Below, piece after piece: positions 1-64,000 of a DNA stretch of 64,000 nucleotides (positions are counted from its first letter, which is position 1; the number at the start of each line of letters is the position of its first letter). Both the position numbers and the translations under genes were made by a program. The stretch spans positions 1 to 64,000 of the forward strand of contig JAJYOG010000002.1 in NCBI GenBank assembly GCA_021785935.1, in the 5' to 3' direction. The notes under the pieces were generated by a model. That model was not told the origin of the DNA. It searched no databases and worked only from the letters and a program-made list of their open reading frames with translations. The DNA is from Actinomycetes bacterium (GTDB lineage: Bacteria > Actinomycetota > Thermoleophilia > BMS3ABIN01).

Positions 1-15
1 GATACGTTAGATATT

Positions 16-375
16 ATGGCTTTCGGAGACAAACTAAGACAAATACGCTTGGAGAAGGGCTTATCCCAGGAGAAGGTAGCAAATGTACTGGGATATCCCA
101 ACAATACCTACATTTCAGATGCCGAACGGGGTAAATTCATCCCCGGTCCGGACAAGCTCGAAAAGTGGGCTCAGGCTCTCGGCATGAGCTTTGAAGAGAT
201 GGAAGACCTCCTGCTTGAATCCAAACTGCAGGATTTGGGGCTGGATGATCCGGGCTTCACCCTTATGTTCAAGGAAGTCCCCAACATGACCAGAGAAGAA
301 AAAGCATCATTAATTCGGGCTTATGAGAATGTCATAAAGGCAAGAAGGCCCGAGAGGAAAAAAAGATCGTCATGA
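16..375 (+). CDS. XRE-family transcriptional regulator
   Basis: Predicted DNA-binding repressor of the Cro/C1 (XRE) class. Residues about 5-60 form the helix-turn-helix (RLEKGLSQEKVANVLG, followed by the recognition helix around NNTYISDAERG). The C-terminal half has no recognised domain. The gene overlaps the next ORF by ATGA (372-375), the usual arrangement of an XRE repressor with its ImmA/IrrE partner in integrated elements. A TACGTT box at 3-8 lies seven bases before the ATG, so the transcript may be leaderless, but the -35 region is outside the window. Base composition is more AT-rich than the genes after position 2500, as expected for acquired DNA. It probably controls the element's excision or lysogeny genes to the left, which cannot be seen. 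Confidence 0.9.
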   Translation: MAFGDKLRQIRLEKGLSQEKVANVLGYPNNTYISDAERGKFIPGPDKLEKWAQALGMSFEEMEDLLLESKLQDLGLDDPGFTLMFKEVPNMTREEKASLIRAYENVIKARRPERKKRSS

Positions 376-839
376 AGCGAGTAATCGAGCATGCAAACCG
401 AATAAGTGAGATTCACGGAGCCGACCTAGACCAGATAGCAGATAGTCTAGGTCTAAATGTCGTTCCGCAAAAGATGGAAGGCCGCTTGAGAGAGTTTTAC
501 TTCTCCGGCTCGGTCGTAATCAATGAGAAGCTTTCAAATAGAGAGAAGCGCGAACTGATAGCTCATGCAATCGGTCATCATTTGCTTCATGCTGGAAACC
601 ATCTTGCAATGCAGAAGAGGATTTACTCTTTCGGCAATTATCACGAAAAGCAGGCAAATGTTTTTGCCGCCTGCCTCCTCATGCCGCTTGAGGATCTGGC
701 TAGCTTCATCGAGAACAGAAGCAGAATTGACGAGATCGCCAATCATTTTCAGGTTCGTGAAGACCTGGTGAGGCTGCGGCTGAAGATATGGGCTAATTTT
801 GAAAAAGATTTAACCGGCGAAACTGCCAAAGCGAGTTAG
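372..839 (+). CDS. ImmA/IrrE-family protein with substituted HEXXH motif
   Basis: Member of the ImmA/IrrE (COG2856) metallopeptidase family, which normally cleaves a partner XRE repressor to induce a mobile element. The fold is recognisable: a winged N-terminal part, the zinc helix at about residues 65-75, and the downstream helix EKQANVFAACLLMP that carries the third zinc ligand. The zinc helix reads AHAIGHHLLH where the family has HELGH, so both His are kept but the catalytic Glu is Ala (codon gca). It may bind zinc without cleaving, act as an anti-repressor by binding, or be a decayed copy. It overlaps the XRE gene by four bases and is followed two bases later by the recombinase, implying one transcript. 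Family assignment is firm; loss of activity is inferred. Confidence 0.85.
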   Translation: MKRVIEHANRISEIHGADLDQIADSLGLNVVPQKMEGRLREFYFSGSVVINEKLSNREKRELIAHAIGHHLLHAGNHLAMQKRIYSFGNYHEKQANVFAACLLMPLEDLASFIENRSRIDEIANHFQVREDLVRLRLKIWANFEKDLTGETAKAS

Positions 840-841
840 CA

Positions 842-2368
842 ATGAAGTGCATCATCTATCTTCGTGTATCAACGAAAGAACAAGCCCAGACTAATGACAA
901 GGAAGGGTATTCGATCGCTGCCCAGAGGAAAGCCTGTGTCGCTTATGTTCGAAATGAGGGCTGGGAACTCATTGATGAATATGTGGATCGTGGTGAGTCA
1001 GCCAGGAGTATTCATCGCCCTCAGCTGCGGGAAATGCTTTCTCACATTCAAAAAGAGAAAGACATCGATGCCGTTGTCGTTCACAAGCTGGATCGCTTCT
1101 CAAGGAACGTCGAGGATCACGTAACGATCAAGGCTATTCTGAAGCGAGCAAACTGCCAGCTGGTGTCAGTTGTAGAAAAGATTGAGGATACCGCCCAGGG
1201 AAGATTCATGGAAGGCATCTATGCCGCGATGGCGCAGTTCTACTCCGACAATCTTGGGGCTGAGGTTACAAAGGGTATGCTGGAAAAAGTGAAGCAGGGT
1301 GGCTGGCCTCACCAAGCACCGCTTGGCTATAAAAACGTAAGGGAAGGCACAAGAAATATTGCAATCGTCGTGCTTGATCCAGATACTGCCCCGTATGTGA
1401 AACAGGCTTTCGAGCTTTATGCGACCGGCAATTATTCGCTGGATGACATCCGCGACTTCTTTTTTGATAAAGGGGTCAGAAACAGAAACGGGACACCGGG
1501 TCCCCTGGCCCTGGACACAATCAGGAATATTTTCAACAATCCCTTCTTCTACGGAACAATCAGGTACAGGGGCGCTGAATATCCTGGCGAGCATAAACCT
1601 CTCATCTCAAGACAGCTTTGGGAAAAGGTTCAGGTTCAACTTGATGACAGACGGGCAGGTGTCAGACAAAGGAAGCATCCTCATTACCTCAAGGGTTCGC
1701 TCTACTGTGGTGAATGTGGCGGTCGTCTAAGTTTTCAGCTCGCCAAAGGGAAATATCCTTACTTCTTCTGCCTGAATAAGCAAAAGAGCAAAAACAGGGA
1801 TTGCCAGTCCAAATATGTGGACGTTGCCTATGTCGAAGAAGAGGTTGAAAAGATTTACAGGGACATTCAGCTTTCCAAGGAAACGGCGGCAGGATTAATA
1901 GAGCGATTTAATGAAGAGCTGATTTCCAAGCAATCGTCTAACGCCATGGAAGAAAAATTTCTGGCGAAAAGAATTGGAAAGCTGGCAGATGAGAGAATGA
2001 GCACTTTACGCGCCTACCAGGCCAAAGCAATTCCGTTGGATCTTCTGAAACAGGAACAGGACAGAATCGCTTCTGAAATGTCGCATGCCGAGTCTCGACT
2101 TGAAGTCATTCACGCTCAACTCGACCAGCTGAGAGCCGTACTTGACCGGGGTATTGCTGTCGCTTCCCGTTGCGGAATGGGGTACAAGAAAGCCAAGTCA
2201 CAAAAAAGAAAGCTCTATAATCAGGCTTTCTTCGACAAAATCATCGTTAAAGATGGAAAAGTGAAGGTCGAATATACCGACCTGTTTCACGCTCTACTCT
2301 CGGAAAGTTCCAATAAGACTAGTTTGGTGGGCCTGGCTGGACTCGAACCAGCGACCGGCCGATTATGA
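842..2368 (+). CDS. Large serine recombinase (site-specific integrase)
   Basis: Phage/ICE-type large serine recombinase that integrates and excises DNA. The N-terminal resolvase domain (about 1-150) has the nucleophile Ser10 in YLRVSTKEQ and the Arg-rich motif KLDRFSRN. The recombinase domain follows (about 160-270), then a zinc ribbon near residue 295 (CGECGG with a later C-x(n)-C pair) and a coiled coil about 360-430, the standard order. The ORF does not stop before the tRNA on the opposite strand: its last ~14 residues (VGLAGLEPATGRL) are the antisense of the tRNA 3' part, and the TGA at 2366-2368 lies inside it. This end may be created by the integration site itself. Genes to the left belong to the element; the other junction is outside the window. 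Confidence 0.93.
   Translation: MKCIIYLRVSTKEQAQTNDKEGYSIAAQRKACVAYVRNEGWELIDEYVDRGESARSIHRPQLREMLSHIQKEKDIDAVVVHKLDRFSRNVEDHVTIKAILKRANCQLVSVVEKIEDTAQGRFMEGIYAAMAQFYSDNLGAEVTKGMLEKVKQGGWPHQAPLGYKNVREGTRNIAIVVLDPDTAPYVKQAFELYATGNYSLDDIRDFFFDKGVRNRNGTPGPLALDTIRNIFNNPFFYGTIRYRGAEYPGEHKPLISRQLWEKVQVQLDDRRAGVRQRKHPHYLKGSLYCGECGGRLSFQLAKGKYPYFFCLNKQKSKNRDCQSKYVDVAYVEEEVEKIYRDIQLSKETAAGLIERFNEELISKQSSNAMEEKFLAKRIGKLADERMSTLRAYQAKAIPLDLLKQEQDRIASEMSHAESRLEVIHAQLDQLRAVLDRGIAVASRCGMGYKKAKSQKRKLYNQAFFDKIIVKDGKVKVEYTDLFHALLSESSNKTSLVGLAGLEPATGRL
2325..2368. other. Probable attachment-site side (tRNA 3' end / recombinase 3' end overlap)
   Basis: The 3' half of the CAU tRNA and the tail of the serine recombinase share these bases. 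Elements that enter a tRNA 3' end rebuild an intact tRNA at one junction, as seen here. The crossover core should recur as a direct repeat left of position 1, which cannot be checked in this window. Confidence 0.55.
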
Positions 2369-2401
2369 GTCGGCTGCTCTAACCAACTGAGCTACAGGCC
2401 C
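2325..2401 (-). tRNA. tRNA with CAU anticodon (Ile2 or elongator Met), CCA encoded
   Basis: Minus strand reads GGGCCTGTAGCTCAGTTGG and ends CAGGCCCACCA. The acceptor stem GGGCCTG/CAGGCCC pairs over all seven positions. The D-arm TAGCTCAGTTGGTTAGAGC, the anticodon loop CTCATAA in a CCGA/TCGG stem, and the T-arm GGTTCGAGTCC are all present. The anticodon is CAU. The CAGCCGACTCATAATCGG context resembles lysidine-modified tRNA-Ile2 more than initiator tRNA, but elongator Met cannot be excluded by eye. Its 3' end abuts element DNA and overlaps the recombinase ORF, marking it as the attachment site. Confidence 0.95.
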
Positions 2402-2494
2402 GTAAATGTAGGCTTTGCGGAACACGTCTTGCACGAATTTCCCTTAATCTGCGAATACATACCGGGAATTAAGTATTGTGTCCCCGAAATTGAG

Positions 2495-2500
2495 AGTATA
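2495..2500 (-). promoter_or_regulatory. -10 box (TATACT) candidate for the tRNA
   Basis: Minus-strand TATACT lies about 94 bases before the tRNA 5' end. No convincing -35 box is seen. It sits back to back with the rfbA -10 box at 2520-2525. Confidence 0.35.
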
Positions 2501-2519
2501 GCAAAGCGAGGCTTTTTGA

Positions 2520-2525
2520 TATACT
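2520..2525 (+). promoter_or_regulatory. -10 box (TATACT) for leaderless rfbA
   Basis: TATACT ends seven bases before the GTG start of rfbA and no Shine-Dalgarno sequence lies between them, so transcription would begin at or next to the start codon. The -35 element is not recognisable (a TTGAGA at 2490 is too far upstream). Confidence 0.5.
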
Positions 2526-2532
2526 TTCCAAC

Positions 2533-3600
2533 GTGAATCTTAAAGGACTCATCCTCAGCGGCGGCACTGGCAGCCGTCTGCGTCCCATCACCCATACAAG
2601 CGCCAAGCAACTGGTGCCTGTAGCGAACAAACCCGTACTCTTTTACGGCATTGAATCGTTGCGCGACGCCGGCATCACCGACATCGGCATCGTCGTCGGC
2701 GACACGGCCGTGGAGATCGAGGAGGCTGTCGGCGATGGCTCGCGCTGGGGCGTCAACATCACTTACATCCCCCAGGAGGCCCCGCTGGGCCTGGCGCACG
2801 CGGTGCTGACGGCGGAACCTTTCCTGGGAGACTCCAGTTTCGTCATGTACCTGGGCGACAACCTTTTGCGTGACGGCATCAGCGACCTGGTCGAGAAATT
2901 CGTCAAGAACGGGCCGGACGCACTTATCCTCCTGCAGGAAGTGCCGAATCCTGAAGCCTACGGCGTTGCGGAATGCAGGGACGGCGCCGTGGTGCAGCTG
3001 GTGGAAAAACCAGCCGAGCCCAAGAGCAATCTCGCGCTTGTGGGCATCTACATGTTCACTCCGGCAATCCACGAATGCACCAGGGAGATATCGCCATCGC
3101 CACGCGGCGAGCTCGAGATCACCGATGCCATCCAGTGCCTGATAGACAAGGGCAAGCGGGTTGAGCCCCATATAGTGAGCGGCTGGTGGAAGGACACCGG
3201 CAAGCTCGAAGACATGCTGGAGGCAAACCGCCTGATCCTGGACGCGCTCGACACCGACATCCGCGGGACCGTGGAAGATTCTGAAATTCACGGGCGAGTT
3301 GTCGTCGAAGACGGCGCCAAAGTTTCGGGATGCACGATCCGGGGGCCGGTCATCATCGGTGAGCGTACAATCGTGCGCGATTCCTATATCGGGCCGTACA
3401 CATCCATATATTCAGACGTCGAGATCGGCAATTCCGAGATCGAGCACTCGATCATACTCGAGCAGAGCAAGGTGCTCGACCTGCATGGGCGCATGGAAGG
3501 CAGCCTCATCGGCAAAAATGTGCGCATCATCCGGCTTGACCAGAAGCCCAAGGCGTACCGCTTCATGGTCGGCGATAATTCGTGGATCGGGATCGTATAG
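2533..3600 (+). CDS. rfbA: Glucose-1-phosphate thymidylyltransferase, long form
   Basis: First enzyme of dTDP-L-rhamnose synthesis: glucose-1-phosphate + dTTP gives dTDP-glucose + PPi, in the cytosol. The nucleotidyltransferase signature LILSGGTGSRLRPIT is at residues 6-20, followed by the sugar-binding YLGDN and the VEKP loop. After about residue 245 comes a left-handed beta-helix tail (repeats such as IRGPVIIGERT and VEIGNSEIEHS). At 355 residues this is the long RmlA form found in actinobacteria and archaea, not the ~290-residue enterobacterial form. The GTG start is chosen because the protein begins MNLKGLILSGG there and a -10 box is seven bases upstream. It heads a four-gene operon with rfbC, rfbD and rfbB. 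The antisense ORF 2392-3291 is a shadow. Confidence 0.95.
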   Translation: MNLKGLILSGGTGSRLRPITHTSAKQLVPVANKPVLFYGIESLRDAGITDIGIVVGDTAVEIEEAVGDGSRWGVNITYIPQEAPLGLAHAVLTAEPFLGDSSFVMYLGDNLLRDGISDLVEKFVKNGPDALILLQEVPNPEAYGVAECRDGAVVQLVEKPAEPKSNLALVGIYMFTPAIHECTREISPSPRGELEITDAIQCLIDKGKRVEPHIVSGWWKDTGKLEDMLEANRLILDALDTDIRGTVEDSEIHGRVVVEDGAKVSGCTIRGPVIIGERTIVRDSYIGPYTSIYSDVEIGNSEIEHSIILEQSKVLDLHGRMEGSLIGKNVRIIRLDQKPKAYRFMVGDNSWIGIV

Positions 3601-3683
3601 GAATTTTCAGCGGGAGATAGGCCGCGGCGGATTTCCCGTGTCAATATTATTGAGGCCGCGATTGTGAGGCCACAGAATGATGG

Positions 3684-3749
3684 CCGAGCGGGATGTTTCC
3701 GCGTAACGGCTGTCGAAGACTAAAAGTGAAGCGGGAACATCCCGCTCGG
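3684..3749. repeat. 19-bp inverted repeat between rfbA and rfbC
   Basis: Left arm CCGAGCGGGATGTTTCCGC (3684-3702) and right arm GCGGGAACATCCCGCTCGG (3731-3749) match at 18 of 19 positions, with a 28-base spacer. No T-run follows, so it is not a standard intrinsic terminator. It could be an RNA processing or stability element, or a REP/MITE-like insertion. Confidence 0.75.
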
Positions 3750-3751
3750 AT

Positions 3752-3797
3752 TACGGATATTCGGGAGGATCCATTACAGATATGCGGGAGGATCTAT
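3752..3797 (+). repeat. Tandem 23-bp duplication carrying the rfbC ribosome binding site
   Basis: TACGGATATTCGGGAGGATC + CAT (3752-3774) is followed directly by TACAGATATGCGGGAGGATC + TAT (3775-3797), with three mismatches in 23. Each copy holds a strong GGGAGGATC Shine-Dalgarno sequence; only the second leads into the ATG at 3796. The functional site is the downstream copy. Confidence 0.8.
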
Positions 3798-4251
3798 GAT
3801 TGACGGCGTGAAAACCAAAAGTTTGCGGGTCATCCCCGACGAACGCGGTCGGCTGGCGGAGATGCTGAGGGCCGATGATGACATCTTCATCAAGTTCGGC
3901 CAGTGCTATATGACCACTACCTATCCCGGTGTGGTCAAGGCCTGGCACTTCCACAAGATCCAGACCGATAATTTCGTGGCCGTGACCGGCATGTTCAAGG
4001 TTGCCCTCTATGATGACCGCAAAGATTCTCCCACACGCGGCGAGGTCAATGAATATTTCCTGGGAGATTTCAATGCGACCCTGCTGCAAATTCCGCCGGG
4101 AGTCTACCACGGCTGGAAGTGCATCAGCGAGCGCGAGGGCATCGTCGTCAACGTTTCCACCGAGACTTATAACTACGATGAGCCCGACGAGTACCGCCTT
4201 CCTTATGACACCGACAAGATCCCGTATGACTGGGACATCCAGATGGGATGA
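3796..4251 (+). CDS. rfbC: dTDP-4-dehydrorhamnose 3,5-epimerase family protein (short form)
   Basis: Cupin-fold epimerase for the third step to dTDP-L-rhamnose (dTDP-4-dehydro-6-deoxyglucose to dTDP-4-dehydrorhamnose). The RmlC core is visible: GRLAEMLRADD near residue 20, the catalytic His in VKAWHFHKIQTDNF (about 55), and PPGVYHGWKCIS (about 105). At 151 residues it is shorter than the usual ~180 and lacks part of the C-terminal region, as in the short WxcM/FdtA-adjacent subgroup, so a different 4-keto sugar is possible. Its place between rfbA and rfbD/rfbB makes the rhamnose role most likely. The start follows a strong, duplicated GGGAGG site. It is 195 bases from rfbA, with an inverted repeat between. 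Confidence 0.88.
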   Translation: MIDGVKTKSLRVIPDERGRLAEMLRADDDIFIKFGQCYMTTTYPGVVKAWHFHKIQTDNFVAVTGMFKVALYDDRKDSPTRGEVNEYFLGDFNATLLQIPPGVYHGWKCISEREGIVVNVSTETYNYDEPDEYRLPYDTDKIPYDWDIQMG

Positions 4252-4258
4252 TGAATAG

Positions 4259-5188
4259 TTGAGGATTCTCGTTATTGGCGCGGCCGGGCAGCTCGGCCAC
4301 GATCTTCTTAAAGTCCTGTCTCCAGATCACGAGGTGACCGGCGCGGATATCGCCGGAGCCGGCGCCGGTCTGGAAATAGACATCACCGATCCCGGCGCCG
4401 TCGATTCACTCATAATCGATCAAAAGCCGGACCTCGTCATCAACTCAGCGGCGTTCACCAACGTCGACGGCTGCGAAACTCAAAAAGACCTCTGCTGGGC
4501 TGTCAATGCCGATGGCGCCGGTAATATCGCCCGTTCATGCTCGACCCTCGAATCCGCCACCCTGGGAGAGCTTGGCAAGGCGCCAGCGAATCTGATTCAC
4601 ATCGGCACCGACTATGTTTTTGACGGCAGTCACAGCGAACCATACAAGGAAAACGAGCGCACCGCCCCGCTGGGGGAATACGGCAAAAGCAAATTCGAAG
4701 GCGAGCAACAGGTTCGCAAGGCTTTGCCGGAGCGGCACCTGATCGTGCGCACCGCCTGGCTCTTTGGAGACAACGGCGCCAACTTCGTCAAGACCATGCT
4801 GAAACTCGGGCGGGAACGGGGCGAGCTTAAGGTAGTCAACGACCAGACCGGCTCCCCAACTTACGCCGGGCATCTGGCGGCGGCAATCAAGTTGCTGGCT
4901 GAGAACCGCTTGAGCGATCCCGGTGTCTATCATATGACCAACTCGGGACATTGCACCTGGTATGAGTTCGCAGCGGAGATCTTCCGCCTTGCCGCCATCA
5001 ACGTTGACCTCAAGCGGACAACGACAGCGGAGTATCAGGCGCCGGCGCCCCGGCCCGCTTATTCAGTTCTCGCTAATACACGGGCGCCTGAGATCGTCAT
5101 GCCTCACTGGCGCGAGGGCCTGATAGAATGTCTGGAGCACCTGGGAGAGCTGGAGAACAAAGACTATGCCGGCAAGGGCAGGCAATAA
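4259..5188 (+). CDS. rfbD: dTDP-4-dehydrorhamnose reductase
   Basis: Last step of dTDP-L-rhamnose synthesis: NAD(P)H reduction of the 4-keto group. Extended SDR fold with the nucleotide-binding VIGAAGQLGHDLL at the N-terminus, the NSAAFTNVDGCE segment, TDYVFDG, the catalytic YGKSK (YxxxK, about 141-145) and the RTAWLFG segment. Length 309 matches the family. A small insertion (CSTLESATLGELGKAPAN) precedes the TDYVFDG strand. The TTG start at 4259 is the only one that keeps the complete MRILVIGAAG strand, and it is seven bases after the rfbC stop, so the two are likely co-translated. Confidence 0.93.
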   Translation: MRILVIGAAGQLGHDLLKVLSPDHEVTGADIAGAGAGLEIDITDPGAVDSLIIDQKPDLVINSAAFTNVDGCETQKDLCWAVNADGAGNIARSCSTLESATLGELGKAPANLIHIGTDYVFDGSHSEPYKENERTAPLGEYGKSKFEGEQQVRKALPERHLIVRTAWLFGDNGANFVKTMLKLGRERGELKVVNDQTGSPTYAGHLAAAIKLLAENRLSDPGVYHMTNSGHCTWYEFAAEIFRLAAINVDLKRTTTAEYQAPAPRPAYSVLANTRAPEIVMPHWREGLIECLEHLGELENKDYAGKGRQ

Positions 5189-5206
5189 CGAAGCTGGAGG
5201 AGTAAC

Positions 5207-6205
5207 TTGAAGCTACTGGTCACCGGAGGCGCCGGATTCATCGGCAGCAATTTCATCCGGCTAATTTTGAACAAATATCCCGATTACGAGGTCATCAACC
5301 TCGATCTGCTTACCTATGCCGGCAATCTCGACAATCTTAGGGATATCGAGAAAAATGAGAATTACCGTTTTGTCCAGGGTGACATCCGCGATGAGGACGT
5401 TGTCGACAAGGTGATGAAAGGCGTCGACGCCGTGGTCAACTTCGCCGCCGAGTCCCACGTGGACCGCTCGATCGGCGGTCCCGCCGATTTCATCCAGACA
5501 GACGTGTATGGCACTTATGTCCTCCTGGAGGCTTCACGCCAACATGGAGTCGGGCGCTACCTGCAGATCAGTACCGATGAGGTTTATGGTTCAATCAAGG
5601 AAGGCTCGTTCGTGGAGAGCGACCGCCTGGAACCGAGCAGCCCTTACTCAGCCAGCAAGGCCGGCGGCGACATGCAGGTCATGGCCTACAACACCACCTA
5701 CGGCCTGCCGACGCTGATCACCCGCAGCTCCAACAATTTTGGTCCCTATCAGTACCCGGAAAAGATCATCCCGCTGTTCATCACCAACCTGGTCGAGGGC
5801 AAGAAGGTGCCGCTCTACGGCGACGGCATGAACGTGCGAGACTGGATCTACGTCACCGATAACTGCGAAGGCATCGATGCGGTTTTGCACAAAGGTGAGA
5901 TCGGTGAAATCTACAACATCGGTGGCGGCAACGAGCGCAGCAACATTTTCATCACCAAGACTATCCTTGAAGCCCTGGGCAAGGGTGAGGACATGATCGA
6001 AACCGTTGCCGACCGGCTGGGGCATGACTTCCGCTACTCGATCGACTGCAGCAAGGCGAATGCCCTGGGATGGCAGCCATCGCACAGCTTCGAAGGCGCC
6101 ATCAGGGAGACGATTGACTGGTACGTCAACAATCCGCAGTGGTGGCAGAAGATCAAGAGCGGCGAGTTCGAAGCCTACTACCGCGAGCAGTACCAGAGCC
6201 GCTAG
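5207..6205 (+). CDS. rfbB: dTDP-glucose 4,6-dehydratase
   Basis: Second step of the rhamnose pathway: dTDP-glucose to dTDP-4-dehydro-6-deoxyglucose using bound NAD+. N-terminal VTGGAGFIGSNFIR binds NAD; FAAESHVDRS, ISTDEVYG (catalytic Asp-Glu pair) and PYSASKAGGD (YxxxK) are intact, as is the RSSNNFGPYQYPEKIIP segment. Length 332 is normal. It starts with TTG, preceded by GGAGG (AGCTGGAGGAGTAACTTG). It is the last gene of the operon and its stop lies three bases from the stop of the convergent polymerase gene, with no visible terminator between. Confidence 0.95.
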   Translation: MKLLVTGGAGFIGSNFIRLILNKYPDYEVINLDLLTYAGNLDNLRDIEKNENYRFVQGDIRDEDVVDKVMKGVDAVVNFAAESHVDRSIGGPADFIQTDVYGTYVLLEASRQHGVGRYLQISTDEVYGSIKEGSFVESDRLEPSSPYSASKAGGDMQVMAYNTTYGLPTLITRSSNNFGPYQYPEKIIPLFITNLVEGKKVPLYGDGMNVRDWIYVTDNCEGIDAVLHKGEIGEIYNIGGGNERSNIFITKTILEALGKGEDMIETVADRLGHDFRYSIDCSKANALGWQPSHSFEGAIRETIDWYVNNPQWWQKIKSGEFEAYYREQYQSR

Positions 6206-6208
6206 CGT

Positions 6209-8482
6209 TTAGTAAGGCCACACGTTGATGCCGCCTGGTGCGTACTGGTAGTAGAGGCCGCCACCGATGGAGCGCACCAGATCCTCGACCTGACCCGTAT
6301 CCTGTGACTCCAGCGGATTAATCTTGCGGGAATTCTCCACGGCGTTCACAGCCTGGTCGACTTTCTTTTCCTGTACGTAAAGGCGCGCCAAAACCCGCCA
6401 GGTCTTGTCGTTCTTGGGATCCTTATCAATGGATTGCAGTAATAGTTGCTCGGCCTCATCAAGTTTGCCCAGACCCATCTTCGCCTTGGCCTGATACATC
6501 AGCGGCTCGCCATCCAGAGGGCCGAAGCGCTCGGCCGTGCGGGCGGCAGCGTCCAGGTTGACAAAATCACCCTTCTTGTCGTAATCCTTGACCACATCCA
6601 TGCGGTTGGATTCGAGTATGGGCGGTATCGTTAACGCCATCGCCACCAGGCAGAGAAGGCCAATAAGCCCCGTCCAGCCAAACAGATGCCTGAATTTCCA
6701 GCCACCGGCACTGTTGCCGGCAGCTTCATCAACAGTTGTCTCCTCGCCTGTTTCAACAGCGCGGCGCGACAGCTGTCCATAGCGCAAAAGGCCGCCGGCA
6801 AACATGAAAAAAGCCAGAAATATGACCGGCATCTCCCAATCCCAGTCGATCATGGCATGGATCAGCAGGGCTGCGCAGGCGGCGAAGAAGGCGCCATAGA
6901 TTTCGCGTTCCCGCCCTCTTTTTAGAAAACGCAGATCCTTGATCGAAATCAGGGTGAATACCACTACGAAGGCGATCATCAGGCTGGCGCCGATAATGCC
7001 AAGCTCGGAAAGATTTTCAAAAAACCAGGAATGGCCGTCCTTGCTGATCATGTCGAACGGCCTCCATTTGAGCCAGCCGACCACCCAGGTGGCCGCGCCG
7101 GTGCCCGTCAGCGGTTTCTCCTTGAAAGTCTCAACGGCCGCCGACCATTCCTGATAACGTTCTGATTGCGATGAGAAGAGCCGTTCCTCCACCGTAGCCG
7201 TTGACTCCGCCTTGGTGGTTGACGTAAAAGCGTCGATGCGAGATTTAGTCCAGCTGAAGGGTCCGCCGCGGCCGCCGGCGGAGGTGAATCCAAGAAAGCC
7301 ACCGACGACGATTACCGCGCAGGAAATAGCCAAAATCATTCCAATTTTCCGTCCGAGCGCCTCGGTAATGGTGATCTTTCCTTCAAGCCGCTTGAGAACC
7401 CATTGCGTACTGGCGGTCACTACCAGTAACAGGATGAGCACCAGCGCCAGCTTATGCCCCTCCCCCACCTTGAGATCCTGCGCCGGCTGGCTTTCTATCA
7501 TCGCCGGCAACCACTTATAACTAATGAGAACAACGATGCCCATCCAGAAGAAGGCGACGCTTGTCTGCATGACCGCTCGTAAACGATGCATCGAGGTCAA
7601 AAGGAATATGCCTATGGCCACACCAAGAAGCACAATGCCCGCTCGCGATACGGTGTAAAAAATAACAACGAGGAAGAGGAACAAAATCGGACCATAAATG
7701 CAACGGGTTGCCAGGCGCGTAGCCTTGTCGGCGATAACCCGAAGCCCGATGACAAATGCCATGCTCATGAACAGCGCCAGTGTGTTCCAGTAGGTGATCG
7801 GATAGTTGAGGCGATTAGCGCCGAACGGGTCTGGATCGATTATATGGTCGGGAAGAACTTTGCCCAGAAGGGAACGTATGGCTATGATGACAGCAATGCC
7901 CACAAACAGATGGCCCAACCAGGCCAGCCATTCCCGCCGCGCCAGATAGAGGTAAAAGAGCCCGAAGCCGGCCAGATAGAGGGCCGCCCTGATGAATTCA
8001 TCAAAACTTTTTGAGGGATAAAACGACCAGCCAACCGAGGCCAGATTCCAAAGGGTGAAAGCTCCGAATATACCTGCTTCGGCCCATCCCAGGCGCGGCA
8101 TTCCACCTCTCAGCTGCAGACTGAATAGCAGCCCCAGCACCAGTAAATAAAGAACCCAGAGTTCGCCATAACTTCGTTGAGCAACAAAATAGCCACCGGC
8201 TGAGAGAGCATAGTAAAGGATGACCAGGAGACCGCCGCCGAGAATGCCGAGGCGGCCGAAATCCTTGCGAGAGTAACCGTCGGTCGAAAGACGATTGTCG
8301 ATGCCGGAGATAAACCGTTCTGCGCGCAAAGCGCCTGAACTAGTCTTCTTCTTCTTCTTCGATTCAGTTGCCGGCAGCTTGCGTTTTGCTTTCCTGGGAG
8401 CCGATTTAACCGGCGGCGCCGCTTTTACGGGCGCCTTGCGTTTCTTCTTCTTGGCGAAGAGAATGGGGCCGCCCACCGGCAT
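6209..8482 (-). CDS. O-antigen ligase/polymerase-like membrane protein with TPR tail and Lys-rich N-terminus
   Basis: Polytopic Wzy/WaaL-type protein that would polymerise or ligate lipid-linked oligosaccharides on the outer face of the membrane. After about 60 residues comes a run of hydrophobic segments; the Wzy_C region has LTGTGAATWVVGWL and the conserved-type DGHSWFFENLSELGIIG loop. The last ~110 residues hold two or three TPR units (AKMGLGKLDEAEQLLLQSI, RLYVQEKKVDQAVNAVE), which would be extracytoplasmic. The N-terminus is an unusual basic, low-complexity tail (AKKKKRKAPVKAAPPVKSAP). The track start at 8716 would overlap the upstream gene by 190 bases; ATG 8482 has GAGGG just upstream, and ATG 8497 is the alternative. 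It ends the long minus-strand operon. Confidence 0.85.
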   Translation of the reverse strand: MPVGGPILFAKKKKRKAPVKAAPPVKSAPRKAKRKLPATESKKKKKTSSGALRAERFISGIDNRLSTDGYSRKDFGRLGILGGGLLVILYYALSAGGYFVAQRSYGELWVLYLLVLGLLFSLQLRGGMPRLGWAEAGIFGAFTLWNLASVGWSFYPSKSFDEFIRAALYLAGFGLFYLYLARREWLAWLGHLFVGIAVIIAIRSLLGKVLPDHIIDPDPFGANRLNYPITYWNTLALFMSMAFVIGLRVIADKATRLATRCIYGPILFLFLVVIFYTVSRAGIVLLGVAIGIFLLTSMHRLRAVMQTSVAFFWMGIVVLISYKWLPAMIESQPAQDLKVGEGHKLALVLILLLVVTASTQWVLKRLEGKITITEALGRKIGMILAISCAVIVVGGFLGFTSAGGRGGPFSWTKSRIDAFTSTTKAESTATVEERLFSSQSERYQEWSAAVETFKEKPLTGTGAATWVVGWLKWRPFDMISKDGHSWFFENLSELGIIGASLMIAFVVVFTLISIKDLRFLKRGREREIYGAFFAACAALLIHAMIDWDWEMPVIFLAFFMFAGGLLRYGQLSRRAVETGEETTVDEAAGNSAGGWKFRHLFGWTGLIGLLCLVAMALTIPPILESNRMDVVKDYDKKGDFVNLDAAARTAERFGPLDGEPLMYQAKAKMGLGKLDEAEQLLLQSIDKDPKNDKTWRVLARLYVQEKKVDQAVNAVENSRKINPLESQDTGQVEDLVRSIGGGLYYQYAPGGINVWPY

Positions 8483-8525
8483 GGCGCCCTCGAGCATCGG
8501 CGCCGGCGCGGACAGAATATTTTTC

Positions 8526-9659
8526 TTAAGCTGCCAGAACTTCCGTGTATAACTTTTCAGTTTGCTCAGCAATTCTGTCCCAATCGTTCGCGATTTGCAC
8601 ATGCTTGCGGCCAGCCGCAGCCTTGTGCTTGAGTTCCCCAAGGTCACCAAGGTTAAGCACCAGTTTCCTGGCAAGATCCTCTGCGTCACCGGCGCGATAA
8701 AGAGCGCCGAACTCACCTTCTTTTAAGACTTCACGCGACGGTCCGATATCGCTCGCAAGCACGGGCACACCCAGTGATAACATTTCCAGCACGACGATCG
8801 GCAGCCCTTCCAGCAACGACGGCAGGACGAAAAGCCCGGCGTGCCCGGACAGCTGCCTGAGAAGCTCGCCTTCCACATTGCCGGTAAAGATCATCCGGCC
8901 GGAAGATCCGGACGGCGCCTGCGCCAGGCGCTTCAGACTATCCACATAATCATCCGAGTGGCTGGACCCGCCCGCGATTACCAGAGGCAGGTCGATACCA
9001 TCAGCTTCAGATGCTTGCCAATAGGCCTTTATCAGATCGTGGCAACCTTTCTCCGGCACCAATCTTCCCAAAAAGAGGATGTACCGGCCTGCCTCCAGGC
9101 CCAAAGCTTCGATCAAACGAGACGATCGTGGCGGCGGTCCCATCACAACCCCATTGGGGATGTAATCCGTAACGCGTCCGTAACGCTCGCGAAAATACAT
9201 CTGCAGATCGCGGGAAACAACAATCGTCCGCTTGGGAAAGCCTACCGATGCCCTCTCGCCTGCTTTTAAAACAGCTCGGCCGACGCGTCCCCACTTTTCC
9301 CGCTGCCAGTCAAGTGCATGCACGGTGGCCACGGCCTTTTCACCCCTGAAGCCAGGCATGAAACTAAACAAGGACGGTCCGATCGCATGATAGTGCACAA
9401 TGTCAAAATCTTCCCTCAGTGCGGTTAAGGATGCCGCCGCGGTATGCACGAAGGCATCCAGGCCCTTCTGGTTTACTGTCGGGGCGCCCCGTAAAAAAAC
9501 GCCTTTGTAAAAACCTCTGGCCGGCGTATACCATCCACGCACAAAGACTGTTACCTCATGGCCGCGGCCCGCCAGCCTCGGATAAAGTTCTTCACAATGC
9601 CGCTCGATGCCGCCAAACCGCGCCGGCATCCCCTTGGTTCCGATTACCGCAATCCTCAT
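8526..9659 (-). CDS. Glycosyltransferase family 4
   Basis: GT-B retaining glycosyltransferase, probably adding a sugar to the growing lipid-linked glycan at the cytoplasmic face. The N-terminal domain begins MRIAVIGTKGMPARFGGIERH, the glycine-loop signature of rhamnosyl/glucosyl GT4 enzymes in polysaccharide loci. The C-terminal donor-binding domain has ILFLGRLVPEKGCHDLI and the EX7E motif in LLEGLPIVVLEM. Length 377 is typical. The start overlaps the stop of the radical SAM gene by ATGA (9656-9659), so the two are translationally coupled. Given the rhamnose operon next door, a rhamnosyltransferase is possible, but the donor cannot be read from sequence. Confidence 0.92.
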   Translation of the reverse strand: MRIAVIGTKGMPARFGGIERHCEELYPRLAGRGHEVTVFVRGWYTPARGFYKGVFLRGAPTVNQKGLDAFVHTAAASLTALREDFDIVHYHAIGPSLFSFMPGFRGEKAVATVHALDWQREKWGRVGRAVLKAGERASVGFPKRTIVVSRDLQMYFRERYGRVTDYIPNGVVMGPPPRSSRLIEALGLEAGRYILFLGRLVPEKGCHDLIKAYWQASEADGIDLPLVIAGGSSHSDDYVDSLKRLAQAPSGSSGRMIFTGNVEGELLRQLSGHAGLFVLPSLLEGLPIVVLEMLSLGVPVLASDIGPSREVLKEGEFGALYRAGDAEDLARKLVLNLGDLGELKHKAAAGRKHVQIANDWDRIAEQTEKLYTEVLAA

Positions 9660-10762
9660 AGAACCGGTTTGCCCAGATGTGCTTTGGCCTTGCCGGCCAA
9701 AACCCAGCCTGCCACCTTGATGGAATTACCTTTCATCGCCGAGCGTGCGGTGCACACCATCCAGCAACCCATCTGGCAGGCCGCAACGCTCTCACGCGCT
9801 TTCACGGCTGTTTCGGAATCCCATATCTCTTCGAAAGAGGCGTCGCGCAGATTTCCCAGGGGGAGGTCCAAGACATTACATGCATAAATGGTACCAGCGG
9901 GGCTTAAAAAAAAGAAGTCATCGGCAGCGCGGCAGGAGAGCGGCCGCCCACCGCCACCAGCGAAACGATTGAGACCACGGTTGAAATAAGCCCGCGCCCA
10001 CCGTTTGGGCGAGTAGGTAACAAGCTCCTCGGAGGCTACCCTGCCCAACTGTTGCCGCAGATCGTTCCTGGCTGCCGGTCTTAATCCTGTTCCCTGAAAA
10101 TAATGGTCGGATCCCTGAGCAACAGCTGAGGTGAACTCAAGTCCCAGCCGGCGCGACAGCTTATAGACATCGTAGTAATCCTTGACGTTCTCATCAACTA
10201 TCGTAAATGCCAGCCGCAGATTAGCCATCCCGTCTTCCCGCAAACCCTTGATCGTCGTGAGAGCGCGTTCGAAAGCGCCATCGATACCACGAATGCGGTC
10301 ATGAGTCTTTCCCATCCCATCAATGGAGATACCGATGCCGATGTTGGGGCTGATCTCCCGAATGCGAGCCATATCCTCGCGCATTCTTTTTTCCGGGATG
10401 AGAGCGTTGGTGGAGATAATAATCTCGGCCTTCGGGCAGGCCTTGACTATCTGCCCGACCATGTCAGGCAGATCGCGCCGGAGAAAAGGCTCTCCCCCAC
10501 TGATATTGATATATCTCAGTGAGTCGGGGAGCTTGTCCACCAGGTCGATTTCGAGATCTCCGGCATCTTTTGTCTGCCAGATGTTGCACATCAGGCACCG
10601 GGCGTTACAGCGATAGGTTACAGCGATTACGGCGTCGTATGGGAGACTGATTTCTAGGTCCTTTTTACTTGCTGATACGTGGACATGATTTTGGTGTAGT
10701 GCGCATCCGGAGAATATTCGGTTTCGATCAGGCCGCGTGCCGCCAGGCCCATTTTGCGGCAT
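9656..10762 (-). CDS. Radical SAM/SPASM-type protein
   Basis: Radical SAM enzyme with the [4Fe-4S]-binding CxxxCxxC in VTYRCNARCLMCNIW, a GGEPFLRRDL motif for SAM binding, and a C-terminal Cys-rich region (CRAADDFFFLS, YACNVLD, CQMGCWMVC) resembling SPASM/twitch auxiliary clusters. Substrate unknown; relatives act on peptides, sugars or lipid heads. It sits between GT4 genes in a glycan operon. The start is unclear: the track's ATG at 10762 overlaps the upstream GT by 109 bases, yet downstream no ATG, GTG or TTG occurs before the conserved LPYDAVIAVTYRC. A Shine-Dalgarno-like AAAAAGGA ends at the upstream stop, so a non-standard start (ATC) near 10649 is conceivable. Confidence 0.87.
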   Translation of the reverse strand: MPQNGPGGTRPDRNRIFSGCALHQNHVHVSASKKDLEISLPYDAVIAVTYRCNARCLMCNIWQTKDAGDLEIDLVDKLPDSLRYINISGGEPFLRRDLPDMVGQIVKACPKAEIIISTNALIPEKRMREDMARIREISPNIGIGISIDGMGKTHDRIRGIDGAFERALTTIKGLREDGMANLRLAFTIVDENVKDYYDVYKLSRRLGLEFTSAVAQGSDHYFQGTGLRPAARNDLRQQLGRVASEELVTYSPKRWARAYFNRGLNRFAGGGGRPLSCRAADDFFFLSPAGTIYACNVLDLPLGNLRDASFEEIWDSETAVKARESVAACQMGCWMVCTARSAMKGNSIKVAGWVLAGKAKAHLGKPVL

Positions 10763-11889
10763 AGCTCAGGTTCCCGCCACAACCGTCTGATTGCCTCACG
10801 CAGGTCTTGCTCGTCACCTGGTTCGGCCAGCAGGCCAGTTTCCCCTTCCCTGACCATTTCCGGGATGCCGCCGATGCGGCTGGCAACCGCTGGCTTCCCG
10901 CATCCAAAAGCTTCCAGGACGGACATGGGCGAGTTCTCGTACCAGATCGATGGGGTGCAGATGAAACGCGATCCCTGGATCAGGCGCCGCAATTCGTTTT
11001 CAGATTTAAATCCCACAAATTCGATGTTTTTAGCGCCAAGCTCGCGCGCGACCTGTCTCACGGATGCATCGAGCATGCCGGCTCCCGCGATTTTTAACGT
11101 GATGTCCGGCAACCCGGCCATAGCGCGGATAAGGGTTTCGACCCCTTTTTCGCTTGATAGCCTCCCCGAGAACAGCACATAGGAGCCGTCGCCTACTATT
11201 TCACCGGGGGTCCAGCGCTCGAGGTCGACAAAGTTAGGTATTACCGTTACCTGTTCAGGCGGCAGGCCTCTCGCCAGCAGCTTGTCCGCAACGAAGCGGC
11301 TGGGTGCGATAAAGCGGTCGACCCGGCCAGTATATGCCTTGGTGATATCGTGGAAAAACATTTCCACCGCGCAAAGCGCGCTGGCCGCACGCGAACCGTG
11401 CACACAACGGCCGCTGATACAGCTGGCGTAATGCAGTGAACGGCACTTCTCGCACACCTGTCCGTCGTTGTAGAAGCGAAGGGCTGGACAAAGCAGCTTG
11501 TAATCGTGGATGGTCATGACCGTGCCGATGCCACGGTCTACGAGCGGTTTTAATATTGAAGGTGAAAGATGGTGATAAATATTGTGCAGATGGGCGACGT
11601 CGGGAGTGGAGAGATCCGTCAGGATGGCGATCCGGCTGGCTGCTTCCCGGGATGACAGAATCCGCTTGGCAATGCCAATTCGTTTCATGATCGACATGCG
11701 GTAGGGGTCGGAAAGCTCCACCGGCGAGACGAACAGCGTCGAAAAGCGGCTCGGTTCATTGGCGGGGTCCTCCATGGCGAAGGGGATGATTTCATGGCCG
11801 CGGTCACTCAACATGCGCGAAAGCTCAAACACATAGCGCTCGCTGCCGCCACGCACGCGCCAAAACTTGTTGACCTGCATTATCTTCAT
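10654..11889 (-). CDS. Glycosyltransferase family 4
   Basis: GT-B glycosyltransferase, 411 residues. The N-terminus MKIMQVNKFWRVRGGSERYV is the acceptor-domain glycine loop. A central Cys-rich insert (LCPALRFYNDGQVCEKCRS...CISGRC) resembles the four-Cys loop of a GT4 subgroup in capsule loci. The donor domain has LFSGRLSSEKGVETLIRAM and EX7E in YENSPMSVLEAFGCGKPAV. Start ATG 11889 follows the stop of the next gene directly (TAAATG), so it is co-translated in the minus-strand operon. The added sugar is not predictable. Confidence 0.92.
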   Translation of the reverse strand: MKIMQVNKFWRVRGGSERYVFELSRMLSDRGHEIIPFAMEDPANEPSRFSTLFVSPVELSDPYRMSIMKRIGIAKRILSSREAASRIAILTDLSTPDVAHLHNIYHHLSPSILKPLVDRGIGTVMTIHDYKLLCPALRFYNDGQVCEKCRSLHYASCISGRCVHGSRAASALCAVEMFFHDITKAYTGRVDRFIAPSRFVADKLLARGLPPEQVTVIPNFVDLERWTPGEIVGDGSYVLFSGRLSSEKGVETLIRAMAGLPDITLKIAGAGMLDASVRQVARELGAKNIEFVGFKSENELRRLIQGSRFICTPSIWYENSPMSVLEAFGCGKPAVASRIGGIPEMVREGETGLLAEPGDEQDLREAIRRLWREPELCRKMGLAARGLIETEYSPDAHYTKIMSTYQQVKRT

Positions 11890-13041
11890 TTAAGCCTCGT
11901 TATCATTACCCGTTATCAAACCGTAAATATCTCTCGTCTGTAATGCTATTGCCTTCCATGAGTGCCGCTCCCTGGCGGCTGTCCAGCCCTGGGAAAAACG
12001 GTGGCGGATTTCCTGATCTCCCGCGAGCCGGGCCATCGCCGTCCTTAGGGCCGGTTCATCACCGGGCGGGACCATGAGACCGGTGACGCCATCCTCAATG
12101 ACATCCGCCATACCGCCAACATTCGTCGCCACGACGGGCAAATCGAAACCCATGGCCAGATGCGCGATGCCGCTCGTGGAGGATTCGCGATACGGCAGCA
12201 CAACCGCGTCCGCGGCGCGAAAATATAACTGGACATCCTCCACCGGGACATGCCCGGGAATGAGTTTGACCCTATCTCCCAGGCTTTGCCCGGCAATCAG
12301 ACTCGTATACTCTTCGAGCCCGCCACGTTTGGGATTACCGGCAATAATCAATCCGGCTCCGTCGAGCGCGGGAAACCTGCCATCACTGGCAGCCATTGCC
12401 CGTAATGCCAGATCAATCCCTTTATGGGAATCGATGCGCCCGAAAATTAAAAACCAGAACTGCTCCTGCCTGAGACCCAGCCGCCGGAGCGCCTCCTCCC
12501 GGGTCAACTTCGGATCGGTTGCGAAAAAACCATAGTCGCCGTGTGGAATCACTGCCAGGCGTTCACGTTTGACGCCAAGCGTCCCGCTGAGAAAATTCCG
12601 GCCCCGCTCTGAATGGACAACAACACGATCAAATGCCCGGTAATAGCTCCCGAGCACATGCTTATGATAAAAGCGCTCGTGATGCGGAAGCCAGTCGTGC
12701 GCAGTGCAGACGAGTCCGGTCCCTTTCTTCTTCTGTAATTCTAGCAGTAGCAGCTCCGCGGCGGGAAACTTGAGAAAAGACTGGTAATGAACGATATCCG
12801 GCCTCTGCCGCCGGTAAAGATTCCAAAAGCTGCTCATATCGGCAGGATATCGGCGGCTGCGGTGAAAGATCTTGATAATGGGGAATTCCGCCGGCATGAA
12901 GTCGAGTTCATAATTGGCGTTTGTCACCAGGGTGATATCCGCTCCTTCCTCGGTGAGAGCCCGCGCCAGACAATAGCTGTAATGGGTGAGGCCGCTGTTG
13001 CCGGTGAATACGGTTATCCAGATTTTAGGATATAGTGTCAT
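11890..13041 (-). CDS. Glycosyltransferase family 4
   Basis: GT-B glycosyltransferase, 383 residues. It belongs to the GT4 subgroup whose acceptor domain begins with a SGLTHYSYCLARAL segment and whose donor site reads YRESSTSGIAHLAMGFDLPVVAT, where the second Glu of EX7E is not kept, as is usual for this subgroup. The nucleotide-binding strand LIFGRIDSHKGIDLALRAM is present. The start overlaps the upstream stop by ATGA (13038-13041). It would act at the cytoplasmic membrane face on the lipid-linked repeat unit. Confidence 0.9.
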   Translation of the reverse strand: MTLYPKIWITVFTGNSGLTHYSYCLARALTEEGADITLVTNANYELDFMPAEFPIIKIFHRSRRYPADMSSFWNLYRRQRPDIVHYQSFLKFPAAELLLLELQKKKGTGLVCTAHDWLPHHERFYHKHVLGSYYRAFDRVVVHSERGRNFLSGTLGVKRERLAVIPHGDYGFFATDPKLTREEALRRLGLRQEQFWFLIFGRIDSHKGIDLALRAMAASDGRFPALDGAGLIIAGNPKRGGLEEYTSLIAGQSLGDRVKLIPGHVPVEDVQLYFRAADAVVLPYRESSTSGIAHLAMGFDLPVVATNVGGMADVIEDGVTGLMVPPGDEPALRTAMARLAGDQEIRHRFSQGWTAARERHSWKAIALQTRDIYGLITGNDNEA

Positions 13042-14270
13042 CCTGTTTTGATCCCGTCGGTACCGGCTCCAATGCCGGCTCCGGCTACTTCTGTAATCGC
13101 GGCCTCCAGCTTCGCCGCCAGGACCGGCCAGTCATATTTTTCCTCGACCAGCGCGCGAGCGCTTACACGCAGTTTCTGATAGAGCTCGTCGTCCTCGCTC
13201 AGACGTGTGACTGCCCAGGCGAAATCCTGGGGAGAATCGGCAATGAGAAGATGGCGTCCGTCTTCGACTTCGAGACCTTCCGCCCCTTTGGACGTTGAGA
13301 TTACCGGGGTCCCGGCTGCAAATGCTTCCAGAATCTTCAGCCGGGAGCCACCACCGGAGCGCAGCGGCGCCACCATGATCGAATTGGCGCGGTGCCAGGG
13401 ATGAATATCGTCGACATATCCCAGGACTCGAACCGTCGTGCCATTGTCGAGAGACAGAATTTCGGGCGTCGGATCTTTCCCCACTACACTGAAGACCGTG
13501 CCAGGATGCCGATCAGAGACCAGGGGGAAAATCTCGTCGGCAAACCACCTCACCGCGTCAATATTAGCCGGATAGCTCATCAGGCCGACAAAAAGCAGGC
13601 TGTCTCCTGGTCCTTTCGGTGCTGCCGACATCTCGGCGTACTCATCGCAGTCAACGCCATTTTCGACCACACTGACCGGGAGCTTCGGCGCCAGGGCTTT
13701 AAGCCTGGCGGCGTCATTTACGGTAACGGCGGTCGCCCCCTGGACGCGGCGCAAAACCTTCTTTTCATAATGAGCGATCCAGACGGCGCCAATCATCTTG
13801 AACCAACGCCGCGGAATTCTTTCATGGCGCACAAGAGCCTTGGTCAAGTCGCCTTCGATGTTGTGCTCGACAAGAATTTTCGGGCAATCGGCCGCCAGCA
13901 AAAAACGCCCCATGAAAAGATGTTCGCCAAGAGCTACATCGAATCGCTGCTCGTGTTGAAGGTCCTTCAGCGATTTATAGATCGTATTTTCCCAGGAGAG
14001 GATCAGCTCGGGAGGGACTCCCTGCGCCAGCCGCTTGAGATAGGCGGTGATCTTGTCCTCCGGGGATAAAAACGGCTTAAGCGCCACGGTCAGGCCCAGC
14101 CCCGCCTCCGCCAGAGCGCTTTCCTGCTCCAGGCTTGGGGCCATCCTGCTCAGGCAGAACAGATGGACCTCATGCCTTTGCGCCAGTTCGCGGCAAAGAT
14201 TAAAAATGCGAAGCCGCAAACCATCGGCCGTTGGATAGGGAATAACCGGTGCGCATATCAATATTTTCAT
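13038..14270 (-). CDS. Glycosyltransferase, TIGR03087-like GT4
   Basis: GT-B enzyme resembling the glycosyltransferases associated with exosortase/EPS loci (TIGR03087-like). It starts MKILICAPVIPYPTADGLRLRIFN, has VEHNIEGD in the middle, and the donor loop VAPLRSGGGSRLKILEAFAAGTPVIST with a GGG-RLK-LEA signature in place of a plain EX7E. No exosortase is present here. The track start is a GTG at 14279, but the ATG at 14270 forms a TGA/ATG overlap with the upstream GT2 stop and has GGTGGCTGGA before it, so I prefer 14270. Next gene downstream overlaps by four bases. Confidence 0.9.
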   Translation of the reverse strand: MKILICAPVIPYPTADGLRLRIFNLCRELAQRHEVHLFCLSRMAPSLEQESALAEAGLGLTVALKPFLSPEDKITAYLKRLAQGVPPELILSWENTIYKSLKDLQHEQRFDVALGEHLFMGRFLLAADCPKILVEHNIEGDLTKALVRHERIPRRWFKMIGAVWIAHYEKKVLRRVQGATAVTVNDAARLKALAPKLPVSVVENGVDCDEYAEMSAAPKGPGDSLLFVGLMSYPANIDAVRWFADEIFPLVSDRHPGTVFSVVGKDPTPEILSLDNGTTVRVLGYVDDIHPWHRANSIMVAPLRSGGGSRLKILEAFAAGTPVISTSKGAEGLEVEDGRHLLIADSPQDFAWAVTRLSEDDELYQKLRVSARALVEEKYDWPVLAAKLEAAITEVAGAGIGAGTDGIKTG

Positions 14271-15280
14271 TCCAGCCACCCGTACCGGTTCTTGCCGAAT
14301 TTGCCGGCGAGATAGTCTGCCAGACCACGCCAGATTGCGAGGATATACCGCCCGGCGCGTTTCCTGTGAGCACGAAGCATGGTGATGGTCTGCATCACCA
14401 CCAGGCGCCAGGCTATCCTGGCAATAGCGAGGGAAACCCTGGATCCACCCAGATTCTTGTGATAAACCTCGAGCAGATTTCTGGTCTGGTAATAATAATA
14501 CACAGGTCGATAAGCGCCACCCATGGAGCGGGATACGCGGTGGCGAATGACAGAAGCAGGCTCATAATAACTGCGATAGCCGGCGCGGCGTGCGCGCAGG
14601 CAAAAATCTACTTCTTCGCAGTACATGAACAGGCGCTCATCGAGCAGCCCCAGGCTTCGAAAGAGCCTGGCGGGCACCAGAAAAAGACAGCCGGTGATGT
14701 AATCGACCGGCCCTGCCTCATTGAATGCCAGAGAGTCTGCCTGATCCTGACCAGTATGGCTGGTAAACCCCGTACGCCTGTCGATAACGCCACCGGCAAA
14801 CCAGATAATCTCACCAGGTTCATCATAAAAAATCTTGCCGCCGGCAACGCCGATGCGCGGTTCACCGGTCTGCCGTGAAGTGTCTGCATCCACCAGATGA
14901 TTGCCCGCAGTCTCCGCCGCAAACCTGGCCACCAGCGGCTCGATGAACCCCGGTTCGACCAGGGTATCGTTATTGAGCAGGCAGATAAAGTCCGCGCCCG
15001 CTTTCAGCGCCTCTCTGATGCCCAGATTGCAGCCACCGGCAAAACCAAGATTATGGGTGGATACAATGTGACTGAACTCCGGGAACTCCCGCCGCAGGCG
15101 GTCTCCCGATCCGTCGGTGCTGCCGTTATCGACCAGTGTCACGGACAGATCCGGCCAGGTAGCCGCTTTCAGGCTCCGCAGGCAATCGGCGGTATCACTG
15201 TAGGAATTGTAGGCGACGATGACGACCCATACAGATCCGGTCTGAGGTTCAGCCTGAGACTTTACCTGCCCACTCATCAT
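14267..15280 (-). CDS. Glycosyltransferase family 2 (rhamnosyltransferase-like)
   Basis: GT-A inverting glycosyltransferase. The N-terminal domain has WVVIVAYNSYSDTADCLRSL and TLVDNGSTDGSGD, then LNNDT (DXD-equivalent) and, later, FMYCEEVDFCLRARRAGYRSYYEP, the ED-xxxR-x-R pattern of WbbL/RfbF-type rhamnosyl- and galactofuranosyl-transferases. The C-terminal basic region probably touches the membrane. With a complete dTDP-rhamnose pathway at 2533-6205, rhamnose is a reasonable donor guess but not proven. It overlaps the flippase gene by ATGA (15277-15280). Confidence 0.92.
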   Translation of the reverse strand: MMSGQVKSQAEPQTGSVWVVIVAYNSYSDTADCLRSLKAATWPDLSVTLVDNGSTDGSGDRLRREFPEFSHIVSTHNLGFAGGCNLGIREALKAGADFICLLNNDTLVEPGFIEPLVARFAAETAGNHLVDADTSRQTGEPRIGVAGGKIFYDEPGEIIWFAGGVIDRRTGFTSHTGQDQADSLAFNEAGPVDYITGCLFLVPARLFRSLGLLDERLFMYCEEVDFCLRARRAGYRSYYEPASVIRHRVSRSMGGAYRPVYYYYQTRNLLEVYHKNLGGSRVSLAIARIAWRLVVMQTITMLRAHRKRAGRYILAIWRGLADYLAGKFGKNRYGWLE

Positions 15281-16719
15281 TCGCTAGCTTTCAGCCGGCG
15301 GAAATAACCAAGGTCATCCTGGGAAATGACCCTAAAGAGAATGAGCGAGGCGGGATAAAGGACCAAACAGGCGATCGCCGCCAGAATCACGGAGTAACTC
15401 CACACAAGCAGTACGGCGCCAAAAACGGCGCCGGCTACCAAGCTGGTCAAACCAAATACCTCGATGATTCTTACGTGACCCAGGAAATGCGCGGTGAACC
15501 CGTAGAAAAGAACGAAACTGAAGAGCTCGGAGCAAAGCGTGGTGGCCGCGGCGCCCATGACACCATAGCGCGGAATCAGTATCAGGTTAAGTCCGACATT
15601 TACCGCCAACGAAGCCAGCGACCATTTCGCCATGCGCTTCTGCAATTCGATGGAAATAAAAAGATTGCCGAACAGAACACAACCAACCATGAAGGGCAGA
15701 GTTACTCCCAGCACCATAAGTACATTGATAGCCGGCTCATACTCGGCCGGAAGCAAGGTCTCGACGATCGGCCTTGCCAGAACGGCCGTCAGTATCGCAA
15801 CCCCTAATCCCGCTACCCAGATGTACTTCATTGCCTTTTCAAACAAGCGGGCCAGGCTGTCTTTTGATTCATGGAACATCCGGGACATAAGAGGCAGAAG
15901 CGACTGCACCGCTAACCAGCCGAACATGACCGGCACTTCAAAAAGCTTGTACACGGCTGCATACCAGCCAACCTCAGCTTCGGTTCTGAAAGCTCCCAGA
16001 ATCAGGACATCCACCTTGTAGTAAGCGACACTCACCAGCTGCCAGTAGAGCACGGGAAACGACTCCCGGGCCATGCCGAACAGACCGGCGCGATTAATAC
16101 GCCAGGCGCCGCCGCCCCGATCGGTTCTTTTGACGAGACGCCTGTAAATGGTAAAAGAATAACCGAACCGGACCACATTGGCGGCTAGATAAACTTCAGT
16201 CATGGCTATAACGCCGCCGCCGCCAAAAACCGCAAGAGCACCAACAGTCGTCAGCACCAGTGAAAAGATCACGTCCGCAAGAGCGCTAAGATCCATGCGC
16301 TCGTACCCCTGCAGGGCGGCTTCAACCGCCGTCGAAAGCGATGTCGGGATGATGGCTAAGGTTGCGATTGTGAGCGGCAGAGCAAAGTCAGTCTCGATCT
16401 GCGACGCCAGGACAACAGCCGCAACGCCGGCGGTGACGAAAACAGTTGTCGCTGCCCGGATTAAAAGTGTGGCGCCCAGTAGCGAGTTCGACTCGCCGCG
16501 CCGCCGGCTTACTTCCCGGATAAGGATATTGGCCGTACCAAAATCGGCTGCCATGCCGGCCATCATGACTATGACTATGATCAGCGAGTAACGGCCGTAG
16601 CCGGCATCCGCCAGGCGGCGCGCCAGCACCAGATTGAGAGCCAGGCCCAGAAGGCGGCTAACCGCCTGATAGGCAAAAAGATACGAGATGTTCCTGGCTA
16701 CGCGCCGGACAACGTTCAT
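15277..16719 (-). CDS. Wzx-type oligosaccharide flippase (MOP superfamily)
   Basis: Integral membrane transporter of about 12-14 helices that would move undecaprenyl-PP-linked repeat units across the membrane. Typical features are the N-terminal NISYLFAYQAVSRLLGLALNLVLARRLADAGYG segment (seen here in part as ARRLADAGYGRYSL), and the second-half LIPRYGVMGAAATTLCSE repeated in all MOP flippases. Length 480 is normal. The gene overlaps its neighbours on both sides by four bases, pairing it with the polymerase gene upstream (16716-18260). It is the first of three flippases in the window (also 32895 and 50747). Confidence 0.93.
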   Translation of the reverse strand: MNVVRRVARNISYLFAYQAVSRLLGLALNLVLARRLADAGYGRYSLIIVIVMMAGMAADFGTANILIREVSRRRGESNSLLGATLLIRAATTVFVTAGVAAVVLASQIETDFALPLTIATLAIIPTSLSTAVEAALQGYERMDLSALADVIFSLVLTTVGALAVFGGGGVIAMTEVYLAANVVRFGYSFTIYRRLVKRTDRGGGAWRINRAGLFGMARESFPVLYWQLVSVAYYKVDVLILGAFRTEAEVGWYAAVYKLFEVPVMFGWLAVQSLLPLMSRMFHESKDSLARLFEKAMKYIWVAGLGVAILTAVLARPIVETLLPAEYEPAINVLMVLGVTLPFMVGCVLFGNLFISIELQKRMAKWSLASLAVNVGLNLILIPRYGVMGAAATTLCSELFSFVLFYGFTAHFLGHVRIIEVFGLTSLVAGAVFGAVLLVWSYSVILAAIACLVLYPASLILFRVISQDDLGYFRRLKASE

Positions 16720-18260
16720 GAAAGGGCGGAATCCCGGCGCCGTTCCGAAAGAATAATCGCCTCGATCAAGCCAAGGATCATTGCCACCGCCGGCACGGTA
16801 GCATAATCATAGAATTTTGGCGCCGCGAAATTCGCCGCAATCATAGTTACTACCGCGAAAGCAAGGCCGATTAGCGCCGCCTGCAACATGGGATCCGTGA
16901 TCCGCTTCCAGTTGAAAGCGCTCCGGACAAGAGCCGTAACCATGATTGCCAGAAAAGCTCCCAGACCAATTATCCCATAGTAAGTCCAGAACCAGATGTA
17001 GGTATCATGGATGTACCACCTGAGGTTATCGAGCAGTCCTGGGACCGGCGGCCGGTAGTACTCGTCGAGGCCGATGCCAAACAGGGGCGCCCCCCTGATG
17101 CTCTCCCAGGCGTAATTCTGCTCGATCTGACGGCTGGTCAGACTCTGTGATTCCAAAGACTGCGAGGATAGGGCCGTGCCGAAGCGCACTGTAGCCGCAT
17201 CGATGTATTTTTGCGTCGAGCCGGTGAAAGCCGCGAGCAGCGCCAGCACCATGATAGTCACAGCCACGACCGTCAACAGCTTGATCCGCACGTTCTTGCG
17301 GTTCAGCAGCATCACCAGAACCAGCAAACCCCCCATGGGAAGGATATAACTGCGATTGAACTCGAGGATCATCCCCGCAAGCATCACCAGCGTGAAGGGG
17401 ACGTAAAAAGCCAGCCGCTTCCAGGTCCATGACTGGAGAACCATAAACATGATCCCCGTCCAGAAGCAGGCGAGAACGATTGTTCCCCCGGGCGATCTCA
17501 ATCTTTGCACGGACACGTCAACAAACGGTGTCTCCGTTGCCAGCGGTTCCGAAAGCGATATATACGTCCAGATGCCCCAATGAGGAAAAATCAGCTGCAG
17601 CAAGATTCGAACCATCGTGAAAATGCCGAGCGCATACATCACCCTGACCATCCAGCGGACCCTGTCGCGCGTATCGAGCAGGAGCAGTACGGGAATAAAC
17701 AGGAGATAAAAAGTGAGGCTGCGATTGAAATTGTACATCGAGGAGATGGTGCTGAATTCAAACCGGCGCTCGATCATGATCGCCAGCGCCTTGATCAGAA
17801 CCACAGCGAAAAAGATGGTGAAGGCAATCATCTGCGGTGATGAAAAAAGCCGGGTGAAGATGCCGATGCCCGGGTTCCGGCGAGACCAGGAAATCAGCGA
17901 AGCCGCAACGATTAAAAAGAGCAGTATTTCCTGAGCGTAATAGACAAAATTTGTGTTGACATACGAGCCAAGAAATTCAGGCGCCAGAATCGTCGACATG
18001 AAAGCGATGATCAGCACAAGGCCCCAGCGCGGCCACTTGATGACCGACCAGAATAAGGCGGCGCCGGCGATAACTACCACTATCATTTTGAAATCGTAGG
18101 CGGCGGATATGTAGCCAACCAAAACCGCGAGGATTAAAACGGCAGCGATAATCCACTGCAACTGCCGCCTCGGAAGCCGCCGCGGCAGCGCGCCATACAG
18201 ACCCTCGCCTGCTTGTGGGGTACTACCCGGCAATCCTGATGTCCCGATCTGATTCTTCAT
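16716..18260 (-). CDS. O-antigen ligase/polymerase family protein (Wzy-like)
   Basis: Polytopic membrane protein with 11-13 predicted helices and a Wzy_C/O-antigen ligase region. The long outer loop between late helices carries SLTSRQIEQNYAWESIRGAPLFGIG and the HDTYIWFWTYYGIIG segment that aligns with the catalytic-loop region of WaaL/Wzy proteins. Cytoplasmic N-terminus of about 30 basic residues. It is directly upstream of and overlaps the flippase, a typical wzy-wzx pairing. Whether it polymerises or ligates cannot be told. 28 bases separate it from another member of the family upstream. Confidence 0.9.
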   Translation of the reverse strand: MKNQIGTSGLPGSTPQAGEGLYGALPRRLPRRQLQWIIAAVLILAVLVGYISAAYDFKMIVVVIAGAALFWSVIKWPRWGLVLIIAFMSTILAPEFLGSYVNTNFVYYAQEILLFLIVAASLISWSRRNPGIGIFTRLFSSPQMIAFTIFFAVVLIKALAIMIERRFEFSTISSMYNFNRSLTFYLLFIPVLLLLDTRDRVRWMVRVMYALGIFTMVRILLQLIFPHWGIWTYISLSEPLATETPFVDVSVQRLRSPGGTIVLACFWTGIMFMVLQSWTWKRLAFYVPFTLVMLAGMILEFNRSYILPMGGLLVLVMLLNRKNVRIKLLTVVAVTIMVLALLAAFTGSTQKYIDAATVRFGTALSSQSLESQSLTSRQIEQNYAWESIRGAPLFGIGLDEYYRPPVPGLLDNLRWYIHDTYIWFWTYYGIIGLGAFLAIMVTALVRSAFNWKRITDPMLQAALIGLAFAVVTMIAANFAAPKFYDYATVPAVAMILGLIEAIILSERRRDSALS

Positions 18261-18288
18261 TTTCCGGCATTATGCATTCCTGTCCAGT

Positions 18289-20061
18289 TTAGACCATACA
18301 TTCATCATTCGATAAGCTAATGACCGCCCCTCCCCGGCGCCAGGGGCGAATATTGGCGTAGAGGGCTCCGACAGCGGCAATCAGCACCAGGCTGGGCTTG
18401 TCATAAAGAATCATCAGGTGACCGCCGTGAAGGAATAAAATCAGCAGCGAAACCAGTACCAGGGTGGCCGGTGCTCCCGGCCGCTTCCAGGCGTGCCGCC
18501 CCTCATTGATGAAAAACAAAACCAGTCCCCCAATCAAAAGGAACCCCAGCCAGCCGAATTCGTTCAGCCAGGTCAGCGGCAGACTGTCCACCGCATGATG
18601 ATCGGTACCTGGAGAATTGAAGAGGCCAACACCAAGCGGATTTGTAAACAGAAGATCGCGGGTAACCAGGGCCAGGTTCGCGCGAGTGCTGATTGAGTCC
18701 CCACGGGACATCCACTGCTGGGCAACAACATCGGGCAGCTTTAGCCTGCCCTTTTGCACGACAACCTGGCCCACGGTAACGGCGCTATCCTGATCAACAA
18801 TGCGAAAGTCCGTCCCGGCGTTCTCGCGATGTTCAAACCGCGGGTTCTCCAAATAGAACGCAGCCGTAGTCCAACTGCCGGTATCAGTCTTGTTGAAGGA
18901 AGGAGTAGCGGTGTACGCTCCCGCGCCGATTCCAGCCGTTTCATTCTTGGAGTCGTATTCCACGTGCACGGCTCCCAGGCCACGATCAATGTAGCGCATG
19001 GTCAGAGTTACGGGCCCGGGACCGTCGTCCCCAAAAAATCCCTGGTCGATGTCAAAATAAACATATTTGTTTCTCGGAGAAACACCACCGGCATCGCCAT
19101 CGTTAAACGAAACCGGACCGTCGTTTGCCTGGATCATGTGTAGTCCTGTTTCACTAACCCCACCGCTGAAATCCGCGGTGACTTCTTCCCGGTTAACATA
19201 ATCAAAAGTCACCAGTGCCACTGCCACAAGTGCGATCGGCGCCACCCAGCGGATGTTCCTGACAAACCAGCGCCTGGCCAGGAAAAACAGACCGGGTAGC
19301 AGAATCGCCAGCCCAATCAGCCAGGAGCCGCGGCTGAATGTCAGAAAAACCGCAACGAACATAAGTGTAATGGCGGCAACCGCTAGCAGACGCCGGCGCC
19401 AGAAGAGCAACAGGGCAAGGGGCGCCGATCCGAGCAGAATGGCGCCTACAAACCCGGGATGGCCGACCAGCGAGCGTATGCGATAGAACTGATCGCTGGC
19501 AGCCACGCGCGCGTCGGCGCCGATCACATCTATCTGGATGGATTCAAAGAGCGGATTTGATTTGAGCGCGTACTCGATCACTCCAAAGGCGCTGATCACT
19601 AATGCGGCGCCAACGAGAGCGGCCAGAACCAGCTTCACATCAAAAGCATCGCGCATACCGAAACGGACCAGGAAAAAGACGCCACACCCAGTGACGATCC
19701 AATTGATCGTGACGGTGAGCGTCTCCGGCGTAAAGGCGCCACGGACCAGTAAAATCATCGCGAGCAGGGCCACCATCCCATCGGTGCGGTCCACTCGGGG
19801 CAGCTTCTTCTCCACCGCCCAGCGGGCAGCCAGCAACGCCCAGGAGATGACAAACGAGGCCCGGAAAAAAGTAATCAGCGCCGGGCCGAAGCCGGCACGG
19901 CCGGTCCCGATCAGATTGAGAAGGTGGAAGATACCCGTGGCCAGGGTGATGACGATGCTGACCCGCCATGCCTGGTAAAGGCAGTTCGAGCCAAAAAAGC
20001 GGCGCCTGCCGCCACCGCTTGACGCCTCTTCAGATTCGGGAGAGTTGACGCAGGGCTTCAT
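18289..20061 (-). CDS. O-antigen ligase-like protein with inserted jelly-roll-like domain
   Basis: Second Wzy/WaaL-type protein of this operon, 590 residues. Helices cover about 35-290, with the conserved RIRSLVGHPGFVGAILLG and FLTFSRGSWLIGLA segments. A soluble stretch at about 295-440 is then inserted before the last helices. That stretch (GGVSPRNKYVYFDID, PVTLTMRYIDRGLGAVHVEYDSK, WTTAAFYLENPRF) resembles beta-sandwich carbohydrate-binding-like domains of secreted proteins and would face outside. The ligase loop NPLGVGLFNSPGTDHHAVDSLPLTWL follows. Role of the insert is inferred: holding the glycan acceptor or product near the active site. It lies 16 bases after the reductase gene. Confidence 0.85.
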   Translation of the reverse strand: MKPCVNSPESEEASSGGGRRRFFGSNCLYQAWRVSIVITLATGIFHLLNLIGTGRAGFGPALITFFRASFVISWALLAARWAVEKKLPRVDRTDGMVALLAMILLVRGAFTPETLTVTINWIVTGCGVFFLVRFGMRDAFDVKLVLAALVGAALVISAFGVIEYALKSNPLFESIQIDVIGADARVAASDQFYRIRSLVGHPGFVGAILLGSAPLALLLFWRRRLLAVAAITLMFVAVFLTFSRGSWLIGLAILLPGLFFLARRWFVRNIRWVAPIALVAVALVTFDYVNREEVTADFSGGVSETGLHMIQANDGPVSFNDGDAGGVSPRNKYVYFDIDQGFFGDDGPGPVTLTMRYIDRGLGAVHVEYDSKNETAGIGAGAYTATPSFNKTDTGSWTTAAFYLENPRFEHRENAGTDFRIVDQDSAVTVGQVVVQKGRLKLPDVVAQQWMSRGDSISTRANLALVTRDLLFTNPLGVGLFNSPGTDHHAVDSLPLTWLNEFGWLGFLLIGGLVLFFINEGRHAWKRPGAPATLVLVSLLILFLHGGHLMILYDKPSLVLIAAVGALYANIRPWRRGGAVISLSNDECMV

Positions 20062-20077
20062 ATGTCGTCAGGACCGC

Positions 20078-21145
20078 CTACTTTCCAAAAAGTTTCTTGG
20101 CGACCAACCGTTTGGGACTGCGCCGGGGCAAAAGGTCAATCTTCGCCCGGGCGAACTCGCGCTTGATGGGAATGTGGTAAGGACAGTCCCGTTCGCATAT
20201 GCCGCAATTATCGCAGGCTTCGAGATTGGGTTTGATCACCCCGTAATGAGCGCGAACCCAATCAGCGGAATGGTAACGATCGAAGTACTCATACCAGCGC
20301 AACAATGTTTTGATGTCGATGCCCTGAGGGCACGCCACGCAGGTATCACAGCGGCGGCAAAAAACCTTGAAACATTTCTTTTCCGATTCCGCGATCGCGT
20401 CCATGATCTCATCACGGCTAACCGGAATGGAATTGGCTTCAGTATCCAGATTCTGCTTAAGCTCATCCAGGGAATAGGTGCCAACAATGGTGGCGTCCGG
20501 CCGGCAGTCAAAGACATAACGCAGGGCTACGTCCGCCTTGCCGACATAGCCGAAAACCATGGGCTTGATCGTAACCAGGCCAATGCCACGGCGCCGCAGC
20601 TCCTCAATCAGCTTTTCGGACCCTTCGGCCGCCTCGCGGTCGACATAATTCAGTGGAAACTCGACAACGTCGAATGCTGCCATCTCCAGAGCCGCCAGGA
20701 TCGTCTCGGGCTGATGGGCGCTGATGCCAACATACTTGATGTAGCCGGCGCTCCTCATCTCGTCGAGGGCGTGATAGGCGCCGCCCGGACTCATAATTTC
20801 CTTCAGTACCGGCAGCGTCAGAACATTATGAAGCGAATAAATATCGATAACGTCAGTGTCGAAGTTGCCCAGGCTCTCCCTGATCTCCTTCAGCGCCTCG
20901 TTCTTCTTGCGCTTGTGCGTGCTCGTGCCGAGCACCACCTGGTGCCGCTGTTTGCGTAAAGCCAGGCCGATCTTGTTTTCAGAATCGCGGTACATGCGGG
21001 ACGTATAGAAAAGGTTGACCCCGCGCTCCCGCGCCGTGCCGATGATATCACCGGCCTCCTTCTGGCTGATGTACTGAAAAGGTATGCCGCCCAAACCGAG
21101 CCTGGAGACTTCCACCCCTGTATTTCCCAGTTTATGCTTCTGCAT
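20078..21145 (-). CDS. Aldo/keto reductase with C-terminal ferredoxin-type 4Fe-4S domain
   Basis: NAD(P)H- or ferredoxin-linked oxidoreductase. The AKR barrel (LGNTGVEVSRLGLGGIPF at the start; YSLHNVLT, GVSAHQPE-like YVGISAHQPET; YNYVDREAAEG-type segment) fills the first ~260 residues. The tail has CRRCDTCVACPQGIDI and CDNCGICERDCPYHIP, two Cys-rich sets typical of 4Fe-4S clusters. Such fused AKRs are found in anaerobes. It is coupled to a methyltransferase upstream and may reduce or oxidise a modified sugar made by the radical SAM genes of the operon. The start at 21145 has AGGGG six bases before ATG and replaces the longer track start at 21187. Confidence 0.92.
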   Translation of the reverse strand: MQKHKLGNTGVEVSRLGLGGIPFQYISQKEAGDIIGTARERGVNLFYTSRMYRDSENKIGLALRKQRHQVVLGTSTHKRKKNEALKEIRESLGNFDTDVIDIYSLHNVLTLPVLKEIMSPGGAYHALDEMRSAGYIKYVGISAHQPETILAALEMAAFDVVEFPLNYVDREAAEGSEKLIEELRRRGIGLVTIKPMVFGYVGKADVALRYVFDCRPDATIVGTYSLDELKQNLDTEANSIPVSRDEIMDAIAESEKKCFKVFCRRCDTCVACPQGIDIKTLLRWYEYFDRYHSADWVRAHYGVIKPNLEACDNCGICERDCPYHIPIKREFARAKIDLLPRRSPKRLVAKKLFGK

Positions 21146-22166
21146 TTTGTCCCCTGTCATCCCGGCACGACTCCCGTTTGACCGCATAGACCGTCATCGC
21201 CGACGAGCGGCTGGTGCCGTTCACGGCCCGGCGATAATATGAAAGCAGCTTCGTCATTACGCGATCCACGATCGTCGGATTGTGAATAACATCATTCTTG
21301 CTCCCGAGCCGCCGCTCCTTGAAATATTGCCAGTTCATCTGGCAGTAATAAAGTGGGGTCTCATAAACAGTCTCCGCCACACAAAAACCGGCAGTCGCCA
21401 GCAGTTTGGCAATTGAATCCGGAGTGAAGCTGTACAGGTGCCTGGGAAGCTCGTAGATAAACCAGTCGCGGCCCAGCCAGCGGGCTTCAGGAGCCGCCGC
21501 GTTCTGCGTGTATATAACCAGCAGCGCGCCATCGGGAGTGATGCGGCTGATCTCTTCAAGCGTGTGGCGGGGACTCTGCACATGCTCGAGCACGCCCCAA
21601 AGTGTGACAACATCGAAAGATTCGTCGGGAAATTTTGCGTCTTCCAGCTGACCGGTCACGGCGTCGATGCCGACGTCCTTCACCAGCTCAACCATCCGCT
21701 CGTTATAATCGACTCCGGCAACGTCCCAGCCGCACTGCTTCATGAAGTAAAGGAAGGAGCCATCGCCGAATCCGATATCCAGCAGCCGGCCGCTATCACG
21801 ATATCTGTCGATATGTCCCTTGCGCGGGCCCAACAACCGGCCGAGCTCATCCATGCTTCGATCTTTTAGACCCGCCGCCTTGTTGTAAAGGTCGTAATCA
21901 TCCTGGGGATAAAAACGGGCCATCTCTTCATAGGAGGGTCGCGGGTTAACGAAAACCAGTCCGCAATCCTGACACCGTACCAGCGGAAACTCGCCCTCGA
22001 TGCCAAAAAGCCGGTCGCCGCCCACAAAAAGGAGTTCGTGATGGGTGCCACCACACAGATCACAGGCGCCGGTCCGCGCACCATGGCCGGCTCCCACGTC
22101 CTGGCCGTTTTGCACGCCCCGGTTCGATTGGCTGGCGGCGCCGGCTGCGTCCTGTCTGGGACTCAC
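21132..22166 (-). CDS. Class I SAM-dependent methyltransferase with N-terminal zinc motif
   Basis: Predicted methyltransferase, 344 residues. The N-terminal CDLCGG...VRCQDCGLVFVNPRPS pairs two CxxC motifs, as in the sugar C-/O-methyltransferases and tRNA-type enzymes of polysaccharide loci. The SAM-binding core is RLLDIGFGDGSFLYFMKQCG followed by VAGVDYNERMV and TLWGVLEHVQSPR. The ORF track starts at 22223, but GTG 22166 is preceded by GGGGAAGGG at good spacing and forms a GTGA overlap with the upstream radical SAM stop, so I place the start there. It is a paralogue of the methyltransferases at 23179 and 48316. Confidence 0.92.
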   Translation of the reverse strand: MSPRQDAAGAASQSNRGVQNGQDVGAGHGARTGACDLCGGTHHELLFVGGDRLFGIEGEFPLVRCQDCGLVFVNPRPSYEEMARFYPQDDYDLYNKAAGLKDRSMDELGRLLGPRKGHIDRYRDSGRLLDIGFGDGSFLYFMKQCGWDVAGVDYNERMVELVKDVGIDAVTGQLEDAKFPDESFDVVTLWGVLEHVQSPRHTLEEISRITPDGALLVIYTQNAAAPEARWLGRDWFIYELPRHLYSFTPDSIAKLLATAGFCVAETVYETPLYYCQMNWQYFKERRLGSKNDVIHNPTIVDRVMTKLLSYYRRAVNGTSRSSAMTVYAVKRESCRDDRGQNAEA

Positions 22167-23113
22167 TTCCAACCCTTCCCCGCCGGATACCAGACGTTGC
22201 GGGTATAGGCCCAGTAATTGCAATCGCGGCAGAGATCGATCTCATTCCAGCGTCCCTGCTTGTGAAGATCACGATAACGTTTGAATTCGGGGCTGTTCCA
22301 GACTTCAGCGATCGTCTGCTGGTTCAGATCCCCGATAATGCCCAAATGATCGAAGTCGACATTGCAGAAGCTGACCTTGCCATCCCAATTGATGGAAAAA
22401 GAATTCCACAGGAAAGTGCAGGGATAGCGTTTTTTCGGTAGCTGCATCAAGCTCTGCACCTCGGGCCTGTGACCTCCCCAATTGATCGCCGGGATCAACA
22501 GCACGTCCACTTCGTGAGGGCCCCACTGCTCGCGGAATAGACCGATCTCGTTTTTAGTCTCCGCCATCACGATCAGCTGCACCTTGACCTTCGGCCAGAC
22601 GAAGCCTCGCTCCTTGCGCATGGCCAGAAAGCGCTCGATGTTGGTGATGACTTCGTCATATTTAGTCGAACCGCGTACCTTTTTGTAGGTCTCCGCGGTA
22701 GCGGCATTGACGCTGAAAAGGAGAACGTCCAGCTTGGAATTGAGGATCTTCTCAGCCTTTTCCTCGTCCAGAAGCAGGGCGTTGGTGTCCATGTTGAGTA
22801 GCGTACTCGGCGCCGCCGTCTTGATGCGGTCGATGAGCTCGAAAATGTGTGGCGCCTTCAGAGGCTCGCCGTCCTTGTGTAGACGCACTTCGGCCGGGGC
22901 GAAGTGCGAGATCTCCTCGGCCAGCTTGTCGAACAGCGCCATGTCGATCTCACCCACCGGGCGTGTCAGATCCTTGCGCGGGCACATGTTGCAACGCAGG
23001 TTGCACTGGTTGGTGGGCTCGATATTGATGCGTGACGGAAAGCCGGGATTGACCTCCTGTGAACGCAGGGCTTTATCCTTGACGAGCGTTTTGGCTGTAG
23101 ATTTAAGCGACAT
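22163..23113 (-). CDS. Radical SAM/SPASM protein
   Basis: Radical SAM enzyme, 316 residues. CxxxCxxC is at Cys37/41/44 (NQCNLRCNMCPRK), followed by HKDGEPLKAPHI (GGEP-equivalent) and a C-terminal SPASM-like set (YPCTFLWNSF, KVSFCNVDFDH, IDLCRDCNYW). Relatives in glycan loci are thought to oxidise or epimerise sugars or amino sugars, but no substrate is established. It sits between two methyltransferase genes and overlaps the downstream one by GTGA. The start ATG lies eight bases after a perfect TATAAT (23122-23127) with little Shine-Dalgarno, so a leaderless transcript may start here inside the operon. Confidence 0.92.
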   Translation of the reverse strand: MSLKSTAKTLVKDKALRSQEVNPGFPSRINIEPTNQCNLRCNMCPRKDLTRPVGEIDMALFDKLAEEISHFAPAEVRLHKDGEPLKAPHIFELIDRIKTAAPSTLLNMDTNALLLDEEKAEKILNSKLDVLLFSVNAATAETYKKVRGSTKYDEVITNIERFLAMRKERGFVWPKVKVQLIVMAETKNEIGLFREQWGPHEVDVLLIPAINWGGHRPEVQSLMQLPKKRYPCTFLWNSFSINWDGKVSFCNVDFDHLGIIGDLNQQTIAEVWNSPEFKRYRDLHKQGRWNEIDLCRDCNYWAYTRNVWYPAGKGWK

Positions 23114-23121
23114 ATGTATCC

Positions 23122-23127
23122 ATTATA
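23122..23127 (-). promoter_or_regulatory. Perfect -10 box (TATAAT) before the radical SAM gene
   Basis: Minus-strand TATAAT ends eight bases before ATG 23113, in the 65-base gap after the methyltransferase gene. It implies an internal, leaderless promoter. No -35 consensus is visible. Confidence 0.5.
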
Positions 23128-23178
23128 GTAATAGCATTGGAGCTTCCGCCAGGTCAGCCTGACTGCTTGGCCTGATGC

Positions 23179-24129
23179 TTAGGCCTTCCGGCTGTAGGAC
23201 TCGATCATGATCCCCTGCCCCAGCTTCGGTGTAATCTTGGCCGCGGGAGCAATAACGGCTTTACGCAGGACACGATCGAACCTGGATGAAGGAAAAACCT
23301 TGCCCCGGCGGTTCTCGATGCTGCGTTCGGTGACGAAAGCAGCTCCATAATGCAAGAGGCCTTCCTGTCTGAAATCATTTTTTCCCAAAAGCCTTCCCAG
23401 GGTACCTGGCGAAAAGTGCCATACATGCCTCGGTGCTTCGACGTTGAACCAGTGCGGGCCGAACAATTTTGCTTCCCAGCAATCGATATTGTGGGTCTGC
23501 ACTACCAGCAGCCCGTTATCTGCCAGGTGCTCGTGGCATCGTTTCAGACAGTCGTTGGGATCGTCCAGATCTTCGATCACCCCATAGAGGGTGATGCAGT
23601 CGTATTTGCCGCCCCAGTCCTGTTCGTGTTCGGCGCCTCCCTTGACGTCGAGCCCCAGCTGATCGCGTGCGTAGGCAGCCACGTTTTCGTTAAGTTCGAT
23701 GCCGCCAACCTCCCAGCCCCGGCGTTGCATGCCCAACATGAAATAGCCGTCACCACAGCCGACATCCAGAAGCTTGCCCGGACGCTGACGCCGGTTGATC
23801 TCGTTTATCTGAGTGGAGAACTTCGCGATGCGCTTGTCCGCCTGGGCGCGCTTGCGGCCGAGCGCCCAATCAAACAGGGGATAAAGATCGGAAAAAGAGC
23901 GCCGGCGCTCTTCAAAAGCAGGACGCGGTGACATGCGCAGGGTGCCGCAATCAGGACAGCGGACGATGCGATATTCCTCGACCGACCCAAGGAGAGTATC
24001 TTTCACTTTCCACCATGGACGTGAGAGGGCGCTACCGCAGACAGCACAATCAACTACCGTTTCGGCTTCTTCAAACGTGGGAAATTCCGAATCCGTCAAC
24101 GGGCTTTCCGTATTTTCGGTATCAGCCAT
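23179..24129 (-). CDS. Class I SAM-dependent methyltransferase with N-terminal zinc motif
   Basis: Predicted methyltransferase, 316 residues. The N-terminal domain has VDCAVCGSAL and VRCPDCGTLRMSPRP, a two-CxxC zinc site. The SAM core is LLDVGCGDGYFMLGMQRRG, then GIELNENVAAYA, and the acidic post-motif TLYGVIEDLDDPND. The C-terminal part (HVWHFSPGTLGRLLG) matches its paralogue at 21132 (HLYSFTPDSIAKLLA). Likely target: a sugar of the glycan or a nucleotide sugar, by context. Only three bases separate it from the B12-type radical SAM gene upstream, so it is co-transcribed. Confidence 0.92.
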   Translation of the reverse strand: MADTENTESPLTDSEFPTFEEAETVVDCAVCGSALSRPWWKVKDTLLGSVEEYRIVRCPDCGTLRMSPRPAFEERRRSFSDLYPLFDWALGRKRAQADKRIAKFSTQINEINRRQRPGKLLDVGCGDGYFMLGMQRRGWEVGGIELNENVAAYARDQLGLDVKGGAEHEQDWGGKYDCITLYGVIEDLDDPNDCLKRCHEHLADNGLLVVQTHNIDCWEAKLFGPHWFNVEAPRHVWHFSPGTLGRLLGKNDFRQEGLLHYGAAFVTERSIENRRGKVFPSSRFDRVLRKAVIAPAAKITPKLGQGIMIESYSRKA

Positions 24130-24132
24130 GGA

Positions 24133-25581
24133 TTATTTCCCGCCGCCACGGCGTTTTTTAAGTTGCCACTCGATCGGGACCCGGAAATCCCGCTTGCCGA
24201 CACGCCAGGACGCCAGTTTGTGCATGGACCGGTAGGCGTAGCCCTTCGGCCCACCGGCGGCCATCTTCTGCTTGAGTTCCGGCCCCGGCGAGGCAAAGGG
24301 CATATAGAAATCGATAATCATGTCAACTTTTTCCTTGTAGACGGGATCGACCCAGGGCGTGTGCAGCCTGGTCAGGTCGAAGTCAGCCCAGCCCTCGAGC
24401 GTTTCCGGTGGTTTGAAACCCAGGCGCACCGCCTCGTCATAAAGAGGCGCTCCCGGATACGGGGCAAAGAAGAAACCGTGCACCTCGAAATTTTCGTTGA
24501 TCGCCTTGATCCCCTCGATCATTCGCAGCGTGGCTTCGATATCCTTTTCCGGCTCTCCAGGAAATCCGAACATGGTAGTGAAGCGAGCGATGATTCCCAG
24601 CCGGTCGCAGATTCTCGATACATGCAGGGTGTCATCCACGGTAGTCTGCTTGCCGATCTGCTCCAACGCCGCCTGCGAACCCGATTCGGCTCCCAGCAAC
24701 AGGCGCCGGCAGCCCGCGTCGTAGACCAACTGCCTCAACTCAGCGGGAAAATCGATGAACTGCTTCGTCCGCACATCGGCCGCCCATGTAAACTTGAGGC
24801 CCCGCTCGATTATTTTCTCGCAGATGGCATGAACCCGTTTTTTGCTCACAAAAAAATTGGTGTCGGCGAAATCAATGGCGTTGACGCCGTAATCATTGAC
24901 CAGGCGCTCGAGGTCATCGACAACGCGTTCGGGCGAGAAACCAACCCAGCCGCGTCCGTACATCGAGGTCTCGGCGCAAAACCCGCAACCGAAGGGACAG
25001 CCCTGTGAGGAAAAATATTTCATGGTTCTGGTGCCCAGATCCGGCACCATGTACTTCTCAATGTCGATGATGTCATATGGCGTGGACGGAAACTGGTCGA
25101 CCTCCAGAAGCTTGGGATGTTCGGTAATCACTGGTTTGCCGTCGACCTTGTAGCATAGCCCGGTGATTCCTTCTGGAGATGTTCCGTCACGCAGACATCG
25201 CGCCAGTTCCGTAGCCGCAATCTGGCCCTGGCCGCGGATAACGTAATCGATATAGTTTTCCGCCAGTGTCTGCTCCGGCAGCATGCTGGCATGGTATCCG
25301 CCCCAGACCACCGGTATATCCGGATAAGCTTCCTTGATCGCACGCGAAACAGAGACAGCATCACTTATCTGCCATCCTGTCATCACCGAGAGCCCTACAT
25401 ACAAGGAACCCCGTGCCGCCGCCAGTATCTTGGGGAGATGAGGATTGATGACGCGGCCATCCACCAGTTCAACCTCGAATCCATCGGCGATTAGCGGCGC
25501 CGCGACGGCCTGCAAGGGCAGAGGAGCCCAGACATTGCTCTCGCGCTTGAGGCGCGGAAATACCAGTGTAACCTTACTCAA
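24133..25581 (-). CDS. B12-binding-domain radical SAM protein
   Basis: Class B-type radical SAM protein (BchE/HpnJ-like architecture), 482 residues. Residues 1-140 form the Rossmann-like cobalamin-binding fold (VELVDG, YVGLSVMTG, VVWGGYHASMLPEQ, YVIRGQGQ), without the DxHxxG base-off motif, as is usual in this class. The radical SAM cluster is Cys195/199/202 (SSQGCPFGCGFCAE). Relatives carry out methylation, ring closure or other radical steps at unactivated carbons. The closest paralogue in the window is 34624, by the shared WAPLPL, MTG, VVWGGYH and SQGCP blocks. It starts with TTG, first gene of the long minus-strand operon. Substrate unknown. Confidence 0.92.
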   Translation of the reverse strand: MSKVTLVFPRLKRESNVWAPLPLQAVAAPLIADGFEVELVDGRVINPHLPKILAAARGSLYVGLSVMTGWQISDAVSVSRAIKEAYPDIPVVWGGYHASMLPEQTLAENYIDYVIRGQGQIAATELARCLRDGTSPEGITGLCYKVDGKPVITEHPKLLEVDQFPSTPYDIIDIEKYMVPDLGTRTMKYFSSQGCPFGCGFCAETSMYGRGWVGFSPERVVDDLERLVNDYGVNAIDFADTNFFVSKKRVHAICEKIIERGLKFTWAADVRTKQFIDFPAELRQLVYDAGCRRLLLGAESGSQAALEQIGKQTTVDDTLHVSRICDRLGIIARFTTMFGFPGEPEKDIEATLRMIEGIKAINENFEVHGFFFAPYPGAPLYDEAVRLGFKPPETLEGWADFDLTRLHTPWVDPVYKEKVDMIIDFYMPFASPGPELKQKMAAGGPKGYAYRSMHKLASWRVGKRDFRVPIEWQLKKRRGGGK

Positions 25582-26057
25582 TCAAATCGCCCCGATCCGG
25601 TGGGATGTCTCGAAACCGCAAATGAGGATAATCCATTGTGATGCTACATTTAATTTTATAACACCCTTGGCTCCAGGCAAACAAACTGGGTGTAATGTAT
25701 CGGAATTTGCCGGCGCGGGATGAGAAATACTCCAAACCCGTCGGCTTTCTCTCGTGCTCACATGAAAAACGAAAAAAATCCGTAGGGGTAATCCCTGAAT
25801 TATTTAAGAAAATTTGTAGCCGCCTTCGGACCAATGCATCTATATACCCTTATTTGCAGGCATTATATATAAACTATTACGCCTAGATTCATAATATAAG
25901 TATATTAGTATAACCGATTTTGTTTGACATGTTCTTATACTAGTAGTATGGTTCACACACCGCTTTCGGGGATAGATCAGCGTTTACCAACGTGTTTCCG
26001 GATACTATTTCGTGCATGGCACCGTAATCCGCCAAAATGGGAACAAGGGGAGCTTCC
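25582..26057. other. AT-rich divergent intergenic region
   Basis: A 476-base gap between a minus-strand operon and the beta-helix gene, clearly richer in A+T than its surroundings (for example ATTATATATAAACTATTACG). I see no convincing gene: the ORFs at 25574-25834 and 25695-25886 lack ribosome sites and similarity. It holds a sigma-70-like promoter at 25924-25952 for the plus strand and a weak TTGCCT-16-TAAAAT on the minus strand (25653-25680) that could serve the operon. The ~100-base leader before the ATG has no riboswitch that I recognise. Confidence 0.6.
25924..25952 (+). promoter_or_regulatory. Sigma-70-like promoter of the beta-helix gene
   Basis: A perfect TTGACA (25924-25929), a 17-base spacer and TATGGT (25947-25952). 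Transcription would start near 25959, giving a leader of about 100 bases before ATG 26058. This is the best -35 consensus in the window. Confidence 0.55.
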
Positions 26058-27449
26058 ATGCGAAAAAGGCTCATCTTCACCGTCTTTATCCTGATCGTTG
26101 AAGCTGCATTCTGCAGCATGGGCGACTTCTTTGTGGAAGAAGCCGATGCGATCTCAAATTTTTACATTCGCGATAACGCCAGTGGCGGCAGCTGCCTGGT
26201 GCTCGGTAATTGGAACAACGTAACCAAGACCTGCACCCTTACCGCGGATATAAACTACGGCAAGATATTAATCGAGAGCGATGGCGTCACCCTCGACGGA
26301 GGCAATCATGTCATGAACGGCGACGGCACCGGTGGCAACAACGACGGTGTGCAACTCAACTCGAGAAGAGGCGTCACCATCAAGAACCTCCGCTCCAACA
26401 ATTACAGGTATGCCGTCAACTTTAATAATTCCCATAATAATACCGTAACCAACATTACCTCGTGGTCAAACGAAGCCTCGGGCATATCCCTCAGTTACGC
26501 GACCGGCAACAAAATTCTCCACAATAACATCAGCAATAACAATTCCGACACGGGCATCTGTATCGGTTATGAAAGCACCGATAACGAGATCCACGGCAAC
26601 ACAGTGGTAGGCTCAGACAGAGGCATTTACCTTCATACCTACTGTGACGGCAACGATATTACGGAAAATACGGTTACGACCGATCTGGAAGCGATCACCC
26701 TGGCCGATTCCGACAGCATGAACACGATAGTCAACAATACCGTCACCTCGAATACCTCGGCAATTTTTCTCGATTATCTCAGCAATGCCAATATAATCCG
26801 GGGAAACACCATCGCGAGCAATGTCCGCGGTTTTGCCCTTGCCAACGGCGCCAGCTTCAACCAGATCTACAACAACAACTTTATCGATAATATTTCCTTC
26901 CAGGCTAACGCCAGTGGCGGCACTGATAATGTCTATAACCTGTCCACCCCCACCGGTGGCAATTACTGGAGCGATTTCGACACCCCGGCCGAAGGATGCA
27001 ACGATGTAAATATCGATGGGTTCTGCGACGCCCCCTACACTTTCTCCGGTGGTCAGGACAATTTACCCCTGGTAAGCAGGAATGGCTGGATCTGTGCAAC
27101 TCCCAGCCTTAGCCTGCAAATGCCGGGTCCAGCTTACTGGGTTGATTTCGATGACTATACAAATGACAAGCTTTCGATCAACTGGTTTATTCGTAATGAT
27201 GGGAGCTCCGTCGCCAAGAATGTGCAGCTGATTGCCAATTATCACAGTAACGATGTAAGTACGATTACGCCACTGCCGCTCAGCTTGGGCAACATCGCCG
27301 CAAATGGCGGCATGGCAAAGGCAACGGTAAAGACCCAGTTGCCTCATGGCACACCTTCATTCCGGAGCTGGGTATTTGTCAAGGCAGAGGACACCTGCAG
27401 CGCGCTCCATTATTATCCCGGACAGCCGCCGCAGCAGCCACCGATATAA
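26058..27449 (+). CDS. Secreted right-handed parallel beta-helix (NosD-like) protein
   Basis: Exported protein of 463 residues. From ATG 26058 it begins MRKRLIFTVFILIVEAAFCS, a signal peptide with cleavage probably before or after the following 15 residues; AGGGGA lies five to six bases upstream, so the track's start at 26037 is rejected. Residues about 90-300 are Asn-rich beta-helix coils (NNTVTNIT, NKILHNNIS, NEIHGNTVV) ending in the NosD-type block GGNYWSDFDT...DVNIDGFCDAPY. The last ~115 residues look like a CARDB/Ig-like domain, ending in a Pro-rich tail. Beta-helix proteins include polysaccharide lyases and C5-epimerases, so it may modify or bind the exported glycan. Convergent with the next gene. 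Confidence 0.88.
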   Translation: MRKRLIFTVFILIVEAAFCSMGDFFVEEADAISNFYIRDNASGGSCLVLGNWNNVTKTCTLTADINYGKILIESDGVTLDGGNHVMNGDGTGGNNDGVQLNSRRGVTIKNLRSNNYRYAVNFNNSHNNTVTNITSWSNEASGISLSYATGNKILHNNISNNNSDTGICIGYESTDNEIHGNTVVGSDRGIYLHTYCDGNDITENTVTTDLEAITLADSDSMNTIVNNTVTSNTSAIFLDYLSNANIIRGNTIASNVRGFALANGASFNQIYNNNFIDNISFQANASGGTDNVYNLSTPTGGNYWSDFDTPAEGCNDVNIDGFCDAPYTFSGGQDNLPLVSRNGWICATPSLSLQMPGPAYWVDFDDYTNDKLSINWFIRNDGSSVAKNVQLIANYHSNDVSTITPLPLSLGNIAANGGMAKATVKTQLPHGTPSFRSWVFVKAEDTCSALHYYPGQPPQQPPI

Positions 27450-27490
27450 GGCAGCAGTAGGCACATGACTAGCCAGTGGGGGTACTTGAG

Positions 27491-28915
27491 CTAGGCGTTC
27501 ATCCAGGTTGGTTTCTTGTGCTTGAGGGTGGCGCGGCTGATGAGCTTGCGCGAACCATGCCAGGCCTTGAAGGCCACGGGGTGTTTCTCGAGAAAGTACA
27601 TGATCGGCCACAAACTCCGGCTGCGCGTTCCGAATGCCAGCATCAATTCGCGCAGACGCACCAGGTAGTCACTGGGAAGACCCGGCTGGTTGAGCACCGA
27701 TCCCTTCCAGATTTCCGTCAGCCTCTCGTGATCCTTGCTGATCAGGCCTTCCTTCAGGCAAAAATCGTAAAACGGGGTCCCCTCGAAGGGATAGAAGATC
27801 GTGATCTGGTAAATATCGGGATGCAGAAGGTTGATCAGCTCGAGCGTATCCTGGATAAGGGCGCGTGTTTCCTTGGGCAGCCCGATCATGACAAAGGCAA
27901 AGGTCTTGATGTCATATTTTTTTGCCAGGGCCACGGCGTTGATAACCTCTTCCTGCTTGGTTTTCCGGTTCAACATCTCGCGGCGATACTGCTCGTTGCC
28001 TGATTCCAGCCCGAAGGAGACCGCCCGGGCGCCGGCTCCGGCCAGGAGCCGCATCATCTCATCGCTGGCCGTCTCGGGGCGCGTGCTGAACGAGAACGGC
28101 AGATGGATGTCCTGATACATCTCGCAAAACTCGCGCAGGCGCTTGCGGTTAAGGATGAAGGTCTCATCCACGAAGCGGACGTAATCAATCTGCTTGTCCC
28201 GCCTGAATTTCTCCACCTCGGCGATGATGCGCTTGGCTGATTTTTCGCGATGGTATTTGCCCTTGCCCTTGTATATCTGCTGCATGACCGGGGTCAGGCA
28301 ATACGGGCAGCAGTAGGGGCATCCGCGCGAAGTCTCGAGATCGCCGAAGATCTCTGCTTCGGGACTGAAAACTTTCTGGTAATGATTACGGAAGTGGCGG
28401 TCGTCCCAGATATCCCAGGTCGGCATTGCCAGAATATCCATGTCCTGCACCAGGTCCCGCACATCGTTTCTGTAGATCTCTCCATCCTGTTTCACCCACA
28501 GGTTAGGCATATCGCGAAGATCGGCACCGCTCTCAATGCGATCGATGAGATCGATGAGCGAGGCTTCACCCTCGCCGCGCACGAGCATGTCTACCCGCTC
28601 GTCGGCGATAACTTCTTCGGGGGCGATGGTTGGATGCGGACCGCCGACGACGACAGGCACGCCGGGGTCAGCCATTCGCAGGATAGCTTGCGCGGTCTCC
28701 CATTCGGTGCTGCGGCAGGAGACTCCGATCATGTCGGGTTGGTACTCCTCCAGGGCCTGGCGATAGGCGGGCGCGACCTCATGGTCTTCAAGGAAAGTAA
28801 TGTCCATCAACCGGCAATCATGGCCTTCCCTTTCGAGGGTTCCGGCCAGGGAGCTGAGACCCACCTGCGGAGAGCGGGCGCGCGCGACATTGGGATAGAT
28901 AAATAATATCTTCAT
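27491..28915 (-). CDS. B12-binding-domain radical SAM protein
   Basis: 474-residue cobalamin-type radical SAM protein. N-terminal Rossmann-like domain (MKILFIYPNVARARSPQVGLSSLAGTL start, VVVGGPHPTIAPEE, LVRGEGE) without DxHxxG; cluster motif Cys199/203/206 in TSRGCPYCCPYC; then FVDETFILNRKRL, SFGLESGN and GLPKET, all typical. Function unknown. ATG 28915 is preceded by AAGGTGA, and TATACT (28943-28948) is about 27 bases upstream, so it may be transcribed from its own promoter although it follows the asparagine synthase pair. It ends 41 bases from the convergent beta-helix gene. Confidence 0.92.
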   Translation of the reverse strand: MKILFIYPNVARARSPQVGLSSLAGTLEREGHDCRLMDITFLEDHEVAPAYRQALEEYQPDMIGVSCRSTEWETAQAILRMADPGVPVVVGGPHPTIAPEEVIADERVDMLVRGEGEASLIDLIDRIESGADLRDMPNLWVKQDGEIYRNDVRDLVQDMDILAMPTWDIWDDRHFRNHYQKVFSPEAEIFGDLETSRGCPYCCPYCLTPVMQQIYKGKGKYHREKSAKRIIAEVEKFRRDKQIDYVRFVDETFILNRKRLREFCEMYQDIHLPFSFSTRPETASDEMMRLLAGAGARAVSFGLESGNEQYRREMLNRKTKQEEVINAVALAKKYDIKTFAFVMIGLPKETRALIQDTLELINLLHPDIYQITIFYPFEGTPFYDFCLKEGLISKDHERLTEIWKGSVLNQPGLPSDYLVRLRELMLAFGTRSRSLWPIMYFLEKHPVAFKAWHGSRKLISRATLKHKKPTWMNA

Positions 28916-28942
28916 GATTCATTCACCTTTTTAAACTTCAAA

Positions 28943-28948
28943 AGTATA
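28943..28948 (-). promoter_or_regulatory. -10 box (TATACT) before the B12-type radical SAM gene
   Basis: Minus-strand TATACT in the 56-base gap after the asparagine synthase gene, about 27 bases before ATG 28915, with AAAAAGGTGA in between as a Shine-Dalgarno. This is a leadered arrangement, unlike the leaderless ones in the window. No -35 consensus. Confidence 0.4.
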
Positions 28949-28971
28949 TCAGGGATAAAAGCGCTCGGGCG

Positions 28972-30858
28972 TTACCCATCAATGAAGCTGCGGTTCCAGA
29001 GCTCGAAAATGAGAAGCATCCAAACCTGCCATACACCCTTGCCCGTTTTTTCGTGCCGGTCTACCACTGTCTTCAGATAAGCCTCGTCGAACAAGCCCCG
29101 GCTTCTGGCCTGATCGGAAAATATTATGTCGCGCGCGGTTTCGCGCAGATGCCCCTGCAACCAGGGAGAAGCAGGCGCCGCGAAGCCTGATTTATCACGA
29201 TAAATCGTATCGTGCCTGAGAATCCCCTCACCCATCTTCTTGAGGATGTACTTGGACTCTGTTCCCTGCAGCACTGCATCATCGGACAGGCTGGCGGCAA
29301 ACTCAACAAAATGATGATCGAGATAAGGTGTCCGCGCCTCGACGGCAAACGCCGAGCAGGTTCGATCAAGAATGCGCAGCATATTCGGCATCATGTTCTT
29401 CATGTCCAGATACTGCATGCGATCGATGATCGTACTCGCGGGAGCTGTGGCGAAACCGGTGAGATACCGTTGGTCCGTCGAGTAGCCGCCCAGATCCGCC
29501 TTCAGCTTCCCCGAGAAGAGCTTTGCCTTTTCGGAGGGTTTGAAGGTCGAAACGATACGCAGTGACTTTTCACCCGAAGGCTGCATGATGCTGCCAAGCA
29601 ACCCCTTGATCGTATTCCTGCCAAAGAATCCCATCGTGGCTGAAGCCTGCTTCCAGGCGCCGGCTGGATTTAAGTGTTTAAGTGAACCGGCGAATTTCTC
29701 GCGGATGTCCGCCAGAATGTAGCGGTTATAACCCGCCAGCAGCTCGTTACTACCCTGCCCTCCGAGGACCACTTTGACAAAGCGGGCCGTGAATTCGTTG
29801 AGGATGAAATATGAATGCAGGCCGGGGCTTACCGTAGGTTCGTCCACGTGCCAGATGGCCTTTAACATTGTATCCATGAAGGTTTCAACAGTCGGAAAGA
29901 CCTCGATGGTCTCCTGCCTGACGTTGGCGTTCACGGCCGACTCATTGGCAAAGTCACGCTCGTCGTAGGTTTTTTCCCGGAAGCCTGCGGTAAGGGCGAT
30001 GATATTTTCGCGGTCGGTTCTGGCGGCGAGTGATGTCAGAAAACTGGAGTCGATACCGCCGCTCAAATGGATTCCCAGAGGCGTAACTCCCTCGGATTCA
30101 AGCGCCACGGCCTCCTCCAGAATCGCCAGGCCCCGCTGCTTGAGTTCGTCTTCGTCCCAGGGATGATTAGGCTCGAAATACATGTCCCAGTAGTGTTCGA
30201 TCCGGCCTTTGCCGCCCTCGACGCTGCCGTCCAGCACATACATCGAGCCGGGAGGTACAGCCATGATGTCCTCGAACATCGTCTCGCTGTCAAAGATGTA
30301 GGAAATGCCGAAGAAGTCCGCCATCCCCCTGCTGTTGACCTGCCTTTTAGTCCTGGGATCGGCGAGAATACCCTTGATCTCCGAAGCAAACAACAGGCCG
30401 GAAGCGCCGTGAGAATAATAGAGCGGCTTGATGCCGATCCGGTCACGAGCCAATATCAGGCGCCGGTTGCGGGCATCCCAGAGAGCCAGGCCGTACATAC
30501 CGTTGACACGGTCGAGGAATTTCTCTCCCTCGTCCTCGTATAGATGAAGCAGCACCTCGCAGTCGCTCGAAGTCGAAAACCGGTGCCCTCTCGATTCCAG
30601 CAGCAAGCGCAGCTCGGCGTGATTGAAGACGCGGCCGTCACAGACCAGGGTCAGGTTTCCATCTTCATTTTTTAGCGGTTGGGGAACAGAGACCGTCGAA
30701 GGGATCTTTAAAAAACAGTGGCTTAACCCTACATTGCCGTCCGTGAAGCTGGAGCGGTCATCGGGTCCGCGGTGAGCTATCGCCGCCAACAGAGGGGTCA
30801 GCTCTTCTTCAGTTACAACGGAGGTTGGTGATTTGAGGATACCGGCTATGCCACTCAT
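28972..30858 (-). CDS. AsnB-like amidotransferase with degenerate glutaminase site
   Basis: 628-residue protein of the glutamine-hydrolysing asparagine synthase family; in polysaccharide loci such proteins amidate uronic acids. The synthetase half is intact: the ATP loop is LSGGIDSSFLTSLAA. The glutaminase half is not: the protein starts MSGIAG, so the catalytic Cys2 is Ser (codon AGT); the RLSIIDL block of the partner reads FLKIPST; NGEIYN reads DGRVFN. HRGPDD is kept. It may use free ammonia, borrow ammonia from the intact AsnB upstream, or do another adenylation-type reaction. It lies 141 bases downstream of that gene, and an 8-bp hairpin with a T-run is 14 bases before its ATG. Little Shine-Dalgarno is seen. 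Confidence 0.9.
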   Translation of the reverse strand: MSGIAGILKSPTSVVTEEELTPLLAAIAHRGPDDRSSFTDGNVGLSHCFLKIPSTVSVPQPLKNEDGNLTLVCDGRVFNHAELRLLLESRGHRFSTSSDCEVLLHLYEDEGEKFLDRVNGMYGLALWDARNRRLILARDRIGIKPLYYSHGASGLLFASEIKGILADPRTKRQVNSRGMADFFGISYIFDSETMFEDIMAVPPGSMYVLDGSVEGGKGRIEHYWDMYFEPNHPWDEDELKQRGLAILEEAVALESEGVTPLGIHLSGGIDSSFLTSLAARTDRENIIALTAGFREKTYDERDFANESAVNANVRQETIEVFPTVETFMDTMLKAIWHVDEPTVSPGLHSYFILNEFTARFVKVVLGGQGSNELLAGYNRYILADIREKFAGSLKHLNPAGAWKQASATMGFFGRNTIKGLLGSIMQPSGEKSLRIVSTFKPSEKAKLFSGKLKADLGGYSTDQRYLTGFATAPASTIIDRMQYLDMKNMMPNMLRILDRTCSAFAVEARTPYLDHHFVEFAASLSDDAVLQGTESKYILKKMGEGILRHDTIYRDKSGFAAPASPWLQGHLRETARDIIFSDQARSRGLFDEAYLKTVVDRHEKTGKGVWQVWMLLIFELWNRSFIDG

Positions 30859-30872
30859 AGGCCGGCTGAAAA

Positions 30873-30891
30873 ATCATCTGAGGCAGATGAT
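30873..30891 (-). terminator. Hairpin with T-run before the degenerate asnB (terminator or attenuator)
   Basis: Minus-strand ATCATCTG-CCT-CAGATGAT followed by TTTTC: a perfect 8-bp stem with a 3-base loop. It lies after the intact asnB and only 14 bases before the next ATG. A TACAAT box at 30983-30988 could start a ~119-base leader that contains it, which would make it an attenuator. Confidence 0.55.
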
Positions 30892-30999
30892 GGTAAGTTG
30901 GTTTCTCTGATCGTCATCTCGGTGATTAGCACCCCTGTAAACAGCATGGTTGCAGCGTGTTAACGCATATCGCCAAAAAATAATTGTACACTAAAACGC

Positions 31000-32895
31000 T
31001 CAGGCGGAATAATCCGGGCCCTCACCGTCTATGAAAATGCGGCACCACATTTCAAAGGTGACAAGCGACCAGACTCTCCAGATGTCCTTCCTCTTTTCAA
31101 GAGCATTGGTGATTAGCCCGTCGACGGCGCCGCGATTGAAATATCCTCTTCCGGCCGCGGGCCCATCCAGGAGAAAAGTACGGACCTCACCGCCGAGCGC
31201 ACCCGTAAACCAGCTGTCGATCGGGGCCGAAAAGCCCTGTTTGCGCCGGTCGATAATGCTATCCGGCACCTTGCCGCGGGCGACAGATTTTAGTATCAGC
31301 TTGGGGTCGTCACCGCTGACCTTTTCCCGTGAAGAGATGGAAGCGGTCAGCTCGACGAGGCGATGATCGAGGAACGGAACCCTCGATTCGATCGAGTGCG
31401 CCATGCTCATGCGGTCTTCGGTGCGCAGAATGCTCGGCAGCATGTTGTGAAAATCGTTAAACAGCATCCGGTCGATCAGGTCCTTCGAATCGCATTCATC
31501 AAGCGAACGGAAAAATGAAATCATGGGATCGTAACCCGATACCTCGCGCTTGAACTCTTCACTAAACAATCCCGGCAGGCGCCGGGGATGAAAACCGCTG
31601 ACGATTTCGTAAATGCGGCGGCTGTCAGAAGCGTTGAAGCGCCTGAGCTCATTCTTGAGACCGCCCGAGCCATAACGCTTCTTGTACTCCATGAGGCCGT
31701 TGGCCAGATGCAAAAGTCTGCCGCGCCGCAGGGACCCGGCCAGATTGCGTTCCAAAAGTCCCATGCGGTAGCGGGGATAACCACCAAAAAGTTCGTCGCT
31801 GCCCTGTCCTCCCAGCACGACCTTGACTGAAGTGGCTACAAGACCGCACAGGAAGTAATAGGGATACACCCCCGGGCTCAGCGTCGGCTCGTCCATGTGC
31901 CAGATGATCCGGCGCAGGTTGGTCAGAAAATCACTGGGCCCAACCTCGATCTCATGATGGTTTGAACCAATGCTTGCCGCCATTTCCCTGGCGTAGGTAC
32001 GTTCGTCCACCGCCTCCTCCCCGACAAAACCCGCGGAGAAAGTATTGAGGCCGGAAATATACTCATCAGCGATCGACGATACCAGGCTGGAATCGAGGCC
32101 TCCGCTCAGATACGTGCCCACGGGCACATCACTGACCAGGTGGCTCTTGATCGCATCGGTCAGGAGGTCGCTGACGGCATCCGTAAGCTCGATGCCTGCC
32201 AACCGGGTCTTAACCTCGTAGGACGGCCTCCAGTAACGCGTTGCCTGCGGCTTGCCGCTCCCCTCCCAGACCAGCGTATGCGCGGGCAGCAGTTCGCTGA
32301 CGCCACTGAAAGCGGTCCGGCCTTCCTGGATCACGCTAAGGGCAAAGAAGTCGAGAATGGATTGCGGATCCGGGCTTGAAAGCCGCGGCGCCGTCTGCAC
32401 CAGAGCCTTGGCTTCAGAGGCGAAGCGCAGAGCGCCGTCGGCAAAGCTGTAATACAAGGGCTTGATGCCGATGCGGTCCCGGGCGAGCAGCAACCGCTTT
32501 TTATTTTCATCATAGAGAGCGAAGGCAAACATGCCATTGAGCTTCTCGACGCAGGCAGAGCCTTCTTCCTCATACAGATGGATAATGACTTCGGTGTCGC
32601 AGTGGGTCTGAAAGACATGCCCCGCCGCCAGCAGCCGCTCCCTTAATTCCCGAAAATTATAGATCTCGCCGTTGTAGGCAAGCCAGATGGAGCCATCCTC
32701 GTTCGACATCGGCTGATGCCCGTGCGCCAGGTCGATGATGGACAGGCGCCGGTGGACAAACACATAATTTTCAGCCTGGCGGATGCCTTCATCATCCGGA
32801 CCCCGGTGACGGATGATCTTCGCCATTTTCTGAGCCCGGGCAATATCGGTTTCATTGATCCCCCCCGCTCTCACGACGCCGGCGATGCCGCACAT
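31000..32895 (-). CDS. Asparagine synthase (glutamine-hydrolysing) family amidotransferase
   Basis: 631-residue AsnB-type enzyme with both halves intact. Glutaminase domain: nucleophile Cys2 in MCGIAG, HRGPDDEG, RRLSIIDLAHG, AYNGEIYNFREL. Synthetase domain: YLSGGLDSSLVSSIA for ATP and the GGQGSDELFGGYPRY segment. It could make asparagine, but its place among glycosyltransferases and beside a second family member suggests amidation of a sugar acid, like WbpS of Pseudomonas O-antigen or the exosortase-linked amidotransferases. The ATG overlaps the flippase stop (TGATG) and has GGAGGG before it, so it is translated with the flippase. Confidence 0.92.
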   Translation of the reverse strand: MCGIAGVVRAGGINETDIARAQKMAKIIRHRGPDDEGIRQAENYVFVHRRLSIIDLAHGHQPMSNEDGSIWLAYNGEIYNFRELRERLLAAGHVFQTHCDTEVIIHLYEEEGSACVEKLNGMFAFALYDENKKRLLLARDRIGIKPLYYSFADGALRFASEAKALVQTAPRLSSPDPQSILDFFALSVIQEGRTAFSGVSELLPAHTLVWEGSGKPQATRYWRPSYEVKTRLAGIELTDAVSDLLTDAIKSHLVSDVPVGTYLSGGLDSSLVSSIADEYISGLNTFSAGFVGEEAVDERTYAREMAASIGSNHHEIEVGPSDFLTNLRRIIWHMDEPTLSPGVYPYYFLCGLVATSVKVVLGGQGSDELFGGYPRYRMGLLERNLAGSLRRGRLLHLANGLMEYKKRYGSGGLKNELRRFNASDSRRIYEIVSGFHPRRLPGLFSEEFKREVSGYDPMISFFRSLDECDSKDLIDRMLFNDFHNMLPSILRTEDRMSMAHSIESRVPFLDHRLVELTASISSREKVSGDDPKLILKSVARGKVPDSIIDRRKQGFSAPIDSWFTGALGGEVRTFLLDGPAAGRGYFNRGAVDGLITNALEKRKDIWRVWSLVTFEMWCRIFIDGEGPDYSA

Positions 32896-34358
32896 CAGGC
32901 AACCCTCCCATGCTGGTCTCGATGTTTATGCTCCAAAGCTCTGAGCACGAGCACCGTAGCGCCGTAGACGGCCAGACCGGCCACCAATGAAAAGGCGATT
33001 CCAGCGGATGAAACAACCAGAGCGGCTCCCGTCATGAGGATGCCTCCGATCACGGGCATCGAGAAAGTTCTATAAAGCCGGTGTTGAGCGGCAAAAACAT
33101 ACTTTGACAGCAGGATATAGGTTAGAGCCGACCATAGAGCTGTGGTAACGACCATGGCAACGGCGGCGCCGCGGGGACCATATCTCGGTATCAAGGCCAA
33201 ATCCATGGCGACGATCATCACCGCCGCAAAAGCCGACGTATGAGCCCCTTTTTTCTCCTTGTCGCGAACCGTCAGGGAATTGAAGCTCATGCTCACCAGC
33301 ATCAGGGTTGGAATGGCCCACATTAGAATCCGCAGCGTAACCACCGACTCGGAATAGACGTTCGGCATCAACGTGTCGATGATCGGTCCCGCCAACATGG
33401 TCATGATGAAAGCAACGGCGACCCCGGTGACGCCCGCGAGACGGTACCAGTACCAGCTGGCATACTCGGCCTCAGCCGGATTATCCCGGTAACGGGCGGT
33501 TAATACCGGCAGCAAAGCTCTTGACAGCACAATGGGAACCCAGACGAAAAATGAAAAGAACGAGTAGGCGGCGCTATAGATACCCACATCGGCATCGCCT
33601 CTGATTATCTCCATGATGATTGTGTCAGCGCGGTAATATACCAGTGTTGCCAGAGCGGTCGCCGCAAATGGCAGGGTCCCCCGCCCCACTTTTTTAGTGT
33701 CGTCCCAGGTGAATTTAAATGAGAAGCGGGTGACTTTCGTGATCACATAGCTCATCCTGACCAGACTTTCGATCGCCATGCTGGCCAGGTATGCCCACAT
33801 GACCGCCACGACCGAATATCCAAGGCCTAAAACCGTAAAGCCTGCGACCAGGTATACCAGCCGCCCCAGAATGGCGAATAGCGCCGAGGCGGCAAAATTT
33901 TTTGCGGCGGTGAATATCGTCTCGGTGGTGTAGACAAAAGCCGAGAGGAGGACAGCGCCGAGTCCCAATAACAACACCTGCATTTTCGGTGAGTCCGGAC
34001 GGGCGATCAGAACCACGATCAGCCCCCCGCCCGCCAGCACCACGGAAGTAAAAACCTGCAGGGAAAGAAGAATGCCGACAAACCGGGCCTGGTCTTTTTC
34101 TTCCCGGACCAGAAATCGGGTGCCGTATCTTGAAAGACCAAAATCACCCAGCGAGGAGACCATTTCCACCGTCGCCAGCACAAACGAAAAGACACCAAAA
34201 AGCGACGGGCCGAGCGTTGCGGCCACGTATAGCAGAAAGGGAACCGAGACCACGCGGACGAAGAGCTTCGCCAGCATCAGGTACCCGGAATTCTTAAGAA
34301 CTTCTATGCGACTTAACAAGGCAAGATTCAGCGTAACCTGTTTAGGAACGCGTAGCAA
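32895..34358 (-). CDS. Wzx-type flippase (MOP superfamily)
   Basis: Second of three oligosaccharide flippases, 487 residues, about 12-14 helices. The N-terminal YLMLAKLFVRVVSVPFLLYVAATLGPSLFGVFSFV-type segment (seen as ATLGPSLFGVFSF) and the second-half ALIPRYGPRGAAVAMVVTT are diagnostic. It is followed directly by the amidotransferase, so it may export an amidated repeat unit. The track start is TTG 34358 with no clear Shine-Dalgarno; a start further in, near the ALLSRIEVLKN segment, is possible. Confidence 0.9.
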   Translation of the reverse strand: MLRVPKQVTLNLALLSRIEVLKNSGYLMLAKLFVRVVSVPFLLYVAATLGPSLFGVFSFVLATVEMVSSLGDFGLSRYGTRFLVREEKDQARFVGILLSLQVFTSVVLAGGGLIVVLIARPDSPKMQVLLLGLGAVLLSAFVYTTETIFTAAKNFAASALFAILGRLVYLVAGFTVLGLGYSVVAVMWAYLASMAIESLVRMSYVITKVTRFSFKFTWDDTKKVGRGTLPFAATALATLVYYRADTIIMEIIRGDADVGIYSAAYSFFSFFVWVPIVLSRALLPVLTARYRDNPAEAEYASWYWYRLAGVTGVAVAFIMTMLAGPIIDTLMPNVYSESVVTLRILMWAIPTLMLVSMSFNSLTVRDKEKKGAHTSAFAAVMIVAMDLALIPRYGPRGAAVAMVVTTALWSALTYILLSKYVFAAQHRLYRTFSMPVIGGILMTGAALVVSSAGIAFSLVAGLAVYGATVLVLRALEHKHRDQHGRVA

Positions 34359-34414
34359 CTGGGAACATGGTTATGACAAGGTAATAAGCCCCTTATTCCA
34401 CAAAGGTGAGTGGC

Positions 34415-34612
34415 ATGGATTACAAGGAACTGGAAGATTCGCTGAGGGCTGAGGCCGCCATCGTGGCCGGCGAAAAACGCACCTGGAGAGCCGATGAAGT
34501 CTCCCTCCGCATCACTCAGATAGCGGAACAGCTGGCCAGGATCCGCCGGGAGCATGCGGGCGGCATCGATGCGTCAATGGGAAAAAGGTCGGGCTGGAAG
34601 GTTGAGATCTAG
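34415..34612 (+). CDS. Small conserved-looking hypothetical protein
   Basis: 65-residue soluble protein, not recognised. It is a single charged helical stretch (LEDSLRAEAAIVAGEKR, ITQIAEQLARIRREHAGG) with no signal peptide, membrane segment or cysteine. Supporting it as real: AAAGGTGAG five bases before ATG 34415, the only plus-strand frame in the 265-base gap between two minus-strand genes, and codon use like its neighbours. The track start at 34406 (GTG) lies inside that ribosome site and is less likely. It could be a regulator or a scaffold for a nearby enzyme, but there is no evidence for either. Confidence 0.5.
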   Translation: MDYKELEDSLRAEAAIVAGEKRTWRADEVSLRITQIAEQLARIRREHAGGIDASMGKRSGWKVEI

Positions 34613-34623
34613 GGATCGCTGGC

Positions 34624-36111
34624 TCAGCCTTCTGATATTGCCCCGCGCACACCTCGAAGAAGCCACCAGTCCAGAGGCAGGCCCCAATAGTGGTGGCGGC
34701 ACCTGGTCGCGCTGATGCCGCTGGCTGTCTTCACGTAGATGCGGCGTAGCAAGCTGCGCGCGGCCCGGCGATGGACCCATTCCGATGGGTATCCGTAGAC
34801 CAGATAGAATTCGCGCTGCTTCTGGCGATTCTGAAAACTCTTGCTCATCCAGGGGAGCCGGCCTAAAACTGTGCTGAACTTTGCCCACTGCTCGAGCGAC
34901 GCCGGTCCTTGCAGCCCCAGCTCCTCAGCCTTTTGATAGAGGGCGTTCCCCGGCGTCGGCGCATAGAAATGAAGCTGCGAATTATACTCGCCGACGATCT
35001 TGGATACCTGCTCCATCACATCCCAGGTTTCCTCGATCTCCGGCTCTGTTTCGCCCGGAAAGCCAATGATGAAGCTGTAAGAAATCTTGATGCCGTGCTT
35101 GCTCGCCTGACGCGCCGCCTCGAGGATATCCTCGGGCTCGATATCCTTTTGCATCGTAGCCAGCTGCGATTTCGAGCCGCTCTCGGCGCCAACCAGAAAA
35201 GCCCAAAGGCCACTCTTCTTGAGAATGTCAAAAGTGTCATCCGCAAATTTTCCCAGTTGGGGAGCCCGCGCATTGGCGGCCCAGCCGAACTTCATGCCCC
35301 TGTCGATCATGCCCTGTGATATCTCCCGGGCACGCTGCTCCTTGACGAAGTAAGTAGAATCGAAATACATGACCCCGTTAGCCCCCATGAAATCCTTCAG
35401 CCACTCGAGGTCGGATAGCACCCGGTCCGGCGTGTAGGCTTTCCAGGCGCGGTCGTAAACGAGAGGCTCGGCGCAGAACTGGCACCGGGCCGGGCAGCCC
35501 TGGCTGGAAACATAATTAATGGCCCGCGTGCCCACATGCATGTTGTTCAGATATTGTTTGGGATTATCCAGCTTCTCGTATGGCAACCGTGGAAAATTGT
35601 TGATGTCCGCGACGGGACGTGATGGGTTCGTAACCGTCTCACCGTCACGGGTGAAGGTGATGCCGTCGATCCCCGCAAAATCCTCTCCCTGGCTCAAACT
35701 ATCGGCAAGCGCCAGCAAGGTCACTTCGCCCTGGCCGCGCACGACAGCGTCAACATATTGATTCTGGCTGGTCTGCTCCGGCAAAATCGAAGGGTGATAC
35801 CCGCCCCAGACGACCGGCAGCTTCAGGCCGGCCGTGCGCACCGCCTTGGCGGCTTCAAGAGCGTAGTGGATCTGCGGCCCGGTCATGCAGCTGATCCCCA
35901 GCAAAATCGCGTCCCGGCTCTCATCGACAACACGTTGCCGCCAGTGCGGGTCTACGTTGGCGTCTATCAGTTTTACGTCATAACCCGCAGCGAACAGCGG
36001 CGCCGATGCCGCCAGGATCGGCAGGGGAGCCCAGGTCCAGGGATGATAGATCTTCTGAAAATGGTTCCTCGGATAAAGCAGTACTATTTTATTGCTTTTT
36101 GGCATCGTCAT
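34624..36111 (-). CDS. B12-binding-domain radical SAM protein
   Basis: 495-residue cobalamin-type radical SAM protein and the closest paralogue of 24133 in this window. Shared blocks: WAPLPI, GISCMTGPQIHYA, VVWGGYHPSILPEQ, VRGQGE, SSQGCPARCQFCAEP. The cluster cysteines are 206/210/213. The B12-like domain covers about 1-140 and lacks DxHxxG. The C-terminal ~150 residues (QLHFYAPTPGNALYQKAEELG onwards) match the BchE/HpnJ-type extension. Function unknown; the context (GT39 pair upstream, flippase downstream) suggests a modification of the glycan or its lipid carrier. Confidence 0.92.
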   Translation of the reverse strand: MTMPKSNKIVLLYPRNHFQKIYHPWTWAPLPILAASAPLFAAGYDVKLIDANVDPHWRQRVVDESRDAILLGISCMTGPQIHYALEAAKAVRTAGLKLPVVWGGYHPSILPEQTSQNQYVDAVVRGQGEVTLLALADSLSQGEDFAGIDGITFTRDGETVTNPSRPVADINNFPRLPYEKLDNPKQYLNNMHVGTRAINYVSSQGCPARCQFCAEPLVYDRAWKAYTPDRVLSDLEWLKDFMGANGVMYFDSTYFVKEQRAREISQGMIDRGMKFGWAANARAPQLGKFADDTFDILKKSGLWAFLVGAESGSKSQLATMQKDIEPEDILEAARQASKHGIKISYSFIIGFPGETEPEIEETWDVMEQVSKIVGEYNSQLHFYAPTPGNALYQKAEELGLQGPASLEQWAKFSTVLGRLPWMSKSFQNRQKQREFYLVYGYPSEWVHRRAARSLLRRIYVKTASGISATRCRHHYWGLPLDWWLLRGVRGAISEG

Positions 36112-36146
36112 AGTTTACCGGAGTTTCAAGGAGTTCGCTTCCCGCA

Positions 36147-37775
36147 TTAGTCCTTTACCAGTTGAAATATCAGCGTCTCCTGATCGCTTCCAGGGCGGAT
36201 CGTCTTAACCAGCTTCCATTCAGGATGCTCTGAAGAATCATCCAGCAGCCGCACCAGCTCCGGCCTGAAATCGTATATCGCCTGGCGGCCGAGAACTATG
36301 TAATCGACGCCTCTGGACCTGGCGAACGTTGTGAGATGATCGTAATCAGCATATGGAAGTCCAATGGAGACGCCGCCCGAATAGTAGGACGAGGAGGATT
36401 CCCAACGCCCCATAACTATTTTGCCGCTGCCAGCCTCCTGCTTGATCCACTCTCCGGCTTCGCGGTATTGCATGTCGTAGCTGGTACCCAGCAAGCCTCC
36501 GAAAGTGAACAGGATCACCGGCGCCAGCACGGCAAAACCAATCAGCCAGGGAACAAGCTTGCGCCAAAGCTCCCGTCTCGGCCCCCGCAAGCTCAGTGAA
36601 ATCGTCTCAATGCCCCACTGCTCCAGCTTCCGCCAGCCGATGGCCACCAGAATTAGCGCCGGGGGCACAAATGGCATGAAGAAGCGATCGGTTGCGTACA
36701 TGGCCAGGATGATGAGCGCGGGCGACATCATTAAAAAGATGAAGCCGACAGCCGCCGCCCGCCGGCGGTCCCAATCGCGAGCGAATAACCCCAGCCCCAG
36801 TAACATCAGCAGCCAGAGGGGCATGACCCGCGCCAGCTGTTCGGTGTAAAAAACATTGCTTTGATTGACGAAAATCTTGATCGCCTGCTTGGGGTGGAGC
36901 GCCAGATAGCTCACGATGTCATCGCCGCTTTCAGCACGGGCCATCCATGACTCCCTGCCGTCGTCGGTCAGCGCCGATGCCTGTTTTTCCCATTCGAGGG
37001 TTCCATACCGCAGGTTGTGGGTTGCGGTAAAGACCTGCTCGTATGATTCCTTGCCCGTATATGTCCATTTGCCCGTGACGTTATGAATAAACGTGATATA
37101 CGGCAGGGCGAAAATGCTGAAAACAGCCAGAAACAGGACCAGAGGCTTCAGCATCTGTTTAAAGGCGCGTTGCTTCAGTGATACAACCACGGCCAGCCCC
37201 ACGATCAAAAAGATGTAGAAAACGGTGGAAGGATTGACGAGGTACGCCAGCCCCAGGGAAAGCCCAGCCATCGCCGCACACGGCAGCCGGCGCTTGCCCA
37301 GCATCTGCCAGGCAAAGAAGAGAGCCATCATGAGGAAAAAGATGTAGACGCTTTCGCTGTACAGCCGGGAAGAGTAATCGACAAAAAGCGGTATGACCGC
37401 GATGAGCGCAGCCGCCATCAGACCCACCCGCTCACCAATCAATTCTCTGCCGAGCAGATAAGTGGGAATGACGATCAGGGTGCCAAACACAATCACCACG
37501 GCATAACCGGCGATAGCGTAATCCCTGAAGATCATAGACACCGCGGCGATGATGGCAGGGAACAGCGGCGAGAAATGAGCTGTGGCATTGCCGGTGAGGT
37601 CGACAAATCCCTGGCCGTTGATCAGGTTCTCGGCCATCCTGGCATATATCGTCTCATCCAGTTGCAGCATCGGCCGCGTCAGCACCGCCAGGAGCCGCAT
37701 CACGAAAGCCAGGAGGGCGATCATGATGAGAGCCTTTCGCGGCGAAAGCCAGCTCTTCTTTTGCACGTCTTCCAT
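36147..37775 (-). CDS. GT39-type (ArnT/PMT-like) membrane glycosyltransferase
   Basis: 542-residue polytopic transferase of the PMT_2/ArnT family, which uses polyprenyl-phosphate sugars on the outer face of the membrane. The first outer loop has RPMLQLDETIYARMAENLINGQGFVD, with the acidic LDE(T) that is the catalytic-type Asp/Glu pair, then AHFSPLFPAI and YLLGRELIGERVGLMAAAL. About ten helices follow and a soluble C-terminal domain (YYSGGVSIGLPYADYDHL). It is a tandem duplicate of the next gene, one base apart. By family it would add a sugar carried on undecaprenyl phosphate to the exported glycan. Confidence 0.9.
   Translation of the reverse strand: MEDVQKKSWLSPRKALIMIALLAFVMRLLAVLTRPMLQLDETIYARMAENLINGQGFVDLTGNATAHFSPLFPAIIAAVSMIFRDYAIAGYAVVIVFGTLIVIPTYLLGRELIGERVGLMAAALIAVIPLFVDYSSRLYSESVYIFFLMMALFFAWQMLGKRRLPCAAMAGLSLGLAYLVNPSTVFYIFLIVGLAVVVSLKQRAFKQMLKPLVLFLAVFSIFALPYITFIHNVTGKWTYTGKESYEQVFTATHNLRYGTLEWEKQASALTDDGRESWMARAESGDDIVSYLALHPKQAIKIFVNQSNVFYTEQLARVMPLWLLMLLGLGLFARDWDRRRAAAVGFIFLMMSPALIILAMYATDRFFMPFVPPALILVAIGWRKLEQWGIETISLSLRGPRRELWRKLVPWLIGFAVLAPVILFTFGGLLGTSYDMQYREAGEWIKQEAGSGKIVMGRWESSSSYYSGGVSIGLPYADYDHLTTFARSRGVDYIVLGRQAIYDFRPELVRLLDDSSEHPEWKLVKTIRPGSDQETLIFQLVKD
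37414..37463. repeat. 50-bp segment shared with 39052-39101 (49/50 identical)
   Basis: The stretch coding for LLGRELIGERVGLMAA is 49/50 identical to the same place in the neighbouring paralogue, although flanking DNA has diverged. It suggests gene conversion, or strong constraint after a recent duplication. Confidence 0.8.
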
Positions 37776-39434
37776 TTATTTGACCAACTCGAAGACAAGT
37801 GTTTCCGTATCGCTGCCGGGGCGTATTGTCTGGACCAGCTTCCAGTCCGGATGGCTCGTGTCGTCATTTAGCAGCTGCTGGAGTCCCGGGCGCCAGTCGA
37901 CGATGGCCTGACGGCCGACGATCAGGTAATCGACATCCTTGAGGCGTGCATAGCTGGTCGTGCGCTCATAGGTGTCATAGGGGAGAATCACAGCGATGCC
38001 GCCGGCATAATAAGCCGACGAATATTCGCGGTTCATGACCTTCTTGCCCGGGCCCGCGTAATCCTTCAGCCATTGACCGGCGTCTTTATATTGGGTCGGA
38101 TAGCTCTGCTTGAGAACGGTTGCGCCCGCAAAGGCCAGCAGCGGCAGCAGCACCGCCGCGCCGATCACCCAGGGCGCCAGGCTCAGCCAGAGCGCCTTTC
38201 GCTTGGCTGACATGAAAGTGGTCGTAATCGTGCCCTGCGCCCATTCTTCCAATCGAAGCCAACCGGCCGCTGTCGGAATTACGGCGAACGGTATGAACGG
38301 CATGAAGAACCGGGGAAATGCCAGCATCGAAAGGACCAGCAACACAGGCAGCATCATTACCCCAAGATAACCGATGGCAAGGGCGCGCCCGCGATCCCAA
38401 CCGCGCGCGAACAGCCCCAACCCCAGCAGCATCAGCAGCCAGAGCGGAAATACCTGTTGCAGTACCTTCGCGTGCAATTCATATACCTGCTTCACAAAAT
38501 TCTTGGCTGCCTGCAGCGGATAGGAAAGCACGAAATTTACTGGATTGTTGAGCGTCGTATCCTTCTCCAACTCAAGAACTTTGATCTCGGTGCCATCCTG
38601 GTTCAGCGGCAACAGTTCCTTTTCCCAATCCTTGATATCGTCGCGCGGGATGTTGTGAGTCGCAGAATAGGTGTTGCCGGCGATAAATTTGCCACTGTAG
38701 GTCCACCGTCCCAGTTCATGATGCATGTACCAGACGTACGGCGCGGCAAACAGGGAGAAGCATAAGAGAAACAGTCCCACCGGCACAGCCAGCCTTCTCC
38801 ACGAGCCTTTCCTCCAGGCGACAGCAACGGCCAGGATCAGCAGCGTCAGCAGATAAAAAAGACCGGAAGGATTTGCCAGATAAGCGAGTCCCAATGAAAC
38901 ACCCGACAGCACCCCACAGGCCGGCCGGTTTCTCTTAAGCATGGTCCAACCGAAATAAAGCCCCGACAGCAGGAAAAACACGTAGACCGTTTCGGTGTAG
39001 ATGTATTCTGAAGTGCCCACGTAAAAAGGCATGATCGCCATCAGGGCCGCGGCCATCAGACCCACCCGCTCACCAATCAATTCTCTGCCAAGCAGATAAG
39101 TCGGCACCACCAGAAGCGTGCCGAAAATCGCGACGACCACATAGCCGGAGAGAATGTAGTTTTTCAGGATCACGGCGATGGCTGCCATGAAAATTGGCAG
39201 AAGTGGTGAATAGTGTGTGGTGGTCAGACCGCTGATGTCGAGCAGACCATTGCCGGCGGCGAGGTTCTCCGCCATGCGCACGTAAGCGGTCTCATCGAAC
39301 TGAATCATGTGGCGGGTGAACGTCGCCAGAACCCTCACGATCAGGGCCAGCAGCATGATGAGCAGCAACACTCGGCCCGGTGTCAAAAACTTGCGGGCAC
39401 TGGCAGACACTCTTGTGTCTTTCTTTAAATTCAT
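37776..39434 (-). CDS. GT39-type (ArnT/PMT-like) membrane glycosyltransferase
   Basis: 552-residue paralogue of 36147 with the same plan: basic N-terminus, first outer loop RHMIQFDETAYVRMAENLAAGNGLLD with the acidic FDE motif, YLLGRELIGERVGLMAAALMAI, a LWLLMLLGLGLFARGWDRGRA segment before the last helices, and a C-terminal soluble domain (YYAGGIAVILPYDTY). The two may have different donors or acceptors. It shares a 50-bp near-identical stretch with its partner. It follows a B12-type radical SAM gene by 29 bases. Confidence 0.9.
   Translation of the reverse strand: MNLKKDTRVSASARKFLTPGRVLLLIMLLALIVRVLATFTRHMIQFDETAYVRMAENLAAGNGLLDISGLTTTHYSPLLPIFMAAIAVILKNYILSGYVVVAIFGTLLVVPTYLLGRELIGERVGLMAAALMAIMPFYVGTSEYIYTETVYVFFLLSGLYFGWTMLKRNRPACGVLSGVSLGLAYLANPSGLFYLLTLLILAVAVAWRKGSWRRLAVPVGLFLLCFSLFAAPYVWYMHHELGRWTYSGKFIAGNTYSATHNIPRDDIKDWEKELLPLNQDGTEIKVLELEKDTTLNNPVNFVLSYPLQAAKNFVKQVYELHAKVLQQVFPLWLLMLLGLGLFARGWDRGRALAIGYLGVMMLPVLLVLSMLAFPRFFMPFIPFAVIPTAAGWLRLEEWAQGTITTTFMSAKRKALWLSLAPWVIGAAVLLPLLAFAGATVLKQSYPTQYKDAGQWLKDYAGPGKKVMNREYSSAYYAGGIAVILPYDTYERTTSYARLKDVDYLIVGRQAIVDWRPGLQQLLNDDTSHPDWKLVQTIRPGSDTETLVFELVK
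39052..39101. repeat. 50-bp segment shared with 37414-37463
   Basis: Second copy of the near-identical direct repeat inside the tandem GT39 genes; one difference (G in the first copy, A here). Confidence 0.8.
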
Positions 39435-39463
39435 GGGGCGGAAAAACCTGTGCGCCCAGGCCG

Positions 39464-40882
39464 CTATCGCAGATGGGTCAGGTAATTCTTGAGCGTTTTG
39501 GCGAAATAGACCACATCACTGCCGGAGCGGATCTTGTTGAGATTATGAAGGACCAGGCGGGGCTGGCTGTAATATCGCATAACCGCCCGTTCACGCGCCT
39601 TCGTTACCTCTTTCGATTCCAACCGCGGTGTTGTGATCACGGAAAAATTCTGCTCGTAACGTTTCCAGTCAAGGGTATCAAGCCAGCCGTTCTCATTGCA
39701 CTGATCGAACAGCCTGGAGCCCGGGAAGGCCACGGCGCAATAAAACTGCGCGTAATCGATCTTGAGGAACTTGGCAAACTCGACGGTCTGATTCATGGTC
39801 TCCTTGGTCTCCCCCGGCAATCCAAGTACGCAGTGGCCGGTAACTTCCAGGCCGGCATCGTGCGCCATCCGCACCGCCTGAATTGCATCCTGGAGAGTGG
39901 CGCCCTTTTTGATCGAATCAAGGACATCCTGATTGCCGCATTCGATGCCAAACCCGATCATAAAGCAGCCGGCCTCCTTGATCGTTCGCAGTAACTCAGG
40001 TGAGACCGTATCGACACGGCTGTTGCAGACCCAGGTGACCTTGAGGCCGCGTTTGATGATCTCGCGGGCGGTATCGATGGCGTTCTGCTGATCGGTTGTG
40101 AAAGACTCCGACCAGAAGAGAAAATCGTAGATGCCGAATTCCTTGCCCGCCCATTCCATTTCGTCAACGATTCGCTCGGGCGACCGCTGCCTGACCTTGG
40201 CTCCGTAGTAAACCTTGTTGGTGCAATAAGAGCAGCCATAAGGACATCCCCGCGCGGTGCCCACCAGCAGAAACCTGTTGCCGCTAAAGGGCATGCGATA
40301 GTAATTTGTGTCGATTAGATCCCAGGCAGGATACGGCAGCGCGTTTAAGTCTTCGATAAATGGGCGTTTCTCGTTGTGGTGAATTTCTCCATCGCTGCGC
40401 CATGAAAGCCCCAGCACGTTACCCAGATCGCTGCCGTCGCGCATAGCCAGAGCGGCATCACGGATGGTGTACTCAGGCTCGCCCCGGGCCGCCATATCCA
40501 AATTTTCATCGATAGCGAAGCAGTCATCGGGACGGGCACTGGGGTGAATGCCCAGCACGATCGTCTTGGCCTCAGGGTAAGCATTCTTGACCAGGGATGC
40601 CGTACCCACGTCATACTCGATGGACGAAGTGGCGGTGTTGATAACCACCAGGTCAGGCTTCCAGTCGGAGATGATGTTCGACACCTGCTCCCTGGTCAGC
40701 TCCTCCACGCTGCCATCGGTGATCCTGACCTCCATGCCCTTGTCTCGCAAAATCGCGGCCGAGGTTGCCAGGGAAATGGGTGCCCAGACGGCGGTCCAGG
40801 TCGAAGTCCGCTGCATGCAGCGCCCTTCACGGACAAGATTAAGTCCACCATCAGCCGGTGGATTTAGCAGATAAACTCTCAT
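39464..40882 (-). CDS. B12-binding-domain radical SAM protein
   Basis: 472-residue cobalamin-type radical SAM protein. B12-like N-terminal fold (MRVYLLNPPADGG, EVRITDGSVEEL, TIVLGIHPSARPDD) and cluster cysteines 213/217/220 in TARGCPYGCSYCTNKVYYG; later IGFGIECGNQDVLD and GLPGETKETMNQT. The C-terminal segment is shorter than in 24133 and 34624 and resembles the hopanoid/lipid-linked HpnJ/P-methylase-like set. Substrate unknown. It starts 36 bases after the GT2 gene and leads into the GT39 pair, so its product may modify the sugar or carrier used by them. Confidence 0.92.
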   Translation of the reverse strand: MRVYLLNPPADGGLNLVREGRCMQRTSTWTAVWAPISLATSAAILRDKGMEVRITDGSVEELTREQVSNIISDWKPDLVVINTATSSIEYDVGTASLVKNAYPEAKTIVLGIHPSARPDDCFAIDENLDMAARGEPEYTIRDAALAMRDGSDLGNVLGLSWRSDGEIHHNEKRPFIEDLNALPYPAWDLIDTNYYRMPFSGNRFLLVGTARGCPYGCSYCTNKVYYGAKVRQRSPERIVDEMEWAGKEFGIYDFLFWSESFTTDQQNAIDTAREIIKRGLKVTWVCNSRVDTVSPELLRTIKEAGCFMIGFGIECGNQDVLDSIKKGATLQDAIQAVRMAHDAGLEVTGHCVLGLPGETKETMNQTVEFAKFLKIDYAQFYCAVAFPGSRLFDQCNENGWLDTLDWKRYEQNFSVITTPRLESKEVTKARERAVMRYYSQPRLVLHNLNKIRSGSDVVYFAKTLKNYLTHLR

Positions 40883-40918
40883 ATCGATATAACTCCCGTT
40901 TTCAGTCCGGTCATTTGT

Positions 40919-41602
40919 TTAAACCATGTTTTTGATCAGGTTCCAGGCGAACTTGTGTAAAACTTTCCAGACGGTAATCTGGGACTCCCCCGCCTGGCGA
41001 ACGTATTCATGTGTAGGTACTTCCTCAACCCGGTAGCCCTTTTTCAGGCTTTTCATCACCATTTCCTGCTCGATGGTGAAGCCTTCTTCTTCCAGCTCCA
41101 GGTTGCCGGCGACCTTTTTGGAAATGGCGCGAAAGCCATTTTCGCAGTCGGTGAGCATAACGTGCCAGCGGCAATTGATCAGCATGGCGATAAAAGCGCT
41201 GCCGGTGCTGCGAATGAACATGCTCCAGTCGCCGCCCAGCTCATCGCTGCCGCCTTTCCAGCGGGAACCGACCACCAGATCCGCCGCGCCCTCGTTTATG
41301 GGCGCGACCAGTTTCGGAATATCGGCGGCGTCATGGGAACCATCAGCATCAAAAAAGACGATGATGTCCCCCGCGGCCACTTCGATCGCCTTCCTGATGC
41401 CATCGCCCTTGCCGCGCCCGGCGTCGCGAAAAACGCCGACGCCAAGGGATTCGGCCAGCTCACGGGTTCCGTCGGTAGAGTTGCCGTCAACGACAATTGT
41501 TTCCTGAGCATGAGGCAAAACCGAACGGATTACGTTTTCAATCGTGGCCTCTTCATTGCGCGCCATTATGGCCACGGTTACCTTGTTGTCCACCGTACTC
41601 AA
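40919..41602 (-). CDS. Polyprenyl-phosphate sugar synthase-like GT2 (DPM1 type)
   Basis: 227-residue GT-A inverting transferase of the dolichyl-phosphate mannose synthase class, which moves a sugar from a nucleotide to undecaprenyl phosphate. Motifs: VTVAIMARNEEATIENVI, VDGNSTDGTRELA, FFDADGSHDAADIPKL (the DXD), VVGSRWKGGSDELGG, LTDCENGFRAIS. No C-terminal membrane helices, as in soluble DPM1. It is a close paralogue of 49214. Together with GT39 enzymes and an SMR pair it would form an Arn-like route. TTG start, 39 bases after the aminotransferase stop. Confidence 0.92.
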   Translation of the reverse strand: MSTVDNKVTVAIMARNEEATIENVIRSVLPHAQETIVVDGNSTDGTRELAESLGVGVFRDAGRGKGDGIRKAIEVAAGDIIVFFDADGSHDAADIPKLVAPINEGAADLVVGSRWKGGSDELGGDWSMFIRSTGSAFIAMLINCRWHVMLTDCENGFRAISKKVAGNLELEEEGFTIEQEMVMKSLKKGYRVEEVPTHEYVRQAGESQITVWKVLHKFAWNLIKNMV

Positions 41603-41641
41603 TCAGTCACTCCATTTTTCCAAGAATAGCATAATATCAGC

Positions 41642-42742
41642 TCAGGTTTGCGCCACAAATTCGCGCAGCGCGAGCACAACCGCCTGCAGCTGCGCCTCGG
41701 AAATCTCGGGAAATATTGGTATCGATAATATTTCATGAACTGCCTGCCCGGTCACCGGCAGCGAGGCCGCCGCAGCGTCGGCGTATGCCGGCTGTAAATG
41801 CGCCGGCACCGGGTAGTGCACCAGGGTCTGAACACCGCATCTGGCTAAAAATGCCTGCAGCTCGCCTCTTTGGGGAGACCGGATGACGTATAGATGATAA
41901 ACGTGGCGCGCCCATCCCTTCTCCACCGGCAAATTGAGAACGCCATTTAGATTCTTGCGATAATAGTCAGCCACCTGGCGGCGGCGCTCGGTGGCGTGAT
42001 CCAGCACCTTGAGCTTTACGCGCAGGATCGCGGCCTGCAGCTCGTCCAGCCTGCTGACTTCACCCCGGTAAATATTGCGATATCTTTCGCTTCCCTGGCC
42101 GCAATTGGACAGCGACCGGATCCTGGCGGCAAGATCGGAATCATCGGTGGTTACTGCTCCACCATCTCCGCAGGCGCCAAGGTTCTTGGTCGGATAAAAA
42201 CTGAAGCAGCCGGCGACGCCCATGGTGCCAACGCTCCTGCCGTTGAAGGCCGCTCCGTGTGCCTGGGCGCAGTCCTCGACAACAAACAGGCCATGTTTTT
42301 CAGCGAAATCGAGGACTGGGTCCATATTGACGGGATGGCCATAGAGATGAACCGGAATAACCGCCTTCGTTTTTTCCGATAGGGCGGCTTCCAGACCGGC
42401 GGGATCCAGGCAATAAGTATCGGCCTCGATATCGATGAAAACCGGGGTGGCTCCCGCCTTTGAAATCGACAATGCCGTGTTCACGGCTGTATGGGAAACC
42501 GTGATGACTTCATCACCGGCGCCGATTGCCAGCGCCTTGAGCGTCAGATAGAGCGCGTCGGTTCCGGAACCAACGCCGACCGCATGCGAGGTCCCGACCC
42601 AGCTTGCGAATTCATCCTCGAAAGCAGCCAGGTTGCCGCCAAGTACATAGGCGCCGCTGGCGAGTACACTCAGGACAGCCTCGTCAATCTCTTCTTTCAG
42701 ACCGCGATAGCCCGCAGCCAGATCAACGTAGGGGACATCCAT
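41642..42742 (-). CDS. DegT/DnrJ/EryC1/StrS aminotransferase
   Basis: 366-residue PLP-dependent aminotransferase acting on keto sugars bound to a nucleotide (the ArnB/WecE/PerA class). Motifs: MDVPYVDLAAGYRGLKEEI, GSGTDALYLTLKAL, HLYGHPVNMD, and the lysine that forms the PLP Schiff base in FSFYPTKNLGACGDGGAV. The protein gives the cluster an amino sugar, possibly from a 4-keto intermediate of the rfbB product. It overlaps nothing but is only three bases from the SPASM gene upstream, so the two are co-translated. The exact regiochemistry (C3 or C4) is not readable. Confidence 0.93.
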   Translation of the reverse strand: MDVPYVDLAAGYRGLKEEIDEAVLSVLASGAYVLGGNLAAFEDEFASWVGTSHAVGVGSGTDALYLTLKALAIGAGDEVITVSHTAVNTALSISKAGATPVFIDIEADTYCLDPAGLEAALSEKTKAVIPVHLYGHPVNMDPVLDFAEKHGLFVVEDCAQAHGAAFNGRSVGTMGVAGCFSFYPTKNLGACGDGGAVTTDDSDLAARIRSLSNCGQGSERYRNIYRGEVSRLDELQAAILRVKLKVLDHATERRRQVADYYRKNLNGVLNLPVEKGWARHVYHLYVIRSPQRGELQAFLARCGVQTLVHYPVPAHLQPAYADAAAASLPVTGQAVHEILSIPIFPEISEAQLQAVVLALREFVAQT

Positions 42743-42745
42743 GCG

Positions 42746-43840
42746 TTAGATAAACTCCAGGTGCTTTCTGTTTTCGACGATCCAGGCGCGGGCAAGAGTT
42801 GCCGCCTCGTGGAAAGGACAATCAAAAATAGCGCACTCTTTCGGATTGGTGCTGCGAAATGCTTCGTAATGCTTCTCGCTGTACCAGATCTCAGGGAAAC
42901 TCTTTTCATAAATGTTACCGATCTTGTGGCTGTCCTTGCGGTGATGGAAAAAGGCGCACAGGTACATATCTCCCTTGGCATCAACAACCGGATGAATCGG
43001 ATTGAGGAAGCAGCGCCCAATCGGCTTGGTCTTCTCGAGGCTGCCGAACACCTGGAAATCCTCATTGCTAAGTTCCTGAGCCCGGCGGGCCACTTCGCGC
43101 GCCTTATCGAGAGTCTCGCCCCCAATCGTGAATTTACTGGCCCTCAAGGCTTTGAACTGGAGATAATCAAGCCCGATTTCACGCGCGAGTTCGGCGGCCT
43201 GAGCCAGCTCCTGCCAGTTCTTGGAGGAAACCAGGTACTTGGCCCCCACGGTCGCCGTCCCAAACTTTTGGTCGCTCGACCGGCGTGGACCACCCTTGCC
43301 AGCTTTCCCCCGGGCTCCGTTCCTGGTCTTGTAGCCGATCACCGTCTTCAGATTGCCGATCAGCTTTTCGAAATCATTTCGTCCATGGATCTTCCTGTAG
43401 GTTTCCGGGGTGCCAGCATCGAAGGCAATGCGAAGAAACAAAAGGTTCTGCACCAGGAACTCCGCAAGCTCGTCTGTAAGAAGGGTGCCGTTGGAAAACA
43501 TCCCCACTTTGAGCCCTTTGCCGCGCATGTAAGCGATCGCCTGAATGATTTGGGGATACATCAGCGGTTCGCCTCCCCCCGATATTTCCACACCCTCAAC
43601 GCCGAGTTCGGCAAAGTCAGATACCACATCCTTCATGGTGTCAAAGTTGAGAAACTGGTCTTCCGATTTATGCATGTAACGTGAATGGCAACCGGCGCAT
43701 GCATGGTTGCAAACGTTCGACAGAAAGAACTCCATCGTCCTCGGCACCGGCATTTTACCGGATAGTATCTGCTGCACCTCGTGGTAGCAGGAGAGAATCT
43801 TCATGGCCCCAATGGGGGCTTTATCGATGCTTACTTCCAT
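42746..43840 (-). CDS. Radical SAM/SPASM protein
   Basis: 364-residue radical SAM protein. CxxxCxxC at Cys44/48/51 (SNVCNHACAGCHS), GGGEPLMYP for SAM, and a SPASM-like tail (GRCFLNP, DMYLCAFFHH, KECAIFDCPFHE). A basic insert (TRNGARGKAGKGGPRRSS) interrupts the barrel near residue 180. Relatives include dehydrogenases of amino sugars (BtrN/NeoN-like chemistry), and its coupling to a DegT aminotransferase makes an amino- or keto-sugar substrate attractive: dehydrogenation followed by transamination. This is inference. It follows the GT2 gene by 25 bases. Confidence 0.9.
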   Translation of the reverse strand: MEVSIDKAPIGAMKILSCYHEVQQILSGKMPVPRTMEFFLSNVCNHACAGCHSRYMHKSEDQFLNFDTMKDVVSDFAELGVEGVEISGGGEPLMYPQIIQAIAYMRGKGLKVGMFSNGTLLTDELAEFLVQNLLFLRIAFDAGTPETYRKIHGRNDFEKLIGNLKTVIGYKTRNGARGKAGKGGPRRSSDQKFGTATVGAKYLVSSKNWQELAQAAELAREIGLDYLQFKALRASKFTIGGETLDKAREVARRAQELSNEDFQVFGSLEKTKPIGRCFLNPIHPVVDAKGDMYLCAFFHHRKDSHKIGNIYEKSFPEIWYSEKHYEAFRSTNPKECAIFDCPFHEAATLARAWIVENRKHLEFI

Positions 43841-43865
43841 TCAAGCCATCCGTTCATACTGCTTT

Positions 43866-44600
43866 TCAAACAGCTGCGCGTCCCTGATGTTGCTGCCGGG
43901 TGAGGCGCCGTTTGACCCTGAGGGTGCCTTTAAGCATTTTCACACTCTCGCTCCATACTTCTGTTTCACCGCTGGTCGTGTCGTGAAACCAGGGAAGCCC
44001 CACTTCGACAACTTTGTAACCGGCGCCATGTGCAAGAGCAATGAACTCTACCAACATTTCAAATCCATCCGCACTGAGTTCGACAGACTGTAATAGCCTC
44101 TTGTGAAACCCGATAAAACCTGTTTGCGTATCGACAATATCCAGATGAAACAATAACCGTGTCAGAACCGTATAACCCTTGCTGAATATCCGGCGCTTGA
44201 GCGGATAGTCAGCCTTGATGCCCACATATCTCGAGCCGACTGCGAAGTCAGCTTCCTTAAGAGCGGCCAATAAAGTCGGAATCGTCACTTCAGCCGGCAT
44301 TGCCAGATCGCAATCCATTTGAATGATGATTTCACCCCGGGCGGCCGCATACATTTCCCGATAGGTAAAACCTGCCCCCCTGTTGGGGAAGTGGCTGGTT
44401 ATCCGCACAGCTGGGTCGGCTGCGGCAATCGCCTCGAGTTTCGATAAAGTCGAATCGCCGCTTCCGTCGTTGCCAAAAATGATCTCATACGAAACGCCCT
44501 GCGCTTCGCACGTACCCTTGACGCGGCGGTAACTTGCGTCAATTATCGCCTCTTCATTGTAGCAGGGCACGACTACACTGATCGAGGGCACAGACTTCAA
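43866..44600 (-). CDS. DPM1-like GT2 glycosyltransferase
   Basis: 244-residue GT-A transferase. Motifs: ISVVVPCYNEEAIIDASY, IIFGNDGSGDSTLSKLEAI, IIQMDCDLAMPAE (DXD), FAVGSRYVGIKAD, DTQTGFIGFHKRLLQ. It lacks C-terminal helices, and is more distant from 40919 and 49214 than these are from each other. Probably forms a polyprenyl-phosphate sugar or adds a sugar to a lipid carrier. The TTG start overlaps the stop of the upstream B12-type radical SAM gene (44597-44600, TTGA). Confidence 0.9.
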   Translation of the reverse strand: MKSVPSISVVVPCYNEEAIIDASYRRVKGTCEAQGVSYEIIFGNDGSGDSTLSKLEAIAAADPAVRITSHFPNRGAGFTYREMYAAARGEIIIQMDCDLAMPAEVTIPTLLAALKEADFAVGSRYVGIKADYPLKRRIFSKGYTVLTRLLFHLDIVDTQTGFIGFHKRLLQSVELSADGFEMLVEFIALAHGAGYKVVEVGLPWFHDTTSGETEVWSESVKMLKGTLRVKRRLTRQQHQGRAAV

Positions 44601-46021
44601 AGCAGGTCCCTCCGGTTTGGATCGCGCCGGGAGGCGACAGCATAACGCAAGAAGTCGCGCGACGCCTTGAGGGTTTCCCCGGGATGACGCGCCAGGTTGC
44701 CGAACTTTCCGGCAATGAACGACGGCCTTAAATAATAACGGCGATAAAATTCCGCTTCGCGCTCCGTCCCGGCCTGGTCCTTGAATTCACAGGTGTACGG
44801 TAACAACGCGAAGTCGATATTATCCTTCTCGCTTTCGTAAAGCTCTGTATTGGGATAGGGCACCAGAGTAGAAACGGCGATAAACTCAAGATTCAGGTCT
44901 CTCGCCAGCTTGAGGCTCATCTCGAAATCATCCCGAGTTTCCACGGGTGCGCCGACTATGAACCAGCCGACCATTTCCAGGCCGCTGGCACGAACCTGCC
45001 GCAGGTTATCCATTACCTGTTCCAGCTGGTATCCCCTCTTAAGGTAGTCGATCACCTTCTGCGAGCCGCTCTCGATGCCCACGTAAACACGGCTGCAGCC
45101 GGCGCTTCGCAGGGCTTCGGCTATTTCACCGTCAATGGTATTCGGCCGGGTCAGACAGCTCCAGGTTATGTCTGCGCCCAGGGCTTTCAGTCCCTCACAG
45201 ATCTCTAGAACCCTGCGCCTGGAAGCGGTGAAGGTATCGTCCATGAAGCGGAAGTACTTTATTCCGTACCCTTCAACAGCCGCCGCAACTTCGCCAACGA
45301 CATGGCCGGCGGAGGCCATGACAAACTTGCGGCCGTAGGTGCGAACACAATAGGCGCAGGGAAAAGGGCAGCCGCGTGAAGACAGAAAAGTCGTGTAGGG
45401 ATGGCCGAAAAAGGGCTCGCCGTAGAGCGAATGATCGATGGCCCCCTGATCGGCATAAGGCAGATCGTCGAGTGAAGGGTTGCGCTGGAACTCCGCCGGT
45501 TCGAAGCCCGACTCTCCCAGAATCGCCACTCCCTCACCAGCTAGCTCCCCGCCGCTTGCCCGCCTTTCCAGCAGAGCGCGAAAAACCAGGTCGGGCTCGC
45601 CGGCGAGGACAAAATCGGCGCCGGTGGCTTTCATCGTCTCCTCGCCGTAATTGCTCGGCAGATGCCCAAAGCAACCGACCAGTGCTTCTGGTTGCTGATG
45701 CCGCAAACGCGCGAGGAAATCGACGTCATTGTCGAAATACTCGATCGCCATGATGGATAGGATGATATCCGGATCAAAAGCGCTCACTGACCTGAGTGCC
45801 TCCTCCACGGAAAGCCGCTCGGCGATGCAATCAAGAAGCCGGACTTCACAGCCGTCGACCAGCTTGGCCTGCGCCGATAGATACATGAGCTCAAGCGGTG
45901 GAAAAAGGAAGTTGGGCGCATTGTAAGAACAAACATAGCGCCGAATAATTTGTGAATGGTACGGAGGATTGATTAATAGAATTCTCAAGGTCCCTTTATC
46001 TACATATCGAAGTGCGGGCAT
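44597..46021 (-). CDS. B12-binding-domain radical SAM protein
   Basis: Cobalamin-type radical SAM protein, 474 residues from ATG 46021. B12-like domain about 1-150 (RILLINPPYHS, FPPLELMYLSAQ, VGCFGHLPSNYGEE), cluster cysteines 218/222/225 in SSRGCPFPCAYCVRTYG, then FMDDTFTASRRR and YVGIESGSQKVID. The track gives TTG 46039 as start, but a TATACT box at 46030-46035 covers that region and ends eight bases before ATG 46021, so a leaderless ATG start fits better. First gene of the second long minus-strand operon. Function unknown. Confidence 0.92.
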   Translation of the reverse strand: MPALRYVDKGTLRILLINPPYHSQIIRRYVCSYNAPNFLFPPLELMYLSAQAKLVDGCEVRLLDCIAERLSVEEALRSVSAFDPDIILSIMAIEYFDNDVDFLARLRHQQPEALVGCFGHLPSNYGEETMKATGADFVLAGEPDLVFRALLERRASGGELAGEGVAILGESGFEPAEFQRNPSLDDLPYADQGAIDHSLYGEPFFGHPYTTFLSSRGCPFPCAYCVRTYGRKFVMASAGHVVGEVAAAVEGYGIKYFRFMDDTFTASRRRVLEICEGLKALGADITWSCLTRPNTIDGEIAEALRSAGCSRVYVGIESGSQKVIDYLKRGYQLEQVMDNLRQVRASGLEMVGWFIVGAPVETRDDFEMSLKLARDLNLEFIAVSTLVPYPNTELYESEKDNIDFALLPYTCEFKDQAGTEREAEFYRRYYLRPSFIAGKFGNLARHPGETLKASRDFLRYAVASRRDPNRRDLL

Positions 46022-46029
46022 CTTCTGGT

Positions 46030-46035
46030 AGTATA
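46030..46035 (-). promoter_or_regulatory. -10 box (TATACT), leaderless start of the B12-type radical SAM gene
   Basis: Minus-strand TATACT ends eight bases before ATG 46021, with no Shine-Dalgarno between. It opens the operon that runs to about 27491, back to back with the plus-strand -10 box at 46077. Confidence 0.5.
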
Positions 46036-46076
46036 GCAAGTAATCGGGGCGCGCAAGCCCTTACCCACGCTGTTTT

Positions 46077-46082
46077 TAAACT
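46077..46082 (+). promoter_or_regulatory. -10 box (TAAACT), leaderless start of the SMR pair
   Basis: TAAACT ends five bases before ATG 46088 with no ribosome site, the same arrangement as at 46030 on the other strand. No -35 consensus. Confidence 0.4.
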
Positions 46083-46087
46083 GACTT

Positions 46088-46468
46088 ATGATCCTAATTA
46101 TTATCGTCATTACAATCTTTGCCAACCTCGCTGATCTGTGTTTAAAAATCGGCGCCAACCGTGCCGGCGACGCGCTCGGTGACCCTCTCGCGATTTTTCT
46201 AACTCCCTGGATCTGGCTGGGAGCAGTCCTCGGTATTGGCTCGATGGCCCTCTGGATTTACATTCTGGGACGCCATCACATCAGTCATGCTTACCCGATA
46301 TTTGTCGGGCTGGGGTTTGTCAACATCACTCTGGCTTCCTGGCTCTTCCTGCATGAGGAGATCAGTTCCACACGCCTGGCCGGCATCGCCCTGATACTGA
46401 TGGGCATTGTGATTGTCCATTTTCAATCAAAGGAACCGGCAGCCGGCACATCCAAGGCAGCCGGCTGA
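46088..46468 (+). CDS. SMR/EamA-type small membrane protein (ArnE/ArnF-like subunit)
   Basis: 126-residue protein with four predicted membrane helices, of the small multidrug resistance (DMT) superfamily. The pattern NLADLCLKIGANR in helix 1, HHISHAYPIFVGLGFVNI in helix 3 and EEISSTRLAGIALILMGIV in helix 4 is close to ArnE/ArnF and YdcZ-like proteins. ArnE/ArnF form a heterodimer that flips undecaprenyl-phosphate-aminoarabinose; the adjoining SMR gene makes the same pairing likely here. Neighbouring DPM1-like GT2, GT39 and DegT genes support a lipid-carried sugar as substrate, as inference. Probably leaderless. It overlaps the next gene's start by a few bases or ends next to it. Confidence 0.85.
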   Translation: MILIIIVITIFANLADLCLKIGANRAGDALGDPLAIFLTPWIWLGAVLGIGSMALWIYILGRHHISHAYPIFVGLGFVNITLASWLFLHEEISSTRLAGIALILMGIVIVHFQSKEPAAGTSKAAG

Positions 46469-46469
46469 G

Positions 46470-46835
46470 GTGCTCGCCGTCAAAATCATACTGGTGCTTC
46501 TGATCTCAATCACCGCTTCGCTGGGCAACACCTTGCTCAAGATTGGTTCCTCAACAGGGGATGGTGAAGAACTGCTCGTGCTGCGGCATCTTCCCCGCAC
46601 CTTCTTAAAGCCAGCCATTCTTGGTGGAGCCGCACTCTACGCTATTTCCCAGCTGCTCTGGATCACCATGCTCAGAATTGCGGACCTCTCCTTTGCCTAC
46701 CCCTTAATGATTGGACTTAATTTCACCCTGATCATGGGGATTGCCTGGTCTTACTTCAAGGAGCCGGTCTCTCTCGGCAAGCTCGGAGGCATCGTGCTGA
46801 TTTTCGCAGGGATTGTGGCGCTCGCGACCGGGTAA
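46470..46835 (+). CDS. SMR/EamA-type small membrane protein, second subunit
   Basis: 121-residue, four-helix partner of the preceding gene. Motifs: LISITASLGNTLLKIGSS in helix 1, RIADLSFAYPLMIGLNFTLIMG in helix 3 and FKEPVSLGKLGGIVLIFAGIVAL in helix 4. It is a paralogue of 46088 with the usual heterodimer features (NTLLK and LSFAYP). I place the start at GTG 46470, one base after the first gene's TGA, since the track start (TTG 46413) would add a charged, non-membrane leader of 19 residues inside the first gene. ArnE/ArnF-type function by analogy. Confidence 0.85.
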   Translation: MLAVKIILVLLISITASLGNTLLKIGSSTGDGEELLVLRHLPRTFLKPAILGGAALYAISQLLWITMLRIADLSFAYPLMIGLNFTLIMGIAWSYFKEPVSLGKLGGIVLIFAGIVALATG

Positions 46836-46865
46836 CTCATTGCTTGTTAGCGTCGCGGCCAAAAT

Positions 46866-46891
46866 ATCCGTTGCCCGTAAAATCCGTTGCC
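46866..46891. repeat. Short direct repeat after the SMR pair
   Basis: ATCCGTTGCC occurs twice 16 bases apart (46866-46875 and 46882-46891) in the 57-base gap between convergent genes. No hairpin or T-run is seen; significance is doubtful. Confidence 0.5.
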
Positions 46892-46892
46892 T

Positions 46893-48266
46893 CTACGTAC
46901 TGTAATCAACCAATGTCCGCAGCAGCTGCTTGACCTGCGCCGGACGGACTTTTCTGGCAAGACTCAATATCGGCCCCGGGCGCAGATAGAAGCTGTAGAC
47001 CGCCTGCCTCTGTCCGCGTTTAAGCTCAACAACATCCAGCTCACCGATAGCAAAAGGTGTGAAATAGTTGAGCGATTCAAAATCCAGTTGATCCGTACCG
47101 CCGCCCCCCTGAACATACTTATTGAAAATTTCCGATCCAGGGAGCGGCGACAACAGGGCGAAATTAGCGCGGTCGAGTGCGACCGCCCGGGCAAACCTGT
47201 TGGTTTCCTTGATGGTTTCATGCGTTTCCCCCGGTAAACCAATAATGAAGAAACCGTGGGTTTCAATACCGTGCTGTTTAACCATGGCGATTGCATCCGC
47301 GACCTTTTCCAGATCCAGCTTCTTGTTATTGATATCCAGAACCTTCTGGCTGCCGGACTCAATGCCGAAAGCTAGGCTGTAACATCCGGACCGTCGCATG
47401 AGCGATAGCAGCTCATTATCCAGAGAATCTACCCTGACGCCGTTGGGTGTGCACCAGGAGACATCAATTTCCCGCTTTATTATTTCATCACAGACCGCGG
47501 CGGCATGATTGGCGTTCAGAGTGAAGTTGTCATCCTCGAAATGAATCTCCTTCACCCCGAATTCCGTGACCAGGTATTCGATCTCGTCAACAATATTTTC
47601 CGCGGACCGCGTCCGCCATCCCCTTCCCCAAAGAGTCGTCGAGGCACAGAAGGTGCAATCGAAGGGACATCCCCGGCTGGTTATTACCGGCGCCACAGGA
47701 AACTCCTTGCATAGCAGCTGGTGGGGCTGATCGGGATAAGTTCGAGGGTCCATCAGCTCCCAGGCGGGAAATGGCAACGAATCCAGATCCTGAACAAAGG
47801 CGGAACGCGCCGATTGCATGCATTCACCGTCTACCCTCCGGCAGAAGTTGGGAATATCATCGAGAGGATGACCGGCAGCTATGTTATCTACCAGGCGCGG
47901 AAAAATCTGCTCTGCTTCACCAACTACCCCCAGCTCGACATCGAGGTCGCCGATTGCTTTGCCGGCAAGAGCGGTGATATGCGGCCCGCCAACGACGACC
48001 GGAACTACCGGCATCTCTCGCTTGACAATCGAGATCAGTTCACGCGCCTGGAGAAACGCCGTGCTGAGGACGCTCACGCCGATGAGGTCCGGCTGTAGAT
48101 GCTTCAGCGCCTCAGCACCCTGCCGGGGGTCAAGCTGTTCTTTCGCCAGATCGAGGATGGCGGCATCGTGTCCGTTTTGCCGGGTAACGGCGGCAAGATA
48201 ACCAAGCCCCAGGGGCGGCGTAATCGTGTGAGCTTTCGAATCGGGAGCGACAAGAACGACTTTCAT
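46893..48266 (-). CDS. B12-binding-domain radical SAM protein
   Basis: 457-residue cobalamin-type radical SAM protein, the sixth in the window. B12-like domain about 1-140 (MKVVLVAPDSKAHTITPPLGLGYLAAV, VPVVVGGPHITALAG, GVVGEAEQ), cluster cysteines 200/204/207 in TSRGCPFDCTFCAST, then FEDDNFTLNANHA, AFGIESGSQKVL and GLPGETHET. It lies 49 bases downstream of the methyltransferase gene. Substrate unknown; a methylation or ring-forming step on the glycan or its lipid is possible. Confidence 0.92.
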   Translation of the reverse strand: MKVVLVAPDSKAHTITPPLGLGYLAAVTRQNGHDAAILDLAKEQLDPRQGAEALKHLQPDLIGVSVLSTAFLQARELISIVKREMPVVPVVVGGPHITALAGKAIGDLDVELGVVGEAEQIFPRLVDNIAAGHPLDDIPNFCRRVDGECMQSARSAFVQDLDSLPFPAWELMDPRTYPDQPHQLLCKEFPVAPVITSRGCPFDCTFCASTTLWGRGWRTRSAENIVDEIEYLVTEFGVKEIHFEDDNFTLNANHAAAVCDEIIKREIDVSWCTPNGVRVDSLDNELLSLMRRSGCYSLAFGIESGSQKVLDINNKKLDLEKVADAIAMVKQHGIETHGFFIIGLPGETHETIKETNRFARAVALDRANFALLSPLPGSEIFNKYVQGGGGTDQLDFESLNYFTPFAIGELDVVELKRGQRQAVYSFYLRPGPILSLARKVRPAQVKQLLRTLVDYST

Positions 48267-48315
48267 GCAGTATTATTACGAGAAAGGCGAGAAATTAAAC
48301 CTGCGGAAATTCTTA

Positions 48316-49197
48316 TTAACGGTGAGACTCTTTGCGAGCCGCGACCATCAGATCGACATTCCTGAGGTTGATCATCCTTTTTCGCAGGCCCAACACATGC
48401 AGAAGGCGGTCAATCAGACGCGCCAGTGTTTCGCTGTACTGGGCCAGTTTACTCACCAGGAAATCCATGCTCACCAGAAACGGGCTGGACTGCATCCTGA
48501 CGATCTCAAATCCCGCTCGCGACATGACCTTGGCGATGCTGCGGCGGTCATAGTAGAAGATGTGCTCCCTGATCTTGGCGTATCCGAACCACTTGTTGCC
48601 CATGGCCCTGGCCCAGAAACTGCCGGCGTCGGGAATGCTGACAAAGAGATAGCCGCCGCTTTTCAAAATACGGCTGATTTGGTTCAGCTCCGCCAGCGGT
48701 TCGGTCAGATGTTCGAGTACGTCCCAGAGAACGACGACGTCGAACTCCTCATCAGCCAGCCTGGCCTCGCTGAGGGTTCCGGTAAAAATTCGCAGACCCA
48801 GGTTCTCGCGGCCCCACTCAGAAGCAAACCTAGAAATCTCCACTCCCTGGACATCGAAGCCCTGACGGGCGGCTTCGTCCAGAAACCATCCCGTGGCGCA
48901 ACCGGACTCGAGCAGCTTTCCTCCCGAAACGTAATTGCTCATGACCTGCAGGCGGCGGCGCGCCGTTTCCCTAACCTCTTCCTCCAGCCGGAAATAATCC
49001 TCATACCCCCACTCCAGGTGCTCACCGCTTTGAAAATATTGCTCCTGGTAACCGGAGAGCAGTTCCTCAAAGGATGAAGGGGGATAGACAAAGATGGCGC
49101 CGCAATCCTCGCATTGTTTCAGATCGATGCCCCGGATGGTGTAGAGACCTTTGACTGCCGGGGAAGAGCAAAGCCCGCAAGTTATCCTGTCACTCAT
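48316..49197 (-). CDS. Class I SAM-dependent methyltransferase with N-terminal zinc motif
   Basis: 293-residue methyltransferase. Two CxxC sets at the N-terminus (ITCGLCSSP, LKQCEDCGAIFVYPPSS), then the SAM core KLLESGCATGWFLDEAARQGF, QGVEISRFASEW, VVLWDVLEHLTEPL and YLFVSIPDAGSFWARAMG. It is a paralogue of 21132 and 23179. One difference: LESGCATG replaces the more common LDIGCGxG. It lies in a small operon with the B12-type radical SAM gene (downstream) and a DPM1-like GT2 (upstream, 16 bases), mirroring the MT-radical SAM grouping at 21132-25581. Confidence 0.92.
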   Translation of the reverse strand: MSDRITCGLCSSPAVKGLYTIRGIDLKQCEDCGAIFVYPPSSFEELLSGYQEQYFQSGEHLEWGYEDYFRLEEEVRETARRRLQVMSNYVSGGKLLESGCATGWFLDEAARQGFDVQGVEISRFASEWGRENLGLRIFTGTLSEARLADEEFDVVVLWDVLEHLTEPLAELNQISRILKSGGYLFVSIPDAGSFWARAMGNKWFGYAKIREHIFYYDRRSIAKVMSRAGFEIVRMQSSPFLVSMDFLVSKLAQYSETLARLIDRLLHVLGLRKRMINLRNVDLMVAARKESHR

Positions 49198-49213
49198 GAT
49201 AAAGGCCGGGGGC

Positions 49214-49909
49214 TCAAGCTCTTTTTTTCATAAGCCCTTTGAGCAGGCTCCAGACATACCGGTACGCTACCTTCCAGACGACAATCTGCGAATCGCCGGC
49301 CATACGCGGATACTCGTGTGCGGGTACCTCGGTTACCCTGAATCCCCGCCTGAGGCAATCCATGATCATCTCCTGCTCGATGGTAAAAATATTTTCATGC
49401 AGCTGGATTGTCTTGGCTGCCTTTTGAGAGATAGCACGAAAACCGTTCTGGCTGTCGGTCAACCGGACTCCCCAGCGATAGTTGATCGAGAGAGTGATTA
49501 CCGAGCTGCCGGTGCTGCGAATGAACTTGCCGATATCGCCGCCAAGCTCGTCGCTGCCGCCTGTCCATCGGGAGCCCACCACCAGGTCTGCTTCTTCAGC
49601 GATTATGGGGGCGGTCAAACTGGGAATGTCAGAGGCCCGATGGGAGCCGTCGGCGTCAATGAAGACAATGGCCTTACCAGCTCCGACCTCCATCGCCTTG
49701 CGGATGCCGTCACCCTTGCCATGGCCGTCGTCGCGGTGTACCGCGATCCCAAGCGACTTGGCGATCTCGCGGGTGCGGTCGGTCGAATTACCGTCGATCA
49801 GAATCGCTTCGTCACAATACGGCAGAACGGACTCAATGACCTTGCCGACCGTCGCCTCCTCGTTACGGGCGATAACGGCTACTGTGACATTTATTTTTTC
49901 CGTATTCAT
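49214..49909 (-). CDS. Polyprenyl-phosphate sugar synthase-like GT2 (DPM1 type)
   Basis: 231-residue close paralogue of 40919, sharing VTVAVIARNEEATVGKVI, IDGNSTDRTREIAKSLG, GKGDGIRKAMEVGAG, DADGSHRASDIP, VVGSRWTGGSDELGGDIGKFIRSTG-type blocks and a NGFRAIS segment. No membrane helices. By family it would make a polyprenyl-phosphate sugar from a nucleotide sugar at the cytoplasmic face. Two copies of the same enzyme in different operons suggests a duplicated module, possibly for a second sugar or for copies used under different conditions. Confidence 0.92.
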   Translation of the reverse strand: MNTEKINVTVAVIARNEEATVGKVIESVLPYCDEAILIDGNSTDRTREIAKSLGIAVHRDDGHGKGDGIRKAMEVGAGKAIVFIDADGSHRASDIPSLTAPIIAEEADLVVGSRWTGGSDELGGDIGKFIRSTGSSVITLSINYRWGVRLTDSQNGFRAISQKAAKTIQLHENIFTIEQEMIMDCLRRGFRVTEVPAHEYPRMAGDSQIVVWKVAYRYVWSLLKGLMKKRA

Positions 49910-49930
49910 TGCTTGATTGCCGGCTTTTGG

Positions 49931-50692
49931 TCACGCCAGCTCCGGAGAGCCAATATAATCCATGATTCCCTGCACATATGTGTCACGTTTTCGTCCTTTA
50001 AGGGCTCCTGACAGCTCCCGCCGCACCGGGCTGTCTGTGACCAGCAGCGCCATGGCGCACCTGATCTTCATCCATGACGCCAGCGCTAACAAGGCTGAGG
50101 CTTCCAGCTCAACGCCCAGATAACCGTCCCGGCTCCAGCCGTCGATCTGCTCTTCCGTCTCACGCAGGACTGCTCCGGTGGTGATGATCGGCCCCGTATG
50201 GACATCCAAGCCCCGGCGGCCAAGAAAATCCGATAGCGACGCAGCTAGCTCCTTATCGGCCGGAATCTCCTGTTCATAATCGAAGCCATAGTGCCGCGAA
50301 AGACCGTCCCCGGCTTTCGCGGTCACCGGCACGATGATATCGCCGAAATCAATTTCCGGTTGGGTAGCGCCACAGCTGCCCAGCCCGATGACCGTATCCA
50401 CACGGGTGAACTCCAGAGCGCGCATGACGCCCTCGATAATAACCGTACCCGGTGGCACCTTGATGTATCCGACCTGGCGACCGGCCAGAATCCCGGAATA
50501 AAGCGCCCCGAAATGACGATGGCGTTGGAGCCGGGGGCTGAGAAAATCCTCACCAAAAGTGACGATCAGCGTTCGCGGTGTAAAATCATGGGGATCACTG
50601 CCCTGGAAAACCCAGCGCTCGGCCATGAAGCGGACGAATTTTTTTTCCCAGGCAGTCATGTAATGGCATACTCCCCGTGTGCGAACTTTCAT
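49931..50692 (-). CDS. Nucleoside phosphorylase/nucleosidase family protein
   Basis: 253-residue PNP/UDP-type phosphorylase (purine/uridine phosphorylase or MTA/SAH nucleosidase fold). The core has VDTVIGLGSCGATQPEIDFGDIIVPVTA, ITTGAVLRETEEQ and GYLGVELEASALLALAS, with the Glu of VELEAS that binds the ribose 2'-OH. Substrate not determined. It is the first gene of a four-gene minus-strand operon with a GT2, a methyltransferase and a radical SAM enzyme. Those SAM users release S-adenosylhomocysteine or 5'-deoxyadenosine, so a recycling nucleosidase role is attractive but inferred. A TATAGT box (50711-50716) lies 18 bases before the ATG; a later ATG (residue 12) is an alternative start. Confidence 0.85.
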   Translation of the reverse strand: MKVRTRGVCHYMTAWEKKFVRFMAERWVFQGSDPHDFTPRTLIVTFGEDFLSPRLQRHRHFGALYSGILAGRQVGYIKVPPGTVIIEGVMRALEFTRVDTVIGLGSCGATQPEIDFGDIIVPVTAKAGDGLSRHYGFDYEQEIPADKELAASLSDFLGRRGLDVHTGPIITTGAVLRETEEQIDGWSRDGYLGVELEASALLALASWMKIRCAMALLVTDSPVRRELSGALKGRKRDTYVQGIMDYIGSPELA

Positions 50693-50710
50693 TCACCGGG
50701 GATGGTCGAT

Positions 50711-50716
50711 ACTATA
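50711..50716 (-). promoter_or_regulatory. -10 box (TATAGT) before the nucleoside phosphorylase
   Basis: Minus-strand TATAGT in the 54-base divergent gap between 50692 and 50747, giving a leader of about 10 bases. A TACTGT box (50724-50729) on the plus strand may serve the flippase. Both lack a -35 consensus. Confidence 0.4.
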
Positions 50717-50746
50717 GCACAAATACTGTCTTAATCAGGGATTGAT

Positions 50747-52213
50747 TTGACCAATAAAAGCCGCGTTCCCCTTAACGCCTTTCTGCTGAGCTCATCGCAG
50801 TTCATGAGGGCGGCCATCGGTTTCCTTTTTTTCCTCTTCCTGGCCCGCCGTCTGGGCCCGGGCGACTTCGGCAAATACATGTTCGCCTTCTCCCTGGCTG
50901 AAATTTTTTCGATTCTCGGAGACATCGGCCTGCACGAATATAGCATTCGTGAGGTTGCGCGAAAGCCAGACCTGTTGCGGCGCCGGCTTGCCGGAATTCT
51001 GGCCCTGAAAACCTTGCTTTCCAGCACCTCGGCTCTGATCATGGTGGCAATCCTGCCGTTCCTGGGGAAGGACAGGGAGACATCACTGGCGGTGGTGGCC
51101 TTCGCCCTGGCGCAAATCGGCTACTCCTGGTTCTTCGCCTCGACCATCGCCTATGCGGCCAGGCAAGACCTTCACATTCAGGCGTTCCTCTGGCTGCTGG
51201 AAAAAGTGCTCTACGCCGCCGCGGGCGTTGTAGTACTTTTAGCCGGACGCGGTTTTGTCGCGGTCGCCCTCAGTAATACCTTCGTGCAGTTCTTCGGTGG
51301 TGTGCTCGGCGTCTGGATCGCCTGGCGCAAGTATGGTCCATTCCTGTTGCGTCTTGACCGGGACAAGTGGGGCGGCTACCTCAAGGCGGCTCTCCCCTTC
51401 GGGCTCATCGTTGCTTTCTACCTGGTCTATTTCCGCATAGACAGCGTCATGATTTCCTTTTTCCGGGGAGACGAGGAGGTAGGACAATACGGAGCCGCAT
51501 ACAACCTGGTTTCCGCACTTTTGTTTTTACCGTCCGGACTGGTAGCGGCGATGTTCCCCCGGCTGGCCGGTGCTTACAGTTCCCCGAACGACAATCTCGA
51601 CGGCCCCTTTCAGCGAGCAGCGCGCTGGCTTTTAGCGATATCCCTGCCGATGGCAGTCGGCATCTGGCTGCTCTCGGAGCCGCTCGTGCTCGCCCTGTTG
51701 AAAGACACCTATCTGCCCACAGTCACGGCCTTCGCGGTGTTAGGCTGGGTACTGCCCGTCTGGTTCATAACCTTCCTGCAGGGAAACCTGCTTACGGTAG
51801 TGGAAAGACAGAAGGCTGTAGCCGTTGTGGGCCTGGCCAATATGATCCTGAACGTCGGCATGAACCTCATCATCATTCCCCGGTATGGATTCACCGGAGC
51901 AGCGGTAACCACACTAATAACCGAGATCATCGGACTGGTGCAGATGTTCTGGCTGCTTAGGCGGAATATATCCCTGAAACTGACAGCGGCAATGTCCGGC
52001 AAGATCGCGGCGGTGACCGCCCTGATGGGAGTTATATTGCTGCTGCTGAGGGACAGGATGAACGTATTCATTGTCATTGCCGTCGCGGCAACCGCTTATC
52101 TGGTGGCTATTGTCGCTCTGAGGATTATTCCCCTGTCCGAGATCGGGGAGCTTCTGAGGCGTAAACCCGGCCCCCCGGAACCGCCGGAAATACAGCCTAA
52201 CGAGGGTCTTTAG
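50747..52213 (+). CDS. Wzx-type flippase (MOP superfamily)
   Basis: Third oligosaccharide flippase, 488 residues, with about 12-14 helices. N-terminal LLARRLGPGDFGKYMFAFSLAE-type segment (seen as ARRLGPGDFGKYMFAF) and IIPRYGFTGAAVTTLITEI in the second half. TTG start 50747 is supported by CAGGG six bases upstream. It is transcribed away from the nucleoside phosphorylase, and its 3' end overlaps the convergent methyltransferase gene by 17 bases. Its own partner polymerase is not adjacent. Confidence 0.93.
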   Translation: MTNKSRVPLNAFLLSSSQFMRAAIGFLFFLFLARRLGPGDFGKYMFAFSLAEIFSILGDIGLHEYSIREVARKPDLLRRRLAGILALKTLLSSTSALIMVAILPFLGKDRETSLAVVAFALAQIGYSWFFASTIAYAARQDLHIQAFLWLLEKVLYAAAGVVVLLAGRGFVAVALSNTFVQFFGGVLGVWIAWRKYGPFLLRLDRDKWGGYLKAALPFGLIVAFYLVYFRIDSVMISFFRGDEEVGQYGAAYNLVSALLFLPSGLVAAMFPRLAGAYSSPNDNLDGPFQRAARWLLAISLPMAVGIWLLSEPLVLALLKDTYLPTVTAFAVLGWVLPVWFITFLQGNLLTVVERQKAVAVVGLANMILNVGMNLIIIPRYGFTGAAVTTLITEIIGLVQMFWLLRRNISLKLTAAMSGKIAAVTALMGVILLLLRDRMNVFIVIAVAATAYLVAIVALRIIPLSEIGELLRRKPGPPEPPEIQPNEGL

Positions 52214-53234
52214 GCTCACGCGCCACGATGAAGACGGTGGAGCCCCAATCCGGCGGCAGCAACGGATTGAGGGCTCGCGCCAGAACCCCAGCGGCAAAGC
52301 TGGCCGCCCGGTCCAGCTGTTTATACCGCCCGCAGGCATGACCGATAGCGGCAAAACCCTTGAGCAACCGGGAATGAGCTTCATACTCCGGCCCCAGCCT
52401 CTTGGCATATTCCTCGGGAGGAAAAATTCCGGCACGGAAAAAAGGCCAGTTCCTGACCACTTCAAAACCGGCGGCTTTAAACCGCGATTCTATCTGCGAC
52501 GGCAGCTCCAGACCGACATGGCCGTCAAGTTCGATAAAATATTTCTCAAACAGTTCCGGGTCCCGGCGCACCAGCCGGTAAAACGGCGCCGTACAGTGAG
52601 CCTCGATAATGTGGAGCATCCAGCCTCCGGGTTTTAGCACCCGCCTCCATTCAGCCAGCACCGCCGCTTTCTGCTCGAAGGGAACATGCCCAAAAACGTC
52701 CCAGCTGTTGATGACGTCGAATGTGTTATCCGCAAACGGTAACACCGTGGCATCGGCGGTAGCAACTGCCCGGTATATCTCCATGGCCGACCTAAGCCCG
52801 GCAAACGAAAGGTCGATGCCCACCGTTCGCCAGGGCGCAAGCACTTCATTGCCACCGCCGCAACCGATATCGAGAATCAGGGTTTCGGGGCCAAACCTTC
52901 GAAGAAAGTCGCGGGTAAACTGGTGCTTGACCGTAGTTGAAGACCAGCGGTCGTAGAACGCCTTGATGGAACGCCTGACGCCTGTGCGCCGTGCCACCCC
53001 ATCCTGGGTCGGCGCCGTAAACTTGCCTTCATAAAAACGGTCTTCGGGAACAAAGCAGGGCACATTTTCGCGCTCGGCGTAAACCGAGCCGCAGACCTGG
53101 CATACCAGTTTCGCATTGATTTCCGGGGATTGGGGCTTTTCCGCCGGCTCAGACCGCTCTGCATCAGCCGACATTAAGACAAGTTCTCCCCGGTCGCGGG
53201 GACAGCGGAAGATGTCGGTGGCTTCGATTATCAC
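52197..53234 (-). CDS. SAM-dependent methyltransferase with N-terminal Trm112-like domain
   Basis: 345-residue protein. Residues 1-70 form a zinc-ribbon/Trm112-like part (DIFRCPRDRGELVLMS ... LVCQVCGSVYAERENVPCFVPE). The methyltransferase core is ETLILDIGCGGGNEVL, GIDLSFAGLRSAMEIY and INSWDVFGHVPFEQKAAVLAEW. This two-part plan is common in sugar and tail methyltransferases of polysaccharide clusters. It starts with GTG overlapping the upstream GT4 stop (GTGA, 53231-53234). Target unknown. It is not a close paralogue of the three CxxC-type methyltransferases above. Confidence 0.88.
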   Translation of the reverse strand: MIIEATDIFRCPRDRGELVLMSADAERSEPAEKPQSPEINAKLVCQVCGSVYAERENVPCFVPEDRFYEGKFTAPTQDGVARRTGVRRSIKAFYDRWSSTTVKHQFTRDFLRRFGPETLILDIGCGGGNEVLAPWRTVGIDLSFAGLRSAMEIYRAVATADATVLPFADNTFDVINSWDVFGHVPFEQKAAVLAEWRRVLKPGGWMLHIIEAHCTAPFYRLVRRDPELFEKYFIELDGHVGLELPSQIESRFKAAGFEVVRNWPFFRAGIFPPEEYAKRLGPEYEAHSRLLKGFAAIGHACGRYKQLDRAASFAAGVLARALNPLLPPDWGSTVFIVAREPKDPR

Positions 53235-54364
53235 TTGCGTTTGCTGCGGCGGGAGTTCTTGCCGGCCGCGCTCAGCGCGGCCTCTGCCAGCTTTTCATCC
53301 ACAAACCGGGAGAATTCTTTCCTGAAGCGCTCCTTGGAAAATTTGGATGCGTGCCTGCTGAGTTTTGCCGGATCATAGTCGGCTGGCCGAAAGCGCGAGA
53401 TGGCATCAATCAAGGCATCAACCGTGGGTTCAGGGAACATAACCGACGTACCGCCGTCGACAGCGCTCTCCAGAAGGCCGCCTCTGCCCAAGCCTATGAC
53501 TGGCCGCCCGGCTGCCATTGCCTCGACAGGAACAATCCCAAAGTCCTCCTCGCCGGGGAACACCAGTGCCTGGCAAGCGGATATCAATCCAGGAAGATCC
53601 GCCTCGGGAACAAACCCCAGAAACTCAATATTAGGCCCGGCCATCTGCTCCAGGCGCGCCCTTTCTGGGCCCTCCCCGACTACCTTGAGAGGCAACCCCA
53701 GCTGCGTGAATGCCGACACCGCCAGATCAACCCGCTTATAGGGAACCAGACGAGAGACCACCAGAAAATAATCGCGGGCGCATTTGACCACAGGGTACCT
53801 TTCCACATCAACCGGCGGATAGATCACGGCCGCTTCGCGGCGATAGAACTTGGCGATCCTTGCCGCCACGTGATTGGAGATACCGATGAAATGATCGACT
53901 CTGTCACTGGCAAGGCGATCCCATAAACGCAGGTAGTGCACAACCAGATCATTGCCTGCCTTGACCAGTGGGTTGGCGTGAGCAAGGCGCCGATCCAGAT
54001 ATGGTTGCCAGGCATAACGCAGCGGAGTGTAGCAGTAACAAATATTCAGGGTTTCCGGCCCGGTCAGGACCCCTTTGGCACAGGCGGAACTCGAGGTAAT
54101 CACCACGTCGTATCCGGTAAAGTCGAAGGATTCGAAGGCCAGCGGAAAAAGGGGAATATATTTTTGCGATACCCGGTGCAGGAAGGGCAGCTTCTGTACG
54201 AATGACGTGCGCACATCCCAGCTCCGCACTGAATCAGGAAGGTTCCGGTCGGACAGGAAGGCCGTAAATACCGGAGCGTCTGGATATTCCTCGAGAAGGG
54301 TCTCCACAACCCGCTCGGAACCACCGAGTGTCGTCAGCCATTCATGGGCTATTGCAACTCGCAA
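53231..54364 (-). CDS. Glycosyltransferase family 4 (WbaZ-like)
   Basis: 377-residue GT-B transferase of the WbaZ/mannosyltransferase type. N-terminus MRVAIAHEWLTTLGGSERVVE; FHRVSQKYIPLFPLAFESFDF and YTPLRYAWQPY are typical of this subgroup. The donor site has FLGFVPEADLPGLI and EX7E in GEEDFGIVPVEAMAAGRPVI. TTG start, preceded by AGGAAAGGA at seven bases. Likely adds mannose or a related sugar by family resemblance; donor not proven. It shares a 123-base divergent gap with the nucleotidyltransferase-fold gene. Confidence 0.92.
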   Translation of the reverse strand: MRVAIAHEWLTTLGGSERVVETLLEEYPDAPVFTAFLSDRNLPDSVRSWDVRTSFVQKLPFLHRVSQKYIPLFPLAFESFDFTGYDVVITSSSACAKGVLTGPETLNICYCYTPLRYAWQPYLDRRLAHANPLVKAGNDLVVHYLRLWDRLASDRVDHFIGISNHVAARIAKFYRREAAVIYPPVDVERYPVVKCARDYFLVVSRLVPYKRVDLAVSAFTQLGLPLKVVGEGPERARLEQMAGPNIEFLGFVPEADLPGLISACQALVFPGEEDFGIVPVEAMAAGRPVIGLGRGGLLESAVDGGTSVMFPEPTVDALIDAISRFRPADYDPAKLSRHASKFSKERFRKEFSRFVDEKLAEAALSAAGKNSRRSKRK

Positions 54365-54436
54365 GACCGTTCCTTTCCTCTCACATACCGGTTATGACCC
54401 AGGTGCCAGGATTATCATTTTCAGGGAATCCCCCGT

Positions 54437-54466
54437 TTGTGATTCGACACCACAAAGCATTATACT
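54437..54466 (+). promoter_or_regulatory. Promoter of the nucleotidyltransferase-fold gene
   Basis: TTGTGA (54437-54442), an 18-base spacer and TATACT (54461-54466); the start ATG is 21 bases downstream, giving a short leader of about 15 bases with a weak GAAGA site. Confidence 0.45.
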
Positions 54467-54487
54467 TTTTTCTGTGAAGATTCTGTC

Positions 54488-55480
54488 ATGAAGCCATTCA
54501 TCCAACCACTGCCCAACCCCGAAAACAAGCCTCTGCCGGCTGCAACTCCTGCAACCCTCAAGCTGCAGGATGAGGCTATCATTAGATCGCTCTGCTACGC
54601 GGATATCTTCGACTTCCCCTTGACGCTGGATGAGATCGTCCGCTTTGCGCCCAATGTTCCTCTATCCGTCGACGAAGCGGCCTCCAGGCTTGACCCGGTT
54701 GCCCCCCTTGCGGGCATCGTCAAGAAGAACGGCAGCTTTTACCATCTCGAAGGCCGCGCCGAAACCTGTCAGCGCCGGCTGGACCGGGAAGCCGAGTCAC
54801 GCCAACAACTCGAAATCGCCCTTCGGCGACTCGTGCCTCTGCAAGGCATTCCTTTTCTGCGTGCAGCTGCCGTAACCGGCGCACTGGCGGCGCTCAACTC
54901 GCCGGCAGGCGATGATGTCGATCTGCTGATTGTCAGCGCCCGGGGCCGCACCTGGACCGCCTATTTCTTCCTGCGCCTCTGGCGCCGGTTCAGCCACAAT
55001 CCGGACATCTGCTTTAACGTTTTCATTTCAGAGAGCGATCTGGTCTTCAGAAATCAGAACCTGTTCTACGCGCGTGAAATTCTGGGTGCGTTGCCAATTT
55101 TCAACAATGGCGCCTATGATAAGTTCGTCGATGCCAATCGTTGGATCTTCGATATCTTCCCCTCATGGAACCCAAACCCTGACCGTAAGCGCTACCGGCT
55201 GGCAACCAGCCCTCTATGGCGCCGGCGCCAGCATCAGCTTGAGAAACTTCTAAGCGGCCCCATCGGCGACCTGATGGAGTATCTGGTCCGCAGGGTGCAG
55301 TCGAAAAACCTGGTCAGCTCCGCCACAGAGACTTCCATGAGGATGCGCCGCAATCGCATCAAGCTTCACAAACGCGACAACCGCCTCCCGATCCTGGACA
55401 AGTTCGATCAACGCGTCCAGTCCTGGTTGGGAAAATACCACGAAGCTACGGGTGAACCACCAGTCAAGCCGGTTGACTGA
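54488..55480 (+). CDS. Nucleotidyltransferase-fold protein of unknown function
   Basis: 330 residues, no membrane segment. The N-terminal ~100 residues look like a winged helix (DEAIIRSLCYADIFDFPLTLDEI), followed by a nucleotidyltransferase-like core: a helix, VTGALAALNSPAGDDVDLLIVSA (Gly-x(n)-Asp-x-Asp pattern) and a third acidic strand (NPDICFNVFISESDLV). The C-terminal third is helical and basic. I recognise the general family (YADIFDYPL...GDDIDLLI proteins found in glycan clusters of several phyla), but no activity is established; it might transfer a nucleotide to a sugar, lipid head or protein. It stands alone on the plus strand between two minus-strand groups. Confidence 0.75.
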   Translation: MKPFIQPLPNPENKPLPAATPATLKLQDEAIIRSLCYADIFDFPLTLDEIVRFAPNVPLSVDEAASRLDPVAPLAGIVKKNGSFYHLEGRAETCQRRLDREAESRQQLEIALRRLVPLQGIPFLRAAAVTGALAALNSPAGDDVDLLIVSARGRTWTAYFFLRLWRRFSHNPDICFNVFISESDLVFRNQNLFYAREILGALPIFNNGAYDKFVDANRWIFDIFPSWNPNPDRKRYRLATSPLWRRRQHQLEKLLSGPIGDLMEYLVRRVQSKNLVSSATETSMRMRRNRIKLHKRDNRLPILDKFDQRVQSWLGKYHEATGEPPVKPVD

Positions 55481-55513
55481 TAAACCAGCAGCTACCCATC
55501 GGCCGCGCCAGCC

Positions 55514-56929
55514 TCAGGCGTCACGATCCACGAAAGCAAAAACGGTCTTCAGCAGTATCTTGATATCCAGCCACGGATTCCAGTTCTCAATGTAATAGAT
55601 ATCATGCTCGACCCGCTCGGCGATGTCGGTATCCCCCCTAAGGCCATTGATCTGCGCCCAACCCGTGAGGCCAGGACGAACCCGGTGACGGCTTCCATAG
55701 GAATGGATGTTTTTCTCGAACCGCTCGACGTGCTCGGGACGTTCCGGACGCGGCCCCACCAGGCTCATATCTCCCTTGATCACATTAATCATTTGTGGTA
55801 GTTCGTCAATCCCCAGCGGCCTGATTATCCTGCCAACGCGCGTCCGCCTGGCATCACCCGCGGTCGACCAGCCCGGTTCGTCCTGCTCGGCGTCAAGACG
55901 CATGGAGCGAAACTTGATGATCTCGAAAGGTCTCTCATTTTTCCCCAGTCTGACCTGCCTGTACATAACCGGCCCCCGGGACTCGATCTTGATGGCGATT
56001 GCGACCAGAGCGAAAAGCGGAAGCAGCACGATCAGGACTATTAGCGAAATAACAATGTCCATGGTGCGTTTGACTAAACCCTGCAGGCCAGTGATGCTCG
56101 AACGTTTCAGTCCCAAAACCGGCAACCCGCGGATATGCTCAACCCCGACGCTGTCGCTGAATATTTCGTAAAGGCGCGGCACCATTGTGAACTCCACATT
56201 GTAAGGACGGCAACGTTCCATCAGCTCGACAATAGTGTCGTGCCGGTCGCGTGAGAAACCCACTACCATGTGTTGAATGTTGTATTGCTGCAGCACCTCT
56301 TCCAGTTTTTCGTAATCATCGAAAACGTGGTATGAGCCAACCGCTGTGGCGTTTTCCGACGGCTTCTCATCAAGAAAACCAATAAACCGAAGACCGAGGT
56401 CGGGATTTCTTGTCAACTTGTTGGCGCAGGAAATGCCGACCTGTCCCGCTCCAAGGACCAGAGTGTTCTTCACGTACCATCCGTGGCTGCGTCCATTCCT
56501 TTGCAACGCATAGATTAGAAGACGCATGATCGACACACAGACAATGGTCGTGATCCAGGACAAGACAATAATATTTCGCGAATAGTGGACCACGGGGAAG
56601 ATAAACATGGTGATGGTCAACAGAACCATTGAAGCTTCGGTAACAGCGCTGACGATGGCCGGCAGTACCTCCAGCAAACTCAAATTCAATCGGAAACGGT
56701 AAAGCCCGTGCAGTTTGAAGAGCAACCAGTAAAAAGGCAAAATGACAGCGGCTAGCGCCGCATAGAAATTATACGAAGGTGTTGCGGCCTCACCGGCATA
56801 AAGCACACCCCACTGGATATAGACAAGAAATGCCAGACGGAAGCCTGCCATGACTCCCAGCATATCCACGATAACCAGCGAGAAGTGAGAAAAACGATGA
56901 GAAGTGAAAAATTTTACTGCTTTAGTCAA
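55514..56929 (-). CDS. Undecaprenyl-phosphate sugar phosphotransferase (WcaJ-type)
   Basis: Initiating enzyme that moves a sugar-1-phosphate onto undecaprenyl phosphate. About 471 residues: four or five N-terminal helices, a CoA-binding-like Rossmann part (NTLVLGAGQVGISCANKL, GFLDEKPSENATAVG), then the catalytic domain with KRTMDIVISLIVLIVLLP, MYRQVRLGKNERPFEIIKFRSMR (the Lys-Phe-Arg-Ser-Met signature) and DELPQMINVIKGDMSLVGPRPERPEHV. The only such gene seen here, so it likely starts all repeat units. TTG 56929 has AGGGA six bases upstream and lies after a TAAAAT box, so it is preferred to the track's TTG 56944. Confidence 0.94.
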   Translation of the reverse strand: MTKAVKFFTSHRFSHFSLVIVDMLGVMAGFRLAFLVYIQWGVLYAGEAATPSYNFYAALAAVILPFYWLLFKLHGLYRFRLNLSLLEVLPAIVSAVTEASMVLLTITMFIFPVVHYSRNIIVLSWITTIVCVSIMRLLIYALQRNGRSHGWYVKNTLVLGAGQVGISCANKLTRNPDLGLRFIGFLDEKPSENATAVGSYHVFDDYEKLEEVLQQYNIQHMVVGFSRDRHDTIVELMERCRPYNVEFTMVPRLYEIFSDSVGVEHIRGLPVLGLKRSSITGLQGLVKRTMDIVISLIVLIVLLPLFALVAIAIKIESRGPVMYRQVRLGKNERPFEIIKFRSMRLDAEQDEPGWSTAGDARRTRVGRIIRPLGIDELPQMINVIKGDMSLVGPRPERPEHVERFEKNIHSYGSRHRVRPGLTGWAQINGLRGDTDIAERVEHDIYYIENWNPWLDIKILLKTVFAFVDRDA

Positions 56930-56947
56930 CTTTAATCCCTGCAATCT

Positions 56948-56953
56948 ATTTTA
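56948..56953 (-). promoter_or_regulatory. -10 box (TAAAAT) of the WcaJ-type gene
   Basis: Minus-strand TAAAAT lies three bases before the track's TTG 56944, too close for translation from it, but gives about 12 bases of leader with AGGGA before TTG 56929. This supports the shorter start. Confidence 0.45.
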
Positions 56954-57007
56954 GACATTTTGCGCCATCTTTAACAGGGCGCCAGAAAAGGACTACAAAC
57001 CTGTTTT

Positions 57008-57037
57008 TTGTCGGCGGTTAGCCGGCAGTGCTAAAAT
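57008..57037 (+). promoter_or_regulatory. Promoter with leaderless start of the GT4 gene
   Basis: TTGTCG (57008-57013), 18 bases, then TAAAAT (57032-57037), which ends six bases before ATG 57044. No Shine-Dalgarno sequence is present, so the transcript probably begins at the ATG. Confidence 0.5.
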
Positions 57038-57043
57038 CGCTCC

Positions 57044-58171
57044 ATGCCGCACATCGGAATAAACGGCCGTTCACTTTCCCGCCAGCTCACGGGGGTCCAG
57101 CATTATGCCCGTGAAGTGACGCATGCGCTCTGCGCGCTTAGCCCCAAAGATGTCAATTTCACCGTCTTCTTCGGCCGCGAAGAACGTACCGCCGTGTCGG
57201 AGCTTCCAGCGGCGGCAAGCTCAATTCCGGCTGGCGGTCCTGTCCGTGGAATTATCTGGGAGCAGACAGCCCTGCGCAGGATGATCCGGAAAGCCGGAAT
57301 TGACGTTTTGTTTAATCCCGCCAACACAGCCCCGCTCAATCCGCCAGCCTCAAGCGTAGTTACCATCCACGACCTGTCTTTCCTGCTTTTCCCCGAATAT
57401 TTTTCTCGCGCTTTTGGAACCTATTACCGGACGTTAATACCGCGAATAGCCAATCAGGCGACTGCGATAATTACCGTTTCGGATAGCTCCAGGCAGGATC
57501 TGATTAACCACTTGGGCATAGCCCCGGAAAAAATAACCGCAATTCACTCGGGCGTTTCCGCTGACTTTTGCAGACGCATCAAGAAGGCCGACCTCGAGGC
57601 GGTTCGCCAACGCCTGGGTCTGCCGCCAAAGTTCTTTCTGTCTGTCTCCAGTCTCGAACCGCGTAAAAATTTGCGCCGGCTGGTGCAGGCATATGGAATG
57701 CTGCCAGCCGACATCACCGAAGAATTCGGTCTTGTGCTTGTGGGGGCCGGCAACCGTATTTTTACCGATCCGGCTTATACCGATGAACTCGCGAGGATTC
57801 CCTCGGGCTCGGTGTTCACGCCGGGCTACGTCACGGAAGATGATATTGCCGCGGTATACCGCCTCTCGGCGGCGCTTGTTTTTCCCTCGCTTTATGAGGG
57901 ATTCGGCTTGCCGGTACTCGAGGCGATGGCGGCCTCCACCCCGGTAATCACTTCCAACCGTTCGTCTCTGCCTGAAGTAGCCGGAACGGCGGCAGCGCTA
58001 ATCGATCCTGACAGCCCGGAAGAAATAGCAGCCGCGATGGAACTCGTGGCCACGGACTCAGGAACCAGAACTCTTTTGATTGAGCGCGGCAAGAAACGCG
58101 CGGCAGCTTTCAAATGGGATAAAACCGCAAAAGCTACGCTTGAAGTCTTGCTAGCCGCAGCCAATCGCTGA
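57044..58171 (+). CDS. Glycosyltransferase family 4
   Basis: 375-residue GT-B transferase. The N-terminal part begins HIGINGRSLSRQLTGVQHYA, typical of the mannosyl/rhamnosyl GT4 subgroup; VVTIHDLSFLLFPEYFS is the central block. Donor site: FLSVSSLEPRKNLRRLVQAY and EX7E in YEGFGLPVLEAMAASTPVI. It is a paralogue of 59969. The only plus-strand GT of the window, divergent from the WcaJ-type gene, ending 38 bases from the convergent polymerase gene. Donor sugar unknown. Confidence 0.93.
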   Translation: MPHIGINGRSLSRQLTGVQHYAREVTHALCALSPKDVNFTVFFGREERTAVSELPAAASSIPAGGPVRGIIWEQTALRRMIRKAGIDVLFNPANTAPLNPPASSVVTIHDLSFLLFPEYFSRAFGTYYRTLIPRIANQATAIITVSDSSRQDLINHLGIAPEKITAIHSGVSADFCRRIKKADLEAVRQRLGLPPKFFLSVSSLEPRKNLRRLVQAYGMLPADITEEFGLVLVGAGNRIFTDPAYTDELARIPSGSVFTPGYVTEDDIAAVYRLSAALVFPSLYEGFGLPVLEAMAASTPVITSNRSSLPEVAGTAAALIDPDSPEEIAAAMELVATDSGTRTLLIERGKKRAAAFKWDKTAKATLEVLLAAANR

Positions 58172-58209
58172 TTTTCTGCGCGCCGCCAGAAGAAGGCGCC
58201 CGCTTCGAT

Positions 58210-59976
58210 CTACTCGTCCGCCGGCTCTCCCTCAGAGGCGTATTGCAGCCAGGAAGTTAATCCCAGATAGATGAAGAAAAGGAAGGCCACACCCGTCTGC
58301 CAGAGAAAACAGTCGAGGATGCCGTGAAAAACGTAGGAAGTAAATGCGACGATCAGAGCCAGTGAGACCAGACGCGCGCCCAGCCCCTGCCTGCGGTTGC
58401 GAACCAGCCGGAACTGCTCCGTAAAAACTCGAATCAACATGAACACCATCACGGCCAGCCCGATAACGCCGGTAGTAGCCGCGGCCTCCAGCAATATATT
58501 ATGAGCCCTTACTCGTTCGTCATGCGGCAGCTCGGGCGAATAATCATTGTAACGTTTTCGGAACTGGTCGGGACCCAGACCGAGCACCGGATTGGCCCTC
58601 CATGCCCGGTATGCGGCCCGCCATAGCTGAACCCTTGAGACCGAGGCTACGTCCGGCTCCCCGGCTTCAAACGATGCGGGCGGCTCGCTTGTGACCCACA
58701 GATGGCTGCGGCCGCCCACGAACTCAAGCGGCACAACCGCCGGCGCGACGCCCGCGGTCGAAAATAGGCCAACGTGTTTTTGAGCCAGCTCAAGAAGGAA
58801 AACATACTTGCCATCATGATCCGGCGTCTTAAAATCCAGAACCAGATCAACTTCCCCGCCGGGAGGCACACTATGCGGCAGCTTGGTGACAATGTATTGG
58901 ATGTCCTGCTGGATCTCTTTTTCCGGATAGTTCACCCAGCGGTAAGAACCTTCAACCGCGTCGTCCCCTTCCGCCTCCCAGGTGATCGATCCCAGATTCC
59001 TGATGTGCATTCTGGCTGTGCCGACCTGACCCAGCGATAGGTCCGTCGGCATATTTCGCAGCGTGTACTCGGCGCCGTACCGCTGCGCCTGCCAGGAGAC
59101 ATCCAGCCGGGAGGCCATCTTGTCGCTGAACAGTGTCAGCCCGCCCAATGTAACCGCCAGCACCACCGCGCCCAGTATCAAAAAACCCCAGACGCGGCGG
59201 CCGTACCCAAAGACCGCGGCCAGCGCAGCGCCGCCCAAAAAGGCAACCGGTGTCGATACGAGAGCGGTACGGGTATAAGTGAAGATCTGCAGCATCATCA
59301 CCCCGGTCAGCAGCACCACAACCGCGGCCTCGATCAATAAACGGCGGCTTTTTTCCCGGGCGCGTCCGGCAAACCAAAGCCCAAAAGCGAGGGCAACCGG
59401 CAGTGTCAGCTCCAGATACATCGAGAGCACTGTCGGAAACGGAAGGGTGGATGCGACGCGAATGTTATAGAAGGCGCCAAAGGTAATGATCCCTTCCTGG
59501 AAGGGCTCGAGAATCGATGGCCACTGAGCGGATGGAATCAAATCTTCCATTAAGCCAACCACAGTTACGATTACTAGCGCGGCGGCAATGCTACCGGCGA
59601 TCCACAAATGGCCGCGGGATCTGGCGGGCAAACGGGAAACAGCAAGATAAACCAGGGCGGCATAGGTCATCCTCAGGGAAAACTTCAAAGCCCCGGGCTT
59701 GTCTTCGGCTACCAGCGCCGCGGAAAGGAAATTGACAAAAAGGAAGAGGATGACAGCGACGTCAAGCTTACGCCTTGAGAGATACCAGGACAGGTTGGAA
59801 ACGGCATAAATCAGCGAGGTAAAAATGAGAAGTCCCGCAGCGGCTTCCGAGGTAGTGAAGCCGACAGGGCCTGCCGTGATGACCGGTGTCCGGATTTCAA
59901 ACGCGGTGAACACAGCAGCCAGGCAAGCGGCGATTACAACCAGCCGCGAGCGGATATCCAGACGAGCCTCAGACAC
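58210..59976 (-). CDS. O-antigen ligase-like protein with inserted Ig-like domain
   Basis: Fourth Wzy/WaaL-type protein, 588 residues from GTG 59976. About ten helices lie in residues 15-285. A soluble stretch at about 300-420 (GQVGTARMHIRNLGSITWEAEGD, YRWVNYPEKEIQQDI, SVPPGGEVDLVLDFKTPDHDG) resembles the NBR1-central/Ig-like domains that present W-rich beta-sandwiches (G-TW pattern); it would face outside. Then VLGLGPDQFRKRYNDY...HNILLEAAATTGVIG is the ligase loop. The track start (60114) would give a 46-residue, Arg/Trp-rich leader overlapping the GT gene; GTG 59976 overlaps that gene by only eight bases. Role of the insert: substrate recognition, by inference. Confidence 0.85.
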   Translation of the reverse strand: MSEARLDIRSRLVVIAACLAAVFTAFEIRTPVITAGPVGFTTSEAAAGLLIFTSLIYAVSNLSWYLSRRKLDVAVILFLFVNFLSAALVAEDKPGALKFSLRMTYAALVYLAVSRLPARSRGHLWIAGSIAAALVIVTVVGLMEDLIPSAQWPSILEPFQEGIITFGAFYNIRVASTLPFPTVLSMYLELTLPVALAFGLWFAGRAREKSRRLLIEAAVVVLLTGVMMLQIFTYTRTALVSTPVAFLGGAALAAVFGYGRRVWGFLILGAVVLAVTLGGLTLFSDKMASRLDVSWQAQRYGAEYTLRNMPTDLSLGQVGTARMHIRNLGSITWEAEGDDAVEGSYRWVNYPEKEIQQDIQYIVTKLPHSVPPGGEVDLVLDFKTPDHDGKYVFLLELAQKHVGLFSTAGVAPAVVPLEFVGGRSHLWVTSEPPASFEAGEPDVASVSRVQLWRAAYRAWRANPVLGLGPDQFRKRYNDYSPELPHDERVRAHNILLEAAATTGVIGLAVMVFMLIRVFTEQFRLVRNRRQGLGARLVSLALIVAFTSYVFHGILDCFLWQTGVAFLFFIYLGLTSWLQYASEGEPADE

Positions 59977-61084
59977 GTGACGCGTCGCGGAGGATCTCCA
60001 GGGTCTGTTCGGCCGCCTTCTTCCAGCTGAACCCGGCAGCACGCTCCAACCCCTTTCTCCGCAGGTCGGCCGCCAAATCAGGGTCGCTGAAAATGCTATC
60101 CATGGCCCGGGCAAGCTCGTTGGTATCCAGAGGGTTTACATAGAGGCCACCGTCACCAACTACCTCCGGCAGCGACGAACTCCTGGAAACTATCACCGGC
60201 GTGCCCGAGGCCATCGCCTCAAGCGGAGGCAGACCAAATCCTTCATAAAGGGACGGATACACAAACGCCGCAGCCTGTCGGTAGAGCGCGGGCAGGAAAC
60301 GTTCGCGTACATAGCCGGTAATATGAACACGCCCCAGCAGGTCCAGCCGTTCCAGTTCGTCGAAAATCGCCTGGGCCATCCAGCCGCGGCGTCCCGCGAG
60401 AACCAGGTGCACATCCGGCCTTTGTTTGGCGACCTGGTCGAAGCTCTTGATGAGAAAATTGAGATTCTTTCGAGGCTCGAGCGTCCCCACAAACAGGATG
60501 TACGGTTTGATGATACCGTAATGGCTCATCGCCTCTTCATCTTCAGGATGGGGATCCGGATTGAATTCCTCGGGAGCGCCCTCATGAACAACCGATATCT
60601 TCTGGCTAGGCACACTCATCAGACGCACCAGATCGAGCTTGGTATTGTTGGAAACAGCAATAATATGCCGGCTGCGGCGAGTTGAAATTGGCACCAGGCT
60701 CCGTGCCCAGATGACGTTGCGCAATGAGTGTGTTTTGGGGAACAGCCGGAAGGAAAGGTCGTGAATGGTAAGCACCATGGGACAGGTAGCGGCAATCGAG
60801 AGAACAAAGTTGGTGAAGAAACAAACATCGATGCGATGTTGTCTTAGCAGCATCGGCAAGACAAACTGCCGCCAGGGCTCCTGGTACACCAGGTTGCTGC
60901 GGACAACCGAAACGTTTGACCTGCTGGCTGCGTGATCCTCGAAGCCGGTCTCGCGGCTGCTGAACAAGTATAGCTGCTCATCGGAGCCGAGGAGGTCCAT
61001 CATCTCCTCGACGACGCGATGGGTATACCAGTCCACACCGCTCTTTGTGGACTGAATCGCCGAAATATCAACACCAATGCGCAT
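59969..61084 (-). CDS. Glycosyltransferase family 4
   Basis: 371-residue GT-B transferase. N-terminus [45 protein letters not shown]; donor site [18 protein letters not shown] and EX7E in [20 protein letters not shown] paralogue of 57044, with the same IHDLSF and EPRKNL blocks. It starts leaderless-style (TAGAAT eight bases before ATG 61084) and is coupled to the polymerase gene downstream. Probably a mannosyl-, rhamnosyl- or similar transferase by resemblance only. Confidence 0.93.
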
Positions 61085-61092
61085 ATTAGGTT

Positions 61093-61098
61093 ATTCTA
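61093..61098 (-). promoter_or_regulatory. -10 box (TAGAAT), leaderless start of the GT4 gene
   Basis: Minus-strand TAGAAT ends eight bases before ATG 61084 in the 39-base gap after the LCP gene, with no Shine-Dalgarno sequence. Same pattern as 23122, 46030 and 57032. Confidence 0.45.
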
Positions 61099-61123
61099 GC
61101 TTTACCGGCTGTCTAATGCCATC

Positions 61124-62209
61124 TTAACCGGCAAGGAAATCCCTCAGCAGCGCCTGATTGGCGTCGTCGTCCAGAACGACATAAGAGATGCCCCCGATGT
61201 CGCGCCCGGTCCCCACCATCACGAATTTACGATTCCGGTCTGACGGTGTGCGAAACTTCACCCAGCCCAGCCTCATCAGCTCGTTGGTTGAAATATCCGT
61301 TGTCACATTGCCGATCATGTCTGGCGCCAGCAGCGGCATCCGGGCAAGATTGAACGGACTGTTTATCTTCTTCTGCAAGGCCTCCATGAACTGTTGTTGC
61401 CGGCCCATACGCTGAAAATCGTTGTCGGAGTACCGCACCCGCACATAGACGAGCGCCCGGTCGCCGCTCATATGTTGCAGGCCCTGGTCGAAGTGCACCT
61501 GCGTCCAGTCGTATCCCTGCGGATATTGCGAATCGATAGCGCTGGGAACATCGATATCGACCCCTCCGAGGCTGTCGACAATCGACGGAAATCCCGAAAA
61601 ATTCAGCTCGATGTAATGGTGGATCGGCAGCCCAGTCAATGCTTCTACCGACTTGATCATCAGCGCCGGCCCGCCCCAGGCATAGGCCGCGTTGATCTTG
61701 TCCTCGCCGTATCCGGGAATATCGGCCAGAGTGTCACGTGGTATCGATAACTGCGAGATGGTCTTGGTCTGGCCGTTCACCCGCATGAGCAGGATGGTAT
61801 CGGCGCGCGAATTCTCACCCGGCCGCTGGTCGCTTCCCAGAAAGAGTATATTCTCCGGCGCGGATGAGACGCCACCGGGAGCACTCGCCAGCGTCTGCCT
61901 GACATCGGCTGGGACTTTGGCGTTGCTTTCCTTAACCACCCGGTCCAGCCTCCAGTACGAGATGCCCGCAAACACCAGCAGAGACAGAAGCAGGAGCAAG
62001 AGCGCCAGACCGATGCGCTTGCCCCAGCGGCGAGGCTTTTTTCGATGATAAGACCCATCAACTGGTTGAGGCGCTTCAATATCCCCGAGTGAGGAGGATG
62101 AAGCCCGCCTGCGCCGGCCCTCGTCTTTTTTTAGTGGTTTCTTGGAGCCCAGACGGGAACTTTTATAGCGGGTATATGGTTTTGGTTCCGGTTTTTTCTT
62201 GTTATCCAA
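61124..62209 (-). CDS. LytR-CpsA-Psr (LCP) family cell-wall glycopolymer ligase
   Basis: 361-residue membrane-anchored LCP protein that transfers a glycan from undecaprenyl-PP to peptidoglycan or another acceptor. A basic, Ser-rich cytoplasmic tail of about 65 residues (KKPEPKPYTRYKSSRLG, RRRRASSSS) precedes one helix (IGLALLLLLLSLLVFAGI). The LCP domain has LFLGSDQRPGENSRADTILL, QLSIPRDTLADIPG, DKINAAYAWGG and GGVDIDVPSAID, with the conserved Arg/Asp residues. The tail might be a kinase target (RRRRAS pattern), an inference. This gene is the main sign that the glycan is fixed to a monoderm-type wall. TTG start. Confidence 0.93.
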   Translation of the reverse strand: MDNKKKPEPKPYTRYKSSRLGSKKPLKKDEGRRRRASSSSLGDIEAPQPVDGSYHRKKPRRWGKRIGLALLLLLLSLLVFAGISYWRLDRVVKESNAKVPADVRQTLASAPGGVSSAPENILFLGSDQRPGENSRADTILLMRVNGQTKTISQLSIPRDTLADIPGYGEDKINAAYAWGGPALMIKSVEALTGLPIHHYIELNFSGFPSIVDSLGGVDIDVPSAIDSQYPQGYDWTQVHFDQGLQHMSGDRALVYVRVRYSDNDFQRMGRQQQFMEALQKKINSPFNLARMPLLAPDMIGNVTTDISTNELMRLGWVKFRTPSDRNRKFVMVGTGRDIGGISYVVLDDDANQALLRDFLAG

Positions 62210-62305
62210 ATCGGGGTCTGACCGGTTGTATGTTTTATCTGAAGAAGGCGGGCGGGCGAGTCGTGCGAACCTGAAAACTATAACAAAAAAACGTGCTAAA
62301 AATGA

Positions 62306-62333
62306 AAAACCGCCAGGCGGAACCCGGCGGTTT
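62306..62333 (-). terminator. Intrinsic terminator after the DUF5658-like gene
   Basis: Minus strand reads AAACCGCC-GGGTTCCGCCT-GGCGGTTTTTCATTTTT: an 8-bp stem followed by a T-run, 18 bases after the stop of 62351-62878. The other strand (AAAACCGCC...GGCGGTTT) could also work weakly. Confidence 0.75.
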
Positions 62334-62350
62334 AAAAGCCCTTCGAGGAA

Positions 62351-62878
62351 TCAGCCGACTATCAGCTGGAAGTAAAGGTGATAGATCACCACAGCGCCAT
62401 AGCACGCGGTTGCGGCGGTCATACCCCGCAAAGCCAGCGGCAGTTCGCGCATTTTCCAGAGGATCAGGCTGCCGGTGCCAACAATTGCCGACTTGAAAAA
62501 CATGCCCAAGGGGAGACCCATGCTGAACAGGCCGGCCATTACCGGATTTGCCTCTGCGAAGCCCAAAGAGAGAGCCCGTGCCGTAAGAATGGAGTCAAAC
62601 AGGTTAAAAGTAACCAGTAACGCGACCAACAGCAGCGGAAATGCGCCTGCATTGCCTTGAGTCAGGCTTTTCGCAGCTGAGGATGAAAAACCGATTCCAG
62701 CAAGTTTGTAGTTTCCTGGAATCCAGTTACTCATGGTTCGCCGGTCCTGATCAGACCAGTGGACCACCTCTATCCGCTGCATGCGCCGGTCCGCTATGAG
62801 GTAGCTGCAACCGTCGCAGACAGACTCGCAACCGGAACGGTGCGAAGGGTCGGCGATGCATACCATTCTTTCAGCCAC
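62351..62878 (-). CDS. DUF5658-like membrane protein with Cys-containing N-terminus
   Basis: 175 residues with four predicted C-terminal helices. The helix block LVTFNLFDSILTARALSLGFAEANPVMAGLF and MFFKSAIVG match the DUF5658 pattern (N-F-D-x-LT...E-NP). The N-terminal ~70 residues are soluble and contain CIADPSHRSGCESVCDGC, a possible metal site. No function is established for the family. GTG start 62878 has GGAG five bases upstream. It is followed by an intrinsic terminator, and so is transcribed apart from the LCP gene. Confidence 0.75.
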   Translation of the reverse strand: MAERMVCIADPSHRSGCESVCDGCSYLIADRRMQRIEVVHWSDQDRRTMSNWIPGNYKLAGIGFSSSAAKSLTQGNAGAFPLLLVALLVTFNLFDSILTARALSLGFAEANPVMAGLFSMGLPLGMFFKSAIVGTGSLILWKMRELPLALRGMTAATACYGAVVIYHLYFQLIVG

Positions 62879-62946
62879 ATTTTCTCCAATCCGCCTCCCC
62901 AGGCAGGATAGTAGGTCTATTGAACCATTTTAACCTATGTTCCATC

Positions 62947-62964
62947 AATACCCCATTGGGTATT
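62947..62964. promoter_or_regulatory. Inverted repeat in the divergent gap (possible terminator or operator)
   Basis: AATACCC-CATT-GGGTATT, a perfect 7-bp inverted repeat, followed on the plus strand by TTT. It sits between divergent genes, upstream of the ROK -10 box at 62995, so it would not end a known transcript. An operator for the ROK gene or the DUF5658-like gene is possible. Confidence 0.4.
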
Positions 62965-62985
62965 TTTCCATGATAACTTAAGCAG

Positions 62986-63000
62986 ATCACGTGATATACT
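62986..63000 (+). promoter_or_regulatory. ROK gene -10 box (TATACT) with overlapping palindrome ATCACGTGAT
   Basis: TATACT (62995-63000) lies 45 bases before ATG 63045. The perfect 10-bp palindrome ATCACGTGAT (62986-62995) touches it and would suit a repressor site. No clear -35 box (ATGATA at 62970 is the nearest). Confidence 0.4.
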
Positions 63001-63010
63001 CTCGGGCGCG

Positions 63011-63043
63011 GGAGGCGCAATGGAGGCGCAATGGAGGCGCAAT
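63011..63043 (+). repeat. Three perfect 11-bp tandem repeats carrying the Shine-Dalgarno of the ROK gene
   Basis: GGAGGCGCAAT occurs three times in a row (63011-63021, 63022-63032, 63033-63043), one base before ATG 63045. Each copy holds GGAGG. The copies also create ATGs at 63020 and 63031, both out of frame with the gene. Confidence 0.85.
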
Positions 63044-63044
63044 T

Positions 63045-64000
63045 ATGAGTACGGTTTCAGAGAAACTTGTAATCGGTTTTGACCTCGGCGGCACTAAGAT
63101 GGCCGCCGGACTCATCGACGGCCGCCTCAACCTTATCGACTCCGTTCAAACCAGAACGCCCACCGAAAGCCAGAACAACCTTTTGGCCGGCATTGCCGCC
63201 ATGGTCAAGGATCTGGCTTCCCGCGCCCCTTCGCCGGTTGCCGCCATCGGCTTTGGCATCCCTTCGATGATCGACCAGAAACGTGGCCGCGCCGTGATGT
63301 CTGTCAACGTTCCCCTCGCCGATTTCGATTTCGTGGATTATTTCCGACGGGAGCTGGAGCTGCCCGTCTTCATCGACAACGACGCCAACCTGGCCGCGCT
63401 TGCCGAAGTGCGGGCAGGAGCCGCAAAAGGCGTCTCGGAGGTCATCATGATAACGATGGGAACCGGCATCGGCGGCGGCATCATCGTCAACGGCAAAGTC
63501 TACCGCGGCTCCGTCGGCAGCGCCGCGGAGCTGGGGCACATGGTTATTGATGTCAATGGCCCCAAATGCCAGGGTTCCTGTGAGAACTACGGCTGCTTCG
63601 AGACCCTGGCATCCGGAACGGCAATGCACCGGTATGCTCACGAGGCTGCAGGGCAATATTCCGATTCAGCCCTGGCCAAGGCCAAAGCCGCGGGAGAAAA
63701 GCTTGACGGCTCGCTGCTCTCGCGCCTGGCGCTTGAAAATGACGCCGCCGCCCTGTCCGTCTTTGAAAAAATCGGATTCTATACGGGGGTTGGCATCACC
63801 AGCCTCGTCAATATCTTCAACCCTGAAGTCTTCGTAGTCGGTGGTGGCCTCATTAAGGCGGGAGAGCTTATACTGGGACCAGCCCGTGAGTTCCTGTTGA
63901 AGAGGGGCCTGAAGCCCAATCGTGACGTGGTCAGGATAGTTCCGGCTCATTTTGGTGTTGAGGCAGGCATGTTTGGCGCCGCCTGCCTGGCGTTTGACGG
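63045..64000 (+). CDS. ROK-family sugar kinase (glucokinase-like), partial at the window edge
   Basis: ATP-dependent hexose kinase of the ROK family, probably glucokinase. It is not in the ORF track because it runs off the end. ATP site GFDLGGTKMAAGLIDG near residue 13; catalytic Asp in FIDNDANLAALAE (about 109); MGTGIGGGIIVNGKV; the zinc/sugar signature ELGHMVIDVNGPKCQGSCENYGCFE, with a C-x4-C-x4-C version of the family motif; FVVGGGLIKAGE near the end. About 318 codons are present, near full length. Start ATG 63045 is preceded by three copies of a GGAGG-bearing 11-mer. It would supply glucose-6-phosphate, and so glucose-1-phosphate for rfbA. Confidence 0.93.
   Translation, partial: MSTVSEKLVIGFDLGGTKMAAGLIDGRLNLIDSVQTRTPTESQNNLLAGIAAMVKDLASRAPSPVAAIGFGIPSMIDQKRGRAVMSVNVPLADFDFVDYFRRELELPVFIDNDANLAALAEVRAGAAKGVSEVIMITMGTGIGGGIIVNGKVYRGSVGSAAELGHMVIDVNGPKCQGSCENYGCFETLASGTAMHRYAHEAAGQYSDSALAKAKAAGEKLDGSLLSRLALENDAAALSVFEKIGFYTGVGITSLVNIFNPEVFVVGGGLIKAGELILGPAREFLLKRGLKPNRDVVRIVPAHFGVEAGMFGAACLAFD

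Follow-up and report, generated by a model that had tools for sequence, protein, structure and literature searches.

A conserved radical SAM gene cassette with a non-canonical ferredoxin-fused aldo/keto reductase in a cell-surface glycan locus of a Thermoleophilia family

Radical-SAM-rich surface-glycan loci recur in anaerobes, and we found no paper in the literature that gives reactions to such gene sets. The window analysed here, a 64,000-nucleotide stretch of DNA, comes from a little-studied Thermoleophilia family of subsurface bacteria represented by metagenome-assembled genomes (MAGs), a lineage apparently known only in that form, and it holds six adjacent genes that a first-pass annotation had read as one pathway making an unusual sugar and then polymerising it. 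What do these genes do together, and does one of them, an aldo/keto reductase (AKR) fused to a ferredoxin domain, still work as a reductase? Literature searches gave nothing direct on this gene set. We consider it reasonably likely that the cassette is the central part of a module for anaerobic sugar tailoring in a cell-surface glycan locus, and that its ferredoxin-AKR is non-canonical.

All six genes named in that annotation are present in the order and at the positions it gave, on the minus strand; Pfam supports the first five, and the polymerase only weakly. The interval it assigned to the cassette (20078-25581) spans the first five, and the polymerase-like gene lies just outside. The cassette, in transcription order, and the surrounding locus are as follows:

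24133..25581, minus strand: B12-binding radical SAM enzyme (Pfam B12-binding 2e-18, Radical_SAM 2e-16)
23179..24129, minus strand: MT1, class I SAM methyltransferase with an N-terminal CxxC...CxxC ribbon (Methyltransf_23 1e-24)
23114..23178, minus strand: 65-base junction without the B12x and B12y genes (comparison with relatives)
22163..23113, minus strand: SPASM/twitch radical SAM enzyme, BtrN-like (Pfam Radical_SAM and SPASM; BtrN 8.5e-16)
21132..22166, minus strand: MT2, class I SAM methyltransferase with an N-terminal CxxC...CxxC ribbon (Methyltransf_23 5e-28)
20078..21145, minus strand: aldo/keto reductase fused to a dicluster ferredoxin domain (Aldo_ket_red 1e-25, Fer4 dicluster)
18289..20061, minus strand: Wzy/O-antigen-ligase-like membrane protein with a beta-sandwich insert (weak Wzy_C; AlphaFold2; Foldseek)
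27491..28915, minus strand: B12-binding radical SAM enzyme, further upstream copy (profile matches, relatives)
28972..32895, minus strand: two asparagine-synthase-type amidotransferases, kept in relatives (profile matches, relatives)
32895..56944, minus strand: upstream glycan genes, namely Wzx, four B12-binding radical SAM enzymes, two PMT, DegT aminotransferase and SPASM radical SAM enzyme, and also three GT2, methyltransferases, GT4 and a WcaJ/WbaP-type initiating sugar transferase
6209..18260, minus strand: downstream glycan genes, namely Wzy, Wzx, GT2, three GT4, SPASM radical SAM enzyme, GT4 and Wzy

The starts listed for MT2 (TTG 22223) and the AKR (ATG 21187) are probably too early. 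GTG 22166 is the more likely start of MT2, giving a four-base GTGA overlap with the SPASM stop, and for the AKR we prefer ATG 21145 as more likely because orthologues begin there. With these revised starts the intergenic gaps are 3, 65, -4, -14 and 16 bases, which confirms the tight packing, with overlaps or short gaps throughout, that had been described. The cassette sits inside a glycan locus of ~55 kb containing ten radical SAM genes. Its neighbours include Wzx, Wzy, GT2, GT4 and initiating sugar transferase genes, in agreement with the glycan setting proposed earlier, and an LCP glycopolymer transferase; the order of the downstream block is common to several relatives.

A search of genomes for conserved co-occurrence had been suggested as a check on whether the genes form one unit, and they do: wherever a family genome is assembled across the site, orthologues of the cassette genes occur in unchanged order. 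MT2, AKR and polymerase genes are adjacent in 13 of 13 loci from other genomes, and the SPASM gene joins them in 12 of the 13, the exception being a contig end; the B12 enzyme gene (24133) and MT1 lie upstream in unchanged order. Proteins of the syntenic set are 65-93% identical to those of relatives. Orthologues of the AKR and the SPASM enzyme are each present in 16 of 19 family genomes and those of the polymerase in 18 of 19; where they are missing, the contig ends at the site or the MAG is incomplete. Independent loss of the cassette was considered for four genomes and set aside: the contigs of three (G010, G014 and G006) end at the expected place and that of the fourth (G018) stops just short of the site, so no clean loss is demonstrated. 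Beyond the family, 41-42 genomes of the same class contained no orthologue of the AKR, the SPASM enzyme or the polymerase. Nei-Gojobori dN/dS, a rough measure here with synonymous sites near saturation, is ~0.05-0.10 for the tailoring genes, indicating purifying selection, and ~0.18-0.23 for the polymerase genes, which are less constrained. Synteny at this level of identity, together with the low dN/dS of the tailoring genes, argues that the cassette is not a chance assembly.

The window nevertheless differs from its relatives at the MT1/SPASM junction. In each of the nine other family genomes read across the site, two more B12-radical-SAM genes are present there, B12x (often with MTx) and B12y, which are 73-90% identical between relatives; both genes are absent from the window's 65-base junction. 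The six genes are conserved together, as the idea of a six-gene pathway unit requires, but they represent a shortened version of a conserved cassette that in relatives includes at least two further B12-binding radical SAM genes. B12x and B12y may be dispensable, other genes may have taken their place, or the MAG may be misjoined at this point. Another contig of the same genome (C10) holds a tandem pair that groups with B12x and B12y, beside a large transporter-like gene. Relocation to this contig was rejected: the pair is only 42-44% identical and therefore consists of diverged paralogues, not moved orthologues.

The AKR has the barrel of its family (PF00248, 1e-25; its predicted model matches solved AKRs at 4e-17) and an altered active site. 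With residues numbered from ATG 21187, the catalytic Asp is replaced by Tyr61 and the catalytic Lys by Ser89 in 16 of 16 aligned orthologues, Tyr66 and His120 of the tetrad being kept. Since Asp and Lys are replaced in every orthologue, the protein is not a canonical reductase, which changes the reading of the aldo/keto reductase named in the first-pass annotation. Also conserved are a G-x-Y...E-L-x2-N-L segment near the C-terminal end of the barrel and, invariantly, the cluster cysteines Cys277/280/283/286 and 325/328/331/335. We can dismiss a decaying pseudogene, as 16 genomes keep the gene unbroken and under strong constraint (dN/dS ~0.07-0.10, again a rough value). Other ferredoxin-fused AKRs have the same layout, an AKR barrel followed by a C-terminal dicluster ferredoxin with the eight cluster cysteines all present, but twelve outside relatives, like ten in-cluster paralogues, keep Asp (or Glu) with Tyr, Lys and His. 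Homologues of the other cassette genes lie near outside ferredoxin-AKRs in only 1 of 10 loci. A scan of genome contigs for the AKR returned family members only, plus two spurious matches whose genomes yielded nothing; a search of the phyla of those two genomes (195 and 199 genomes) gave one distant match with an intact tetrad, an absence that is weak evidence. Literature searches gave nothing direct on active-site loss in ferredoxin-AKRs. The change is defined and testable, making this protein a candidate for a repurposed AKR fold.

The SPASM enzyme, 76-91% identical in 12 relatives, proved not to be a full SPASM enzyme. Its radical SAM cysteines (Cys37/41/44) are kept in 12 of 13 aligned rows, the thirteenth lacking the N-terminus at a contig cut, and its four auxiliary cysteines (232/250/295/298) are invariant. 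No cysteine of the full two-cluster SPASM set follows Cys298, leaving a single auxiliary cluster like that of the BtrN twitch domain. BtrN, the twitch-type 2-deoxy-scyllo-inosamine dehydrogenase of the butirosin pathway, is its best PDB match (8.5e-16): the radical SAM core is shared and the four auxiliary cysteines align one to one. The two are nonetheless distant in sequence, with the middle of the protein unaligned, and the cassette enzyme is found in a wall-glycan locus with B12-binding radical SAM and AKR partners.

The B12 enzyme (75-86% identical in relatives) exceeds the Pfam cut-offs for a B12-binding domain (PF02310) and a radical SAM core (PF04055), and its CxxxCxxC motif is intact, with Cys195/199/202 invariant. 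AprD4 is the nearest solved relative, a distant match at 1.2e-13. On the NCBIfam AprD4 model the enzyme scores 74.2 bits, short of the equivalog cut-off of 500, and it scores alike on the BchE, ApyD and HpnJ models, all far under cut-off; as these stand for different reactions, assigning a reaction from NCBIfam is ruled out. Nor does the C-methylated product suggested at first follow from the presence of this gene, because B12-binding radical SAM enzymes include non-methylases such as OxsB, which carries out a ring contraction (PMC13142503). MT1 is 66-80% identical in relatives, and its Cys28/31/58/61 are invariant.

The protein at 18289-20061 is weakly assigned as a polymerase. It matches Wzy_C (PF04932) at E 0.0037 (17.5 bits against a gathering score of 31.7), and all 13 orthologues match weakly, at best with E 3e-8. 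Like members of the Wzy/O-antigen ligase family it would be a polytopic membrane protein in a glycan locus, but the AlphaFold2 model differs in an external insert of ~150 residues (about 293-437) with a beta-sandwich/jelly-roll fold. Foldseek matches this insert modestly, at E about 4e-4, to CBM6 and Eph ligand-binding domains, with a best TM to target of about 0.5.

From these sequence features we infer a sugar substrate, an order of steps and a role for the AKR. The BtrN-like enzyme would oxidise one hydroxyl of a nucleotide- or polyprenyl-linked sugar; the B12-binding radical SAM enzyme or enzymes would then remodel this sugar through C-methylation, dehydration/deoxygenation or ring rearrangement, and the two Zn-ribbon methyltransferases would methylate it. 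Wzx would flip the glycan and the Wzy-like protein then polymerise or ligate it, its external insert perhaps holding the modified chain. The ferredoxin-AKR barrel would most likely serve as a substrate-binding scaffold rather than reduce carbonyls with NAD(P)H in the usual way, and its two 4Fe-4S clusters may pass electrons to or from the radical SAM step or the barrel-bound substrate. The cassette probably makes an unusual sugar. That part of the one-pathway proposal agrees with a conserved unit in a glycan locus and with BtrN and AprD4, the closest solved proteins, whose substrates are aminoglycoside sugars or cyclitols; the proposal has to yield on the AKR, which is not canonical, and on the cassette, which is larger in relatives. 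A bolder extension, possible although we doubt it, is that the ferredoxin-AKR is a new enzyme type in which the hydride-transfer machinery has been swapped for cluster-based one-electron chemistry, a redox partner of the BtrN-like enzyme and of several radical SAM enzymes with B12-binding domains in making an undescribed wall-polymer sugar, fixed across a family of anaerobic Actinomycetota.

Could the AKR instead remain a reductase? An AprD4-like dehydratase or BtrN-like dehydrogenase would produce a ketone that the ferredoxin-AKR reduces, taking electrons from ferredoxin or NAD(P)H, to yield a deoxy or epimerised sugar. AprD4, a radical SAM diol dehydratase of the apramycin pathway, does act with a partner, the NADPH reductase AprD3 (PMC5461906), so that a radical enzyme is paired with a reductase-like protein in both systems, and the cassette AKR retains Tyr66, His120 and the conserved segment at the end of its barrel. 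Its active site is altered, however, and the loss of Asp and Lys in 16 of 16 orthologues runs against hydride transfer with a Tyr/Lys proton relay; we regard this account as unlikely. About equally improbable is that the genes form no single pathway but encode unconnected tailoring enzymes, each acting on a different sugar of a variable glycan. Radical SAM and methyltransferase genes are common in surface-glycan loci (PMC4267127), and in relatives other genes separate the B12 enzyme and MT1 from the SPASM-MT2-AKR-polymerase group, but such a loose grouping fits poorly with the conserved gene order and the 65-93% identity seen throughout the family, or with tailoring genes far more constrained than the polymerase genes.

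Least probable, and in our view very unlikely, is a product other than a glycan sugar, either a modified lipid or hopanoid-like head group or a carbocycle formed by HpnJ-like ring contraction. An HpnJ-like enzyme (39464-40882, 276 bits) and a PNP-type phosphorylase (49931-50692) are encoded in the locus, and non-methylase chemistry of the OxsB kind is within the repertoire of the B12-binding class. Yet the HpnJ-like protein falls below its family cut-off and lies outside the cassette, annotation of the locus, as far as it reaches, shows no hopanoid genes, and the cassette's neighbours are those of glycan assembly, from the initiating sugar transferase to the LCP glycopolymer transferase.

As a proposed sugar-tailoring module, this conserved, oxygen-sensitive enzyme set offers well-defined candidates for radical reactions on structural sugars. 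In five of five cases from other Actinomycetota families, a SPASM-type homologue has a glycosyltransferase gene less than 1 kb away. More distant relatives on Lawsonia, Solidesulfovibrio and Brachyspira plasmids adjoin methyltransferase, DegT, AsnB, rhamnose (rfb) or glycosyltransferase genes (PMC4267127), but these loci have another gene order, no AKR annotated beside the homologue and only 26-31% identity.

Five tailoring genes and, next to them, a polymerase-like gene are present as the first-pass annotation had described them, all on the minus strand: a B12-binding radical SAM enzyme (B12_24133), the methyltransferase MT1, a SPASM-annotated radical SAM enzyme, the methyltransferase MT2, a ferredoxin-aldo/keto reductase (AKR) and a Wzy-like protein. 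Their tight packing also held, with gaps of 3, 65, -4, -14 and 16 bases using the likelier start codons of MT2 (GTG 22166) and AKR (ATG 21145). The host MAG is 1.86 Mb (79% complete); the window comes from a contig of 194 kb, of which it is the initial 64 kb. A glycan locus of ~55 kb (about 6.2-57 kb) encloses the cassette; ten of its genes encode radical SAM enzymes, and others encode Wzx, Wzy, GT2, GT4, PMT, DegT, AsnB, methyltransferases and an initiating sugar transferase. A gene slightly upstream of this locus suggests that some glycan is attached to peptidoglycan:

61124-62209, minus strand, LCP-family glycopolymer transferase

Past the downstream end, near the window start, lies a serine recombinase with Resolvase/Recombinase domains (842-2368, plus strand).

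We find that the cassette is real: an anaerobic glycan-tailoring module conserved across the family, whose ferredoxin-AKR is non-canonical. The proposed co-occurrence was borne out within the host's family: AKR orthologues (68-84% identical) and SPASM orthologues each occur in 16 of 19 genomes and polymerase orthologues in 18, and a contig break falls at the expected site in most genomes seemingly lacking a member. MT2, AKR and polymerase are adjacent in 13/13 loci from other genomes, directly preceded by SPASM in all 12 whose contig extends that far. At the search thresholds applied, none of the three orthologues was detected in 41-42 same-class genomes from other families. By its AKR homologues the host groups with MAGs of the Thermoleophilia (Actinomycetota), among them Bacterium BMS3Abin01 and the labelled isolates DeMMO3_11, SURF_19 and B_ACT_11. 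Compared with three same-genus genomes, Nei-Gojobori dN/dS was about 0.05-0.10 for the five tailoring genes and about 0.18-0.23 for the polymerases, values that are rough because synonymous divergence is near saturation.

When the cassette AKR is aligned to two AKRs of solved structure, 9yeb and 1ynp, it has Tyr61 and Ser89 (numbered from ATG 21187) at the catalytic Asp and Lys positions. This replacement occurs in all 16 orthologues, in which Tyr66, His120 and the eight cysteines are invariant. Asp (or Glu) and Lys are retained in twelve remoter ferredoxin-AKRs and in ten same-family paralogues, which share about 34% identity and in several cases come from this locus. In these loci, relatives carry a second type, of which no copy was found in the window genome:

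loci L027, L030, L032, L033 and L037 of relatives, ferredoxin-AKR sharing about 34% identity with the cassette AKR, Asp/Glu and Lys kept

The AlphaFold2 model (mean pLDDT 84) resembles solved AKRs. We read the cassette protein as a probable redox partner or altered enzyme rather than an ordinary NAD(P)H reductase. At nine of ten distant AKR loci examined, the DNA read contained no homologues of other cassette genes; the remaining one had a single distant B12-radical SAM homologue.

Judged by gene order, the window cassette as assembled is a reduced form of the relatives' set. Extra B12-radical SAM (B12x, B12y) and, in some, methyltransferase (MTx) genes give the order B12_24133-MT1-B12x-(MTx)-B12y-SPASM in genomes G001, G002, G005, G007, G010, G011, G013 and G016; the DNA read at the G009 locus starts at B12x. 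Identity to the G001 copies is 73-83% for B12x and 80-90% for B12y, and B12y orthologues also occur in G003, G004, G006 and G012. No remnant of either gene was seen at 23114-23178 of the assembled window, and the best match to B12y in the window genome is just 44% identical, on a different contig. That contig, C10, carries:

4125-7100 of locus L139, tandem B12-radical-SAM pair adjoining a large transporter-like gene

The pair is 42-44% identical to B12x/B12y and clusters with both in a small tree, so it is a diverged pair of old origin that keeps their order. Immediately upstream of the B12 enzyme, relatives have a ~650-aa protein without a Pfam match (L054 13496-15445, minus strand; counterparts in G002, G007, G010 and G011), a position occupied in the window by a NosD-like beta-helix gene (26037-27449, plus strand).

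The SPASM-annotated enzyme has the radical SAM cysteines and four auxiliary cysteines aligning with those of BtrN, a twitch-type enzyme whose auxiliary cluster is bound by four cysteines and which oxidises a hydroxyl of a cyclitol (PMC9012708). The closest solved relative of the cassette B12 enzyme is AprD4, a radical SAM diol dehydratase with partner reductase AprD3 (PMC5461906); NCBIfam models favoured no single reaction for it. At 31-66% identity, the cassette-type B12 enzymes (B12_24133, B12x, B12y, B12p, B12q and 34624) make up a single subfamily, separate from the other four B12 enzymes of the locus. Another B12-binding radical SAM gene (39464-40882, minus strand; 64-65% in relatives) is nearest HpnJ, at 276 bits against a cut-off of 577. 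Most likely, from family resemblance and genomic context, the BtrN-like enzyme would oxidise a sugar hydroxyl, the B12-binding enzyme(s) would remodel the sugar, MT1 and MT2 would methylate it, and Wzx and the Wzy-like protein would export and polymerise it.

Surface-glycan loci with radical SAM enzymes are of a known kind, since homologues elsewhere adjoin glycan genes: in other Actinomycetota families, each of five SPASM-type homologues has a glycosyltransferase within 1 kb, and remoter ones on Lawsonia, Solidesulfovibrio and Brachyspira plasmids adjoin methyltransferase, DegT, AsnB or rfb/GT genes. The Brachyspira block was already described (PMC4267127). A search of an open-access library gave no direct description of this specific cassette or its altered AKR, and within that scope both appear undescribed.

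The Wzy_C match is weak in 13/13 polymerase orthologues. In the structure model, an all-beta stretch at 293-437 breaks up the membrane helices, and structures of similar fold include CBM6 carbohydrate-binding modules as well as Eph ligand-binding domains (about E 4e-4), making glycan binding by this insert plausible. Amid the radical SAM and GT genes lies a PNP_UDP_1-type phosphorylase (49931-50692, minus strand; 57-73% in relatives), which could clear 5'-deoxyadenosine or related by-products.
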